Source: Watersipora subatra
Taxonomy: Eukaryota > Bryozoa > Gymnolaemata > Cheilostomatida > Watersiporidae
Direction of reading: 5' to 3'
NCBI RefSeq assembly: GCF_963576615.1
Contig: NC_088716.1
Span: 57,815,681-57,879,680, forward strand
Length of the DNA: 64,000 nucleotides
Below the pieces are notes generated by a model. It worked only from the letters and a program-made list of their open reading frames with translations, was not told the DNA's origin and did not search any database. The translations under genes were made by a program, and so were the position numbers. Positions within the stretch are counted from its first letter, which is position 1. Every line of letters begins with the position of its first letter. Positions 1 to 64,000 of this stretch are shown here, in pieces.

Positions 1-141
1 AAAATCGTGTGTGAAGTACTTTCGCGGTACGAAGATTATAGCGTAGCACATGCTTAGCTGATCTGATACGGTAGAAAATTAAAAAGCTAAGCTAATACTA
101 AGTTAATCATAAATTTAGCCAACAGGTGAAAACTTACTAAT

Positions 142-332
142 GTCTGGTATCTGGCTCTCATGGTCTGGTATCTGGCTCTCATGGTCTGGTATCTGGCTCT
201 CATGGTCTGGTATCTGGCTCTCATGGTCTGGTATCTGGCTCTCATGGTCTGGTATCTGGCTCTCATGGTCTGGTATCTGGCTCTCATGGTCTGGTATCTG
301 GCTCTCATGGTCTGGTATCTGGCTCTCATGGT
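142..332. repeat. 21-bp minisatellite, about 9 copies
   Basis: A 21-bp unit containing tctggtatctggctctca is repeated head to tail about nine times with essentially no variation. Because 21 is divisible by three, several frames on both strands stay open (7-residue peptide repeats such as SGIWLSW). These open frames are a by-product of the period and not evidence of a gene. Confidence 0.95.
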
Positions 333-2450
333 TGCTAAATTTTAGCATGGTGACTGACAATGTTGACAGACTATTTTCAAATATAATTGAAGAAACTTGA
401 AAGAAAATATAATATAAGAAACTGTAAAATAGAACGATTAAGTCATTTGAAAGCTAATTGAATTGAATTTCATATTTTGTCAAAAACACAATTGTGAAAA
501 AATACATTGTAAATCATTGAGAGAAGTCCTATGTGTGCAGTAGTTTGGCTAATCAAAGTACATAGTCTGTTTGGCAGGCAGTGAGGAAGGTTTGGCTCAC
601 AAGGATGACAAAATCGCTGCAATGTAAAGGGAAAAAATTAGGACTGCCCAGCAATGCACATACTACTTCAGCATCAACAGCAGATGCTGTTTCAAGACAG
701 CTCAAATTATATTAGTGCTTTAGCTCCCTAAATGTCAGAATCTATGATGCAAAATTTTTAGTTTGATCACTGCAATATTATTAAACAAGTTAATTTTACT
801 ATCAAATTTCATTTGGAGTTTTTCTCTCGTAGAAAGGTTGCACAGTAAGTTAGATATTCATGCACTCCAGCTAAAATGTTGTATATTTAACAGTAGCTGT
901 TTGTTTATTTCACCCTGCGTTGGCAACATGCAGCGGGCACAGCAAATGAACATGCATGAGAGCATTTATGGCTTTGCTCAGCAGTTTCCAATTTGCATCT
1001 AACAGTTATACAATATGAGACACATATATATCACAATGCTCTTGTATGCTTATTTCATAACATGTACATGATGTACATACAAAAATTACAAATTTACATA
1101 AACACCTATTATGTTCTGGTCACAGTAAAGTGGAAATGTGATTACAAGCTTTTAAAAGATCAAAAACAAACAGTTAATTGCAGCCATCACCACCATTTGC
1201 AAGTTGGAATTCCTCTCAAAACGGCTCACATTAACTAACTTTGTGATTACTAGATTTAAGCTGTGTGCCTGACAATGTGATGTTTCTTTTGGAATATAAT
1301 TGGCTACAACCATAGCATGTATAAATTTTATATTGATTTAGTAGTACTGAGTATTGAGTACATTGGCTGATTGGCAACAACTAGAAGTTATTATTGATTA
1401 GCATCAGGTCAGCGCTGTAGCATCAAAATACGGAAAAATGAAAAAGATGGTAATAATAATATAAATTTAATAATACGTATTAATATTTAAATTCAAGCAA
1501 ATAATGAAAGAAGCTGATTGATTATTAATAATTTTGTTCCTTTAACTTTAACATCTATGATGTGAATAGTAATGCAATCAAAACATTTATAAATCAAATA
1601 AAATTACAGTTACTGTTACTCACTGAGTGAGTTAGTGTTACATGTATAGAGGATTTTACGTGTCCCAGCCTTCTACTAACTCATATTTATAAAACACTTT
1701 TATCCACTCATATCATCTGCTATAAATTATATAGCCACTTTTCTCACTGTTTAGATTTTGGATTTAGCCTATAATCATGATGGCTAGACTTACTTTTTTC
1801 CAGCTGTGAATTTTGTAAGCGACCAGTATCTTGTTCTTAAGCTCTGCCCACTTCATATTTAAGTCTTTGTCAAGCCTAGTTATGTCTGTGTCTTTTCAAC
1901 AATAAATGCAATTTAGAAAGCTACTAGCCAACTCTCCCTTACTAGACTGTAACTTCATCGCGCACCAGCAAGTTGTTTGCACCAGCAGTTTAGCCAGTTG
2001 CACCAGCCAGGCAGCTACACCATACGTTGGTTGCACAGTATTTGCATAGGAACTTTTGCTACGCCTACTGCCTAGCCAATAACCGTGTTTATTTCCTCCT
2101 GCCAAACCTAAAAACTTGCAAAGTTTGTTGATTTGGAATTGCCCTTTTTCATGGAGAGACAACAACTGCCAAGCTAAAGAGACTAAGCGACCTATTCACC
2201 CACAAAGTATATTACTGTCATTCTATTAAACTAAAACTCGAACTTAATAATAATAATGATAATGCCATGGGAATGGTAAGTAGGCTAACATAACTGACTG
2301 AAGTCATAAAATTGTTGTTTTTCAGTTTTTAGGCCTATTGGTTCACCAGTAACCAATAAACTACAAAAACCACAGACTAGTCCCTGTGATAGTGTTGTCA
2401 ACCAATACTATGACTAGTGACCACTAGTCAACATTAACAAACTCAAATTG
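333..2450. other. Gene-free stretch
   Basis: I see no convincing coding exon, splice-bounded frame or RNA gene here. Short open frames have no recognisable motifs and low-complexity composition. The only identifiable piece is a fragment of the TTAA-flanked element family at about 1131-1232, listed separately. Confidence 0.6.
1131..1232 (-). repeat. Fragment of the TTAA-flanked inverted-repeat element
   Basis: About 100 bp matches, in reverse complement, the 3' arm of the full element at 2455-3379, including the blocks tgtgattacaagc, gcagccatcaccacc and ctcaaaacggctcaca. It has no second arm and no flanking TTAA, so it is a truncated relic. Confidence 0.75.
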
Positions 2451-2454
2451 TTAA

Positions 2455-3379
2455 AGATTGAATTGAAACAAAATTCACATTACAATTATTTGGTATCAAA
2501 AGGTTCACCATGTCTTGCTCTGTTGTGTTGTATGTGTGAAATATGTGGAAATGTGATTACAAGCTCTTAAAAGCTCATAAACAATATTTTATTCACAGCC
2601 ATCACAAAAATGGCCGTAAGGTGGAATCCGTTATTTTGATGAGATATTCAACTCCACTTGGTTATTGTTTTTACAAGTGATGTTATCACGTGAAATGAAA
2701 GGCCAATAAAAGGCTCAATGTAAAATGGCTCGTAGCACTAGTTTTATGAAAAAGACTTCAAGTTCTACCGGAAAGCTTTTATCAAATACATGTATAGTTG
2801 CTAACTACCTTACAGTTTCGGTTAGCTACAGTTAACTTGAACTGAAACTAACATAATCTGACCATGTAACACATATTTGCCACCAAATGGTGCAAACCAT
2901 TTCTGCAGCGTTTTTTGACCATCACAGATGACCAACAGGCTCCTCATGTTTATCAGAGTATGATATGCACCCCTTCGCGCTAAGGTTAAAAAATTAAACG
3001 GATTTTCACGCTAGGTTTTGAGATATCGATGCTCAAAGTGACAGCATTACAATGACAATGAAACAGACAATAAACATTAAGGACAATAGACATGGTTTTA
3101 TTGAATGCATGAATTTTATCTGTGATAACATTTTGATGAATGAGGAAAAAAGTGTAAACAGAAGCACTTCGTGTTCAACTACATCACATTTGAGCCGTTT
3201 TGAGAAGATTTCCAACTTACAATTGGTGGTGACGGCTGCAATTAACTGTTCGTTTTTGAGCTTTTAAGAGCTTGTAATCACATTTCCACATATTTCACAC
3301 ATACAACACAACAGAGCAAGACATGGTGAACCTTTTGATACCAAATAACTGTAATGTATATTTTGTTTCAAGTCAACCT
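2455..3379. mobile_element. TTAA-flanked non-autonomous DNA transposon, copy 1
   Basis: The element has long terminal inverted repeats: the first about 120 bp, including ttatttggtatcaaaagg and tgtgattacaagctctta, recur in reverse complement before 3379. It is bordered by TTAA at 2451-2454 and 3380-3383. TTAA target duplications are known for piggyBac and Kolobok transposons. There is no transposase frame, so it is a MITE-like element. Two further copies lie at 28663-29536 and 39791-40575. The termini (about AGGTTGACTTGC) do not let me choose a superfamily. Confidence 0.85.
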
Positions 3380-3479
3380 TTAAGTAGAAGTTCAAAAGTA
3401 AAATCGATTTAATAAAACTATTTTGATGTGAACAAATGTAAACAATAAACATATCCTTAATTATTCTTTTTTATGTACG

Positions 3480-4035
3480 TAATCATTATATGTGAAGTAG
3501 AAGTAGTCATTATATAGTCACTATATAGTAGAAGTAGTCATTATATAATCATGTGTTTAGGGTGGGGCCTGTTTTAATTGTAACTCTTATGTAACTAGCC
3601 AACCTTTTAACCCTCTTGAACCTGTTTAGGCCCGCTCTCTAGAATTTTAAGGCCCGCCTTCTAGGACATAAATACCTCTGAATGTATGGTTATATTCATT
3701 ATTATGTGCAGTACAAGATGCACTACAACCTTCACTGGATCTTTCTACAACCATCAATCAACTAGAAATCATCTGCTTTGCAACAGCACCCACAGCGCAC
3801 TAGCAAACATCATCATCATCAATAAGTGACTAGGTTGGCAATCTCCTAAACTATGCCAGCAACACGGTGCGCCAGCAAGCATCACCTTCAATAAGCAGCT
3901 AGGCTGGCAATCTGTCAAATTGCACCATCGTCTCAGATTGCACTAGCATCACAGTGTATTAGCAAGCATCATTTTCAATAAGGAACTGGGTGAAAGTTTC
4001 CTAAATAGCACCAACATCACAGTGCATCAGCAGGA
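3480..4035. repeat. Degenerate tandem repeats
   Basis: At 3480-3560 a short phrase (gtagaagtagtcattatat) is repeated. From about 3790 to 4030 a unit of roughly 65-75 bp recurs about three times with divergence. Recurring blocks are cagcaagcatcat, caataag, taggctggcaatct and acatcacagtgca. The segment between (3560-3780) has a TATA-like ataaatac and could be a decayed solo LTR, but I found no matching partner or target duplication. Confidence 0.55.
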
Positions 4036-5499
4036 CAGTTGTATCTTCCTGGCCATTTCCACTTGTCAGGACCCAGAGGAAGTCGCATTTTTCCTTTAAA
4101 AAAAACAGCGGAAAGTTTTGAGTTGCGATCCCTGCAAACAGAGGGTGAGATGGGAGGGATAAGGCAACCTCTCTTGGCCTGCTAACCAAAATTCCTTTCA
4201 AGTTTATTAAAATTATAATTGAGGAACGGTATGGTATCTACGTTCAATATTACGTGTTGGTTTTTTACGAGGGCTTGAGTTTTAGACTAACAACCTAAAC
4301 TTTCGACCACTACTCTACTCTCGAGAACTACACTCTGACAAAAGAGACAAATTTCGACAAATGGGTATTTGGCTAAGGTGTATTTCGGCCAATAGAATGT
4401 TTGCAAAATAACCATAGTTCGAATGAATCTTTGCTGAATCGTGTGTTTAGCTCTCAGACTACGTAAACTTAGCTATGAACTTTGGAAACAACTTCGTAAT
4501 ATGTAATTTTATTCACAGGCTACGCGCATCCTCGCAATGATTATAAACCGTTACAATGCTATTTGCAATTTGCTTATGCTCACATCTTTGCAACAAAGAG
4601 TGGGAATTTACAAAGGTAGTTGCACAGCTTGTGCACGCTAACGAGGCAAGCTTTTGCAGCAGTGCAGAATATACACCTCTCATTTTATGTTGTTTTGAAT
4701 ATTTCGCTTTTTATACCAACGGCTGCATAATCGCTATGCATATTAAACGTAGATAGCTGATATTAAATTATAAAGTTTGCCTAGCGTGGCTATGGGCGTT
4801 TGTTTACCTTTTTAAATATTTGTTTGCAACAAAGTATTGTTTAAGATGTTTCAATACGGAACACAATAATATAAATTGTTCTCTCAAAACACAACACAAC
4901 TGCATCTGAACAAAATCTAAATGCTTGAAATAAATACAATGCGATTTAGCACGCAAGTATCACGCTGATTTTTGACTGATGAGCAAAAACGTTACACCTT
5001 CGAACAAGAATGTTTGGCTGATTAAATTGTACTAACAGCATCAAAGGTACGTCTATGTTTGAGAAGGTACAATTACAGTATAACTAGTGTTCTAATCGGA
5101 ACAGTGTTCTGGTCATGGCATGTTCTTGTTATATTTATACCGACTCCTAAGCAATATCGAACTATGCTATAGTCAACGCAGCAGAGTTATATTTCGTTCC
5201 TTAGGCATGGTCGTTCTATTTATCTCTTTAAAAGTAAAAGCAATGTTGTCACGAAAAAATCACAAAATAAATTTAAATCGTGATCTTTTTCGAAAAAAAA
5301 TTCCAACGTTTTTTTTGGGTTTTTAATAATTTCGTATCTCGTAATTGATAGAAGTGATGTTTTCCCAAACTATTTTGCAATAAGTTGCATTATTAGATTG
5401 ACACACAAAATTTGCTTTAAATCATTGGCATAATCTACATATAGCTTTTCTTTAGTAGCTCCTACTTCAAATATTATTTTTATATACATATCTCTTGTA

Positions 5500-5568
<69 letters not shown>

Positions 5569-6118
5569 ATATATATGTACTGTAGCGCTCACTACCTTTT
5601 GTTTTTCACAGGTCCATGTTGCTCTGACATTTGACTTGGCTATATGATAGGTAGAATGCGAACACTACAAAGCCTGCACTTCAAAGAGAGTTCATTGAAA
5701 TGTACCATAATGAACTTTGTTGTGTAAATAATTGTACTCGCATAAGGTTGTTGCAAAGAAAAGCGTGGTCTTCTCCACTAGCCTTTATACTCTTCCCTCT
5801 ACTAAGTCACTACTACGTCACCGACTTGTCGTAACTTCCTGTAACTTCCGTGCCCTCAGACTTTAGTGTAGCCTACTAACCCGATTATACAACAGATTTA
5901 AATCTGTAGTTCTAGCTAGACTGTTATTATGTAGCACTTTGTTTAGACACACGGTGTAGATTTTAAATCTTGCTTTATTAACAACAACAAAATAAAATCT
6001 TCATGATGGTGTTTAAAAGTTTTTGTATTTTTTTTAATGTTGTCGACACGCTCCTCATATTTTTCTAAGTTGCAGTATTAGGTGGACGCAGTCTAACTTT
6101 TACTGAGCTTCAGTAAAG
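4036..6118. other. Gene-free stretch
   Basis: No supported exon on either strand. Open frames here are short, AT-rich and without motifs. The stretch contains a TA microsatellite (listed separately) and otherwise nothing I can name. Confidence 0.55.
5503..5561. repeat. (TA)n microsatellite
   Basis: Nearly 60 bp of uninterrupted TA dinucleotides. It explains the spurious alternating Tyr-Ile frame on the minus strand. Confidence 0.97.
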
Positions 6119-6781
6119 GTTCAACCATAACTGCCACGAACAGCTTTCATTGTTTGTTCATAGGTAAATCAGACCCGCTGATTCCGATTTTGTACTCAAA
6201 ATAAAGACTGCTCCACTAACTTTCAGTCATTTTTGTTTTTGAAGGCGTTTTTTACAGCGATTCAATATCGGTGTCGCAATCGACACAACAATCCCTGTCC
6301 ATAAATATGTGACGAAACCTAGCTTCTTAGCTAAAAAAGCGTGATTTTATCACAAGCTAGCATTGTTATCGCGCTTTTTTGAGCTCATTGTTTTCGGCGT
6401 TCAGCCTATTAAACATCTTGTAACAAGCTACAAGCAATGTTAAATAGCTTATCTATCTTTCAGAAAAGATTGAGATTATTTTGAAGGCTGAATTTAGAAA
6501 ATAATGGGTTTTAAGACACCCACCTCTATAGTTCTAGATCGGACTAAACATCCCCCAATTTCCGTCCCTAAAAAGCTAGGTTACATCACATATTTGTGGG
6601 CGGGGCTTGTTGCGTCGATCGGGACACCGATATTGAATCGCTGTAAAAAAGCCTTCAAAAACAAAAATGATTTTGAATGTTAGTGGACCAGTCTTTGTTT
6701 TGAGTGCAAAATTGGAATCAGCCTGTCTGATTTACCATTGAACAAACAATGAAAGCTGTTCGTGGCAGTTATGGTTTAAGG
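6119..6781. mobile_element. Foldback-type element with two roughly 210-bp inverted arms
   Basis: The left arm (about 6119-6335) reappears in reverse complement at about 6570-6781. Matching blocks are accataactgccacgaaca, ctttcattgtttgttca, tttttgtttttgaaggc and acagcgattcaatatcggtg. The arms are mostly identical by eye and enclose about 230 bp. There is no transposase frame. The exact ends and target duplication are not clear, so the superfamily is open. Confidence 0.8.
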
Positions 6782-7167
6782 GGAAGTTTTAGCATGAAGG
6801 TTTTACAAACTTTACTTGAAACTAAATCTTTTACTCTTGATGTTAAAGCCAGTTTTAGCTTCTTATTATCTATTCCTATACAATGGGGCATTCAAGTTGC
6901 GCTTACTACTTACACATGTTTGCTGCGGCTTATGCATTACCTCGCGTTGGCCTAGTTTCATATTTTTAGAGCAGCTAAAATAAATGATTGTGCTTGTACT
7001 GTTTTTGAAATATAATTATGAACAGGTTTTATAAAAAACAGGAAAAAAATGTAATAACAATTGTTTACAATCTGCAAGTTATATATGTTAGTCATTGTGT
7101 AAAATCAGTCAATTTGTAAAGTGCCAGAAAATTTCAGCCGTTTTACATATTGCCCGATTTTACATAT

Positions 7168-7607
7168 TGACTGTAATATATAAAAAATCAGTAGTTGTTT
7201 GTCTGTCATTCGTGTGTCCAGTTATAGCAATTAAAATATAGTAATGAAAAGTCTGCTTCGCTCTGGAATTGAACTCAAAGCCAACAGCTCTGCAGACAGG
7301 CCAGCTAATCGCTACGCTGCCCTTGCCATACTACAGACTAATTGTGCACATACTTATTCAGCACTTCGACAAATGCAATTGGTTACCACTGGTATGCTTG
7401 AAGATCATGATTGCCTAAGAAATCATGACGCGTAACGAACGATGATAAGCTCGGCTCTTATTATAGTAAAGATTTAGACTAGTTTTTAAGTCACTAGCTT
7501 GAGTTACTCGAATTTATCGGGTAAAAAACTTAGCTTATGGCAACTGCATTACCTGTCACTGTTTATGAGCTGTTTTTATTACCCGTGCAATGTGGGCATT
7601 CATCTAG
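7168..7607 (+). mobile_element. Helitron-like non-autonomous copy 1
   Basis: It shares with copies at 12607-13982 and 61796-62646 an AT-rich head followed by tttgtctgtcat and cagttatagcaattaaaa. The tail is attacccg(t/g)gcaa followed by CTAG and a host T. A GC-rich hairpin about 11 nt before a terminal CTRR, followed by T, is the known 3' end of Helitrons. In this copy the hairpin (cccgtgcaatgtggg) is partly decayed. The interior carries ctggaattgaactc, resembling a reversed tRNA B-box. The 5' boundary is approximate. Confidence 0.6.
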
Positions 7608-8201
7608 TCCTTACTATAAAAAGCGCCGTCTCCTTCCATTTATCTAAAGCCATGGTTAGAGGTTGGAAAAATGTTGCGTGGTACAGGATCGAACTTGTCA
7701 CATTCAGCATAATAGACTGAAGCTCACACACCTGCAGTGGTCAACCACGAACAGCCAAATCTGAATGATTGTCCAGATAGTTATTATCTGTACTTTATTT
7801 GGACACCTGACATATCTCAGCATGAACTGCCAGGAAACTAGCAGGCATAATATTACTCATATATATCGACAGTTGCTCATAATTGACTTAGAGTCCTTAG
7901 CAATGAATTCCTGTAACTATTGTAAGCAATACGCATTTCTAGGACAGTCCAAAAGTGAATATATTTGTATAATATCAGATTTGTATAATATAATATTTGT
8001 TTCGGGATAAATATTAGGCTATTTCAAAAGGTTTTACGGTGTCCTTGAGCAAACAAAAAGATGTGGCAATGAGTTCTCCATAGCATTCAGTTCCTTCAAT
8101 TTGCTGAGTAGATTGACAACTACATAACTATAAGGTCAATAATTGGCTCTTACGATTTATATGCTCAAGTTCCTAATTAGAATGCTGTTATTCTTTCTGG
8201 A
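7608..8201. other. Gene-free stretch upstream of the AKAP7-like gene
   Basis: No supported exon. It may hold the 5' untranslated region, promoter or a first exon of the downstream gene, but I see no clear TATA box or splice-bounded frame. Confidence 0.4.
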
Positions 8202-11200
8202 ATGGTTTGCACAAAACGCAAAGACTGCCTCTACACCCTTAAAATGCTCTTTGATCCGTGCAGAAACCTGACCCTTCGCTATCTTACAGAGCCAGTGCGT
8301 AGTTGGCGGATGGCTGAAAGGTTGGTGCATGAAGACACCAAGGATCAGTCTCCTGCCAGGAAAAGCCCTCTAGCAAAAAAAGCAAAGAAAAATCCCAATA
8401 GACGACAACATCCAAATGCCTTTGTGTCATTGCAAATACAAAATGCTCAGGCAAGTCTTAAGTTTGCTAGTCTAACCTTTGTGTTTTATTAGTCGCATCT
8501 GTTTTATATTAAATCATAGAGTTAAACAATAATCTATGAACATACTCTATTATCTGTATCACTTTCATTCACAGCACCTTTGATCTGTTGCTGAATTGAT
8601 TTGAACTGAACCACGAGACTTCAATTGTGTTTGTAGTTTGTATCTTTGCTAACACTTCTCTAAATATGCATTTGATAGGAACTTTTCTGATATTCAAAAA
8701 GTGATAAATTATGATTTGTTGCTAGCCTCGTACTGATTTGCCCAGATATAAAACAGAAATAAGTGGAAGGTTATGAAGGAGTAATCAGCTATTCATTTGA
8801 ATATAAATTAGAAGTCAAATGTGATAGAAGTATAGAAGGAGGGTCAATACTTGGTGAAGATATTCTGTGTGTTATGTCTGGGCAGGAGAAGATCAGTTCT
8901 GAGTTATGAGCTTTCAAGTAATCCTCACTTTTGAAAAACTTTCGCTCTTGATTCTATGTCTCCCAAAAGTAGCATCATATGAGTGTTGGTTCATTTTTTT
9001 GGCGTTTACAACACTTATGGAGCCATTTTGTGTATTTTAGGTGAAGGAGCGAATGATAGCGATTCAGCAGCAAATGATAGAGAACGATGAATCTATAGAG
9101 CCTCTTGTTATTTCGCCAGCGAAGTTCCATCTGACACTTATGGTTACCAGACTAGATGAGGAGAGTACACTGGGGTAAGACCAAACATCATCCTGCAGGT
9201 CTATGAGTTACGGTCATATGACAGACTAACTATTTGTCTTACCTATGTAGAGGCAGTAGTACCTGTAGCTGTGTAAAACACGGTTCTAACTCGCTGCATA
9301 CATTTTACATTGTTGTTGCTGCTATGGTAAATGTTACTGGCCTGCTTAACTATCACTTTATGATTGCTTCACCACTAGTATTTTATGATCCATTTAGGTA
9401 TACAGATAGAAATTTATCACTCTTACAGAATACACATGAGACCGAGGTTTTGACAAGCTTTGGTTAGATGGTAGTTCATTGACCAGCATAAATAATCTGA
9501 TAGTTTTAATATTCTTGGTACATGTGCATGTGATATCTACAGTTGATCGGCTTAATGGTGAAATATTATTGCTTTTTATCTTGTGCACTGCTGCCATTTA
9601 TAGGTAGTCTTCACTTAATAACGGACTTGCGTAACATTGATTTGGAGTGACGACACCATGTTAAAAATTTTGAAATAACCATGCTTAAAGAATCTGCTTG
9701 AATGCAAATGAAAAGAAAATACATTTCCTAAAATCATTCAAGACATAGTCATGACATAGTTTTTAAGAATGTATGATATTGGGTGATAGGCTAGTTGCTG
9801 CCATTTGGACACATGTGGTACTGTACCAGGTGTTAGCCTAATATCTGTCGCAGTTGAAGCATTATACAAACAAAGACATGTGATACACACAAATGTTAAA
9901 CGGATAGAGAAATGCTAAGGAAATAAACATAGAGAGGTGGTAAAAGATTACTTTGATTGTTAAACGGCAATAGAAAGAGGGGAGGTGAAGGAGTACGGTA
10001 CAGCGTGAATAGCCTAAATATATGCAATAGAGGTTTGACGGGGCAAGGGCTGTTTAATGACAGATGAGTTAAGGCGTGGTCACACGAGCACCGAACCGAC
10101 GTAGGATCGGTTCGGTTCGGAGGCTGGTTCGGTTCGTGGCACATGTCACACGGCATCTGAAGTAACTTCGCTTCCTAGATACCATACGTATGGAGACAGG
10201 ACACGGTTTCATTAGTAGTTGTTATGTATTTGAGTTAAATATTTCTATTGTAAACAAAAAACTTTGAGGAACAATTATAATTACACAGCAGATTTATCAG
10301 AAGATCGTTCAGCTGCTCAAAATAAATCACTCGATACAAAGATTTTGCTAACCCTTTCCATCAACATAATTATATTTTTTTATTAACATATGAATGTTTT
10401 TTTCTATGCTGAGTACATAACAAACAAAAACAGTCTTTATCATAGTACTGTGGTTTTACATAAATAAATCAGTCAACGATACTTCATCAGGATGAATATG
10501 ACACATTACTTATATTCTACACGAAAGAAAATCACAACCATTCCCTTACATTTATGCAAAACTTAAGTGCAACATCTTACATTTATGCAACCCAATCACA
10601 AGTCCGGGTGAACCTTGTCGTAAATTGCTTCATGTTGTTTATTTAACGAAATAAAAGTATCGTCCCATTTCTTTTAACTTTACTCACACGCACGTAAGGA
10701 GAAATGTGACGCGTGCTCGCTAGAATTCTAGAATTTTAACCAGTCAATAAGAGCAAGGGTTCGGCACGTAATTTCGAACAGTACCGAAATAGTTCGTTTC
10801 GGCTAGAAATGTCTTCGGTCGAACTTTTTACAGCCGAGAGCGACATCGTTTTGCGTCATTTAGTTCGGTTCGGTGCTCGTGTGACCACGCCTTTACGCGG
10901 ACTTCCCTTGTTTATAATCCATAACCTGGTAAGGTATACCTTTGCATTACTTAGCACCATGGACATTTTATTACTAGAAATTCCCCTGTCATACAGCCCA
11001 CGACCTGATAATGGAATAAGTGATAAGACCAATTCCATATATTCTGGACACTACATTTGGTAAACATAAGTCATGGTAGATTTTTGTTGGAACAACATAG
11101 AACTGATTTGCTGCTTATTATAGGAAGCCACTGATGGTGTTTAGCTTCCATTAATATTTCATGGCTTTGGAGTTGTCCATTTAGCAAAAAAGTTAAAAAA

Positions 11201-14200
11201 TGTACCCCTTCTGGACACTACTCGATAGAATTGGGAAATTTGTTTCCGATTTTCAATGTCAGAATTTATCGAATCGCCCTGGTTTGCCAAAATTAAACTT
11301 GGTTTACATTGGAGTAGCACAAACCAGCTTCACAATGATGTATATCTCGACCGGTTTTAACCAATTCTAGACCGAGTACTTGCAAAAAATAAACACACCA
11401 TACCTTCTGGACACTACATTCTGGACACTATAACTTTGTCCACTATGTATTGTCAATAGAAATTGACTTTTCACAGAACTTTATTAGCTGTATTTATTAC
11501 CAGGAATTGATAAATTTATTTACAGCATAATATAAGAGGACAAAAAATGTTCAAATATTATTATGACTAATAAAAATGTAATTTTATGATAAAATTATTT
11601 TTTAAAGCAGCAAGACCAAAAAAACGTAATTAATTTAAAGAATTTAAAGTCCTTTTTCTTGTATTGCTCGCTAACAACTTGGGAGTTTTCAAGTTCGTAA
11701 GATAGAAGCGAAGCATCATTAGGGCTTATAATTGGCACCGCAGCCAAAATAAAATTGGCATGAACGAGTTGAGGCTTGTCCTTGGCAGGCATTTGTAGGT
11801 TCCATTTGATGTGGCAGTCATGAAATTAACATGTATCTCATTTTGATCACTGTTGATTTTCTCGATTGAACCTATATATGCTCCACATTCATAAGCTACA
11901 GCTACCAGTTTCCCAATAGCGAAGCGCTTAGGAAGACTAACATTGTGACCAGGAGAAATAACCACAGTTGCAGGTGCCAATGTACTGGGATGTGGAGCTG
12001 GCGTTAGTGGGATGGTTTTGAGAAAATTTGTTTTAGTTTCAAAGTTGAATGTAGGAGTGGTTGAGCAACCAGTGCAACGACAAAAAGAATTTCGGTTGCC
12101 GTCTTTGGTTCGACGTAGTGAACGCCATGGGTGCCAGGCAGAATTTATATTCCTTCCCAGATCTTGTCAAATCTTTGCCTTTGGTGTTCTGCAGCAATGT
12201 CTTCTTTTAACACAAATGTGACATCGACAGCCTGGTTTGAAGATGCAGCCGCATTGAAAAATTCAACGGCATTCCTCGCTTCAACTTTACCAGCTTTCAC
12301 AGGTGTCCATACATATCTTTTCGCACACTCATCCACCCCATCAACCGCGCCTTTGCCATGGCTGGTAGCAAAGTAGTCCACTCAAGTGAAGCATCGAGTG
12401 TCTTTTGTACATGATACAGGTTAGAAAAATATAGTTTGACTTGAACAAGAATAATAATAATTGAAGGGATTACTAGTTTCGGCTATCATGAGTAGAAAGC
12501 GATTTGTTTGATGTTTCCCCTAAAAGTTTCCTAGACTGTTTTGTCTCTCCCTCAACAAATAATCTCTTCACCACTCAATAATCAGAGTAAATGTTGAGTG
12601 CAACTATCTATATATAAATATTTTTCAAAGTATGTGTGTGGATATCTGTGTGTCATTCCGGCTATAGATATAGCTTTAGCGCACTCTGATTACCTATTTT
12701 ACATATGCGGCCACGCTTCACCACGCCCCTGTTAAGAAATATTTTTTGTGAGGTTCAATTACTATATTCTTTCAGCGCGGACAAGTACACTGTATTCGTG
12801 AGAAGAGCCTCGACATTCTCTCACATTTTGGTCAGATACATTGTACGATATCTCATTTTTACATTTGTACTAGTATCGAGAGATGATAGTATCGTCGTAT
12901 TCAAAGTTTTGATGGCTATCTTCTGGTGGAACAGTAACCTTTTTCAAACACACACACTTCTATGCAAGAATTTCAATTACAAAAAAGAATATTTTGTGTA
13001 AGTTTTATGTATATACCTCCCAAGTCGGAAAACAGATAATCACTTATGTTTATGGCATTATAGCCAATTCAGATTTTCGTGATTACACAAATAAGTAAAA
13101 TAGCAGCACTCACTCTGATGGTGGTGAAAGTAATAGTTTTGTAAGAGTAAGGAATGTTGTAGAGGATCGTTTTAGCTTTGTAGTGATCATAGCTTCACAT
13201 GGCTTTATCAATACACAAAGTATAGATACATTGAATTTATTGCATGGCAGCATTTCTTAACATATTGGAGAAATAAAATATGTAACAAAACTGTTTTAGA
13301 TAGTTTGAAATTGAAAAAATATTGTTTACATATCATGAAGCAATATCCGCATTTTACGGTAAAATGGATGACCGTCGGCCGATAGCTAAGTTTGTACATG
13401 GATGTTATACAAGAATTGTTATTATTAATTCAACATATTCAGGATTTTTATTTTTTTCCCAGTTCGTAATAATTGTATCATTAATAAATCATCCTTTATT
13501 GTAATCATAGCAAAACCGACTTAATTTAGCTATACTTGCTAATTATTTCACATTTATATCTAAACCCTTTTATAGTTGTTTTGTTTTTTGTAATTTATTT
13601 GACCTGCACTAAACCTTTTCCTCATGATATGAATTTTGAAAGTTACGGTTTGACAAAGTTAAAAAACCTTTACAGTTGTTTTTATTTTCTATTAAATTAT
13701 GTCAACTACACAAAACACTTTTCTCATGATATGTAGTTTGAAAGTTAGAATGGCACGTGTTGTTATGTGTTGAATAAAAATCAGTTTTTCTCAGTAAAGG
13801 CTTTTTATTTAGGTTATTTTAGTTTTTCTCTTGATTCATTTGAACTGCAGAAAAAATATTTTCTCATTAAATGAAGTTTAAAAGTTAGAATGGTAAATAT
13901 TGTATATGGTATGTTAAATACAAATAAATTTTCTTACCAAAGACTTTTTTATTACCCAGGCAACGCCGGGTAGCACAGCTAGTTCTATATGTCTAGGACC
14001 TTATATCAATGCTCCGAATACACTTGTAAAATATTAATAACAATTTGAAGCTACAGCTTTCTCACTTCTGGACACTACAGTTTCTTCTGGACACTACAAT
14101 ATTTTGGACACTACCAAAATGAATACCATTTTTTTTAAACTGCCGAATTACTGTGAAACAAAATTTTTGCTATTAAAAATTTTTATAGAGGGTACAAATA

Positions 14201-17200
14201 GAGGATTTAAAGAAAAAAAAAATTTGAATAGTGTATGTGAGAAATATCGAAAATTTTAAAGGTTTTCCCTTCTGGACACTACACGGGTTCATATGTTTTT
14301 CTTGTGTTTATATTTTCAAGGATTAAAATTGAGAATGACATTTTTTCTATTTTATGTGATTGCTGATAATGTTAGCATGCATTATAATTCATAGTGTCTT
14401 TGAGAACAATTGTATAGTTACACAACATGACCATAAGGGATATCAATATTTTTTAGATTTTAGCTCTTTTCCTGAGACACCATCTTTGATACCCTATATA
14501 TATTTATGTGGCAACATGAGGTTTAAAAAAATAATAGCATCATGACCTGCAGACTTTTAGCTTCATTTTGATACCCATATTGTTGGTGTACCTTGAATTT
14601 TAAAAATCTTCACTGAGGTTGACGTTCATACGGAATTGGCCATAATGGAAAAAAGAAATGGCAGTGCTGGTTGTTGAAAAAGTAGTTGTCAGCAGGAATT
14701 GGCAGAGTATAATGTAAATGAAAGTTGTTCGAAATGACATAAAATGAATTTGAGGGAGCACGACTTCAAAAAGGTGCAAATAACAATTTCAACAAATATA
14801 GATAAGTTAGATAAGTTCAGCGTTCTGTTAAAGGTCACGCAATCTAGTCTCCTCTCTTTTACGTTGTAGGATTTGGTCATTGATAGCTAATCGAGTGATG
14901 TGCTCCTTAGCGAAGTTGTTAACAACTAAGTCATTAATGTTTCAAACTCGAGAGAGAGAGAGCAACAAACGATATTCCAGTGGTCTTTTCGTGGTGTCCT
15001 ATATCAATGACAGCCTTAGCCATGGTAAGACCTTGACTCTTGTGTATTGTCAAACCCCATGCTAGATCGAAAGGAATGCCTGTGCGACTAAGAGTGGCAT
15101 GGCCGGCAGTCCAAGTACATTTGATAGGTGTAACTGGAAAACTGTTGGGGTGTTCGGGAAGGAACGTTGGACCAGTATAATCTGGAAATATGCAGACAAC
15201 GAAAGCAGGTAATGCAGGCGGACCTTGATTTGCACAGTATATAATACACAAGACAGTACCAATTGAACCATTGACTAATCCCTTCTCAGCCCAAAGATTT
15301 GCTCTAAGCTTAACTCGTGATCCGACTGATAGAAATCCAGTGCGTTGGCATGCAAGATTAGAAGATGCCAAGTGAGCATTGCGTTTTGATTTAATCTACT
15401 TTACACCTAATCTACTACTATCTCAACCTATGTTTTACAACAATAAATAACACCTAATCACACAAAAAATCACACCTAATCTACTACTATCTCACACCTA
15501 TGTTTTACAACAATAAAATAAATATTAATTAAAGCTGTAGGCCTAACCTACCGTAATGTATGTAATTTAACAACAACAATAAGGAAATATGTTTATTAAA
15601 ACTCTGAAATGCAAAATTAAAAGTAAAATGGCAACTGTATACTATACACAGTTGTAAAGTTGATTGTGTTGAATGTAGAATGGTTTTGATAGCGATCTTT
15701 AACAGAAAGCAAGTATGAGCATTCACGCGTCTGGAAGTTTTCTGCAAACTGGAGCAAAATAAAAAAATGTTCTCATCATAAAGGGGCATTGTAGTTCGGC
15801 CCTAGCTTGTACATAGGTTGTAAAGAATTTCGGCTAACGTTTTAAATAATTTAATGAAACCTTCGGTAATTGGTCAAAAAAACATAGGCTGATGAACTGT
15901 GTCCCACAATTTCGTACCTGTAAATCGGTCTACACCTCAAACGGTCTACGTTTATTACAGAAACCTTCGGATAAATTCGATTAATTATTCTTATAATTAA
16001 ATCTAACAAAAATGTTAGAAACCTTAGCAAGTAAACAATGCCATAAACTGGTGAAATGAGCACGTTTTTCTCGTGAAATGCACACTGCTAAACAGTTCTA
16101 CTATCTGTCGCACAGCTTTATTGACGTATCGTAAGCCGGTCTTAACTATTATTAAACCAAGCTTTTCAAGCATTTTGTGGCGATTTTTGGCCGAATTAAT
16201 CTGTCTATTTATGTATAATCCGATCAGATGGGTAAGTTTTAAGATACTGTCGACACTTTTCAAAGACTTGGTAATATAATTAAATAGGTTTATATGTGTT
16301 TTGTATCGTTATTATACTTTAACGACTGCACAGAAAAATGGTTAAATTTGTTGATGAGATTTTGGTCCAAGGGTTTGCGACGTTGTGGATGAATATTTTT
16401 CGTGAGTTGTGTGCACATGCATTTATCATAAAAACTCTCAAACATTCGCTCCGTTCGTTTGGTCGTGGGATGATGAAATTCCTAAAATGCTCTGATCGTG
16501 TTATGTGGTGATACCACTGCAGTGTTAGGCTAAATTATATGACCATTTCAACTAACTAAAATCAGCTAATTACTAGCAACTGACTCACCAACTAATGGCC
16601 TGAGTACTATGTGATTTAACAGGCTTATTAATGTCTATTCAACTGTGTATTTTTATGCAGCGCGGCTCAAGATGCTCTCGATGAATCTGGCAGAATGCTG
16701 ACAGATATGCTGTCAAACGTAGAGTTTGAATTCGACAAACTGTCCAGCTTCAAGCAGCAAGTTGTGTTTGCTGGCATGTCTAACACAGAGACCATCGATG
16801 CTTTTGAGAGAGCGGCGAGTAAGCAATCACATCATACTTGGATTTAATTATTATTTTTTAAGATAAGCCTAGTTGCACCTGCAAGAAACTTGCAATTGGT
16901 CTATCCAAAATGCATTCTTTGATAAAAGAATTGTTTACCTTATAGATAACATATTATACTAGTGTGCTGGCAGTCCCATGCGCTGTAGGCGTTTTTCATG
17001 TGTAATAATCATGTGCATAGTTATTCTATCACATAGCAAGGTAGGCAAGTGGTGCAGTTGGTAGTGCACTTGGCTGTAAATAGCGTGGCTTCCGACAAAT
17101 GGACAGACACGGCGCTTATTATAGTAAATATTGACTCTATTTTGACGTTACTTTCATTCTTTTTCATTTTGTCGATGTTCATTATACTTATGGTGTAGTG

Positions 17201-20048
17201 TCGATGTTTATCATGCTGAATAGCTAGTACTCATGGTGTAGTGTCGATGTTTTCATGCCGAATCGCTAGTACTCATGGTGTAGTGTCGATATTCATCATG
17301 GCAAATCGCTAGTACTCATGGTGTAGTGTCGATGTTGATCATGCTGAATAGCTAGTACTCATGGTGTAGTGTCGATGTTCATCATGGCAAATCGCTAGTA
17401 CTCATTGTGTAGTGTCGATGTTCATCATGGCAAATCGCTAGTACTCATGGTGTAGTGTGGATGTTGATCATGCTGAATAGCTAGTACTCATGGTGTAGTG
17501 TCGATGTTCATCATGGCAAATCGCTAGTACTCATGGTGTAGTGTCGATGTTCATCATGGCAAATCGCTAGTACTCATGGTGTAGTGTCGATGTTCATCAT
17601 GGCAAATCGCTAGTACTCATGGTGTAGTGTCGATGTTGATCATGCTGAATAGCTAGTACTCATGGTGTAGTGTGGATGTTGATCATGCTGAATAGCTAGT
17701 ACTCATGGTGTAGTGTCGATGTTCATCATGGCAAATCGCTAGTACTCATGGTGTAGTGTCGATGTTCATCATGGCAAATCGCTAGTACTCATGGTGTAGT
17801 GTCGATGTTCATCATGCTGAATAGCTAGTACTCATGGTGTAGTGTCGATGTTCATCATGCCGAATCGCTAATACTCGTGGTGTAGTGTCGATGTTGATCA
17901 TGCTGAATAGCTAGTACTCATGGTGTAGTGTCGATGTTTATCATGCTGAATAGCTAGTACTCATGGTGTAGTGTCGATGTTCATCATGGCAAATCGCTAG
18001 TACTCATGGTGTAGCGTCGATGTTCATCATGGCAAATCGCTAATACTCGTGGTGTAGTGATGAGTGACAAGGGCGCAAAGCCTTGTCCACAATCCTTATT
18101 CAGCAACAAAGCTTAGTAAAAGTTAACCACATGGTGAAACTTTTACTACTTTTAAAGTTATGTCTCCTTGTCACCAAGCCATCTCCGTAGTAATAGCAGC
18201 AATAGCATCTTGTAAGTATGTCAGTGAGTAAGGTATGGCAAGACTCAAGAATTTGCGGCCTAAATCGAGAGATGCAAACCTTTTTCAGTTAGAATTAACA
18301 ATTTTTATTCGTTCTTCTGGCAGATGCTGCCGTAGTTCCTTTACTCACCTTTATTTAGTCAGCAAACACATCCAAGATGCTAGAACTGGAAGTTAGTATA
18401 TAGAAATGGCTATAAGTCACCATGTTAGGTTTACAAAAAGGGTGCGGTTCTTACTATCTTTCTTGTTATGTTAGTGGTTCTCTAAAGGTTCATAAAACTG
18501 TTTGTTTTTTTCGAGAGTTGCTGCCCAAAATCAGAAGAGTGTATTAGATATGAAGGTTGTCTGGTTTCATTCACAATTAGTCTACAGATCAAGGTTGCCT
18601 AAAACACTCGCTTCTTCCGTTTGCAGTGGAGGTCCGTCAGATATTTTCCAATCATGGATTACCGATTATTGATGAGCGAACACCCACACCTCATGTCACC
18701 CTATTTAAAGGTAGCAGAAAAGGTCTCACAGTTATCTTGTAACGCGTGACTGGAGATTTCTCTTCTTTATTCACGAACATGTTTGTTATCGATTTTGTGT
18801 CAGAAACCGTGAACCCTCCTAAACATGTTGCTTATTGCATTGCAAATTGGTGCAGAGTAGCATTTGTTGCGCAATATTTGCCAGAGGCAACTATCATTCA
18901 TATAATTACGCATCACAAACACCCGACATAATTTTCTAACATGGAAGTAGATTTCCACAAACGAGATGCATTTTATGACCTGTAATTTTATAATATAATT
19001 TTTATGACTGATTTTTTTATGACCAACTGTCTAGTGCTAAAAAACTTTTTAGTGAGTTTTCATGACTGCAGCTGAAGGTCTGTCAGATTTTTACTCCAAA
19101 TTCTGCCAAACTTTTAAATCACATCCACTCAGTAAAATATATTCGCCATGTTTACCTTATGGTGTATTAAAGATAACCTTACACAATGTTTTAGTAGATT
19201 TTATTGAAAAGTATCGGCATTTTCCTATCATTTGTGGTTGTTTTTATGATTTGGGGTGATCTGACTGCTAGGATGTTTTAAGATTAAAATTTACAAAACT
19301 TGATCGCTGTTAAAATGTCCAGAAGGAAAATATATATACGCCAAAATTGTGTCATTAGCTTTGCAGCTGCCTGTTTCTCTTGTTATTGATACTGGTTAGG
19401 CCTATTGTGTTCAAGTTGTGGCATTACGTGTCTCTAATCTGCCGTTTTCGTTTCCGAAGTGCAACTACATACGTCATAAGCACACTTTTGCTTGAATCTG
19501 AGCGCTTCAACCGCAATCGAGTTTTTGTTGATGTTAATCTTGGAATATCCTGGGTGTCAGATTACTTCAAACATTAAATCCAGCTGCAAAGGATAGAAAA
19601 CTACCAACACTTTCTGATATAATCTATTAAAATTGTTTGTGTTGTTATGGTTAATCTTATAACTATATGCAAGCTTATTGGATTTTACCACCAAGGCTAT
19701 TTACCTCATGTTATATATTTGCTCTATACCCATGTTATACGCGTGTTTATCAAATCTAAATCTATCTTTTGGTTACACACGTACTGCGAGTAATAATTAT
19801 CGCTAATTTGAAATATCCACAAGCACACGTATTTTTCATCTACAGGTGGTAAAATTCCCAGAAGTATATATGAATCCATCGCAGAGACAAATTGCGGTAG
19901 GGAGTCATTTGACACTCTCCAGTTGTGTTCCATGACAAAACCTAAGCAGCCGAATGGCTACTATCATGTCTTCAAAACTGCAAGAATAGCATCGATAGTA
20001 GACAACTCCGGTAAAACTAAAGAAAGCGCTATTCGTGAAGATTTGTAG
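8202..20048 (+). CDS. AKAP7-like: AKAP7-like 2H phosphoesterase, five exons
   Basis: Exons by splice signals and reading phase: 8202-8450, 9041-9174, 16661-16818, 18627-18710 and 19846-20048 (TAG), about 275 residues. The protein matches the AKAP7 central (2'-5' RNA ligase-like) domain. After a basic segment comes PNAFVSLQIQN, then the first HxT motif in FHLTLMV (His about 113), the second in PHVTLFK (His about 203), and the family signature LCSMTKPKQPNGYYH. Two HxT/S motifs define the catalytic pair of 2H phosphoesterases. Intron 1 uses a GC donor (CAG/GCAAGT). The start is uncertain: ATG 8202 keeps the frame open, but an acceptor at 8289/8290 or an upstream exon is possible. The product ends about 25 residues after NGYYH, so the amphipathic PKA-binding helix of vertebrate AKAP7 is not visible. 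ASCC1 and LENG9 share the fold but fit less well. Confidence 0.88.
10072..10892. mobile_element. PIF/Harbinger-like MITE, copy 1
   Basis: The terminal inverted repeat begins AGGCGTGGTCACACGAGCAC and returns in reverse complement at 10892. TTA flanks both ends (10069-10071 and 10893-10895). Three-base TWA target duplications and AGGC...TCACAC ends fit PIF/Harbinger. The GC-rich ends contrast with the AT-rich middle, and no transposase is encoded. Confidence 0.8.
11595..12390 (-). pseudogene. Decayed DNA-transposon-derived gene
   Basis: Read on the minus strand, the order is YFATSHGKGAVDGV (about 12375-12330), then LPGTHGVHY in another frame, then FAIGKLVAVAYECGAYIG (about 11920-11870), and a tail with WPAKDK in a third frame. 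I recall this order (SHGKG.cDGvGG, then a small barrel-like V.Y...YIG module, then WP..D) from a family of repetitive, probably transposon-encoded invertebrate proteins. At least two frameshifts and a stop interrupt it. It lies in intron 2 of the AKAP7-like gene in antisense. The superfamily assignment is not secure. Confidence 0.55.
12607..13982 (+). mobile_element. Helitron-like non-autonomous copy 2
   Basis: It begins A/TCTATATATAAATA, has tgtgtgtcattccggctata near the head, and ends with the hairpin acccaggcaacgccgggt. Eleven bases later comes CTAG at 13979-13982, followed by T. These are the TC...CTRR ends expected of a Helitron inserted between A and T. It shares the blocks ttcaaagttttgatgg, acacacacttctatgca and catgatatg with copy 3 at 61796. 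Three diverged internal repeats of about 100-150 bp lie in 13560-13960, where copy 3 has one. No Rep/helicase is encoded. Confidence 0.75.
14828..15395 (-). pseudogene. PIF1-type helicase C-terminal fragment
   Basis: Minus-strand frames give GSRVKLRANLW, then GIPFDLAWGLTIHKSQGLTM (a conserved motif of the PIF1/RecD helicase C-terminal half), then FVALS. The frame then breaks inside a GA run at about 14950-14962 and resumes one frame over with INDLVVNNFAKEHITRLA down to a stop at 14828-14830. PIF1-family helicases occur as host genes and in Helitrons and related elements. The truncation, the intronic position and the neighbouring Helitron-like copy favour a transposon relic. The N-terminal half with the Walker motifs is absent. 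Confidence 0.75.
15396..15520. repeat. Two-copy direct repeat of about 75 bp
   Basis: The phrase cctaatctactactatctca followed by cctatgttttacaacaataa occurs twice, about 74 bp apart. Confidence 0.8.
17172..18059. repeat. 43-bp minisatellite, about 20 copies, in intron 3
   Basis: The unit contains tagtactcatggtgtagtgt followed by cgatgtt. About 20 copies fit between 17172 and 18059. Two sequence classes alternate irregularly: one with catcatggcaaatcgc and one with gatcatgctgaatagc. The array lies entirely within intron 3 of the AKAP7-like gene. Confidence 0.95.
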
Positions 20049-20522
20049 CTTGTCTGACTGGGCTTCATTCAGACCAGCCAGTTTTGGAGTTACATCATCA
20101 CTCATATTCTAGATGTACAATGTCTTATAGCAATCCTATGGCTACCTTAGGAACTTGTTTTTCTAGCTGTCTGATAGTTTATCCTGTTCATAAAATGTTG
20201 CCATCAGAATTAAAGTTATCTTGACTACATCTTGACTACTGTTTTCATGGTAAGCAGTGTTTATTTTATCAAATAGGGATGAGCGAGCAAAGTAGACCTC
20301 ACTGTCACTACATTCAATTGCATGTACATGTATATTATTTTATATATGCAATGTTTATCTGTGGACTACGCAACTGTATAATTTGGCATGCATTTAGACC
20401 TTTTACATCAAGGTCAAGAGAATAACATTATAATATGTTACAGAATATAGTATATCAATATTACACAAATACAATACACCTATATACACTGGCAACAAAT
20501 CCATGTTACGCTCTCATCAGCT
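20049..20522. other. Convergent intergenic segment
   Basis: Only 474 bp separate the stop codons of the AKAP7-like gene (+) and the SANT gene (-). It must contain both 3' untranslated regions. An ATTAAA near 20212 is a possible plus-strand poly(A) signal. No other feature is seen. Confidence 0.5.
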
Positions 20523-23500
20523 TCAGGAATTGACAATCTTCTTGAGGGCAGCTTTGTCTCTAAGAGAAAGCTCCAACTCGTGTATAGCCTCATCCTCGAC
20601 TAATGCAACATCCTCTGGGCTATTGAACCCGGCCTTTACAAGCTTGGCAAGGCCGGCATCAGTCAGCGGGTGAGTCAATGTCTTGTTCCACTCACTCATC
20701 TTCATACCTTTCTCACTCAATACTGTAAAGACAGTGCAAATTTTTGGGCTTAGCTACGGCTTCATAAAGCATCAACGTTTAAATAGTCTAAATGAGTCAG
20801 GAAGTGCTGACCCAAATACTCATATAGCATCGGTAGGTACAGGAGCACAAGCAAAGGAGTGCATCAGTCCTCCCCTTCTGAAGCATGACTATATTGTTAC
20901 AAGCAGTTAATAAACCACCATAAGATTCAATAGCCGACTATAATTTGTTCAAAATATGAATATGGTTCTTAAAGAGAAAAGTTTATTAGGATTTCTTCAG
21001 GATGTATGAGTTAAATATTAGCTTAAATTTGATGTTGAAAGATTTGTCCAAACAAGAAAGTTCTTTTCATCAAAGATAGTGTAATAGGTTACTTTACTGC
21101 TTACGAAGATGGTAGATCAGTGCAATATGAGTTTTAGTTCATTAGAACCATTTTTCATATACAGTCGAACCTCTACTTATGAAATACTATACACAAAATT
21201 TTAAATTTACTAAGTGTGTTTGGGAAGAAAATTTGCTTAGACTTATGAAGGATGTTTCTAGATATGAAATGTTGAAACGCTTTTCGTACTTTGGCTCGTT
21301 TGCTTCTAATGTGTACAACCTACAACACGACCATTGTGTTTCTCTAGCGAAAGTTGGTAAACAAAAAGTGATTTATTTTCATTTATTATATAAATTGGAG
21401 TTATCATATATCGCATATATATACATATGTGTATATTGCGTATTTTATGTATTGGATTGAATTGCCAGAGACCCAAGTTGTTCTAATATGTTTTACCATT
21501 AACATAGTAGAACAACTTAGGTTTCTAGCGATTAAAGTTATGTGTTTTCTGTATGATTATTCAATTCGCGCTGATGTAAAATCTTTCTACTTATGTTTTT
21601 AAAAACTTATTCTGAGCGAAACAATACCAAGTTAACAACACAACATCCACCCTGTCCTGACTGCCATCTTCCAACTTCCCCTGGTCTTTTCTAAACCTTG
21701 GTTAGACAGCCAACATCAAAGGTTAACAAACATTTCATTCGTAGTTTTATCTGTTATTTCTCGGTTGGTTCTTTTTTGCTGTATACTTTTGTTTCTTATG
21801 TAGTAATATAACTTTACACATGTATTTGTTACCGATTTTAACAATTATATTTATAAATAAAAACGTTATGCTAGAGTTTTGTGAAGGCTTGGAGCCGATT
21901 GGGAAATGGTAAAATCGGTTTCCACTGTATAAAATGTATTATTCATGAAATGGCTTCCAGAATGAATTATTTTCATAAATAGAGGATCCATTATATATTG
22001 TTATTATAGAAAGAGGGTTTTGAAATTATGACAACAAAGTCTGGAAAAATCAGTAGGAAAATAACATTCATCTCAAGTGCTAATTAACATTGACGCGTGA
22101 AAAGACCAAGCGTGGGAAATTATACACAGATTTAAATATGTACATGCAAAGTCGATTCATTGGGCCATCAAGAAAATAGAACACTTACAAATATTTTCAT
22201 CAGTATCCGGTGCGCAGCCCCGCACTTCCAAAACAGTTCCATCATCATTGGTGATCACTTGGTATTGTTGTAGCTTCAGGCCTAGAGCATCAAGGTTCAA
22301 GTTTTATTACCTCCCATTAGTAATTACTATCATACTCCAACTAGCAAACGTATATATTTAATCTCACAGTTGCCTTTGCAAGAAAAAGTGGTGATACACA
22401 TACATGAGCGATAGATAGTTCAAGATTTCTTTTTGCGAGCCCGAAATTGTTAAGCAATGGGATACACGCATGGACTGATGAGATTCAACAACAATAACAG
22501 CACGTATTTTTTAGAGAACCCAACAAACCTCCATGTTCAAGAGCATGCTCCAGAGCTAGCTTGTCATGGTAGTTTAGATTCAAATATGAAATGTTAGCGC
22601 CACTCTTTCGCAGAAGGTCAAGGTGAGTCACGTCTCTAAAGCCACTCCTTATCAGAGTCCTAAGACCCGAGTCTGTCATTGCGTATTGCAGGGAAGAATT
22701 CCAGTTGGTCCATTCCATGTCAATAGCGACATCCGCGGGTACTTCTATATGGATGTAGAAAACTTCTAATGAGTTGATTAGATGTAGAGACAAAAATTAG
22801 GCAGAAAAATATGAAAAGCAATTTCAAAAAGCTGACATGGCAATAATTATGAATTTATAATTATATACCTAGCCTGTCTCGACAAACTGTTGTTTTCGCG
22901 GAGTTGTACCCTGGCGAGCGAAGCGAGCAAAACAACAGCTTGTCACAATACGCACTACACCTGATGCATCAGCTGCACTGAAAGGGAGTTGTTCTCTTCT
23001 GTCTATACGGTTTGGGTGCAATTTTATGTCGGTCGCTATATTGGTAATCGTAAGGGATTTAGCCCAAAAATTTATGCAGAAAAAAATAAGATAGAAGTGT
23101 TTAACCAGAGACCAGTCTCTGCGGTAAACTTTAGTAAACTTAAGAACTTGTGCAACAACAGCAACTAAACATGTCGTTATTTGTGTGCTCAATCAGTTTT
23201 CTTTGCATTTTTGTATCAGTCAGTTTTATTTGTTCGTATGGATTTTATTTCTAATGCATTTTATTCTCAAGTTTACCGCAGAGACCAGTATAGTTAAATG
23301 TTCATATCCTATTTTTTCTACATAAATCTTTGGGCTAAATCCGTTATGATTACCAATGGAGCGACCGACATAACATCGCAGCCAAACCGCATTGACGGAA
23401 AAGAACAACTCCTTTTCAGTGCAGCCGACGCATCAGGTGCAGTGCGTATTGTGACAAGCTGTTGTTTTGCTCGCCCCGCTCAACGGGGAACAAATCCGCA

Positions 23501-26500
23501 AAACAACAGTTTGTCAAGACAGGCTACTATATACTTCAAAGTAAAGTTATCAAAATGGCACATGTTTTGTCAGACAAAGGATGGAAGATCATAAAAATAA
23601 GTGGTTTTCTTTACCGCCAGAATAGGGTACTGTGGGTAGTGGGGTACCGACAGAGTGGGTCACAGGCAGGAAAGGAATTATGTGTATCAAATGAAGCAGA
23701 TAGTAAAATAATAACCAGTAAAATGTTATGATGGTCGAAAAGGAACTGGGTGTAATAACAGAGTGATGAAAGAGCGATATGAAAGATGTCAACGGGTGAA
23801 CGCCTCACCTGGGTCGTAAGGAAAAACTGGAGGAAGTTCATTAGATGCAGGTTTGTTGATTTGGGGAGTAAGAATGGCAGCGAGTTGGGCGGAGCTGACT
23901 GGCTGGTTTCCTTCTCTCATCTTCATCAGCTGGACCCGTGCACTCCTCTGCGCAAGAGGTGAAGGAAGCTCACCATCCGCTTCCTTTGAGAATTTTCTCT
24001 ATTCAAAGCAGAGGCAAAATGGTTAGTTTCACAAAAACAAATATTAATGTATAACTAACTGATGGTTTCTACACAAATGGTAAAAACCGTCTTACCACTA
24101 AACACAGCTTTGTGATGAGAATTAGAGGGTTGAGGAATCATTCCTATGAAAAATAAGAATAACAACGAAAAAGTTGGGAGCATGTAGGCTACTTCACGAC
24201 TTTCAGGTCACCTGTTGGAGTTAATAATAAGGAAGCTATCTTTCATCTACAGCATGGACTTGACAAGAAGCAAATATATGATCTAGTTTCGGGCCACAAT
24301 AAAGGGTTGACAGGAAGTGAGCTACCTTCAACCATTAAGGAGAGGAGTGGGTTAACCCACAAACGGAAAGAGTTGTTTCTGAAGAAACGCACGCAGTATC
24401 AGTGATTTGAGGCTGAGGAAGTTTCATTATTCGTGTCTAAATCGCGCGCAACAGAAACTCTACTATAATGGTTGCATACTTAATGAGCTTCAAGTTGACT
24501 GGATTTCAACATTCAAATTTCCGATATGCTTGTATGATAATTGAGATGATGAAACAAGTTGTTGCTTCATAAAACTTGCAAAAACCTTATATTAGAGTTG
24601 CGCCGATTCTAATATCGGTGTCGATATGGGTGTTAAGTATGTGAATCAGCATCGGCCGATCTTTTCTTAAAAAATCGGAAACTTCAGATACTTTTTACAG
24701 GTCAACTATTGAGCAGAAAACCGTATTTTAGCCTGCTACACTAATAACAAATCATCAGCTGCAAGTTCCTTCTTTTTACCTAATGAATTCCGAGCCTGTC
24801 ACACAATCTATTTCATGTCTATAGCCTAATAAACATCCACACAGCTGAGGAGTATTTTGGCTTTAGTCAGGACGTAATCACAAAGTGCAGTATTTCCCAA
24901 TTACAGCGATATGATTTATTGCAGCCAATCACGAACAAAAGAACAATCATGAGAAACAAGAATGCGGTGTAATGTTGCTATTTACTAGCATTACGAAAGT
25001 AATTTGAGCAGCCGATGCATAAAGTTATCTATCTCTCTCTTGATCCTGACTATATGATGTATCGTTTGTATCGCATAAAATAACCTCAGTGGCTTATCGG
25101 TATTTAGCCTGTCCTCCATCATCTGTGGCAAGTGAGTCCTTCAGTACTACTGGCTACATCGATAGTGATAGAGACTTCTCACTGAGATAATTGAATCACT
25201 AATTAAACGAAACATTTATTTGCTCTAAACAGTACAGGCGCAGCAGTTCGTTCAGCAGTAGAAGACTTAATTATCACAGATAAAACTGTACCACTAACAG
25301 TAATTACCATTATTAATAACAGATTTCAAGAACCATGGACTGTTTTGTTACTAGATGCACGGTATGGCAGTATGTGAATGTATATACATGTATGTCTTTT
25401 TTCCATAAATACAAACAAATAATACATCAATATTTATATTTTCTTTGCATTATATTTACATAATGAAATTAACAATTATCTATGCAACCCAAAAGATCTG
25501 AATCGGATTATTTTTCAATGAGAATCAGTATATCGAATCGGTATCTGAATCGGCTGGTGAAATTAGAATCGGGGCATCACTACCTTATATGTTACACTTC
25601 CCTTTTAACAAGACTAGCTTGAATCAGCGGGTGCAAGAGATAGCAGTGATGGGAGGGCCTATTTTACCACCAACTTTCGAGACATGTAAAATAAACCTTG
25701 CGTTGAACACTATGGATTAGTTCTACAGTTGATGATATCAGATTGGTAAACAGTATTGTAAAAGATGTGCATGGCGGCTGGCAACCAAAACATTAGGTAA
25801 TACAAGAGCAGATAAGAACAATATGGACAGAACTGCAAGAAACCTACATTTGGGTTCTTATAGATCTTGTGACCAAAAAGGTTTAGCATAGCAAAGTGTC
25901 GCCATTTAGATTTTCCCTTTCCCTGTTCCATTCTCAACTTCTCTTGAATGTACTGCGATCTCATTTTCTTCAGCTACAAATACAGCACGAAATACAAAGG
26001 CATAAAAGTATTAAGACTAATTATAAGGAATGGCTTCTAGCATTGCCTATTTCGAATTTGTTATAAAACCATGTTAAGCCGGTAAATACAAAATAAATTG
26101 CAACAATGTACTTTGACTGCTATTATTGGTAATGGCAAGGTTATCTAGCCGCTCAAGACAACCTGCTTGAGCAACAGACAGAGCTAACTCCTGACCAACA
26201 TAGTTCATAGTAACAAAAGGAATAAGTGGAGAAATATAGTCATACCTAAATATAGAAGCTTAATGCAATCCAGGACTGAGCTCGTAGGTCATTTCTCTCG
26301 TATCTCAAGGCAATTTTTCTCTTTATAAAGCAACTACACAAAAATTAATCCATTCTCTATCCTCTAAGAAACCATCTAATAACAGGATATACCACAAAAA
26401 TATTTTTTTAATTTTGATGCTTCCCCTCCTACATTAACAAAGTAATAAATAAATATGTAATGGTTATGATCAGGGATAAAATGTAACATTACTATGTACA

Positions 26501-27103
26501 GTGCAGAATGGATTTTTTACCTTCAAGACAGACCGTAGCGGCTAATGCGATGTGAGAGAGATTTGACAGCAACGTGTTCGAAACATTCCACTTATGTGAT
26601 GCAGATATAACAAACTCGACTAAATGAATTTAGCTTACTTGGCACACACTTAAACATACGTTGTAATATTTTTTCCAACCTGATTCAGGTATTATATATT
26701 ATATATATATAGTATATTATATATTCAGGTGTTCAGAATTCAGGTGTAACATCCCTGCATACATGTTATCTGATGGCCTCACAACACTTTGAACTAAAAC
26801 TAATTCAGCAATAGAGGAAAATCAAAGAAAAAAGCAATTTGCTTGGACCACGGTGGATTGGTCAGCTACAACAGCGTGTCAGACAATTACCTTTGTCCGA
26901 ACTTGCTTGGCTGTTTTGTTCGTCCCAATATAATCAGCAATCTTCTGCATGTAATCTTCGTTGCGAGACTGGTTGACTTCGTCAGCATGCTTTGACCATC
27001 CATCAATGAGAGCATTTATCTCGTCTGATGACCAGTAGATAGTTTCATCAACTCCGGGTACAGGAACAGCGACAGAAGCAACAGCTGAGTCTGTCTCATC
27101 CAT
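20523..27103 (-). CDS. Myb/SANT-like DNA-binding protein with two SAM-like repeats, six exons
   Basis: Exons (minus strand order): 27103-26891, 25973-25848, 23998-23809, 22744-22529, 22281-22189 and 20722-20523, all phase-consistent, about 345 residues. ATG 27103 has a good context (gccATGg). Residues about 20-110 form a Myb/SANT-like (trihelix/MADF-type) domain: IYWSSDEINALIDGW, IGTNKTAKQVRTKLKKMRSQ and KSKWRHFAMLN. Exons 4 and 6 encode two related units. The first has MTDSGLRTLIRSGFRDV and the second LTDAGLAKLVKAGFNSPEDV, each followed by a second helical part ending near KLALEHAL or KAALKKIV. The pattern suggests SAM-like helical bundles for self-association. It is probably a nuclear DNA-binding factor. 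I do not recognise this exact combination. Its introns hold a foldback and a hAT element. Confidence 0.85.
21161..21931. mobile_element. Possible Tc1/mariner-type MITE
   Basis: The left end reads TACAGTCGAACC and the right end, in reverse complement, TACAGTGGAAACC, with TA at each border. The similarity is short and the interior has no transposase. This is a tentative call within intron 5 of the SANT gene. Confidence 0.3.
22869..23527. mobile_element. Near-palindromic foldback element with 7-bp flanking repeats
   Basis: The first about 280 bp (TAGCCTGTCTCGACAAACTG..., gcggtaaact near the centre) recur in reverse complement up to 23527, leaving a centre of under 100 bp. TATATAC lies on both sides (22862-22868 and 23528-23534), consistent with a target duplication. 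It sits in intron 3 of the SANT gene. No protein is encoded. Confidence 0.85.
24593..25582. mobile_element. hAT non-autonomous element, copy 1
   Basis: The left end TAGAGTTGCGCCGATTC and the right end, in reverse complement TAGTGATGCCCCGATTC, form imperfect terminal inverted repeats of hAT type. CCTTATAT flanks both ends exactly (24585-24592 and 25583-25590). An 8-bp duplication is diagnostic for hAT. The 990-bp interior has no transposase frame. It lies in intron 2 of the SANT gene. Confidence 0.9.
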
Positions 27104-28658
27104 GGCTAGCAAAAGTATGTCCAGGCAAGATCATATGGAGGTGAGTAACAAACGTGTGTGTATATATTGGCTATGAATGGGCGCATGCATTAAAAGTTAT
27201 CAACTTACACTATTCCTCGTTACTACCTTTTTGCTGCTCCTTATCCTGTGTCCTTTCCCTATAGTATAACAATTCTAATTGCCCTAGCTCTACTTACCTA
27301 CACCAGTCGCATCCATGACAACCCCACAAGGTGACTCCCAACTTGGTAAAATATGGTTGGCCTAGACCAAAGGCCCTAAAAAAGAAAGCACTTCAATGTA
27401 TATAGCCGCAAAACAAATACTTGCCCAGTAGACCCCTGCCATAAGACATTAATTCGTTCCAGTGTTGGCATCATAAGGTGTAAATGTTGTATAGAGGGTT
27501 ACAGAAACCCATAGTAATTATCTAGTGCAAACACCGCATAGTAAATAACATTTTATTTATTATATATACAACAAAATTTTATATAAGTACAGTACATATT
27601 AAAATTGGTGACAAAATAGTATAAAAACCTTGGTAACTATAGTGATTTACAGTAACTTTAGTGTATTTAGTGGTTACGATCTGTTTATGATTGTTTCTTA
27701 TTTTTTCCTTTCGCCATCTTCAATCTTAAGACCAATGGTTAATGAATTAAAGTTATATATATATAGTTATACATGTATAATGAATTACAGCTTATAGTAA
27801 ATATTATATTTAAAGATAAAATTCACCATAAATTTTCACTTTCGCTTACTTTTTTGTTAATTTTCATTTCACTCATGCAATATCAAGCATCTACGAAACA
27901 CAAAGAATGCTGAACTACAGGAGCGCTCGAGCATTGTATCTCATTCAGGCGTTAGGAGAAGAATTTCAGCGAATAGCATATCGGCAACTTCTTATACTGA
28001 TATATGCAGCATACCCAGGGTTGCCATAGTATTTCCTATGGCGGTTATTACCGCCGGTTTATACCGCTCCAGAAAAAAACTAAAAAACCTCTTTTTGACA
28101 AGTTGACTAATACTTGAGCAAAGAATAACAATACATTTATACCATTAGCCGTCATAGAGCTTCTTTATGGCTCTTTTACAGCACACAGGCTAAGAAAGCG
28201 CATAACCTTCATAATTTGTTTATTTACTAAATGTTGAATAAAAAGACCAGATCACAAGATAATATTCATTTATTTACATATGCTAAATATTAACATTGAA
28301 TAAAAAGCAAAATTGATATGCGTAAAACATGACAGTAAGCATAATACAACAATTAGAAAATAATTGAAAAACGAAAACAATATAAGATAATGCCAAGTAG
28401 TCGAGACCGGAGAACTGAACACACGGATTAGAGTGCTGAGAATTGACTGTCTAAGAAAAGTTAATCCTCGCATTCGGCCGAATCATACCCTAAAGAAATT
28501 GTTTGAAATTGTTTTTAGGTTTTAGTATCAAGCTTCCAGTTTGGACGCTTTCTCCACTCCAAGCCTGTTGCGCAGTTTGGTCTGCACCAAGTAAAAAAAT
28601 GCTAAACAATACACGTCAAAACAGTTCTATTATTGGACTGTAAAAGGCTCATCATTAT
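27104..28658. other. Upstream region of the SANT gene; otherwise empty
   Basis: It holds the presumed promoter and 5' end of the minus-strand SANT gene. No TATA box or further exon could be assigned. A phrase near 27425 (cagtagacccctgcc) resembles the end of a mariner-type MITE, but no second end was found. Confidence 0.4.
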
Positions 28659-28662
28659 TTAA

Positions 28663-29536
28663 AGGTTGACTTGCAATAAAATTCACATTACAGTTATTTG
28701 GTATCAAAAGATTCACCATGTCTTACTCTGTTGTGTTGTAGGTGCCAAATATGTGAAAATGTGATTACAAGCTCTTAAAAGCTTAAAAACGAAAAGCCGC
28801 CGTAGATTGGAATCTCTTTATTTCGATGACGTAGCCATGAAATTTGGTTATTGTCTTGTCACGTGATGCTCTCACGTGAATTGAAAGGCCAATAAAAAGC
28901 TCAATATAAAACTTATCGTAGAACTAGTTTATGACAAACACTTCGGGCTTTACCGAAGACCCCGTATCAAATATAGATGCTCGCTACTTCACAGTTTTGT
29001 TTCGGTTTGGTCTAATTGGCAAGTCGTAATCTAATCATGTGACCCAATACTTCGCAAATAATTTCTGCAGCACTTTTTGATTATCACAGATGACCAACAG
29101 GCTCGTCATGATTATCGGACAATGATATGTACTCCTTCAAGCTAAGGCTAAAAAACTAAACGAATTTTTACGGTAAGTTATAAGATATCAAGTGCTGCTA
29201 AAAGTGACAACATTACGATGACGATAAAACAGCCGCGTAAGAACAATAGACATAGTTTTATTGAATGCGTGAAGTATATTTGTGAAAATATTTCGACGAA
29301 TAAAGTTGCAAGAAAGTGTAAACAGAAATCATCTCTCACATATACATCACATTTGAGCCGTTTTGGAAAGGGAATCCAAACTACAGCGGTCTCGTGTGGC
29401 TGCGATTTTCTGTTCGTTTTTGAGCTTTTAAGAGCTTGTAATCCACATATTTTGCACCTACAACACAACAGAGTAAGACATGGTGAATCTTTTCATATCA
29501 AATAACTGTAATGTGAATTTTGTTGCAAGTCAACAT
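28663..29536 (+). mobile_element. TTAA-flanked non-autonomous DNA transposon, copy 2
   Basis: It starts AGGTTGACTTGCAATAAAAT and ends with the inverted form, with TTAA at 28659-28662 and 29537-29540. The interior matches copy 1 in the same orientation (gccaataaaaagctcaat, tcacgtgaattgaaaggcc) and copy 3 in the opposite orientation. Terminal repeats exceed 100 bp. No transposase. Confidence 0.9.
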
Positions 29537-29619
29537 TTAACGTTGACCTGTATCTTGGGTGTTGATTATTTCTAATCTTTCCCACTTTTAAACACTATTT
29601 TATTTCCATTGCTATTGAT

Positions 29620-30716
29620 CAGGGTTGGAAAAAACCAGTTTTTACAAAAAACCAGGTCTTTTTGGTTTAAACCGGTTTTTATGGTTTTTATAATTTTACC
29701 AAGGTTTTTGCAATTTTAAGTCTATTTAACATCACTTACTATAGCTGCATGATTGAGTATTGAACATACATATGTGGAATCATCTGTTAAAGATGGTACT
29801 GTGGGAGTTGTTATGGGAAAAAAGAGAGAAAACATGGAAATTTCAGAATGAGTCTTAAATCAAACATGATCAATGAAATACAGAGCAGAAATCTTATCAC
29901 ATAAAGTGAATATTTTACATACAGCTCTATGTATAAGTAGGAACTTTAATCCCAGTGATTAGTTGTGTGGTAGTGTAGAGCAGAGCATAATGCAGATGCA
30001 TTGCTAGTGTTTGGAGCAGTGGCAGATGACTCAACTTCTATCACCTGAATATTAACATCACTGTCTAAATTGGTGTATTCAGCTTGACATTTTGCTACGT
30101 GAGCTTTACGCCTATCTGCGAGACCTCGCGTTACGACAGCACACCTATTACGTTTTGCCTTAAAACCTTTGCCATTCAAAACTTTTCGAAACACAACAAA
30201 CTTGATAAACTGAATTCTAACAATCCAACGACTGGCTTGTGCCCAATAAATGAAATATTAGTTTGCAAACTTAAAGCTTTTGCCCAAAAGGATTTTATTG
30301 TTTTAGTTTCTAATTATAAGTAATCCTTTCTCACTGGCTAGACTTGAGAAAGTATTCATTCATCATTAGAGACGATGATTGGATTAGTATAATCATTTCA
30401 CATGGTTTTTATATTTCATCAGTAAAGAGATCATCATATCACTTGATAAAACCAATTGAAAATGAAATTCACTAATTCGTTGTTGGGCTAGGATTTCATG
30501 TAGTTTCAACTTGAGCTCTGCCATCAATTCATTACTGTGTCCAAAATAAACTTCCACAGCTGATAATTACATATAATTGCATTTCTACCGCACATGGACC
30601 ACTAGGAGCTTAAAATATTATGTTTTCACAAAAAATGATGAAAAAACTGAAGAAACCATAAAAACCGGTTTTTTCGGGCTGGTTTAAACCACTCGGTTCA
30701 AACCAAGCCAACCCTG
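29620..30716 (-). mobile_element. hAT element remnant, copy 2
   Basis: The ends are CAGGGTTGG and CCAACCCTG, and CTATTGAT is duplicated exactly on both sides (29612-29619 and 30717-30724). Both the 8-bp duplication and the ends fit hAT. The interior keeps a minus-strand frame resembling a BED zinc finger (next entry). The remainder of the transposase is missing. Confidence 0.92.
29946..30236 (-). pseudogene. BED zinc-finger remnant of a hAT transposase
   Basis: The minus-strand frame gives QFIKFV, then NGKGFKAKRNRCAV and LADRRKAHVAKCQ. This fits the N-terminal BED finger of hAT transposases (F.K, then C, then H...C spacing), although the first CxxC cysteine appears as arginine. It stops after about 80 residues, and there is no catalytic RNase-H-like region. 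Its place inside a bounded hAT element supports the reading. Confidence 0.6.
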
Positions 30717-32696
30717 CTATTGATTGATATAAATATGGAGTCACACAGCTAATTGCTTAGTCCAATTTTTTATTTTTATTAAATTTCATTGTTTAGAAAA
30801 ATATTTGGATAAAAAATTCTGCCGTTATAATATTTCCAAGTTGTTCCCAGTTTTTACCAGTTTTTCCCGGGAAAAATGCCAAACCTGAGCATATCAACCG
30901 GCTAAATTGAATTTCAGGAGACCATTTTGTTGATGTCGTATGGCGAGGAAATGCCACAACGTGGAGACAAAAAAACATCGTATTCCACATCGTTTGGCAG
31001 AAATACCATAAAACGGGGAGGTTGTAATCTAGGTGTGTACTGTAGTAGTTTACAATACATATTAACAAGATCACACTGCTCATAAGGGTTAAAGGAATGA
31101 CAATTCCAGCATACAACCTGCATATAACAGATTAGTCGCATTACATATATGCAAGTAAAAAGAGTAAGTCACGAAGTGCACCGAAATTCATCATTGCGTT
31201 TTTCTACAACCATTTTAATGAGCAAATCGGTTTCGTCAGCAGTCCCTCTAAACATTCACTACAAAGCAGTCTCATAACTATTTTATCTGTTCCTTGGCAT
31301 TTAGCAACTGTCCATGACATAATGAGCTAAGTATTCAGGCAGATCGATCATGCTAAACCAGAAAATGGCGATTTTTCTGATGGTCCATTGGACATTATAA
31401 AATGAACAAATTTAGACTTAATGACTGAACTACAATTACAATGTCCGAGTCATTGACCCTTCGACAGTTTGAAGTGCAGACTTCTACATATTGGTGACAT
31501 TCTTTTGTTTTCAGGTGTATTATTGTTTGATTATTTAATAAAAAACATTTTGTTACCTTAAGTTTCAACCTTTCAAGTGTCACATTTTGTTCTTTACTAT
31601 GGCAATTTTTTGATCAATCTTTTAAAAAGGGTTGACTACTTTAATGAGATATATTCACACAACAGGATCCAGTATTAACATAGTATCAATACATTTATAC
31701 AATCGTTGACTGGCTGGGTAATAAACTTCGACTGAAAAATGTTACAGACCAATGTCTAGACTAGTATTAAAACCAAATCGCAGTGATGGTGCTGGAATGT
31801 ATAAAATTTACAATCTTGCTTAAGTAACAAGTGGACTAGGCCAAGCTGACACAAAACAATATTTATTACAATGTAAGGTGGCAGGCTACGAGAAGCCGTT
31901 GAGTAGCTACTGGCAACATTGTTAAATAGGCCTTACAAATGTGTAATAAGGTCTATACTTTACATGAAACATCGCAGTTTTACATATATCCTTCTATTAG
32001 GTTTGGGTATGGCTATGATGTCAAATGCTATAAGGGTTTTTGTCGGCACTTTGCGATATACCTAATTCTATATATGTAGGGCCTACTGCATATTAAGTTG
32101 TACTATTAGCACGGTCGCATCCTGGGCAATACTCTTATGCATAACCTCTACTTTATCTAGTAAAATGAATACTAGGCTAAAATAAAAACAGTATTCGGCC
32201 ATGTTTCCCCTTCAAAATAATTTGTCTGCATTCAAGAGCTTACCTAAATAGTTGGTCTAGAATATGTTGATAGCCGCAGGCCATTAGAGAGTAATCCTCG
32301 AATACAGAATTAATTTAGATCTAGATATGACTTTGTCAATGAGCTAGGAATAGTCAGCGTAAGAGCAGCAATGAAGATACTTACAACTGATTGCAAAAAT
32401 ATTTTTTGACAATGATGTAGTCTTTCCTCTCCATTGCGTTTGTGCACGAGTATTCCGGGAACACAAATTCAATTTTGAGCCCAAATTGGAACGCTTACCT
32501 TCTTCGGTTACAAATCGAGGCAATCCTAGAAAGCGACTGGCCGTGTAGAATCGACCCGCTCCATAGTGGTTGTTTTTTCTTCAAAATGGCGATTGTGCGC
32601 AGAAAAACTCATTTCGAATCTCACTCGCGCAAATAGAATTAGAACAAGATTAAGCAGTGTGTAGACAACCCTGCAAATCGTAGTACTTGCGACTTA
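30717..32696. other. Mostly gene-free stretch
   Basis: Apart from a possible minus-strand exon at 30914-31117, I see no supported gene. The phrase around 30850-30885 (tttttcccgggaaaaa) may be an old transposon end. Confidence 0.45.
30914..31117 (-). CDS. Possible terminal exon, unrecognised protein
   Basis: A minus-strand frame begins right after an acceptor (ttatatgcag/GTTG) and runs 67 codons to TGA. It contains VCWNCHSFNPYEQCDLVNMY and RLQPPRFMVFLPNDVEYDVF. The composition (Pro, Tyr, Trp, Cys) looks more like folded protein than like random AT-rich frames. I do not recognise the family, and no partner exon was found upstream. It could be a transposon relic. Confidence 0.3.
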   Translation of the reverse strand, partial: VVCWNCHSFNPYEQCDLVNMYCKLLQYTPRLQPPRFMVFLPNDVEYDVFLSPRCGISSPYDINKMVS

Positions 32697-33556
32697 AGGC
32701 CGGTTCACACTATATCGCCGTATCTCGGCGTTTCCCTTTCGGCGTTCATCGTCGATTATGTGAACCGTGAATTGATGGCATCGACGAAGCATCGCAGACA
32801 CGTCGGGAAAGTTTGCAGCTGTCAAACTTTCCCGATAGTTCGCGGAGCATCGACGACAGCACGTGTAATGTGAACCATTTCGGCGAAGACAATTCGCGAT
32901 CGCGGATAGCGTGGTTTCTGTTTATGATAGTTGCTGCAGGACTATATTACACTCGTTGGACTAGCAGGGACCAGAGACACACGACAACATTTTTATACTG
33001 ACTCGTTTTGTTTATGATAAATTTATGAAAATATTCTTGTGAGGCCTATGTATATTTACTCACCGAAAAAAACATTTCACAGTTCTCATTGCGCAATGTA
33101 TAATAGAGTGCGTTAAATTGTCCTTCTTGATTTCTTCTCTTCTAGGCTGGACGCACCCACCATCTTCTTTTATGCCTCTTTCAGGTGTAAAGCTCTGCTG
33201 CTGCTGTTGTCTAAGTCGGTTGCTTCGTCTGAGCAATGCTAAGACAAGTACTTTTCTTAGTTTTAATTTTCTATCCATCTTCAACAAAAGCGATCACTCG
33301 ATGCGCGTGGTACTAGCTTTTGCTACTAAACCGAAACGCGAATGTTTACGCGCGTCTCAATGGTCTGTTATTAATTAGGCCACGCCCATCGCTGACGCTC
33401 CAGTGACCGCGTTATATATGAGAACGTAATGTCGACGACTGTTCCTTGATACAAACGCGGATGGCTTTGTGCTAGTGTGAACATTGTCATCATCGACAAT
33501 CACCGAAGTATTGTTGCATCAACGCTGAGATACGGCGACATAGTGTGAACCAGCCT
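32697..33556. mobile_element. PIF/Harbinger-like MITE, copy 2
   Basis: The ends AGGCCGGTTCACACTAT and, in reverse complement, AGGCTGGTTCACACTAT are flanked by TTA (32694-32696 and 33557-33559). The inverted repeats extend about 35 bp through cgccgtatctcggcgtt. It has the same end type as the element at 10072 but a different interior. Frames inside it are not a transposase. Confidence 0.85.
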
Positions 33557-33754
33557 TTAATGAATACACAAAAACGGTCTTCGTATTACCAAAGCGCCCT
33601 AGACATAATGCATTCAAAACGACTCGAGTGTATGCACAAGAGATTGGCATACAAAATATCTAGCACATATTAATGTAGAAATGGCCAAAGTACGCTTCCA
33701 TTCTATCTCTATGAAAATCACTATTTTTAAATACTATATACTGTATTTGGCAAC

Positions 33755-34080
33755 TGTAAGTTACTAAGCAAAAATTACGCAGTACCAGACTGCCAGCCGT
33801 GACACTCCAAAACCTCCCCTTATGTCACCCTTACTCCACCTGTACGTTTTACCAGAAAACACCATAGTGCCAGACTACACCAGTAGGTTTACTCACGAGT
33901 CACCAAGACTCTTAATAATCCTTTCTAGTATGACGCAACACACGACGAGCACAGAGTCACAAGCTACACGAACGGAGCTCGGATTCCCAATGACAACATG
34001 GCCGTTTTTGCTCGTCCGATGGCGCATGCCCACGAACCCTTCCGAGCTACCGTCGGGCACCACGTGACTACTAACTCATA
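33755..34080 (-). repeat. 3' LTR of retrotransposon 1
   Basis: It matches 37922-38245 along its length, starting TGTAAGTTACTAAGC and ending in TA where the other copy has CA. Confidence 0.93.
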
Positions 34081-34108
34081 TTTCCCCCAGCTTTTAAGAA
34101 GCTACCAG

Positions 34109-37100
34109 CTATCCCTCATAGTCATCCAAATACCGGAAACGCCGTCGCTCCCGCTGCGACCGCCTGAGCATTGACGGTTGAAGCTCAGGCTCATCAGGAT
34201 CTAAATCCCCGGACGGAACCCCAGCAGTCTGAGGCTCACCATCCATGTTTTGAACTTCATCCTCGGCAGTCTGAGGACCGTCTTCCACATCCCCCTCCGA
34301 GACCTCAGCTACCTCATAGGGATGCAGCTGAGGCGGTGGGGGAGCAGCAGAACCGCGTAATCTATCTAGATTAGGCCGGCCGTCTTCGACCAGTTCACGG
34401 ATGCCGTTTTCACTACTACGGTCAGTGCCAAACCGCCGTTTGCAGACATCCCTCACATGCCTCGGCATGCCATCCACGCACACATTGTGCTTTGAAACGA
34501 CTCCGGTGATCACTCCCAGTGCCCACTGCCTAGTTCACGACGGAGTCGAAGGTTTCACCCACACCTCATCGCCGACAGCAAATTTGCCTTGACTGACCTC
34601 ATCTAACCCGCGTAGATTGACGTCAAAAGGCACTCGCCATGAATATCGATACAGATTATTCGAGGGTACCGAACCCCCATCTGTACCCTTGCGAGGCGTG
34701 GCGTTATACCAAAACGTCGCCTCCTCGGGGCTAATTCTTCTCCTCTCGGCAATACTCTTGATTGTCTGGTGATTCCTCTCAACGATTTCGTTGCCACTCG
34801 GGGCATAAGCGGCACGAAATCTCAGAGAAATCCCCCACTCATCAGCAAACTGCGCAACAGTTGCTGACCTAAACGCCATGGAATTGTCCATTAACAAATC
34901 GTCACACGGTCCTCGCTCAATTACGACCGTGCGTAACTGAGCCACGATGTGCGCTGCCGTCTCACTTGGTAAGCGGCGCCAGATAGCGAAACGTGACGGC
35001 CCGCAATCAACCATGGACAGGAACACCTAGCCACCATAGTGAGTCACGTCTATGGCCACCCGACACCAGTTCCCCTCGACAGCCAAGCTGCCTGTTTCCA
35101 CAAGGTTCTCACCTTTCGGAGCCGGGCCAACGCGCTGACAGGCCTCACAGCCAGCCAGCTCGCGTTTGACCTGCTCCCGTGTCAAGTCACTGTGTACTTG
35201 CTGAGCAAGGTACAGTGTTCTTTTGACACCCAGATGGTGAGGCAAATGAGTCGCCCACACAGCATCCCCGAGGCTCTCGCCGGTGAAGATGGCAGCAGCC
35301 AAGCTCTCGGCCTCACCTCCACTCATCCCTCGATGCCCAAGCCACTTCTTGGGCACCCTCGTCATTCTATCCGCCTTGTTCTCCACAGTAGGTACAAGAC
35401 GCATAGTGACCGATAAGCCGTACTCGGTGATCGTGTCACGGAGCATCCCCAGTCGACGCTTCACCAGCATCTCTGCAGCACCTTTCGTGCGAACACGATT
35501 GCACCCATCAATTGTATTTGACATCCAATTGACAACTGTGAGAGAGTCAACCGCCAAGGTGAAGGTCTTGAACCCCCACACAATAGCCAGGTTAACACCT
35601 CGTCCCACAGCTTCCAGCTCATTGATGTGTGAATGGTCTGACTCCTTCCTCAGCCACGACGCATCTTCAACAATGCTGCCATCAACCTCAACTGCCACAC
35701 CGAGGCCCAGAGAGCTAGCATCTGTCCACACAACGACCGAACCGTTCAGTCTTACGTGCCATGGTCCCCTAACAGGGTCCTCTTGACATACCCTTGTTTA
35801 AAGCTTACTAGCAAGTGAGCTGACCTCCTTTTCAACAGGGGCATTCCAGGCTCCGTTGCATCCCAGCCATTTCAAGAAGCTGCAATAGAGCCGCAACCAC
35901 CCAGCCACTGGGTAATGACCGACAAGTCGGCCACAAAACGAGAAAAGCTCTCTCTTAGTCAGCCCAGCTGGCTCAAGATGTATTTCGGAGAGTGCAGTTC
36001 CCCTCGACATTTGCAAATGTCCGCGGGTATTTCCCTTCAGAGAAATGCCCAACAACCGACCTCCATCAAGGCCCTCCGGCTCTTTCGTCGCCAGTCCATA
36101 CTTAGCAAGGTGCTTCCTCAGCTCCTCCACGCCAAGCACAGACTCCTGCACTACTATATTGTCGATATAGTGGTCAGTCCCTCATCGGACTCGCTCGTCG
36201 AGCGAAAAAACCTTGCCTAGGATTTTGGTCATGATCCTAGGCGCACACGAAAGCCTGAAGCCTAAACGTCTCAGCGCATAAGGGACCCCCTTATACTTCA
36301 CGACCTGGTATTTCCACAGGTCCTCCAAAACATGGATCTGTAGGTACGCGGACTTGACGTCGACTATCCCAAGTTCGTCACGCAACTGTCTCCACTTCCG
36401 GTTTTTTTCGCCGCACACAGCGACCGCGTCACCTCCCGTGTGACTCTCGACAAACGCTTACGGTTCACGGTAGTCCATGACTGGTCGCACTTTGTCCTTC
36501 GTTGGTTGAAACACAGCCAAAAGGGGGATAATACCCTCAATGGGCTGACTCCACCTTTTCAACTAACCTTTTGAGATCCAGCTCTCAATGTCAGCACAGT
36601 ACCGCTCATGCAAGTTAGGTGCGGAGTACACTTGTACTCCGCAACCCGGGTCTGCAATCCTTTCGGAGATTCCCCGGACCATCGCCAGCTAACGGTCCAT
36701 CGGCCTTGGGCAAAAGTGGCAACAAAATCAGGGTCGTCGACTCGCAGTGACACCAGATCACTACCCAACCCCGACAACGTTGCCACCCTTGCCACTCCGC
36801 ATGCGCAGCCAGCCCCAGTGTCCTGCCCTGCAGGTACTCCACAGCATCCATTCTGATAGGGTTTCCCCCACCTGACCAAATACTTCGCATCACTTCCTCT
36901 ACGGACAGTGACGCCTCCCATGTGGTCAATGACGTCACCATCCTGCAAGCAGTCAACCCCAAGATTGCACAACTTGTCCATAACAAGTGCCGTAACGCCG
37001 AAACAGTGTCCCTGTACACCGACGACCACCCGACACTGACCCTTCACATGAGACACTACCATCTGCTGTCAACAGCGGGTGTTTCGGCCTAAGTCGGGTT

Positions 37101-37835
37101 GAGCCTGTCAACACCTGCGAACTTACTAGAGTCCTCTCGCTTCCAGTGTCAACCAGACACTGAAAACCGCAACCATTCAGAATTGCTCGAACGGCCGGCA
37201 TACGACTGCTCGTCGTAGGCGCGCCAGTTGCCCCGGACAGCCAAGAACTGTCCCGCAGTACACTCTTACTGCTTGCATGTGACCTCCAGCCTCCCCCTGT
37301 CACACCAACGCCACCTCGGGTCCCCCTGATGTTATGGGACCCTTCGTAAGCCTGGCTTACACGGTGTCCATATGAGAGGATGCGGCGCCCTGAGTTGCAT
37401 CCTCCTGATGAAAACCCGGCTCATCCTCTGTGAGCTCTGCTGCCGCCTCAGGCGGTGGCCGTACAGGACAGTCCCGTACAAAGTGCTCCGTGCTACTGCA
37501 CCGGAAACACCCGACCCTTTTGCCAGAAGAGATCTTTTTCGCCCCCGTACCAGACGATGGCCGCTTAATACGTGGGCCGCTTCACCCGGTGTGGACCCCC
37601 CCATCGAAAGCGAGAGCCATGCGGTTACCTCACCCGCACCATCACCGGCAAATGGCTGCATCTGCCGGCTCAGCCTTTCTAGAATAGGCCCTCGTGCCTG
37701 GTTCATCAGATTCGCTAAAAAAGCGGCATCTAGAACCAGCGGCACTGTTCCAGCGCTCGCGGCGCCCTCGGGTGGCTGACCACCTCCGCCATCGGTAGAT
37801 GGCTCAGCCTTTTGGCTGCTCCCGGGCTCACTCAT
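34109..37835 (-). pseudogene. Broken gag-pol of retrotransposon 1
   Basis: In order on the minus strand: a short Gly/Pro-rich gag-like start (37835), a CCHC zinc knuckle (CFRCSSTEHFVRDC, about 37515-37470), a protease with LVDTGS (about 37160), and reverse transcriptase with VDVKSAYLQIHV (about 36370) and YIDNIVV (about 36160, Asp to Asn at the second catalytic position). RNase H follows with MWTDAS, NELEAV, VDS and NKAD (35731-35330). The integrase has D (AIDV), D (LLMDNS) and E (NEIVERNHQ), then an acidic tail. The gene is split over at least five frames with an in-frame stop near 35030. Gag is far too short for a full capsid. The RT-RNaseH-integrase order is that of Ty3/Gypsy elements. Confidence 0.88.
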
Positions 37836-37921
37836 AGCCCGCTCGTGCTCACCTCAGCCCAGCTGAGTGGCACCACCTAACAACAAGGCAAAATAAATAC
37901 AATATATAAGCCGAAATAGCT

Positions 37922-38245
37922 TGTAAGTTACTAAGCAAAAATTACGCAGTACCAGACTGCCAGCCGTGACACTCCAAAACCTCCCCTTATGTCGCCCTTA
38001 CTCCACCTGTACGTTTTACCAGAAAACACCATAGTGCCAGACTACACCAGTAGGTTTACTCACTAGTCACAAAAACTTAATAATCCTTTCTAGTATGACA
38101 CAACACACGGCGAGCACAGAGTCACAAGCTATGCGAACGGAGCTCGGATTCCCAATGACAACATGGCCGTTTTTGCTCGTCCGATGGCGCATGCCCACGA
38201 ACCCTTCCGAGCTACCGTCGGGCACCACGTGACTACTAACTCACA
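37922..38245 (-). repeat. 5' LTR of retrotransposon 1
   Basis: It matches the LTR at 33755-34080, begins TGTAAG and ends CACA on the plus strand, and is followed by the GCAAC target duplication. Confidence 0.93.
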
Positions 38246-38250
38246 GCAAC

Positions 38251-39307
38251 TACAGTTGTTGTTTATAATGGAGCATAAGCATCTGGTCAACCTGGCTTAC
38301 TCAAAGAGCAGATAACTTTTTATCATATAAAATTTTCTTTTTTTATGTAATACAATAATATATTTTTAAATGAGAAACATTTTAAGGTATAAATAATTTC
38401 TATCAGGGCAATGTTTTGGTAAGAAGGTAATGACATTCTTATCTGCTTTACAAACGGCAAAAACTCAACAATGCCATCATTCACAGCCTGTAAAATATTG
38501 TTACTAGTATTAGCGCTTGTTGCAGTGGGCTTAAGCTGCATATTGACAGCGACCTCTGGGTTAAAGCTAAAAAATGTTAAATCGCAGCGTGATTCTGATG
38601 CTGCATATCATGAACAAGCATATTAGGTCATTCCAGTTGTACATAGTATTGAAAGTTTTTGAAAAAGGCTCAAAAGATTTTACCATAAAATATAAAAAAC
38701 AGGTATCAATAACGAGTGACAATAAAAGTTTTCCAAAGTTTCCTACAGTTAGACTGAATTTAAGCTGAAGTTCCTAAATTTAGGCTGAAACATTTTGTAT
38801 TTTTAAAACACTTCTGCAGTTTTTGGACTTTCACTCCAGAATGATAGTCTAACATTGAGACAATGAGGAACGTAAAGGGTCGAACGCACTCTTTCCAACT
38901 AACAAGCAAAATATCTCAGGCGAATGAATAAAGTAAAATAGCTGTTTCTTGATAAGGATTAAGTTAGTGCTTTATAGCTCCATGCTTTTAGCAAGGCTTT
39001 TTTGTGATTATTAGAGCAAGTTATTTGCAGTTTTATAGTTTGGAGAGTCTCATCATTCAGCAGGTAAGACCCTGTTGCTCTGCTACAAGAAGTATATTTG
39101 TATGTTGCTATGAAGTGTTACTTAAATAAAGATTAGTTAAATAGGTACATTAATAAATACGTATACAAACAGATATGACAGAGCTGTATAATATCTGACA
39201 ATATATATTTCGCACAGTTTTTTCTAAGTTTGAAATACAATATTAGCAGAAAACATAGTTTGCTCTGCTATAAGCTTACACTACTATAATTTATTGTTGG
39301 GAAACAC
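38251..39307. other. Presumed upstream region of PARP paralogue A
   Basis: No firm exon. A 33-bp, 11-codon segment at 39031-39063 is bounded by an acceptor (ttatttgcag) and a donor (GTAAGA), with phases that would fit, but it has no equivalent in paralogue B. Part of this region (about 38960-39010) resembles 54170-54225 upstream of paralogue B, so the duplication extends beyond the coding exons. Confidence 0.4.
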
Positions 39308-42300
39308 ATGCGTGTACCTCTGTTAGAATATACACTAAAACATAGCGACAAATGTTTGCAGGGAGCTGGTACTGTAATAGAATCTACTTCATCTAGTATG
39401 AACACCTCATTAGATAGTGAATTTCTACCCACTCAGACGTACTTGCCATGTGACCATCAGCTGATGAAGTACCTGCCTATATTTGACAGGCTGACTGTCA
39501 CTACTTACTCGGTAGGATGATTCTTCCACTTGTTCATAAGTAACAGTGAATCAGCAAGAGATATCAATAATAACGATGCATAATGTAGGCAGAGTATGTA
39601 TTATTTGAAGATTGGTGAAAGTATACTGTGTTTGCCATAAGGGATAAACATTGAGGCTGAATGTTCATATACTAATCTATTGTTTAAGTGAACATTATGT
39701 ATAACTTCATGGCACAACAGTATTTATTATTCTTTCGATGATGAAAATTTTAACTTTCTAATTTTAATCTTACTTTCTTTAACTTCTTAAAGGTTGACTT
39801 GCAATAAAATTCACATTACAGTTATTTGATATGAAAAGATTCACCATGTCTTACTCTGTTGTGTTGCAGGTGCAAAATATGTGAAAAGGAGATTACAAGC
39901 TCTTAAAAGCTCAAAAACGAACAGAAAATCGCAGCCACACGAGACCGCCGTAGTTTGGATTCTCTTTCCAAAACGGCTCAAATGTGACGCAGTTGTGAAA
40001 GATGGTTTCTGTTTACACTTTCATGCAACCTTACTCGTCGAAATATTTTCACAAATAAATTTCACGCATTCCATAAAACCATGTTTATCGTTTATATGTG
40101 TCTATTTTATCGTCATCATTTTATAATCATGACGAGCCTGTTGGTCATCTGTGATAATCGAAAAGTGCTGCAGAAATTATTTGCGAAGTATTGGGTCACA
40201 TGATCAGATTACGACTTGCCGATTAGACCAAACCAAAACAAAACTGTAAAGTAGCGAGCATTTATATTTGATACGGGGTCTTCGGCAAATTCCAAAGTGT
40301 TTGTCATAAACTAGTGCTACGATAAGTTTTATATTGAGCTTTTTATTGGCCTTTCAATTCACGTGAGAACATCACGTGACAAGACAATAACCAAATTTCA
40401 TGGCTACGTCATCGAAATAAAGAGATTCCAATCTACGGCGGCTTTTCGTTTTTGAGCTTTTAAGAGCTTGTAATCACCTTTCCACATACTTGGCACCTAC
40501 AACACAACAGAGTATGACATGGTGAGCCTTTTGATACTAAATAACTGTGATTTAAATTTTGTTGCAAGTCAACCTTTAAAGATAAACACGGAATATTTAT
40601 CACAGAGTTCAGATGCTGCAGACTACAGTGAAAGCTCTGTACTAGAAATGAGATCATTTGTAAACACCAACTCTGCGCAACAGTATTTTGAGTTAATCAG
40701 CTCACCATTTGCTACTCAATCAGGATATGAATCTTCAGGAAATAAGGTAAGTCAGTGGCTCAACGTAAATGCTCACAAAACAACTAAAAGAGTCATATAA
40801 CATTTTAGAAGTCAATTATACAACTTTTTGGAGTATTTATGTTATACCACACACAACAGCATAACAATTTGAATGTTGATCTCTTTTCCTTTGGAAGCTT
40901 TGCGGAGCTACGGCGGCGAGTGCTGCAAAAATTAATGAGATAATAAGGACTTTCAGGAAACCAAACAATGAACAGCTGACCACAACTCAAAGATCAGAAC
41001 TTGTCTTGGCAAGCATTCTAGAATTTATGCTTAATCATCATGACTCTAACCTAGATGTGTGTATTCAAACAGGAGACGATGAATATAAGGTACACAATTT
41101 ATGCTGTTTTCTACAATATTACTTTTCCATTAGTAGAGATACAGTATTTAAATATCTGGTTATGATTTGGTGGTTTATATTATTGCTACTGTATGTTAAA
41201 ATTGGTTTTGTGATTAATCATATAGGAAATGGTTGTGACTATTAAGTGATACTGAGAAAACACGGACCTTGTCTCTATACTCCTTACAGGCATAATACAA
41301 ATTAATTGAAAACAATGATTGAAGTGAATAAGAATTATTGAAAAGCATTACGATTTTGGCCTGTTTTTACTCAGTTTAAAAAAAACTATCTTCATGACTC
41401 AGTAGACTATTTAAAATCATCAGTTGATAAAAAATTGAAAAAATTGACTTCCTTCTCGTGGACAGATTGATCGGCAGAATCTTAAAGTTCAAAGTTAAGA
41501 TAATGAGTTAAACACACAAATTAAAGTCCCGGCACTTACCTCTACCAATTATTATGAACGAGCAGTGATCAAGGGACAGACTTTATCTGTATGGAGTAAT
41601 GCATTGTACACGCTGACATCACGTTTGCTATATTTAGCTCAAGACAAACTAATGATAAACATGTTACACATGCACAGCTAAAACATTTAACACATTTTAT
41701 AGTTTGTATAATTTTATTGCTTTTATAAGAAATGCATGCTAACTTTTACAGGTCTACATTGATGCCTACAACAAAATAAAACATCTAGCAAGGATCCAGC
41801 AATACAAGGCTATTAAGGAGAGGCTAGCCGTGATAGAGGACACAGACTATGTAATGAAGAAATCTCATCTTCAAAAATTAATGGCTTCTTTGGAAGTAAA
41901 GTAGTTGCTAAGGAACCTTATTTTTTCAAATTTAAAAACTGAAACTACAATGTATATAAATATTCGCAGAAAATGTTAGCAGAATCTCAAATAAAAATTT
42001 TGGTAAATACTAACTAAATGTTGTGTACTGGATTACTGAAAGTTTTAAGCTCTGTTAATTGAAGTTCCAAATATTTAAGCTTCATCTAGTAAACCATAAA
42101 TGATATGCTTAACATCCTATCTGATAGTAGGAAGTCTATATTTATTGTCAATAATTATAAATTATTGTCATTAGCATCAAATTCTACTACAGATTGACGA
42201 ATTCGGAGCCAAGGTTAGCAAAAATGGTAGCACCAGGGAAGCTGACCAACGGAGTAAGTACCAAAGGAGTGTCAGTACATGTAAGCCATAGATACCATAA

Positions 42301-44680
42301 GCCAGCTTGAGTGTGGAGTCAAGTTTTTTTTCTTTGAAGTAAAACTGCTTCATTTAGTCAGACATTTTTGAATAACAACTAAAAAAATAAAAACGCCATT
42401 TATGTTAACCAAATAAAATATTACGTTATACACATATACTGATTCATTAATTGAATGAAAGCCATAACTATGTATAGTATCTACACTATAGGCTACCAAA
42501 GAATTACTACATCTTCTAGTTATTTTTTCTTGTTAATCAGTTGCAAGTGATAGTTTTGTGTATCTGTTAGTTTTGGTCTGGTCTGAGTGTTTTGTAGCCT
42601 GATTTCTAAACATGCAAGCTACAAAAATACTCAGCCTTCATGTTTAGACATATCAATAGTAGAAACCTTTGTTAAAAAGTGGTTATTTTAACTGGTTTTC
42701 TACTTAACAAGTTCAACACACAATTTACTGTGAGTTCAGTTATTTATTGTTGGTACTCTGAGCTAGTGATAGGTTTTTTTAGTCAAGTAAAGAGTAAGTT
42801 ATCTAAACTAGAGGTAGTAAATAATCTTATTACAGTTCTGGATTAGCACTGTATGAACAAAGTGTCCAAAGTTAACAAGTTAACTTTGGTTAACAAGGTT
42901 AACAATTTTGGTTAAAAACTTAATATTGTCCAACTTATTCACCTTTATTTTGGTCAAAAACTTTATCTCCGTGGCTACCGAATGTAACATTTGTATAATC
43001 TAGCAAACTGTACTTTATTTAGGTCAAGTTGACTGTAAAGAGAACTAAATAAATATCTTAACTTCTTACTTGTAGAGCAGTTATACTTTATACCTTTTTG
43101 GGGTCCAACCCACAATATTTCCAATTTGATTCATTGTGATTGATAACAACATACATATCTACAGAGCACCAGATTAATATCCCAAATCCTGTCGATCGTG
43201 GGTTCTACAAGTTTGAAATTTTTGCAACTAGCCAAGAGTACCAGACAGTTATTGACCAATTGTTCTCAAGATATGACTACTATAGGAGCTTCGCATCATC
43301 AAATCATTCTTGTACTGTTAAGGTGAGTTAATATAATATTAATACTAAGTCATACCAAAGATAGAGTCTGTATATTTCAAGTTCTTTCTACTTGCCGAGA
43401 CTATCAGCAACCTCTTCAGCGGTTGCTCTCTCATAAGTGATATGTTCTGATGACCAATCAAAGGATCATTTTCCAATTAAGAAGAGCCGACCTACAGCAT
43501 AACTTTCATACTATTTTTGGCTTAAATTCTGGGTTTTAGCTATGCTCTCGTTTACCCCAACTTATATTTCTCACTTTAGAAATTGTACCTTTACATAATA
43601 ACTATCAATTTATTGTTTCCTAAACTGTAATTTCACTCAGTCGTTAGAACAGCCTACTTATGTCAGCAATCATGCAGTCTCTCATTGCAGATAAGTAAAA
43701 TAAGAAATCTCACTTTACTCACCCAATATGAAGCTCAAAAAAGAAAAGTTCAGTGGTCGCTAACAGCAGAAAACTCTGAACTTCCTGCAGAAAGAATACT
43801 ATTTCATTCAACAGACAAGGGAGCAGCTGATAAGATATGCAGAGAAGAATTTAATAGAAGCTTTGCCGGCTCAGCATATGGTAAGCAGGTTATTCTAGGT
43901 GCTTTTGCACAGACAGATGAGTGAAAGCATATCAGTATATATGTACTTTTGTGTCCTTGATGTGGTGAATAACAACAGTTCAACCTTTACCAGATTGATG
44001 GTTGTTGATCCTAGAGTTCTCCGAACAACACTTGGTAACATACAGCGCAACTTTGTGGGTGGTCTCCTTGTTTGTCTAATTTTTAGGCCATCAGCAATTA
44101 TATCTCGGTAGATTATTGTACCAGCTAAACTTTTGCTATACCAAGATATTGCGCCATAAATAATATATGCCACATTAATAAGTTTCGCAAACACAATCAC
44201 GTAAAGTCAAATGCTTCGATCCATAATCTCGGATGTTAGCATCAAGCTAGATAAAGACTTACTGCATAAGGTGTCAACAGAAACACGCCACAAATTAGTC
44301 TAAGTGTCAACAAGATGTTAGGATGTCTTTACCCTTAAGCTAGTACAGTAATCAGAAAGTAGCTAAAGCAATAAAATAATTGTTCTGTTGAAGGTACCTC
44401 CTATGGTGCAGGCGCTTATTTTGGTACAAGAGAAGGTGTTGCTGCATTTAGAGGAGAGTGTGTGTTCATGGCTAGAGTTCTCACTGGAAAATTTTACAAA
44501 GGCAACCGCTCAGTCAGCAGAGTCAATCTATCACCAACCTTTCACTCCACTGTTGACAATGTCGAAAATCCAACTGTATTTGTTGTTTACCACGATGCAG
44601 CTGCATGCCCAGAATACCTTATTGAGTTGACTGCTGCAATTAAGTATTGTAAAAAATATTATGGAAGCACTTTTCATTAA
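39308..44680 (+). CDS. PARP catalytic-domain protein, paralogue A (probable mono-ADP-ribosyltransferase)
   Basis: Exons: 39308 (or acceptor at 39362)-39511, 40606-40746, 40898-41089, 41752-41895, 42193-42253, 43165-43322, 43691-43880 and 44394-44680 (TAA); about 458 residues from ATG 39308. The C-terminal third is a PARP domain of the PARP10/14/15 type: RNLTLLTQYEAQKRK, then LFHST (catalytic His about 339), SYGAGAYFG (Tyr about 372), VLTGKFYKG and CPEYLIEL. Leu (about 439) stands where poly-ADP-ribosylating PARPs have Glu, so an H-Y-L triad and mono-ADP-ribosylation are expected. The first about 250 residues (LEFMLNHHDSNLDVCIQTGD and others) are shared with paralogue B but match no domain I know. 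No macro or WWE domain is seen. The start is uncertain: in-frame ATGs precede the first acceptor-like site in both paralogues. Confidence 0.85.
39791..40575 (-). mobile_element. TTAA-flanked non-autonomous DNA transposon, copy 3
   Basis: It is bounded by TTAA at 39787-39790 and 40576-40579, with the same AGGTTGACTTGCAA ends as copies 1 and 2 but an inverted interior relative to them. It lies in the first intron of PARP paralogue A and ends only 30 bp before the exon starting at 40606. Confidence 0.9.
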
Positions 44681-44747
44681 TACCCATACTTTACTGTGGC
44701 ATCTAATGATTTTATTGTTTGTTATTGAAAAACATTGAGTGTGCATA

Positions 44748-44753
44748 AATAAA
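44748..44753 (+). promoter_or_regulatory. Poly(A) signal of PARP paralogue A
   Basis: AATAAA lies 68 bp after the TAA stop, the only canonical signal close to the end of the gene. Confidence 0.6.
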
Positions 44754-45858
44754 GGATTTCTACAATACAATAATCAAAATGGTTCACCCTTACACATGTA
44801 TGCTGTGTATCAATAACAAACATGAAAATAGAAGGTTAAGCATATATGAATGCTTTTACCAATGATCAGCTATAGCATTACAAATTTACAATAGTAAAAA
44901 ATCTTGCTGAAGATTTTAAAAAATAACGGAGGCATTTTTTTTATTGTGCCTACAGAAACACTCTGTTTGCATGATCATTTTGACATTAAATCTGATTTGC
45001 CGTTATTATTAATGTAAGGGCTAGTTCAAACTGATGTTTTATGTATGGTGTGCGAGGTGATGTACCCTGGTATGCAAACTTATGCAGGTGCGTGATTGGT
45101 GTGACTCAAATATCTATATAATCAAAGGGTGGCGCAGCTGAACCACGCGCACTGGTCATGCGCGGTCGTGCACGATTGCGCATGACGTGGCATGTAATTG
45201 AAAAGGCCTTTCTTCACCCTTCCAACCCTTTCAACCAAAAAAGGTCTGACCCACCATTTTTGAGCTTACTCTGTAACTTATTTGCTGCCTTTTTCCTTTT
45301 AGTTAATTTCTTTAACAATAGGAAATCAGCGTTTCATCTTTTGTTGCTGCAAAACAGCATCTTCAATCGATTTAAATGTTGGAAAATGCTAGCAATGATG
45401 TAATGTGATATCTTGGAACTGGAGAAAAGGCAATTTGTGCGAAGTCATGTGCTCTTTGCAAGTTTGTTGTATTGTTACTAATCGGGGATACAAATGTTCA
45501 AGGAATTGAAAAGCATGATTGATTATCTAAAATACTTGTCTGAAGCAGGCCTAACTGACTAACTGCTTGACTGACTGACTAATATTCGTGGTGAGGTGAG
45601 TTGAGCATTATTTTAGGGAAAGCAGACTGAACATGGTATTAGAACTGTTTAGCACTTAAGTAAGTACTGTATTCTATGATGAGCTTGCTTAGAAATGTAT
45701 TCTTATACATCTATACTGATGAACCATAAAAACCATGATGAAGTTACATGTAGAATAGGAAGCATGCATAGATTGTTTATACTCTGTTAGAACATGACAT
45801 CAAAGTTTCTTCCTTCTGCTTCTGCAAAGACCAATGTATTATAATTAACGTGTTATAA

Positions 45859-45907
45859 TAAACATAAATAAGCGTAATTATATGTGAATTACGCTTATTT
45901 ATGTTTA
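45859..45907. repeat. Perfect 21-bp stem with 7-nt loop
   Basis: Bases 45859-45879 are the exact reverse complement of 45887-45907, with atatgtg between them. No poly-T, gene end or other terminator context is present. It may be a tiny inverted-repeat element or a replication-generated palindrome. Confidence 0.9.
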
Positions 45908-46239
45908 CTGTGAGTATAATGATTAATAGCGAACAATGATCACAACTGCTATCATCGTTTATAAAAAATGATGTCATCAGGTGAGAAGTTTATATTACTT
46001 GAATGTTTTACAACATTAGATATAACAATATTTCCATTTTGTTTGAAGGTATATTGGATATAATAAGAGACGAGAGTTAAATAGAAAATAAGAAGCTGGA
46101 GTAATTGAATTGAACGAAAAGATGAACGTATGTGTAGAGTACCTTAATTAAATAGGGTCATTTTTCCTGCTGAACCATGCATCTAAGATCTACAATCACA
46201 GAAATCTGAATAAAGGTTGAATATTATTTGACTGCATTT

Positions 46240-46640
46240 TTATGGCAGATCCCTTTCCTGGCAAGTAGCTTTTGTGGCAGGTCACGTTTCTGGCCGGTAA
46301 CATTTCTGGCCGGTAACATTTGTGACGGGTCACTATTGTGGCCAGTCACTTTTGTGGCAGGTCAATTTTGTGGCAAATCCCTTTGGTGGCAGGTCAATTT
46401 TGTGGCAAGTCACTTTTGTGGCAAGTCAATTTTGTGGCAAGTTACTTTTATAACAGGTTATTTTTATAACAGGTCACTTGGGAAAATGGTCACTTTGGAG
46501 AAGGGTCACTTTGATGACGGGCTTATTCGATGATGGGTCACTTTCATTACAGATAACTTTTATTCTCCTTCTGATGACAGATCCCGTTTGTGATGGGTCA
46601 CTTTTGGGATGGGTCATTTTTCATTTTTGTGACAGGTAGC
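46240..46640. repeat. Degenerate 15-bp tandem repeat
   Basis: A unit near ttttgtggcaggtca recurs about 25 times with much variation (ggcaagtca, gacgggtca, aacaggtta). The multiple-of-three period keeps a plus-strand frame open over 46228-46533, which is not evidence for a protein. Confidence 0.85.
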
Positions 46641-46733
46641 TTCGAGATAAACTAGCTGGAGTGTTGAGTAAAAAAAAGAATTGTGAGTAGCTTTTGTATT
46701 GAACCCCATGGAACCCAATGAAATTAAGACAAT

Positions 46734-46918
46734 TGTTGTATTGTAGTTGTTGTATTGTATTATCACGATAAGTCTTGTATCACAGAAAACACAGCTAACA
46801 GGTAAGAAGCACATAAAGGAACTGACTTAGTTAGCAAGCCCATAGCTATGGGTTACTAGACAATTATGCGGTTATAGCACAGCTAAAAGAAAGCTGACTG
46901 CACAGCTAATATGTAACA
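46734..46918 (-). repeat. 3' LTR of retrotransposon 2
   Basis: It begins TGTTGTATTG and ends TGTAACA. It is nearly identical to 51188-51375. Confidence 0.95.
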
Positions 46919-46961
46919 CATCTCCCTCACTATTCGGAGTTTATGGTTAGTCATGACCTTG

Positions 46962-49900
46962 TTAGAACTTAGAACTGTCATAGTAATCAGGTCGTCTTCT
47001 ATTACGAGTAGGATATCTGGGACTTTGTACTGGCCTCTCATCAGGTACAGATTGGGCAGGTTGGATGTTAAGATCATTTGAAGCTGTGATGATATTGTCA
47101 TTGGTCGATGTATCATTAACTTGAAGTCTAGCTTGTAGCTAATTGGCATGTCGTCTCCATACACCACGGTCTGTTCGCACAGCATACAGTATGTTACCCA
47201 GCTTGTTAATTATCGTTCCAGGTATCCACTTAGGTCCAGAGCTATAGTTCCTTGCATAAACCAAAGAGTCTACTTCATACCGTGATGATGTAGAAGATGC
47301 TTGACCTGGTGAAAGAGTTTTCTTGTTCTGAATTGGTTTCAGCAAGGTCAGAGTATTTCTCGGCTGTCGTCCATGTAGAACTTCAGCAGGTGATTTCCAG
47401 TTCAAAGAGGGATGAGGCAAACATCTGTAAGTGGTTAAAAACAGTTGTAGGGCAGTCTTGATTTTCTCCCCTCCTGCACAATTCTTCTTTACAGATTGCT
47501 TAAGAGTCTGGACAAATCTCTCCGCTTCTCCATTCGATGCAGGATGGAATGCGGGAGATGTTATATGTTTAATGCCATGCATGGTGCAGAACTGGTCAAA
47601 TTCATTTGAAACGAATTGTGGGCTGTTATCCGTAACAATAGTCCAAGGAAGACCTTCATGTACAAAGATCTGTCGTAGCACGCCAATTGTGTCCTTAGAA
47701 GTAGTTTTTCCTACATCTAGCATAGCAACGTACGGATATCGGGAATGTGCATCTACACAAACCAACCACATCTGACCTTTAAAAGGTCCTGCATAATCCA
47801 AATGAATTCGTTCCCATGGTAGTTGGGTGGACGGCCAACTTTGGTAAGTCTTGGCTGGGTCATTAGCACAGATTCGGCAAGGTTCACAAGCTTTGATTAG
47901 CTGTTCTATGTCTGCATTGATGCTAGGCCACCATGCGTATTGACGAGCAAGCTGTTTTACTCTTTCTACACCCCAGTGTGATGTATGCAGCAAGGCTAAC
48001 ACTTTACTCTTCAGAGCCTGTGGAATGACAACTCTAGTAGTGTCATCATGTTGCAAAAGCACAGCCTCCCCATGAACAAAAAGAGACTCCTTCATATTCC
48101 AATATGGCCGCAAATGTTCATAGCTAGCTGTAAGCTTATTGGGCCAAAGGCCATTCAGTATCCACTCTTTCACTATCTGTAGTGATGTGTCTTTCATGGT
48201 TTCTTGTTTAACAGCCTCATCGTCAAGGAGATCATGATCGAGCTCCTCTTGTATAGTGTGTGAGACCTCAATGCTCTCCTTCTCTTCATCATGGTCAAAC
48301 TTCGGGTCTGCCCCTAAAGGTAACCTGGACAAGCCATCTGCATTGCCGTGCTGTGCTGTAGGTTTGTACCTGATGTCATACTGATAAGCCATCAGTGTGA
48401 GGGCCCATCTCTGCAGTCGCTGAGCTATTAAAACGGGGATGTTCTTTTCTGGTGAAAACATGGCAACCAGGGGTTTATGATCAGTGATGAGCGTAAAACG
48501 TCTCCCATATAGATACTGTCTAAACTTAGTCACTCCATAGATGATAGAAAGCACTTCTTTTTCTATCTGTGAGTAATTCTTTTGGTGCACGCTCAATGTC
48601 TTTGATGCATGTGATAGTGGTATTTCAGCTCCATTTTCCTCTTGTATGAGTACTGCCCCAATTCCATAGTTAGATGCGTATGTTGCTAGAACCAGCGGTT
48701 TACTCTGGTCAAAATGGGTAAGTTTGGTAGCCTTGATGACACTTTCTTTAAGAACATGGAAGGCCTTGTCACACTCGTCAGTCCAGTCAAACTCGAGACT
48801 TTCATGAAGAAACTTGTAGAGGGGGGCTGCTTTGCTAGACAGGTCAGCAATGTGTGAGCCATAGTAGTTGATCTTGCCCAAAAACGCCTGTAGCTGTTGT
48901 AAGTTCTGTGGTCGTGGAAGCTGTTCAATAGCCTCTATTGCAGAATTCGAGGGAGTCTTGCCGTTCTTGTCTATTATGTGACCTAGGTATTCAACAGCAT
49001 TCTTAAAGAACTCGCATTTCTCTCTCTGTATGCGGAGCCCATACTCCTGGTAGTCTAGCTAAGAGTTTGTCAAGATTAGACCAGTGCCCACTCTCACTGC
49101 TACCAGTGACAATCAGATCATCCAAGTATGCTGCAAATCCAGGTAAGTCAGCAATCATTGAGTCCATGCATCGCTGAAACTGTGCAGGGCTTGATGCCAA
49201 TCCAAAACACATCCTGTTGTAGCGAAACAAACCACATTGAGTGTTGATGACACACATCTTCTTTGCATTATCATCTAACTCTAGTTGCAAGTAGGCATCT
49301 GCCAGGTCTATCTTGGAAAAGTGTACCCCGCCTCTCAACTTCTCTAGCAACTCTTCAAGGCTTGGTAATGGGTGTTGATCAATTGATATTTGTTGGTTCA
49401 ACATCTTGAAATCACCACATATACGCACTCTTCCATTTGGTTTGGAAACTGCTACTATTGGAGCAGCATAATCACTAAAGTCCACATGTTCCAAAACACC
49501 AGCTTTAACTAATCGATCTAGCTCTTCTTTTACAGCTTGGCGTCTAGAGAATGGCACTACACGAGGTTTAGAAAAGCTTGGTGTGCTTCCTGGTTTCAAG
49601 CGTACTGGTACTTTTACCTTTTTACATCGGCCAAGACCTGTCTTAAAGACATCAGAGTACTTAGAGGAGAGTAGAGCGATTTTGTCCCTAAATCCAATAG
49701 GGTTACTTCCTGTGACAGTACAGGTAACATCACAACTACCCTGTGTCAATATAGCTAGCCCCTGCTGCGAGAGACCGAATTTGTCACTCCAATCTAGACC
49801 AAAAAGGTTTGAGCCTTGTGTTGTGTTTACAGCAAGAAGTTTGAGATTTTGTTTTTCCACATCTCCTACCTTCACACTAACTGAACATTGTCCTTCAATC

Positions 49901-51183
49901 TGTAACTCACTCTGCCCATGCGCTTTAAGATGGGTACTGACAGGTAAGAGGGGGGGTGATCCAAGACTTTGGTAGCCTTGCAAATCAACTATAGAGCAAG
50001 TAGCCCCTGTGTCCCATTGAAACATTGCATCATGACCATTGACAACAGTTTTGATCCAAACCTTTCTATTGACTCGTTGGAAAAGATTATCTGAAACTGC
50101 ATGTACTGAATGATAAGGTTCACTTGCATCAGTGAGCACACTTAACACAGAGTTTTCAACTGTCCTAGCAGACTGTTCTGTCTGACTTTGTGCTGCTGTC
50201 TTAGCCATACAGACAGCCTCAATGTGACCTTTGACCTCACATTTCCTGCAGACAAATGCTCTGCAGGGACAATTTTTTCTGTCATGTTTAATGTAACAGC
50301 TAGGGCAAGACTTCAACATACCTGTGTTCTGTGCATTAGCTTGTTGCTTTCCAATGGTTTGTTGACCTCGGCGGGATCTTTGCTTGTACTGACCTGACAT
50401 TTTGTTTACTGTGTCTTCAATAGCTGGAGAAGTTGTCTCCCCCTTGAGAATTTTATCGGTCTCCGTTGTCTTGATGAATGCTGTAGTCTTCTTAAAAACA
50501 TCATTAAGAGAGGGATCAGCATCAAGTAGACACTGGCGACGTACATCAGCATGTGGCGTCGCTTTAATGATTATGTCACGAATTTGTTCATCAACATAAC
50601 TAGTGCCACAGCCTGTGCTTTTGCACGTGAAAGCACAGTGCCGTGCGAGTCCACGAAGTTCTGCAGCACAATCAACATAGGACTGACCAGTCTTCATCTT
50701 ACATTGAGAAAATTCAAATCTTGCTGCCTGAACATGTATGGTATCTGCAAAGTGTTCATTAAGTTTCTCCGACAACTCAGTAAATGACTTGCTTGTAATA
50801 TCCTCTGCGCCAAATAAGTTTGATAACAAGTCGTATGTCTCAGCTCCTACCCAAGATAGTAAGCATGCTCGTTTCTGACTGTCATCTACCACCCGATACA
50901 CATTAAAGTGCTGATTGAAACGTTGAAGGTACTGGTTCCATTTTTCTTTACCCCTGTCGTATGCTTCAAACTTGGGTATGGCGACAGCTACTGGTATTGA
51001 TGCAGCACTATCACTCTTGGTAGCTTCAAACAAGGAGATAAACTGCTTCTGTAGATCAGCGTTTTGCTGCTGGAACTGTTGTTGCTGTTTCTGCATAGCA
51101 TCGATCAAAGCTTTTATGTTAAGATCCATAGCAAGACAATAGAAAAATGCTGGCTGTGAGTCCACAATGTTCGTTCCTGACAC
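46962..51183 (-). pseudogene. Gag-pol of retrotransposon 2, disabled by three lesions
   Basis: A first frame (51183-49003) holds a Gln-rich start, a capsid-like region, a Cys/His zinc-finger pair (CPSCYIKHDRKNC and CRKCEVKGHIEAVC), a protease with WDTGATCS, and reverse transcriptase through FGLASSPAQF and AYLDDLIVTG. One single-base frame change near 49060 moves into a second frame (to 47142) with the RT thumb, RNase H (IEKEVLSIIYG, LITDHKP), an HHCC finger, and the integrase triad D (HLDYAG), D (IVTDNS) and E (NGEAERF). RNase H has Tyr in place of the first catalytic Asp (LATYASNYGIGAVL). A TAG at 47139-47141 cuts off about 58 codons that remain in frame to a TAA at 46962. Gag and pol appear to share one frame, as in many Ty3/Gypsy elements. 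Confidence 0.92.
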
Positions 51184-51187
51184 CAGT

Positions 51188-51375
51188 TGTTGTATTGTAG
51201 TTGTTGAATTGTATTATCACGATAAGTCTTGTATCACAGAAAACACAGCTAACAGGTAAGAAGCACATAAAGGAACTGACTTAGTTAGCAAGCCCATGAT
51301 AGCTATGGGTTATTAGACAATTATGCGATTATAGCACAGCTAAAAGAAAGCTGACTGCACAGCTAATATGTAACA
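51188..51375 (-). repeat. 5' LTR of retrotransposon 2
   Basis: Nearly identical to 46734-46918 apart from a 3-bp insertion (gat) and a few substitutions, and followed by the ACAAT target duplication. Confidence 0.95.
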
Positions 51376-51380
51376 ACAAT

Positions 51381-52340
51381 ATTATCTAATCTTTTAGAAT
51401 AGTACAAAGACAAATAAGAGTAGGCTAAAAAGCATGTAGAATAATGAGCACGCCTAAAATCATAACTCAATAATAAAATAATACTACAAAGTTGCACTAG
51501 CTCATTCAATTTGAGTATAGAAGCTTAAGGACTTGTCAATGAGCAGTCGCTGTCAAGAGACAAATGTAGTAGTTTTAACGTTATAAAGATGTTCTAGTAC
51601 AAAGCAGAGATTTAATTAACAATCAGCTATGGCGCTCTGGCTTTCTGCCAAAAATCAAACTCCGAAGGTTCTAAAACATGAAAAAGAATAAATATTTTAT
51701 AAAGTCTACAGACATACTTCGCTGACAGAATATTTAGACAATAACTATTTTTATTGCTATCAAAGTGATAAGCTGACCAGTAAGGATTTTTGTGTGCTCC
51801 CTTTAGCATTCATGGTGATGTGATTGAAATATTATTTTAGCTGAAAAAGTGTAAATATTGTAAAAAAAAATATTGAAACTTTATAATTTTTTAAAAAGCA
51901 GGCATATTAACTACATTGTTTAATTTTGTTTTATTAAAGAAAATGTGGGATAATTTATGCTGAATAACAAATACATCTGCAATGATTCTGGTATAGTGTT
52001 TAATAGTAATCATAATTGCTAACATGATTTATAATAATGGCACCGATGACTAAGAGGTTTATATTAACTGAATATTTCACAACCTTGCTGATAATAATGT
52101 ATTTGATTAAATATTTACTGATAATAATGTATTTGATTAAATATTTACTGATCTTGGGCAAATCTTGTGGTATTTGAAGTAATATTAGATATGACCTTTA
52201 GCAATTTTCGCCTATTTTACATTATAATATTTAGTTTTGAAAAAGTTTAAAATATTTCAAAATTCATAGAAATACTCAAAGATTCTTAGTTATATAACAG
52301 CTATAGGTGGTAAAACCAAAGGAGTTTTAAAACCATAGGA
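51381..52340. other. Gene-free stretch
   Basis: No supported exon. A 30-bp phrase (starting ctgataataatgtatttg) is duplicated in tandem at about 52087-52150. The segment around 52030-52075 loosely resembles 45965-46010, downstream of PARP paralogue A. Confidence 0.5.
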
Positions 52341-52382
52341 GTTTAAACCAAAAGATGGGTATACCCATCTTTTGGTTTAAAC
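52341..52382. repeat. Perfect 42-bp palindrome
   Basis: Bases 52341-52361 (gtttaaaccaaaagatgggt, then a) are the exact reverse complement of 52362-52382, with no loop. Near-copies of the half (taaaaccaaaggagttt, ttaaaaccataggag) lie just upstream, so the palindrome probably grew from a short local repeat. It directly precedes the reverse-transcriptase fragment. Confidence 0.95.
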
Positions 52383-52392
52383 TTTACGCTAA

Positions 52393-53110
52393 CATTCTAG
52401 CAAGGTGCGTGCATCAATTGACGTAAATGATGCTAAAGCTAAAGAATTAGACAACATATCTGCAGAACTTGTAAAACCTAGTTCAAATTACTTAATAAAA
52501 CCATTAACATATATATTTAATTTATGTATAACACATTGTATCTTTCTTATTCAGTGGAATTCGGCAAAAGTAGTTCTTATTTACAAAAACAAAGTGAGTT
52601 TCTATGTAATAATTATCAACAAATTTCTGTTTTGCCAGTATTTTGTAAGATTATCAAATGGTTATTTAATAATCCAATCAACACCACATTGCTGTTTACA
52701 CAAATTATGTACTCTCATCGACATGGCTTTTAGAAACATAAAGGACCTCAAGAAACCTTTATTGAGTTAACAAACATAACCTTTGCTGATGGAACAACCA
52801 TTCATGTATAATACTAGTTTTCATTAACTTTCCAAAAGCATTTGATATTATAAATCATGAACAATATCAACTAACAAGCTCATTTATTTAAACTTTCGCT
52901 GTCTATTAAATTTAATTCAAAATTATCTAACTAAAAGAGCACAATGTGTCATAAGAAATCAAACATTATCAGCTCCTTTTAGATGGAACATGAACTCTCC
53001 CAGTGTTCCATTTTAAGACATACTCTCTTTTTTATATATCAATGACTTTTTATAAACACAAATATCTTCCAGACTATATTATTTTCAGATGACATAATTC
53101 GTTCTGTACT
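52393..53110 (+). pseudogene. Non-LTR retrotransposon reverse-transcriptase fragment
   Basis: Frames on the plus strand give LDNISAELVKPSSNYLIKPL, then FNLCITHCIFLIQWNSAKVV with IYKNK. After a frame change come NYQQISVLPVFCKI, then INFPKAFDIINHE (the F.D.SKAFD motif with the first Asp lost), and near 53090 LFSDDII (an xxDD box). This is the order of a LINE reverse transcriptase of the Jockey/CR1 type. Several frameshifts and stops show that it is dead. No endonuclease or 3' tail was identified. Confidence 0.8.
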
Positions 53111-53397
53111 TTATATAAAATTTAAACAATAACATCCTGTCTGTAAGCTATAAATTACAACTCATAACTGACTGGTGCAATGTAAGCAAACTTATATCAG
53201 ATCTTAACAAAACTAACTACATAGTTATAAAAAAGCCGCAAAACAATTATCAGTTAATAGAGCAAATTTCTTAGCTTAGGACGTCTATAGGTTTATTCCG
53301 CGTTACTTCTGAAATTTTTGTGGTATGCTTTCAACCTGATGCTGCTCAAAATAAAACCAAGCTGTTCTATTGATTTCTTGACGAGTTATTGCCACAG

Positions 53398-53804
53398 ATC
53401 TTCAGTGCTGATAATGATGGTTTGCTAAAAGAATTGAGTGCTAAAGTCAGCTCTGACAGCAAAACATCAGTTACCTGGAAATATGGCAATGTAAATATGA
53501 GCCCCAATGATCTTATACTATCTACTAAATGAGCATAGCTTGGGCTTGTGATTACAAACACCATATTTTAATTATAATCAGCACAGCGAATTCCCAGCAT
53601 AAGTTTGATCTCCTTCGATCGCTGGAAGCAAAAATAGCTTTTCAACCAGAATCAAACAGAAACTGTGTAGGTAAAGTTACAGATGACAAAAAATTTGAAA
53701 ACATTTTTCCGATTAATTCTTTAGGGTTGCAAAAGAAATTTTCTATCAAAACCGATGCAGCCGCAGGCCTGATAATTGCAGTGGGGTATTATTTAGAAAA
53801 ATAA
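53398..53804 (+). CDS. Two candidate exons, unrecognised protein
   Basis: After an acceptor (gttattgccacag) at 53397, about 31 codons are open (ADNDGLLKELSAKVSSDSKT, TWKYGN) to a possible donor GTAAAT. After a second acceptor (gcgaattcccag), a frame starting HKFDLLRSLEAKIAFQPES runs to TAA near 53804 (KTDAAAGLIIAVGYYLEK). Phases fit, and the composition looks coding. I do not recognise the protein. It could be a small gene fragment, a lost 5' part of PARP paralogue B, or a relic. Confidence 0.25.
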
Positions 53805-53810
53805 AAGAAA

Positions 53811-54762
53811 AGTATGTCAATGATAAAATGAAAAGCTTTTTCATCATATACAAAATATTTTTCATATAGACATAAACATGATTGCTGAAATTTAGTAAAT
53901 TCGAAAAGCTTGCGTTGGAAATATAAACATGAGATCTACTGGTCATGGTACTTCTTTTTAATTTGGTGCCTGATTGACTGGGTAGTTAATTTAAGATGTA
54001 ATCATGAATATCAAAACAAGGTATCTATTCTTTGCTGTTTTTTTTATGTTAGAATTATTAAAAAGCCACATTAGCTGGGAGCATAAGCAATAAAGCATAC
54101 TCACTAAAACTTACATCCAAGAAACTTGGTCTAATGAATAGACAAGAACAGCTATTTTTGGCCAAGCTTGAATTATAGCTTTACAGCTTTGCGCTTTAAA
54201 CAAAGCTTTTTTGAGATTATTGGCTTTCAGTGTAAAGAATGAACTCATAGCTTTGTTTCAAGTCTGTCTCAGTAAGGGAATTTAGTCATCTTTGACTCAT
54301 TCGACTGGTAAGGCACACAATTTCCTATATAAACAACTAAAATTGTTTGCTATTTTTAAACTTGAATTGAAAGAGGTGAATTGAATAATAACTTCATAAA
54401 CTGTCAACTGTGTATAATGACTAAACATCAAAGCACAATATGTGACAGATTTATCACTAACAATTTTTATAGAGTTTCAAAAATATATTTAAAGATTTGT
54501 TGTCTGTTATAGCCTACCCGTGCTCTCCAATCTGTTTGAGCAAATAGTTTTTTTTTGCTTTTAGCATGTTTTGATTGAAGTAAACAATTTTAAACTTGAG
54601 TAGCTGTTAAATGAATGAACTTATTAAATATTATTGAGCACTATTTAACAGACTTATTCCTAAAAATATCCTTTGGAATGTTAAAAAATGCCTATTCAAT
54701 GTTTCTGCATGTTATAGCTAACTAATACCTTTAGATATTATTGCTAAATTTGTGTGTAAATA
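53811..54762. other. Presumed upstream region of PARP paralogue B
   Basis: No supported exon. The stretch gctttacagctttgcgcttt with caaagcttttttgagattatt near 54175 resembles the region upstream of paralogue A near 38970. Confidence 0.4.
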
Positions 54763-57700
54763 ATGTTACTAGAAATACAACAGCTGTATAAACATTGTTT
54801 ACAGAAAGCTGATGCGCCAATGGCATCTACTTCAGGCATTTCTAATAGTTTGGTAAACTATGGCAATCCAAATACTCAGTCGTATTTAGCGCTCGCCTGT
54901 CGGCAGATGAATTACCAACCAGTGAGGAACAGGGTGACTGTAATTACCCGCTCAGTAAGATAAACTTATCTATAAGCAATCAGAAGAGTAAAAGTAAGAC
55001 TATTGGTAGCACCTGCTTTTGCAGATCAACTAGGTAATTGTTTATGTTATACGCTGTTGTAATGCAGTGTGTACCATTTATGGCCATTGATAGGACGGGT
55101 TTAGTCCACTACAATTGCAGAGTGTGGAGGACAAATATGTTTTACTCTGATGTAAGCTATCTCAGAATGAATTTGATAAAAATGGTGCAAGAAGCTGCCA
55201 AATTATAATCATAGTGATTGCAGATTGCATAATAACACAGTGATTGCATGCTAACACTGAAGTTGATACCGCTGTCATTACATGAGCAACATTTCAGATT
55301 TTTGCTCCAGACAATTCGACATTTTCCAACACACTTTGGTATGTTACTGATGAGATGATATCATAACACACAGCGGGTTTGCTGCTCACTAATTAATCAA
55401 AGTCACATAACAGCATTTAACATAGCTACATTTAAATCTTTCACTGTTTTTTCATAAAGAAAAAGATAACAGAAAAAAGCTTATTGAGTGTCTGGCACTG
55501 AGAGCATCAAGGATAAACACACCCACTTTATTACAGAGTCCTAGCTCTACAGAATTTGATCAAAGTGCTATAGTACAGATGATACCTTGGAGAAACCTTG
55601 ACCTTACTAATTCATTAACTACTGACTCACTAAGGAATATGGTAAGTTAGTTTTGCTGTACAGTTTTTCACCTGTCTTCTTTATCAAATGCATACAAGAT
55701 AGATTGCTCAGAGGTAATAGTTATTTATCACTTTGAATTTGAAGAGTTGAAAAAGCAATAAATTTAATGACTGTAAACTTTTGGAGGTTTTAGAGCTTGA
55801 ATATTACATTATTATACACACCATAGTAACCCATGTTAACTTATGTTGCTCTACTAGCTTTGTAGCGCTGTTGACCGAGCCTTGCTAGCTGTGAAGAACA
55901 GAAGCAAAGTGAGAATATCTGTCACTAACACAAACAACAAGCTGCTAACTAATACTCAAGCAGCAGAAGTTATTTTGATACAGATACTAAAATTCTTGCT
56001 AGATCATTCTGACTCTACTCTGGAAGTTGCTGTTCGAACTGGGGAGAACCTATATGAGGTGAACAAGTTTTTGGCTATGCCTTGCTAGTTATCATTAACT
56101 AAACTGAAATATGTATAGTAGATGTGACTTATGGTTTTCTTGTTGCTATAATAAGTTGATATTAACTGTGTAGTAACTGCATGGTACAGACTTAATAGTA
56201 GGATACTAGTAACTTTGAGAAAATCATTTGAAAGCCTGTCTTCGAGCTAAACATAATATACGTTAAACATTGATTAGACTGAAATGAGCTGCTGACACAA
56301 GATTCAAAAGAATATGTGCTTAAGAATCATTAAAATGCAATTTTTTAGAAGGTTTCTTAAGAGTTTCACATTCTATTTAAAAGAATAATATTACAATGTT
56401 TTGTTCTACAAAAAAATTGGAATGTTGGCTCTGAGTGAGGATTTTAATAATATACAGCTCTCTAATAACATTTTTCACTAACTTCAGTTAATATCAGTTT
56501 AAATTGTACTATAGAGCTTCCTTTCTGGTTATCAATGTCTGCATGATCTTCCTGAGTGTATATCTTGATTAGTGGCTAAAATTATATTGACCCAGTGTTA
56601 TTACACAAGTTAACATTTCATGGAGATATTTTAACACAGATATACATGAGTCTATCACACATGTTGTACAGAGATGTTACACAAAGGTCACAATTTTTAG
56701 CTCTCTAATTATCACTGCTGTGAAAATATTCTTACTTCTATTGTCATAGGTCTACAATGATGTCCATTGTCAAATCAAGAGGCAAATAGTTTCACAGCAG
56801 ATTGAGATCAAAGCCTACTCTAGCGATAGTGGCCAAGCTAGTAAAACTGACCAACTGGGTGAGTATATATGCTTGAAGGAATTTAAGAAAACTGTAGATA
56901 CCAAGAGCGAGTGTCAAGCCACATCGCTTTGCCTTTTCAACATTCTTGTTATAAATCATGAGAGAGCAAATTAGATGTATCTAAAAATTAAACTGATCTC
57001 ACAAAGTGTTTATTAAAATTAATCCTTGAAGGGGCTAAACTTCTAATTTATTACATATAAAATATTAAATTAAAACAATGGTAATAGTTTAGGGAACCAT
57101 CTATGAAGTATTTGATAGTGATGTGAATTGCTGCCATAAGTATGTAAAGGTCACCTATTGAATAGTAACAATAGGTATTTCTAGAACACCAACAAAACTA
57201 CTGAAAAGTTACTAAGAACTATGCATCTACATGTATGATTTCTATAGAAAAAATTGAAAACTAGGAACAAGATGATTTTAACATACCAATTATTTTGGTG
57301 GAGACATTGCTAAACATAATGAACATTTTCAAGTATATAATCTTAAGTGAACTTTCCTCTGTAAGTAACAGATTCAACACACCCGTTATAGTCATTTCAA
57401 TGGTTTTTTGTTGATACTCTAAGCTAATAATCAGTTTGCAATGGCTGAGTAGCCAACAACGCCCTCTTTCTGAAGCAGAAGCCGTAATTAGGAAAGTTTT
57501 TTGATGGAGTTGTATGACCAGAATATGTATATACATGTAAATATATTTGAAAATTATATATTTACCAGAATAGTCTGAGTTTGCAATTTTGAATACAGAA
57601 TAAGTTTGTTGTAAGCTATTTAGCTTTTCGTTTATCTACGCATTTTCTTTTCAATTAAATCAAAAATGTTAGATATTTGCAATATGTAAATGAGTTGTAA

Positions 57701-59281
57701 ATTATAAAAAATATGTATACAGGAGTGAGAAAAAACTAATAATTTGATCTAGTTACCACCATTATGCTTCAATTGCTCTCTTTGTATCTCTTAGATGATC
57801 CACAGCTAAGTATTTTAAAATCCTACATATTTTTTACCTGTACGACTAAAAGCTTTTAATATTGCTACAGAAGGCTATTTTGAGATCCTTAAACATATTG
57901 ATGTCGGAGTCTGTAAGTTTGAGATATCTTCAACTAGCCAGGAGTATTGCAAAATCTTTGAGCAGTTGTATCCCTACTTTAAGAATTGGTCACAACTCTT
58001 TCTAAGACATCGGTTTACTTATAAGGTAAGATCTATCTAATATCTATACTATTTTGTTGTGCATACTTTTAAACTTAAACTAAATTCTGGCAAATTTAGC
58101 AGCTTGTTTATTTTTTATTTTTGCTTCTTAAAAGCTAGCAAACTTTACCTGAAAATTGAAACAGGTTACCGTTGATTCAGAACTTTCAGCAATTGTCTTT
58201 TCATTCGCAGATAAGTAAAATTCAAAATCTCATCTTACTTGCCCAGTATGAGGCTCAAAAAAGAAAGGTTGAGTGGTTGTTAGCAGCGGAGCAGTCTACA
58301 TTTCCTGCAGAAAGAAAACTACTTCATGCAACAAGCAAGACGGCTGCTGATAAAATATGTGAGGAAGAATTTAACAGAAACTTTTCAGACTCAGTTTATG
58401 GTGAGCAGGCAATCATGCGGGCTCACAAATGAATGCATATGCTTGTATGAGCATGTCATTGTCTGTCTATATAAATTGTCTTGTAAAAAGTATGTGATCA
58501 CAGATCTATCTCACCTTGGATCTAGGCCCCTACCACACTTGAACAATTTTGAACACAGACCAACTATGGATGGTTTCACCTAATGTATCATCTTGTGATG
58601 CTGAATACCAAGTGGTTACATCTCTGTAGATGTTCTAACAATTTCATGGTTTAGTCAAAGTTATCTTTTGCTGCAACTTATTTGTAAGATGTACTCTATG
58701 TCATACCAGTTCTCTTCAATCTGTTCCAATAGGTATTTTTGCCCTTCTATTGCATTTATTTATTAAAGTAAACAGTTACTAAACTGAGAAGCTGGCAAAT
58801 GTATAAACTTACTGATGGCTATTGTGTATCATCTTACAGATTCTTCAGCAAAGTTTTTTATTTTTTATTTTATATTTTTCATTGTAAATGTTGTACTAGA
58901 AAACTACAACACTCTACATTTCTGTTGCTAACATGCATACATGTTTTTATGATTTCCGTGAATATATTTCTGCAGAAATAGACTTGCGTAGCAGTTAGAA
59001 ATACCTCTAAATGAGTAGACTAATATACTGTTGTAGGTACTTCTCTTGGTGCAGGCACTTATTTCGATACGGAAGCAGTTGTTGCTAAATATGGAAACAA
59101 GTGCTTCTTCGTGGCAAGAGTTCTTACAGGAAAATATTACCAAGACAACCGCTCAGTCAGCAGAGTCAATCTTTTACCAACCTATCACTCTACTGTTGAC
59201 AATGTTGACAATCCAAATATATTTGTTGTTTACCATGATGCTGCCGCCTACCCAGAATACCTCATTGAATTTACTTATTGA
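54763..59281 (+). CDS. PARP catalytic-domain protein, paralogue B (probable mono-ADP-ribosyltransferase)
   Basis: Exons: 54763 (or acceptor at 54805)-54954, 55537-55641, 55858-56058, 56750-56858, 57871-58025, 58211-58400 and 59037-59281 (TGA); about 398 residues from ATG 54763. The PARP domain mirrors paralogue A: QNLILLAQYEAQKRK, LLHAT (His about 293), LGAGTYFD (Tyr about 326), VLTGKYYQD and YPEYLIEF, with Leu (about 393) at the third triad position. This again predicts mono-ADP-ribosylation. Upstream, KFLLDHSDSTLEVAVRTGEN parallels A. Exon order and intron phases agree with A, except that the fourth exon here covers the start of A's fourth exon and the end of A's fifth, so one intron and about 30 codons are missing. 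The second exon is 12 codons shorter, and the C-terminus lacks A's last 14 residues. Confidence 0.85.
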
Positions 59282-59847
59282 AGGAGCAGTATCTGTTAGG
59301 CATCATTGGTATACAAATGAAATAAATTTATCAAGTATAAAAACCCAAGGTCTCTGAGCTCAAAACCCAAAGTAATGTCATGTGTTTAGCAAAGGTCTAC
59401 CACTATGACACAACTTGTTATGTATAACTAGTTCTATTGAGCTAAATAATATGTTATCAAGTATATTAGTTTATCAAGTTGATAGTTGTATTTAGTAAAA
59501 ATAGAGTTTAAACAGCCTGTAACAGATGATTCCTAAGGTATCAACCCAGTGGAGCCCCTTAAAGACTACCAGTAATATTTAGTTGAACTGCAGCTAATAA
59601 CCATGGTAAAATATATGTTTTGATTTGAACACATCGTCTAGTTGTAGTTCATAGTAAGTTGTAATTGTGACAAAGGCCAGTGAGCATGTATTCCTGTGAG
59701 AAGTGCCTGTGTGTTACATCTGACTTCAGTGTGTCACATTCACACAAAATAGAAACTCATTCTTTAGAGCAAACGTGCTTCTTAAGATAAACAACTAAAA
59801 AGAGCCAAGCTACAGCATAACCGTCATATTGTATTTAGCATAAATTC
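59282..59847. other. Intergenic tail up to the assembly gap
   Basis: It contains the 3' end of PARP paralogue B. The last about 47 bp before the gap (59801-59847) match intron sequence of paralogue A at 43488-43534 in 38 of 47 positions by my count. Confidence 0.5.
59321..59326 (+). promoter_or_regulatory. Poly(A) signal of PARP paralogue B
   Basis: AATAAA lies 40 bp after the TGA stop. Confidence 0.55.
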
Positions 59848-60047
59848 NNNNNNNNNNNNNNNNNNNNNNNNNNNNNNNNNNNNNNNNNNNNNNNNNNNNN
59901 NNNNNNNNNNNNNNNNNNNNNNNNNNNNNNNNNNNNNNNNNNNNNNNNNNNNNNNNNNNNNNNNNNNNNNNNNNNNNNNNNNNNNNNNNNNNNNNNNNNN
60001 NNNNNNNNNNNNNNNNNNNNNNNNNNNNNNNNNNNNNNNNNNNNNNN
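59848..60047. other. Assembly gap (200 N)
   Basis: Exactly 200 N, a conventional placeholder length, so the true distance is unknown. Confidence 0.99.
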
Positions 60048-61795
60048 GTTACATTTAATGTCAACTCATTCTATATAAAAAAATACGCTTTCCTGGGTAG
60101 TTTACTGTCTTACAATAACAATTTTTTTGGCAGATTAACCCTCCACAATAGAGCTAAAACTGCAACGTAAAAAAATGTTTATTTTTACTGTTTAAAAAAC
60201 TGGGTTATAAGGAACAGCACTAATTTTCATTGATTAGTTTTGACTCGATGTTTTTTTCCTTTCTAGAAACAACCATAAACCATAACTGTTAAAACTGATA
60301 TTGAAGAAAACATTTAGTAATTACACGGCAAAAACTTAGCTTCAGCAATAGATATTACAACAAACTGCATTGATGTAAAATAAACAAAAAACCAATAGCA
60401 ATTAAACCTACAAGTATTAGCTTCTAAAATACAAGCTCACTAACGCTATTTCTTAATCAGTATATATATACATTTCTTTATTGAATTAAACAAAGAGCCT
60501 CTTTTTGCAGGCAGAGGAAAGACCTTAACAGTATTTAAAAATATAGATATAAATGTAATAAAGGGATAAATGATAATGACAGATTGTCTTCTTAAAATAT
60601 CCTTGAATTTGCGCGTCAGTGTAGATTGCGGTGCCCGGCCCCAAGACCCACCCGAGACAAGCCTGCAGCGCAGCTAGGTCCAATACGGGAGGACACGAGA
60701 CCAAAAAACGACGAGGGTCGAACCATTGCACTGACTCCATGTGTGCCTGGATGTCTGGCACAAGTTATATCCCTGTTACACATCCATGCGAGCGCGAAAA
60801 CTCGATACTTTACTTGAGTAAATGATCTTATATAATATGATTTGAGAAATCATATTAACCTGTAATAATGATTGTGTAAAGAGTTACTCTACACTTGTCT
60901 CTACTGATAGGACATTTACATTATTTTATTTTATGTTATTTCATGTTGAGTACTCAAGATTTGGTTTTGCCCGGGAAGGCCATCCTTGTTAAAGGAGTAT
61001 TTTGGGAGCACCAAGTAGCATTTGCACGCCCCCGTCATTCCCCGGTCACAGTCCAACCGCAAAGGACTACTAGTCAGTAGTAATATGAGAAGTTTTTAGA
61101 ACAAATAAATTCATTTTTATTCATCAACTATGGAAGCACAAACTGTCTGCAGCAGTGAATCAGGCCCTAAAATTCATCACGCTGGCACACTCGCACTTCA
61201 TTGAATGATAAAATTTACTACTTCATTGGGCTTTCTCTACCATCTGACTGGGAGAAAACAGTAATTAGAATAGATTTGCAAAAACAGGCACCTGTAGATG
61301 ATTTCATATTTATGTCTTATTGTCAGGACGCAAGATAAGACGATTCCTTTCAAAGTGAACAGCGTTTTGAGGCCTCAAGCTTGTAGAAATCATTAAAGAA
61401 AAGAGAAACCGAACATAGTAAATAGTTTTTGCTACTCTTTTAAAAAAGGTATGTTTTAGAGATACCTGAAAAAACATACATAATAATTGCTGTACATCAA
61501 GTCTGATAGAGTGTGTATACTTGTTATAAATAAAAAACTATTTCTGCGTAAACCACTTGCTGCTGAGGAGAAGAAGCCTTCTTGCTTTGTCTCTTTTTGA
61601 TACTTGATTACTACAAGTTTCGATTAGTATGACACAAAGACCTAAAATTCTGTTGGCAGCCATGTTGTATTTCTCAGTACGTTAGAAGAGACCTCGATAT
61701 TTCAGCAATATCTCAAGAACTAATGATTCAATCGACTTGAAACTTTGGACTTGGACTGCAAACTTACTCTGCACAAGGTGACTATAGTTTCCTAA
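60048..61795. other. Mostly empty stretch after the gap
   Basis: No supported exon. A GC-richer island at 60610-60790 contains, on the minus strand, ggttcgaccct, which resembles a pol III B-box. No convincing A-box or cloverleaf accompanies it. The minus-strand frame there (VQWFDPRRFLVSCPPVLDL) is short and unrecognised. Confidence 0.4.
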
Positions 61796-62646
61796 TCTTT
61801 ATATACCTCTCAAAGTTTTTTGTTTGTCTGTCATCTGTCTGTCCTTCAGGGTGTTCAGCTATAGCTATTAAAATCTTGGATTTAAAATTTCATATTCTGC
61901 TGGACTCGAACTCGCAAAGATTGCAAGCACAAATTCGCAATCCAATTCTCTATTCGCAAGTCTACACAAGCTCTTACAAGTGCAGAGTTCTCACTATATA
62001 CTCTACACACCCTTTTCTCAATTGCATGGACTACATGACGTATTAATTAAAATTTTAGTAACTCTAACTCTATGAAACGTGATGCCTTTAAGTGTTTTTC
62101 AGGAACTTCTATTTTCGGTGTTTTGTAAGGTTTAATTGCTAAATTACGAAAGGTCAATACTTTTCACGCAAACAATTGTAGTATCTCGAGTAGGAGTAGC
62201 CTCCACATTTTCTCACCATTCGGTCAGACAAAGACCAAATGTTATCCTGTTTTCACATTTGTACCAGTGTCGAGAGGTACCAGTATTGTCACATTCAAAG
62301 TTTTGATGGATAACCTCTGCCAGAACAGTAACCCTTTTTATACACACACACTTCTATGCACGACTTGTTATTATTAATTCAGCATATTCAGGGTTTTTAT
62401 TTTGTAATTGTAGCAAAACAGACTTAAATTAACTATTACTTGCTAATTATTTCACATTTACATTCAAACCCTTTTATAGCTGTTTTATTTTTTCTCTTAT
62501 AGGCCTACTATTGCAACTACACAAAACATTTTTATCATAATATGAAGTTTGAGAGTTAGAATGGTAACTGTTGTTATATGTTAAATAAAAATGAAAATCT
62601 TTTGCCAATACTTCTATTACCCGGGCAATGTCGGGAATTCATCTAG
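61796..62646 (+). mobile_element. Helitron-like non-autonomous copy 3
   Basis: It starts A/TCTTTATATACC, continues with tttgtctgtcat and cagctatagctattaaaat, and ends with the hairpin cccgggcaatgtcggg, then CTAG at 62643-62646 and a host T. It matches copy 2 along most of its length but has one internal unit where copy 2 has three. It includes tggactcgaactc, a reversed B-box-like motif also present in copy 1. Confidence 0.75.
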
Positions 62647-62816
62647 TTATATATTATATATATATACATATGTATATACAAGAAGTATTAAAAAGCGAAG
62701 CGAAACTACAAAGCCAAGTCTACTCGCGTGTAGGATCTGGTACAGAAACTTTTCTCCGAATTAACTCTGGCTCAGACTTCAAAATCTTGAATCTATTTGT
62801 TTTCAATTCTTCTGGC

Positions 62817-64000
62817 TTTGCATGACAATTAGTTTCTATACAGGCCATCACACCAGCTGATAAGATGAAGATATATAAACTCGCATGACAATTAGTTTCT
62901 ATACAGGCCATCACACCAGCTGATAAGATGAAGATATATAAACTCGCATGACAATTAGTTTCTATACAAGCCATCACACCAGCTGATAAGATGAAGATAT
63001 ATAAACTCGCATGACAATTAGTTTCTATACAGGCCATCACACCAGCTGATAAGATGAAGATATATAAACTCGCATGACAATTAGTTTCTATACAAGCCAT
63101 CACACCAGCTGATAAGATGAAGATATATAAACTCGCATGACAATTAGTTTCTATACAAGCCATCACACCAGCTGATAAGATGAAGATATATAAACTCGCA
63201 TGACAATTAGTTTCTATACAGGCCATCACACCAGCTGATAAGATGAAGATATATAAACTCGCATGACAATTAGTTTCTATACAGGCCATCACACCAGCTG
63301 ATAAGATGAAGATATATAAACTCGCATGACAATTAGTTTCTATACAGGCCATCACACCAGCTGATAAGATGAAGATATATAAACTCGCATGACAATTAGT
63401 TTCTATACAGGCCATCACACCAGCTGATAAGATGAAGATATATAAACTCGCATGACAATTAGTTTCTATACAGGCCATCACACCAGCTGATAAGATGAAG
63501 ATATATAAACTCGCATGACAATTAGTTTCTATACAGGCCATCACACCAGCTGATAAGATGAAGATATATAAACTCGCATGACAATTAGTTTCTATACAGG
63601 CCATCACACCAGCTGATAAGATGAAGATATATAAACTCGCATGACAATTAGTTTCTATACAGGCCATCACACCAGCTGATAAGATGAAGATATATAAACT
63701 CGCATGACAATTAGTTTCTATACAGGCCATCACACCAGCTGATAAGATGAAGATATATAAACTCGCATGACAATTAGTTTCTATACAAGCCATCACACCA
63801 GCTGATAAGATGAAGATATATAAACTCGCATGACAATTAGTTTCTATACAGGCCATCACACCAGCTGATAAGATGAAGATATATAAACTCGCATGACAAT
63901 TAGTTTCTATACAGGCCATCACACCAGCTGATAAGATGAAGATATATAAACTCGCATGACAATTAGTTTCTATACAGGCCATCACACCAGCTGATAAGAT
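62817..64000. repeat. 63-bp satellite array, about 19 copies, running off the window
   Basis: The unit includes cgcatgacaattagtttcta, tacaggccatcacaccagct and gataagatgaagatatat, repeated with almost no variation (one recurrent g/a difference in caggcc or caagcc). The 63-bp period keeps the minus strand open for about 420 codons as a 21-residue repeat. I regard this as an arithmetic effect. The array starts about 170 bp after the 3' end of Helitron-like copy 3. Confidence 0.97.

Follow-up and report, generated by a model that had tools for sequence, protein, structure and literature searches.

Two PARP genes, A and B, lie on the same strand of a 64,000-nt window (the whole stretch of DNA analysed, C9:57815681-57879680 in the genome), and they are real genes and members of a larger local cluster. 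Judged from its sequences, this cluster is probably a lineage-restricted family of weak or inactive ADP-ribosyltransferase (ART)-fold proteins, comparable to PARP13/ZAP. In all five copies with catalytic exons, the glycine and serine that bond nicotinamide in active relatives are replaced, and these losses suggest that the proteins may be binders rather than enzymes. In front of the catalytic part lies a conserved N-terminal segment, which is a candidate new domain.

The initial annotation described two same-strand genes running from a start at 39308 to a stop at 59281 with matching exon order and intron phases, and the spliced models bear out each of these points. When joined without a doubtful exon 2, the exons of gene A give an open frame of 1236 nt (411 aa) and those of gene B one of 1092 nt (363 aa); all internal exon boundaries are GT-AG, and the ATG starts of both models are our own choice. 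Gene A begins on the forward strand with exon 1 (39308-39511; 68 codons from the ATG at 39308, donor gtagga), which is conserved in copies A to D and whose likeness to the other copies begins at about 39353. Exon 3 (40898-41089) is the core of the N-terminal module and exon 4 (41752-41895) also belongs to it, followed by an additional exon 5 of 61 nt (42193-42253), whose sequence is similar to that of the 3' half of exon 4 from B, C and D. The PARP catalytic part begins in exon 6 (43165-43322) and continues through exon 7 (43691-43880), with His-Ser-Thr instead of His-Gly-Thr, to its C-terminal portion in exon 8 (44394-44680), with a stop at 44680. Gene B, also on the forward strand, comprises exon 1 (54763-54954), in which a second ATG (in MASTSG) aligns with an ATG in C and D, exon 3 (55858-56058; module core), exon 4 (56750-56858; module), exon 6 (57871-58025; start of the catalytic part), exon 7 (58211-58400; catalytic, His-Ala-Thr) and exon 8 (59037-59281; stop at 59281). 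Between the two genes, and part of neither, a Ty3/gypsy-type LTR retroelement occupies the reverse strand (46730-51297), with gag/protease/RT and RNase H/integrase frames and 114-nt end-repeat pieces that are 98% alike.

The entry phases of A and B match: 0, 0 and 0 for exons 1, 3 and 4 (and 0 for exon 5 of A), then 1, 0 and 1 for the catalytic exons. Gene D, on the opposite strand outside the window, has the same phases for exons 1, 3, 4 and 6. The intron ahead of exon 7, which lies upstream of the catalytic His, is also in phase 0, and comparison of this intron with the literature suggests that the matching phases may partly be an ancestral PARP trait, not peculiar to the A/B pair. Upstream of the genes, no consistent conserved coding frame emerged from the regions checked for A, B, D and F.

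Exon 2 had been counted as a coding part of a 250-residue N-terminal region, but it does not fit in frame after exon 1. In B (55460-55641), as in C and D, it is open in one frame that needs a phase-1 donor; the donor of exon 1 in copies A to D is in phase 0, and none of B, C and D showed an acceptor that would admit this sole open frame in phase 0. Its dN/dS values, which like all those given here are NG86 pairwise point estimates without a significance test, are 1.05 (C-D), 0.85 (B-D) and 0.55 (B-C) over 41 codons. Because of the phase misfit with exon 1 and these ratios, exon 2 was left out of the gene models. A 31-nt mini-exon in B (55121-55151) was considered as a bridge and rejected, since phase 0 gives a stop and, by eye, C and D have not retained its donor. 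Given its conserved open frame and donor, exon 2 could be part of an alternative transcript. In gene A, whose open frame is complete without it, only a remnant of doubtful coding status is left (40580-40746); its 5' part has been replaced by an adjoining foldback (MITE-like) element (39787-40579), with arms at 39787-39924 and 40442-40579 of 138 nt each that are 88% complementary. Arms akin to these recur at seven further sites within the 164 kb searched.

Searching these 164 kb of contiguous sequence by tblastn, with each exon as a query, revealed a local cluster of five catalytic exon sets (A, B, C, D and F) plus a fragment, E. The claim of two tandem paralogues is therefore right about the pair and too low about the number, as C, D, E and F all lie within about 82 kb past the window edge. 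In window coordinates, the exon series of copy C runs from about 104.4 down to 95.8 kb and that of copy D, on the opposite strand, from 112.5 down to 107.0 kb. Copy F has an exon 2-like match at 120.3 kb, exon 3 at 124.6 kb and catalytic exons at 139.4-142.1 kb, the last assigned to F by order and strand alone, while fragment E consists of exon 3 only, at 115.5 kb. Within the 164 kb, tblastn listed no exon-1 match for F or E and found no catalytic exons belonging to E. An extra partial last exon adjoins copy C. Across the genome (784 Mb, 239 contigs), module queries at BLAST level, which remoter copies could escape, recovered the cluster and one decayed exon-3 copy with three stops on contig C2. 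When the first two exons served as the query, hits fell at seven places inside the cluster and at four outside it; the latter, at E 0.3 or worse, were taken as chance.

Such a cluster could be largely the product of gene birth and death, its members mostly decaying duplicates and neither A nor B still under functional constraint. The foldback insertion in exon 2 of A, fragment E without catalytic exons of its own, the interrupted copy on contig C2 and the partial last exon beside C would all agree with this explanation, which we nevertheless consider improbable, as A and B have full open frames with GT-AG splice sites, and low dN/dS is seen in exons 3 and 7. Tandem expansion of PARP genes is in itself ordinary. 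In excerpts of PMC4245714, neighbouring duplications of PARP14-like genes in other animals are described as frequent, with copies commonly lying near one another, as in lancelet, and the domain structures of clade 3 PARPs as heterogeneous.

The joined catalytic parts belong to the PARP superfamily, scoring 33.9 bits (A) and 38.6 bits (B) against the Pfam PARP model (PF00644; cut-off 26.7), although single exons of the cluster are absent from the at least 114 genome matches to this model (150 of 168 candidates scored). In phmmer searches of PDB chains, PARP12 came first for each query, with E-values of 1e-19 (A), 1.1e-19 (B) and 3.7e-22 (a C/D composite), followed by PARP14, PARP10, PARP15 and PARP13 in an order that varies by query. 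The proposed PARP10/14/15-type catalytic domain was thus correct as to the family and the kinship with PARP14, PARP10 and PARP15, but PARP12 is the best solved relative. PARP12 (ARTD12, a clade 3 mono-ART) resembles the cluster over nearly the whole length of the catalytic part (E 1e-19 to 4e-22); it differs in having zinc fingers and a WWE domain (excerpts of PMC4245714) where the cluster has an unrecognised module, and in a third triad residue that is isoleucine (clade 3E, in the sections available of PMC2964712) where the cluster has Leu, with His-Gly lost. The same sections of PMC2964712 describe triad variants that differ by PARP clade. PARP14 and PARP15 have the H-Y-L triad in common with the cluster, whereas the nicotinamide Gly and Ser are replaced in the cluster and no macro match lies on its contig. 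The inactive ARTs PARP13/ZAP and PARP9 combine, like the cluster, an ART fold with an altered NAD site; they have lost the triad His (Y-Y-V and Q-Y-T), which the cluster keeps, and the zinc fingers were not found in the cluster. PARP13 is a paralogue of PARP12 with an antiviral function, according to passages of PMC8102003 and PMC9189837.

The triad in A, B, C, D and F reads H, Y, L, with His and Tyr kept in all five and a non-Glu third residue as in mono-ARTs, and none of the five shows a PARP13/ZAP-like loss of the His. The Gly next to this His is replaced in every copy: the His-Gly-Thr motif has become HST in A, HAT in B, D and F, and HVT in C. Outside the cluster, His-Gly is intact in all 17 matches of the exon 7 type (HGT in nine, HGC in five, HGS in two and HGA in one), although these are not 17 independent cases: three have the same sequence over the part read, and a fourth differs by one residue. 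Four PARP1/2-type exons were unusable for this count, as the search pattern itself demands HG. The pocket serine, which in PARP14 follows the first donor-loop Tyr, is likewise lost from all five copies (Ala in A, B, C and D; Gly in F). Among ten readable last-exon relatives (11 fetched of about 42 such genome matches), six have it at the aligned position, three have it shifted by one place and one, at C5:45.1 Mb, lacks it. As this last relative keeps HGT without the pocket Ser, loss of the Ser alone is not diagnostic. The donor loop is also shorter in all five cluster copies than in the ten relatives, human PARP12 and PARP14. In the parts of PMC9189837 at hand, the Ser and the Gly, the latter via its backbone, make two essential hydrogen bonds at the nicotinamide site (Gly1602 and Ser1641 in PARP14, to which the cluster residues were matched by our own alignment). 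The pocket of active mono-ARTs, with Gly after His and the Ser, is therefore absent from all five copies; this alteration of every readable copy had been overlooked in the initial annotation and shifts the likely mechanism.

Exon 7 is the most strongly conserved exon, with point estimates of dN/dS between 0.09 and 0.30 (10 pairs); exon 8 is also low (0.33-0.69, 10 pairs), and exon 6 is looser (0.23-0.88 in five pairs, one pair being not computable). In an exon 7 tree of 15 rows (the five copies, two human PARPs and eight relatives, which are the first ten less two identical rows), the five cluster copies group together with support of 86/96 and in 88% of 200 bootstrap trees. This tree has 64 columns and several long branches, its 86/96 lies below its own star threshold, and seven relatives read later are left out; the grouping is consistent with a single loss of the pocket residues.

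These observations bear on whether the proteins are, instead, active mono-ADP-ribosyltransferases with an adapted nicotinamide pocket, in which the N-terminal module serves for targeting and the replacements of Gly and Ser do no more than adjust the affinity for NAD. The H-Y-L triad kept in five of five copies, the low dN/dS of exon 7 and the homology with PARP12, PARP14, PARP10 and PARP15 are all in its favour; against it stand the replacement of both hydrogen-bonding residues throughout, with Val in place of Gly in copy C, the shortened donor loop, and the His-Gly kept by every comparable PARP exon elsewhere in the genome. We regard active enzymes as a rather unlikely outcome. Several points count against pseudo-ARTs: the triad His and Tyr are intact, the conservation of exon 7 fits an active enzyme equally well, and the Gly works via backbone atoms, so that Ala or Ser in its place may be tolerated (as far as the available text of PMC9189837 goes). 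Extending the His-Gly comparison from 10 of 10 to 17 of 17 relatives left our estimate for pseudo-ARTs unchanged, as conservation in relatives does not show the effect of a loss.

The N-terminal part is shorter than the approximately 250 residues first proposed, at about 200 residues in A and 167 in B. As the PARP12 alignment starts within exon 6, exons 1-5 make up the non-catalytic part, and the peptides originally quoted for it lie in exon 3 of A and of B. Exon 3 is conserved in six copies, which makes its likeness more than chance; in an alignment of exons 3-4 from the six copies (exon 3 only for E), all 13 invariant columns lie within exon 3. The corresponding dN/dS point estimates are 0.15-0.61 over all 15 pairs for exon 3 (0.26-0.33 among B, C and D) and 0.33-0.65 for exon 1 (six pairs), whereas exon 4 is loose (0.60, 1.00 and 1.81 for three pairs of 35-36 codons).

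That this part carries no recognisable domain, as initially stated, held in every comparison made: Pfam (six members), NCBIfam and PHROGs gave no credible match, a profile search of PDB sequences gave a sole match at E 0.56 to an ATP synthase subunit, and Foldseek with one weak model of B exon 3 gave nothing better than E 3.4. Sub-threshold matches in Pfam, NCBIfam and PHROGs (TusA, Glyco_transf_21, Gly_radical and others; best E 0.002) each involved one member and were set aside as chance. AlphaFold2 models of exon 3 are weak. For B with A as sole partner, the best model (pLDDT 69.8, pTM 0.42; five-model mean pLDDT 50.6-69.8) has two helices and a hairpin, and A alone (pLDDT 62.6, pTM 0.48) gives two helices, so that the two disagree on strands. 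Searches of IMG/VR returned one match, to what looks by eye like the P-loop segment of a frame resembling a helicase; it shares the octamer ILKFLLDH, and with no PARP match in its 6.3-kb record it was dismissed as chance. Among GTDB contigs, none of 50 pattern matches was a relative, and the open-access literature covered by the terms used showed no report of this PARP family. Upstream of the nearby paralogues at C9:21.5, C9:21.6, C5:45.1 and C9:52.3 Mb, the DNA read is a Helitron-like element, simple repeats or without clear exons.

The module may alternatively be no new fold but a strongly diverged WWE, KH-like or RRM domain of this PARP clade, which would be compatible with each of the other explanations. 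It sits directly before the ART part, where PARP7, PARP11, PARP12 and PARP13 bear WWE (excerpts of PMC4245714), and B exon 3 has a weak predicted propensity for helix and strand. However, tryptophan is absent from exon 3 of every copy, Pfam scans of six members (the sole cover for KH and RRM) gave no credible match, and none of the genome's at least 6 WWE matches or at least 60 macro matches, both lower bounds, lies on the window's contig, C9. Nor did the N-terminal exons match CCCH zinc fingers or WWE credibly in Pfam, and no macro domain was found upstream of the catalytic part. With no support from Pfam scans, or for WWE from the genome-wide search either, we rate a diverged known domain as possible but below even chances. 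The earlier proposal of a new targeting domain keeps its basis in a conserved, unrecognised segment, a candidate domain for which the two weak exon-3 models yield no fold. Found in this genome only in the cluster and one decayed copy, the segment may be a new module for targeting or interaction.

Mammalian ZAP is an example of an inactive PARP that works without catalysis. In our preferred reading, to which we give about an even chance, the cluster would be a lineage-restricted PARP family with little or no binding of NAD, and with binding, not catalysis, as its main mode of action. Each protein would carry a module of about 170-200 residues at the N-terminus, with an ART fold of the PARP12/14-like type immediately after it as the C-terminal part. 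Loss of the nicotinamide-bonding Gly and Ser, together with the shorter donor loop, would impair or abolish NAD binding; the ART part would then work chiefly as a binder, like PARP13/ZAP or PARP9, and the N-terminal module would supply contact with a partner or target. The suggested role in antiviral or stress defence is a guess by analogy. The in-frame gene models, the cluster, the lost residues and the low dN/dS point estimates of exons 3, 7 and 8 are observed, whereas reduced catalysis, the binding function and any immune role are inferred. More tentatively, the cluster may be a convergent, ZAP-like class of pseudo-PARPs, in which Gly and Ser were lost once, the rest of the ART fold stayed under selection, a new domain was joined and the gene multiplied in tandem; we think this full sequence of events rather less probable than the binding role by itself. 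If true, a non-catalytic PARP family would have arisen independently here, equipped with a recognition module of its own. Five paralogues with the same pocket losses, beside relatives that all keep His-Gly, also form a natural experiment on whether the glycine of His-Gly is needed for ADP-ribosylation.

On contig C2 of the whole-genome assembly, PARP1/2-like sequences form a very large array with roughly periodic spacing at 44.73-53.88 Mb (L003-L008). This stretch contains 88 of the 114 exon matches to the PARP model listed for the genome, a list for which 150 of 168 candidates were scored. When matches less than 20 kb apart are joined, those on C2 form 43 groups, and 17 of the 42 spacings between groups are 90-122 kb. 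The three copies read (L003, L052, and L053) are of PARP1/2 type, with the motif LLWHGSRLTNW. Also outside the cluster of PARP paralogues that includes genes A and B, a PARP exon at C5:45.10-45.11 Mb (L045) keeps His-Gly-Thr, and the adjoining last exon in the same interval (L071) is without the pocket Ser. Treated as one gene, an assumption made from their nearness, this PARP is a possible intermediate.

Mobile elements lie in and around the two PARP genes of the window. A foldback (MITE-like) element (39787-40579) has inserted at gene A's exon 2, and the region holds related arms at seven further sites. Between A and B, a Ty3/gypsy-type LTR retroelement occupies 46730-51297 on the minus strand; its 114-nt end-repeat pieces are 98% alike, which suggests a recent insertion. 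By eye, retroelement-like frames were seen on the minus strand at 34109-37853, including an integrase-like frame (34535-35026), and G+C is raised there to about 0.45-0.48. A Helitron-helicase-like frame, also recognized by eye, lies at 14934-15395 (minus strand), and the DNA 5' to a PARP exon at C9:21.6 Mb holds a similar frame (L040). Shortly 3' of gene B, 200 consecutive N span 59848-60047.

Beyond the window, a second, partial last exon lies 3' of gene C (C9:57911396-57911491, minus strand). This extra exon is closer in sequence to B than to C, and the stretch containing it is 88% identical to 59194-59618 of B. The presence of a B-like last exon after gene C suggests that cluster copies have recombined with one another.
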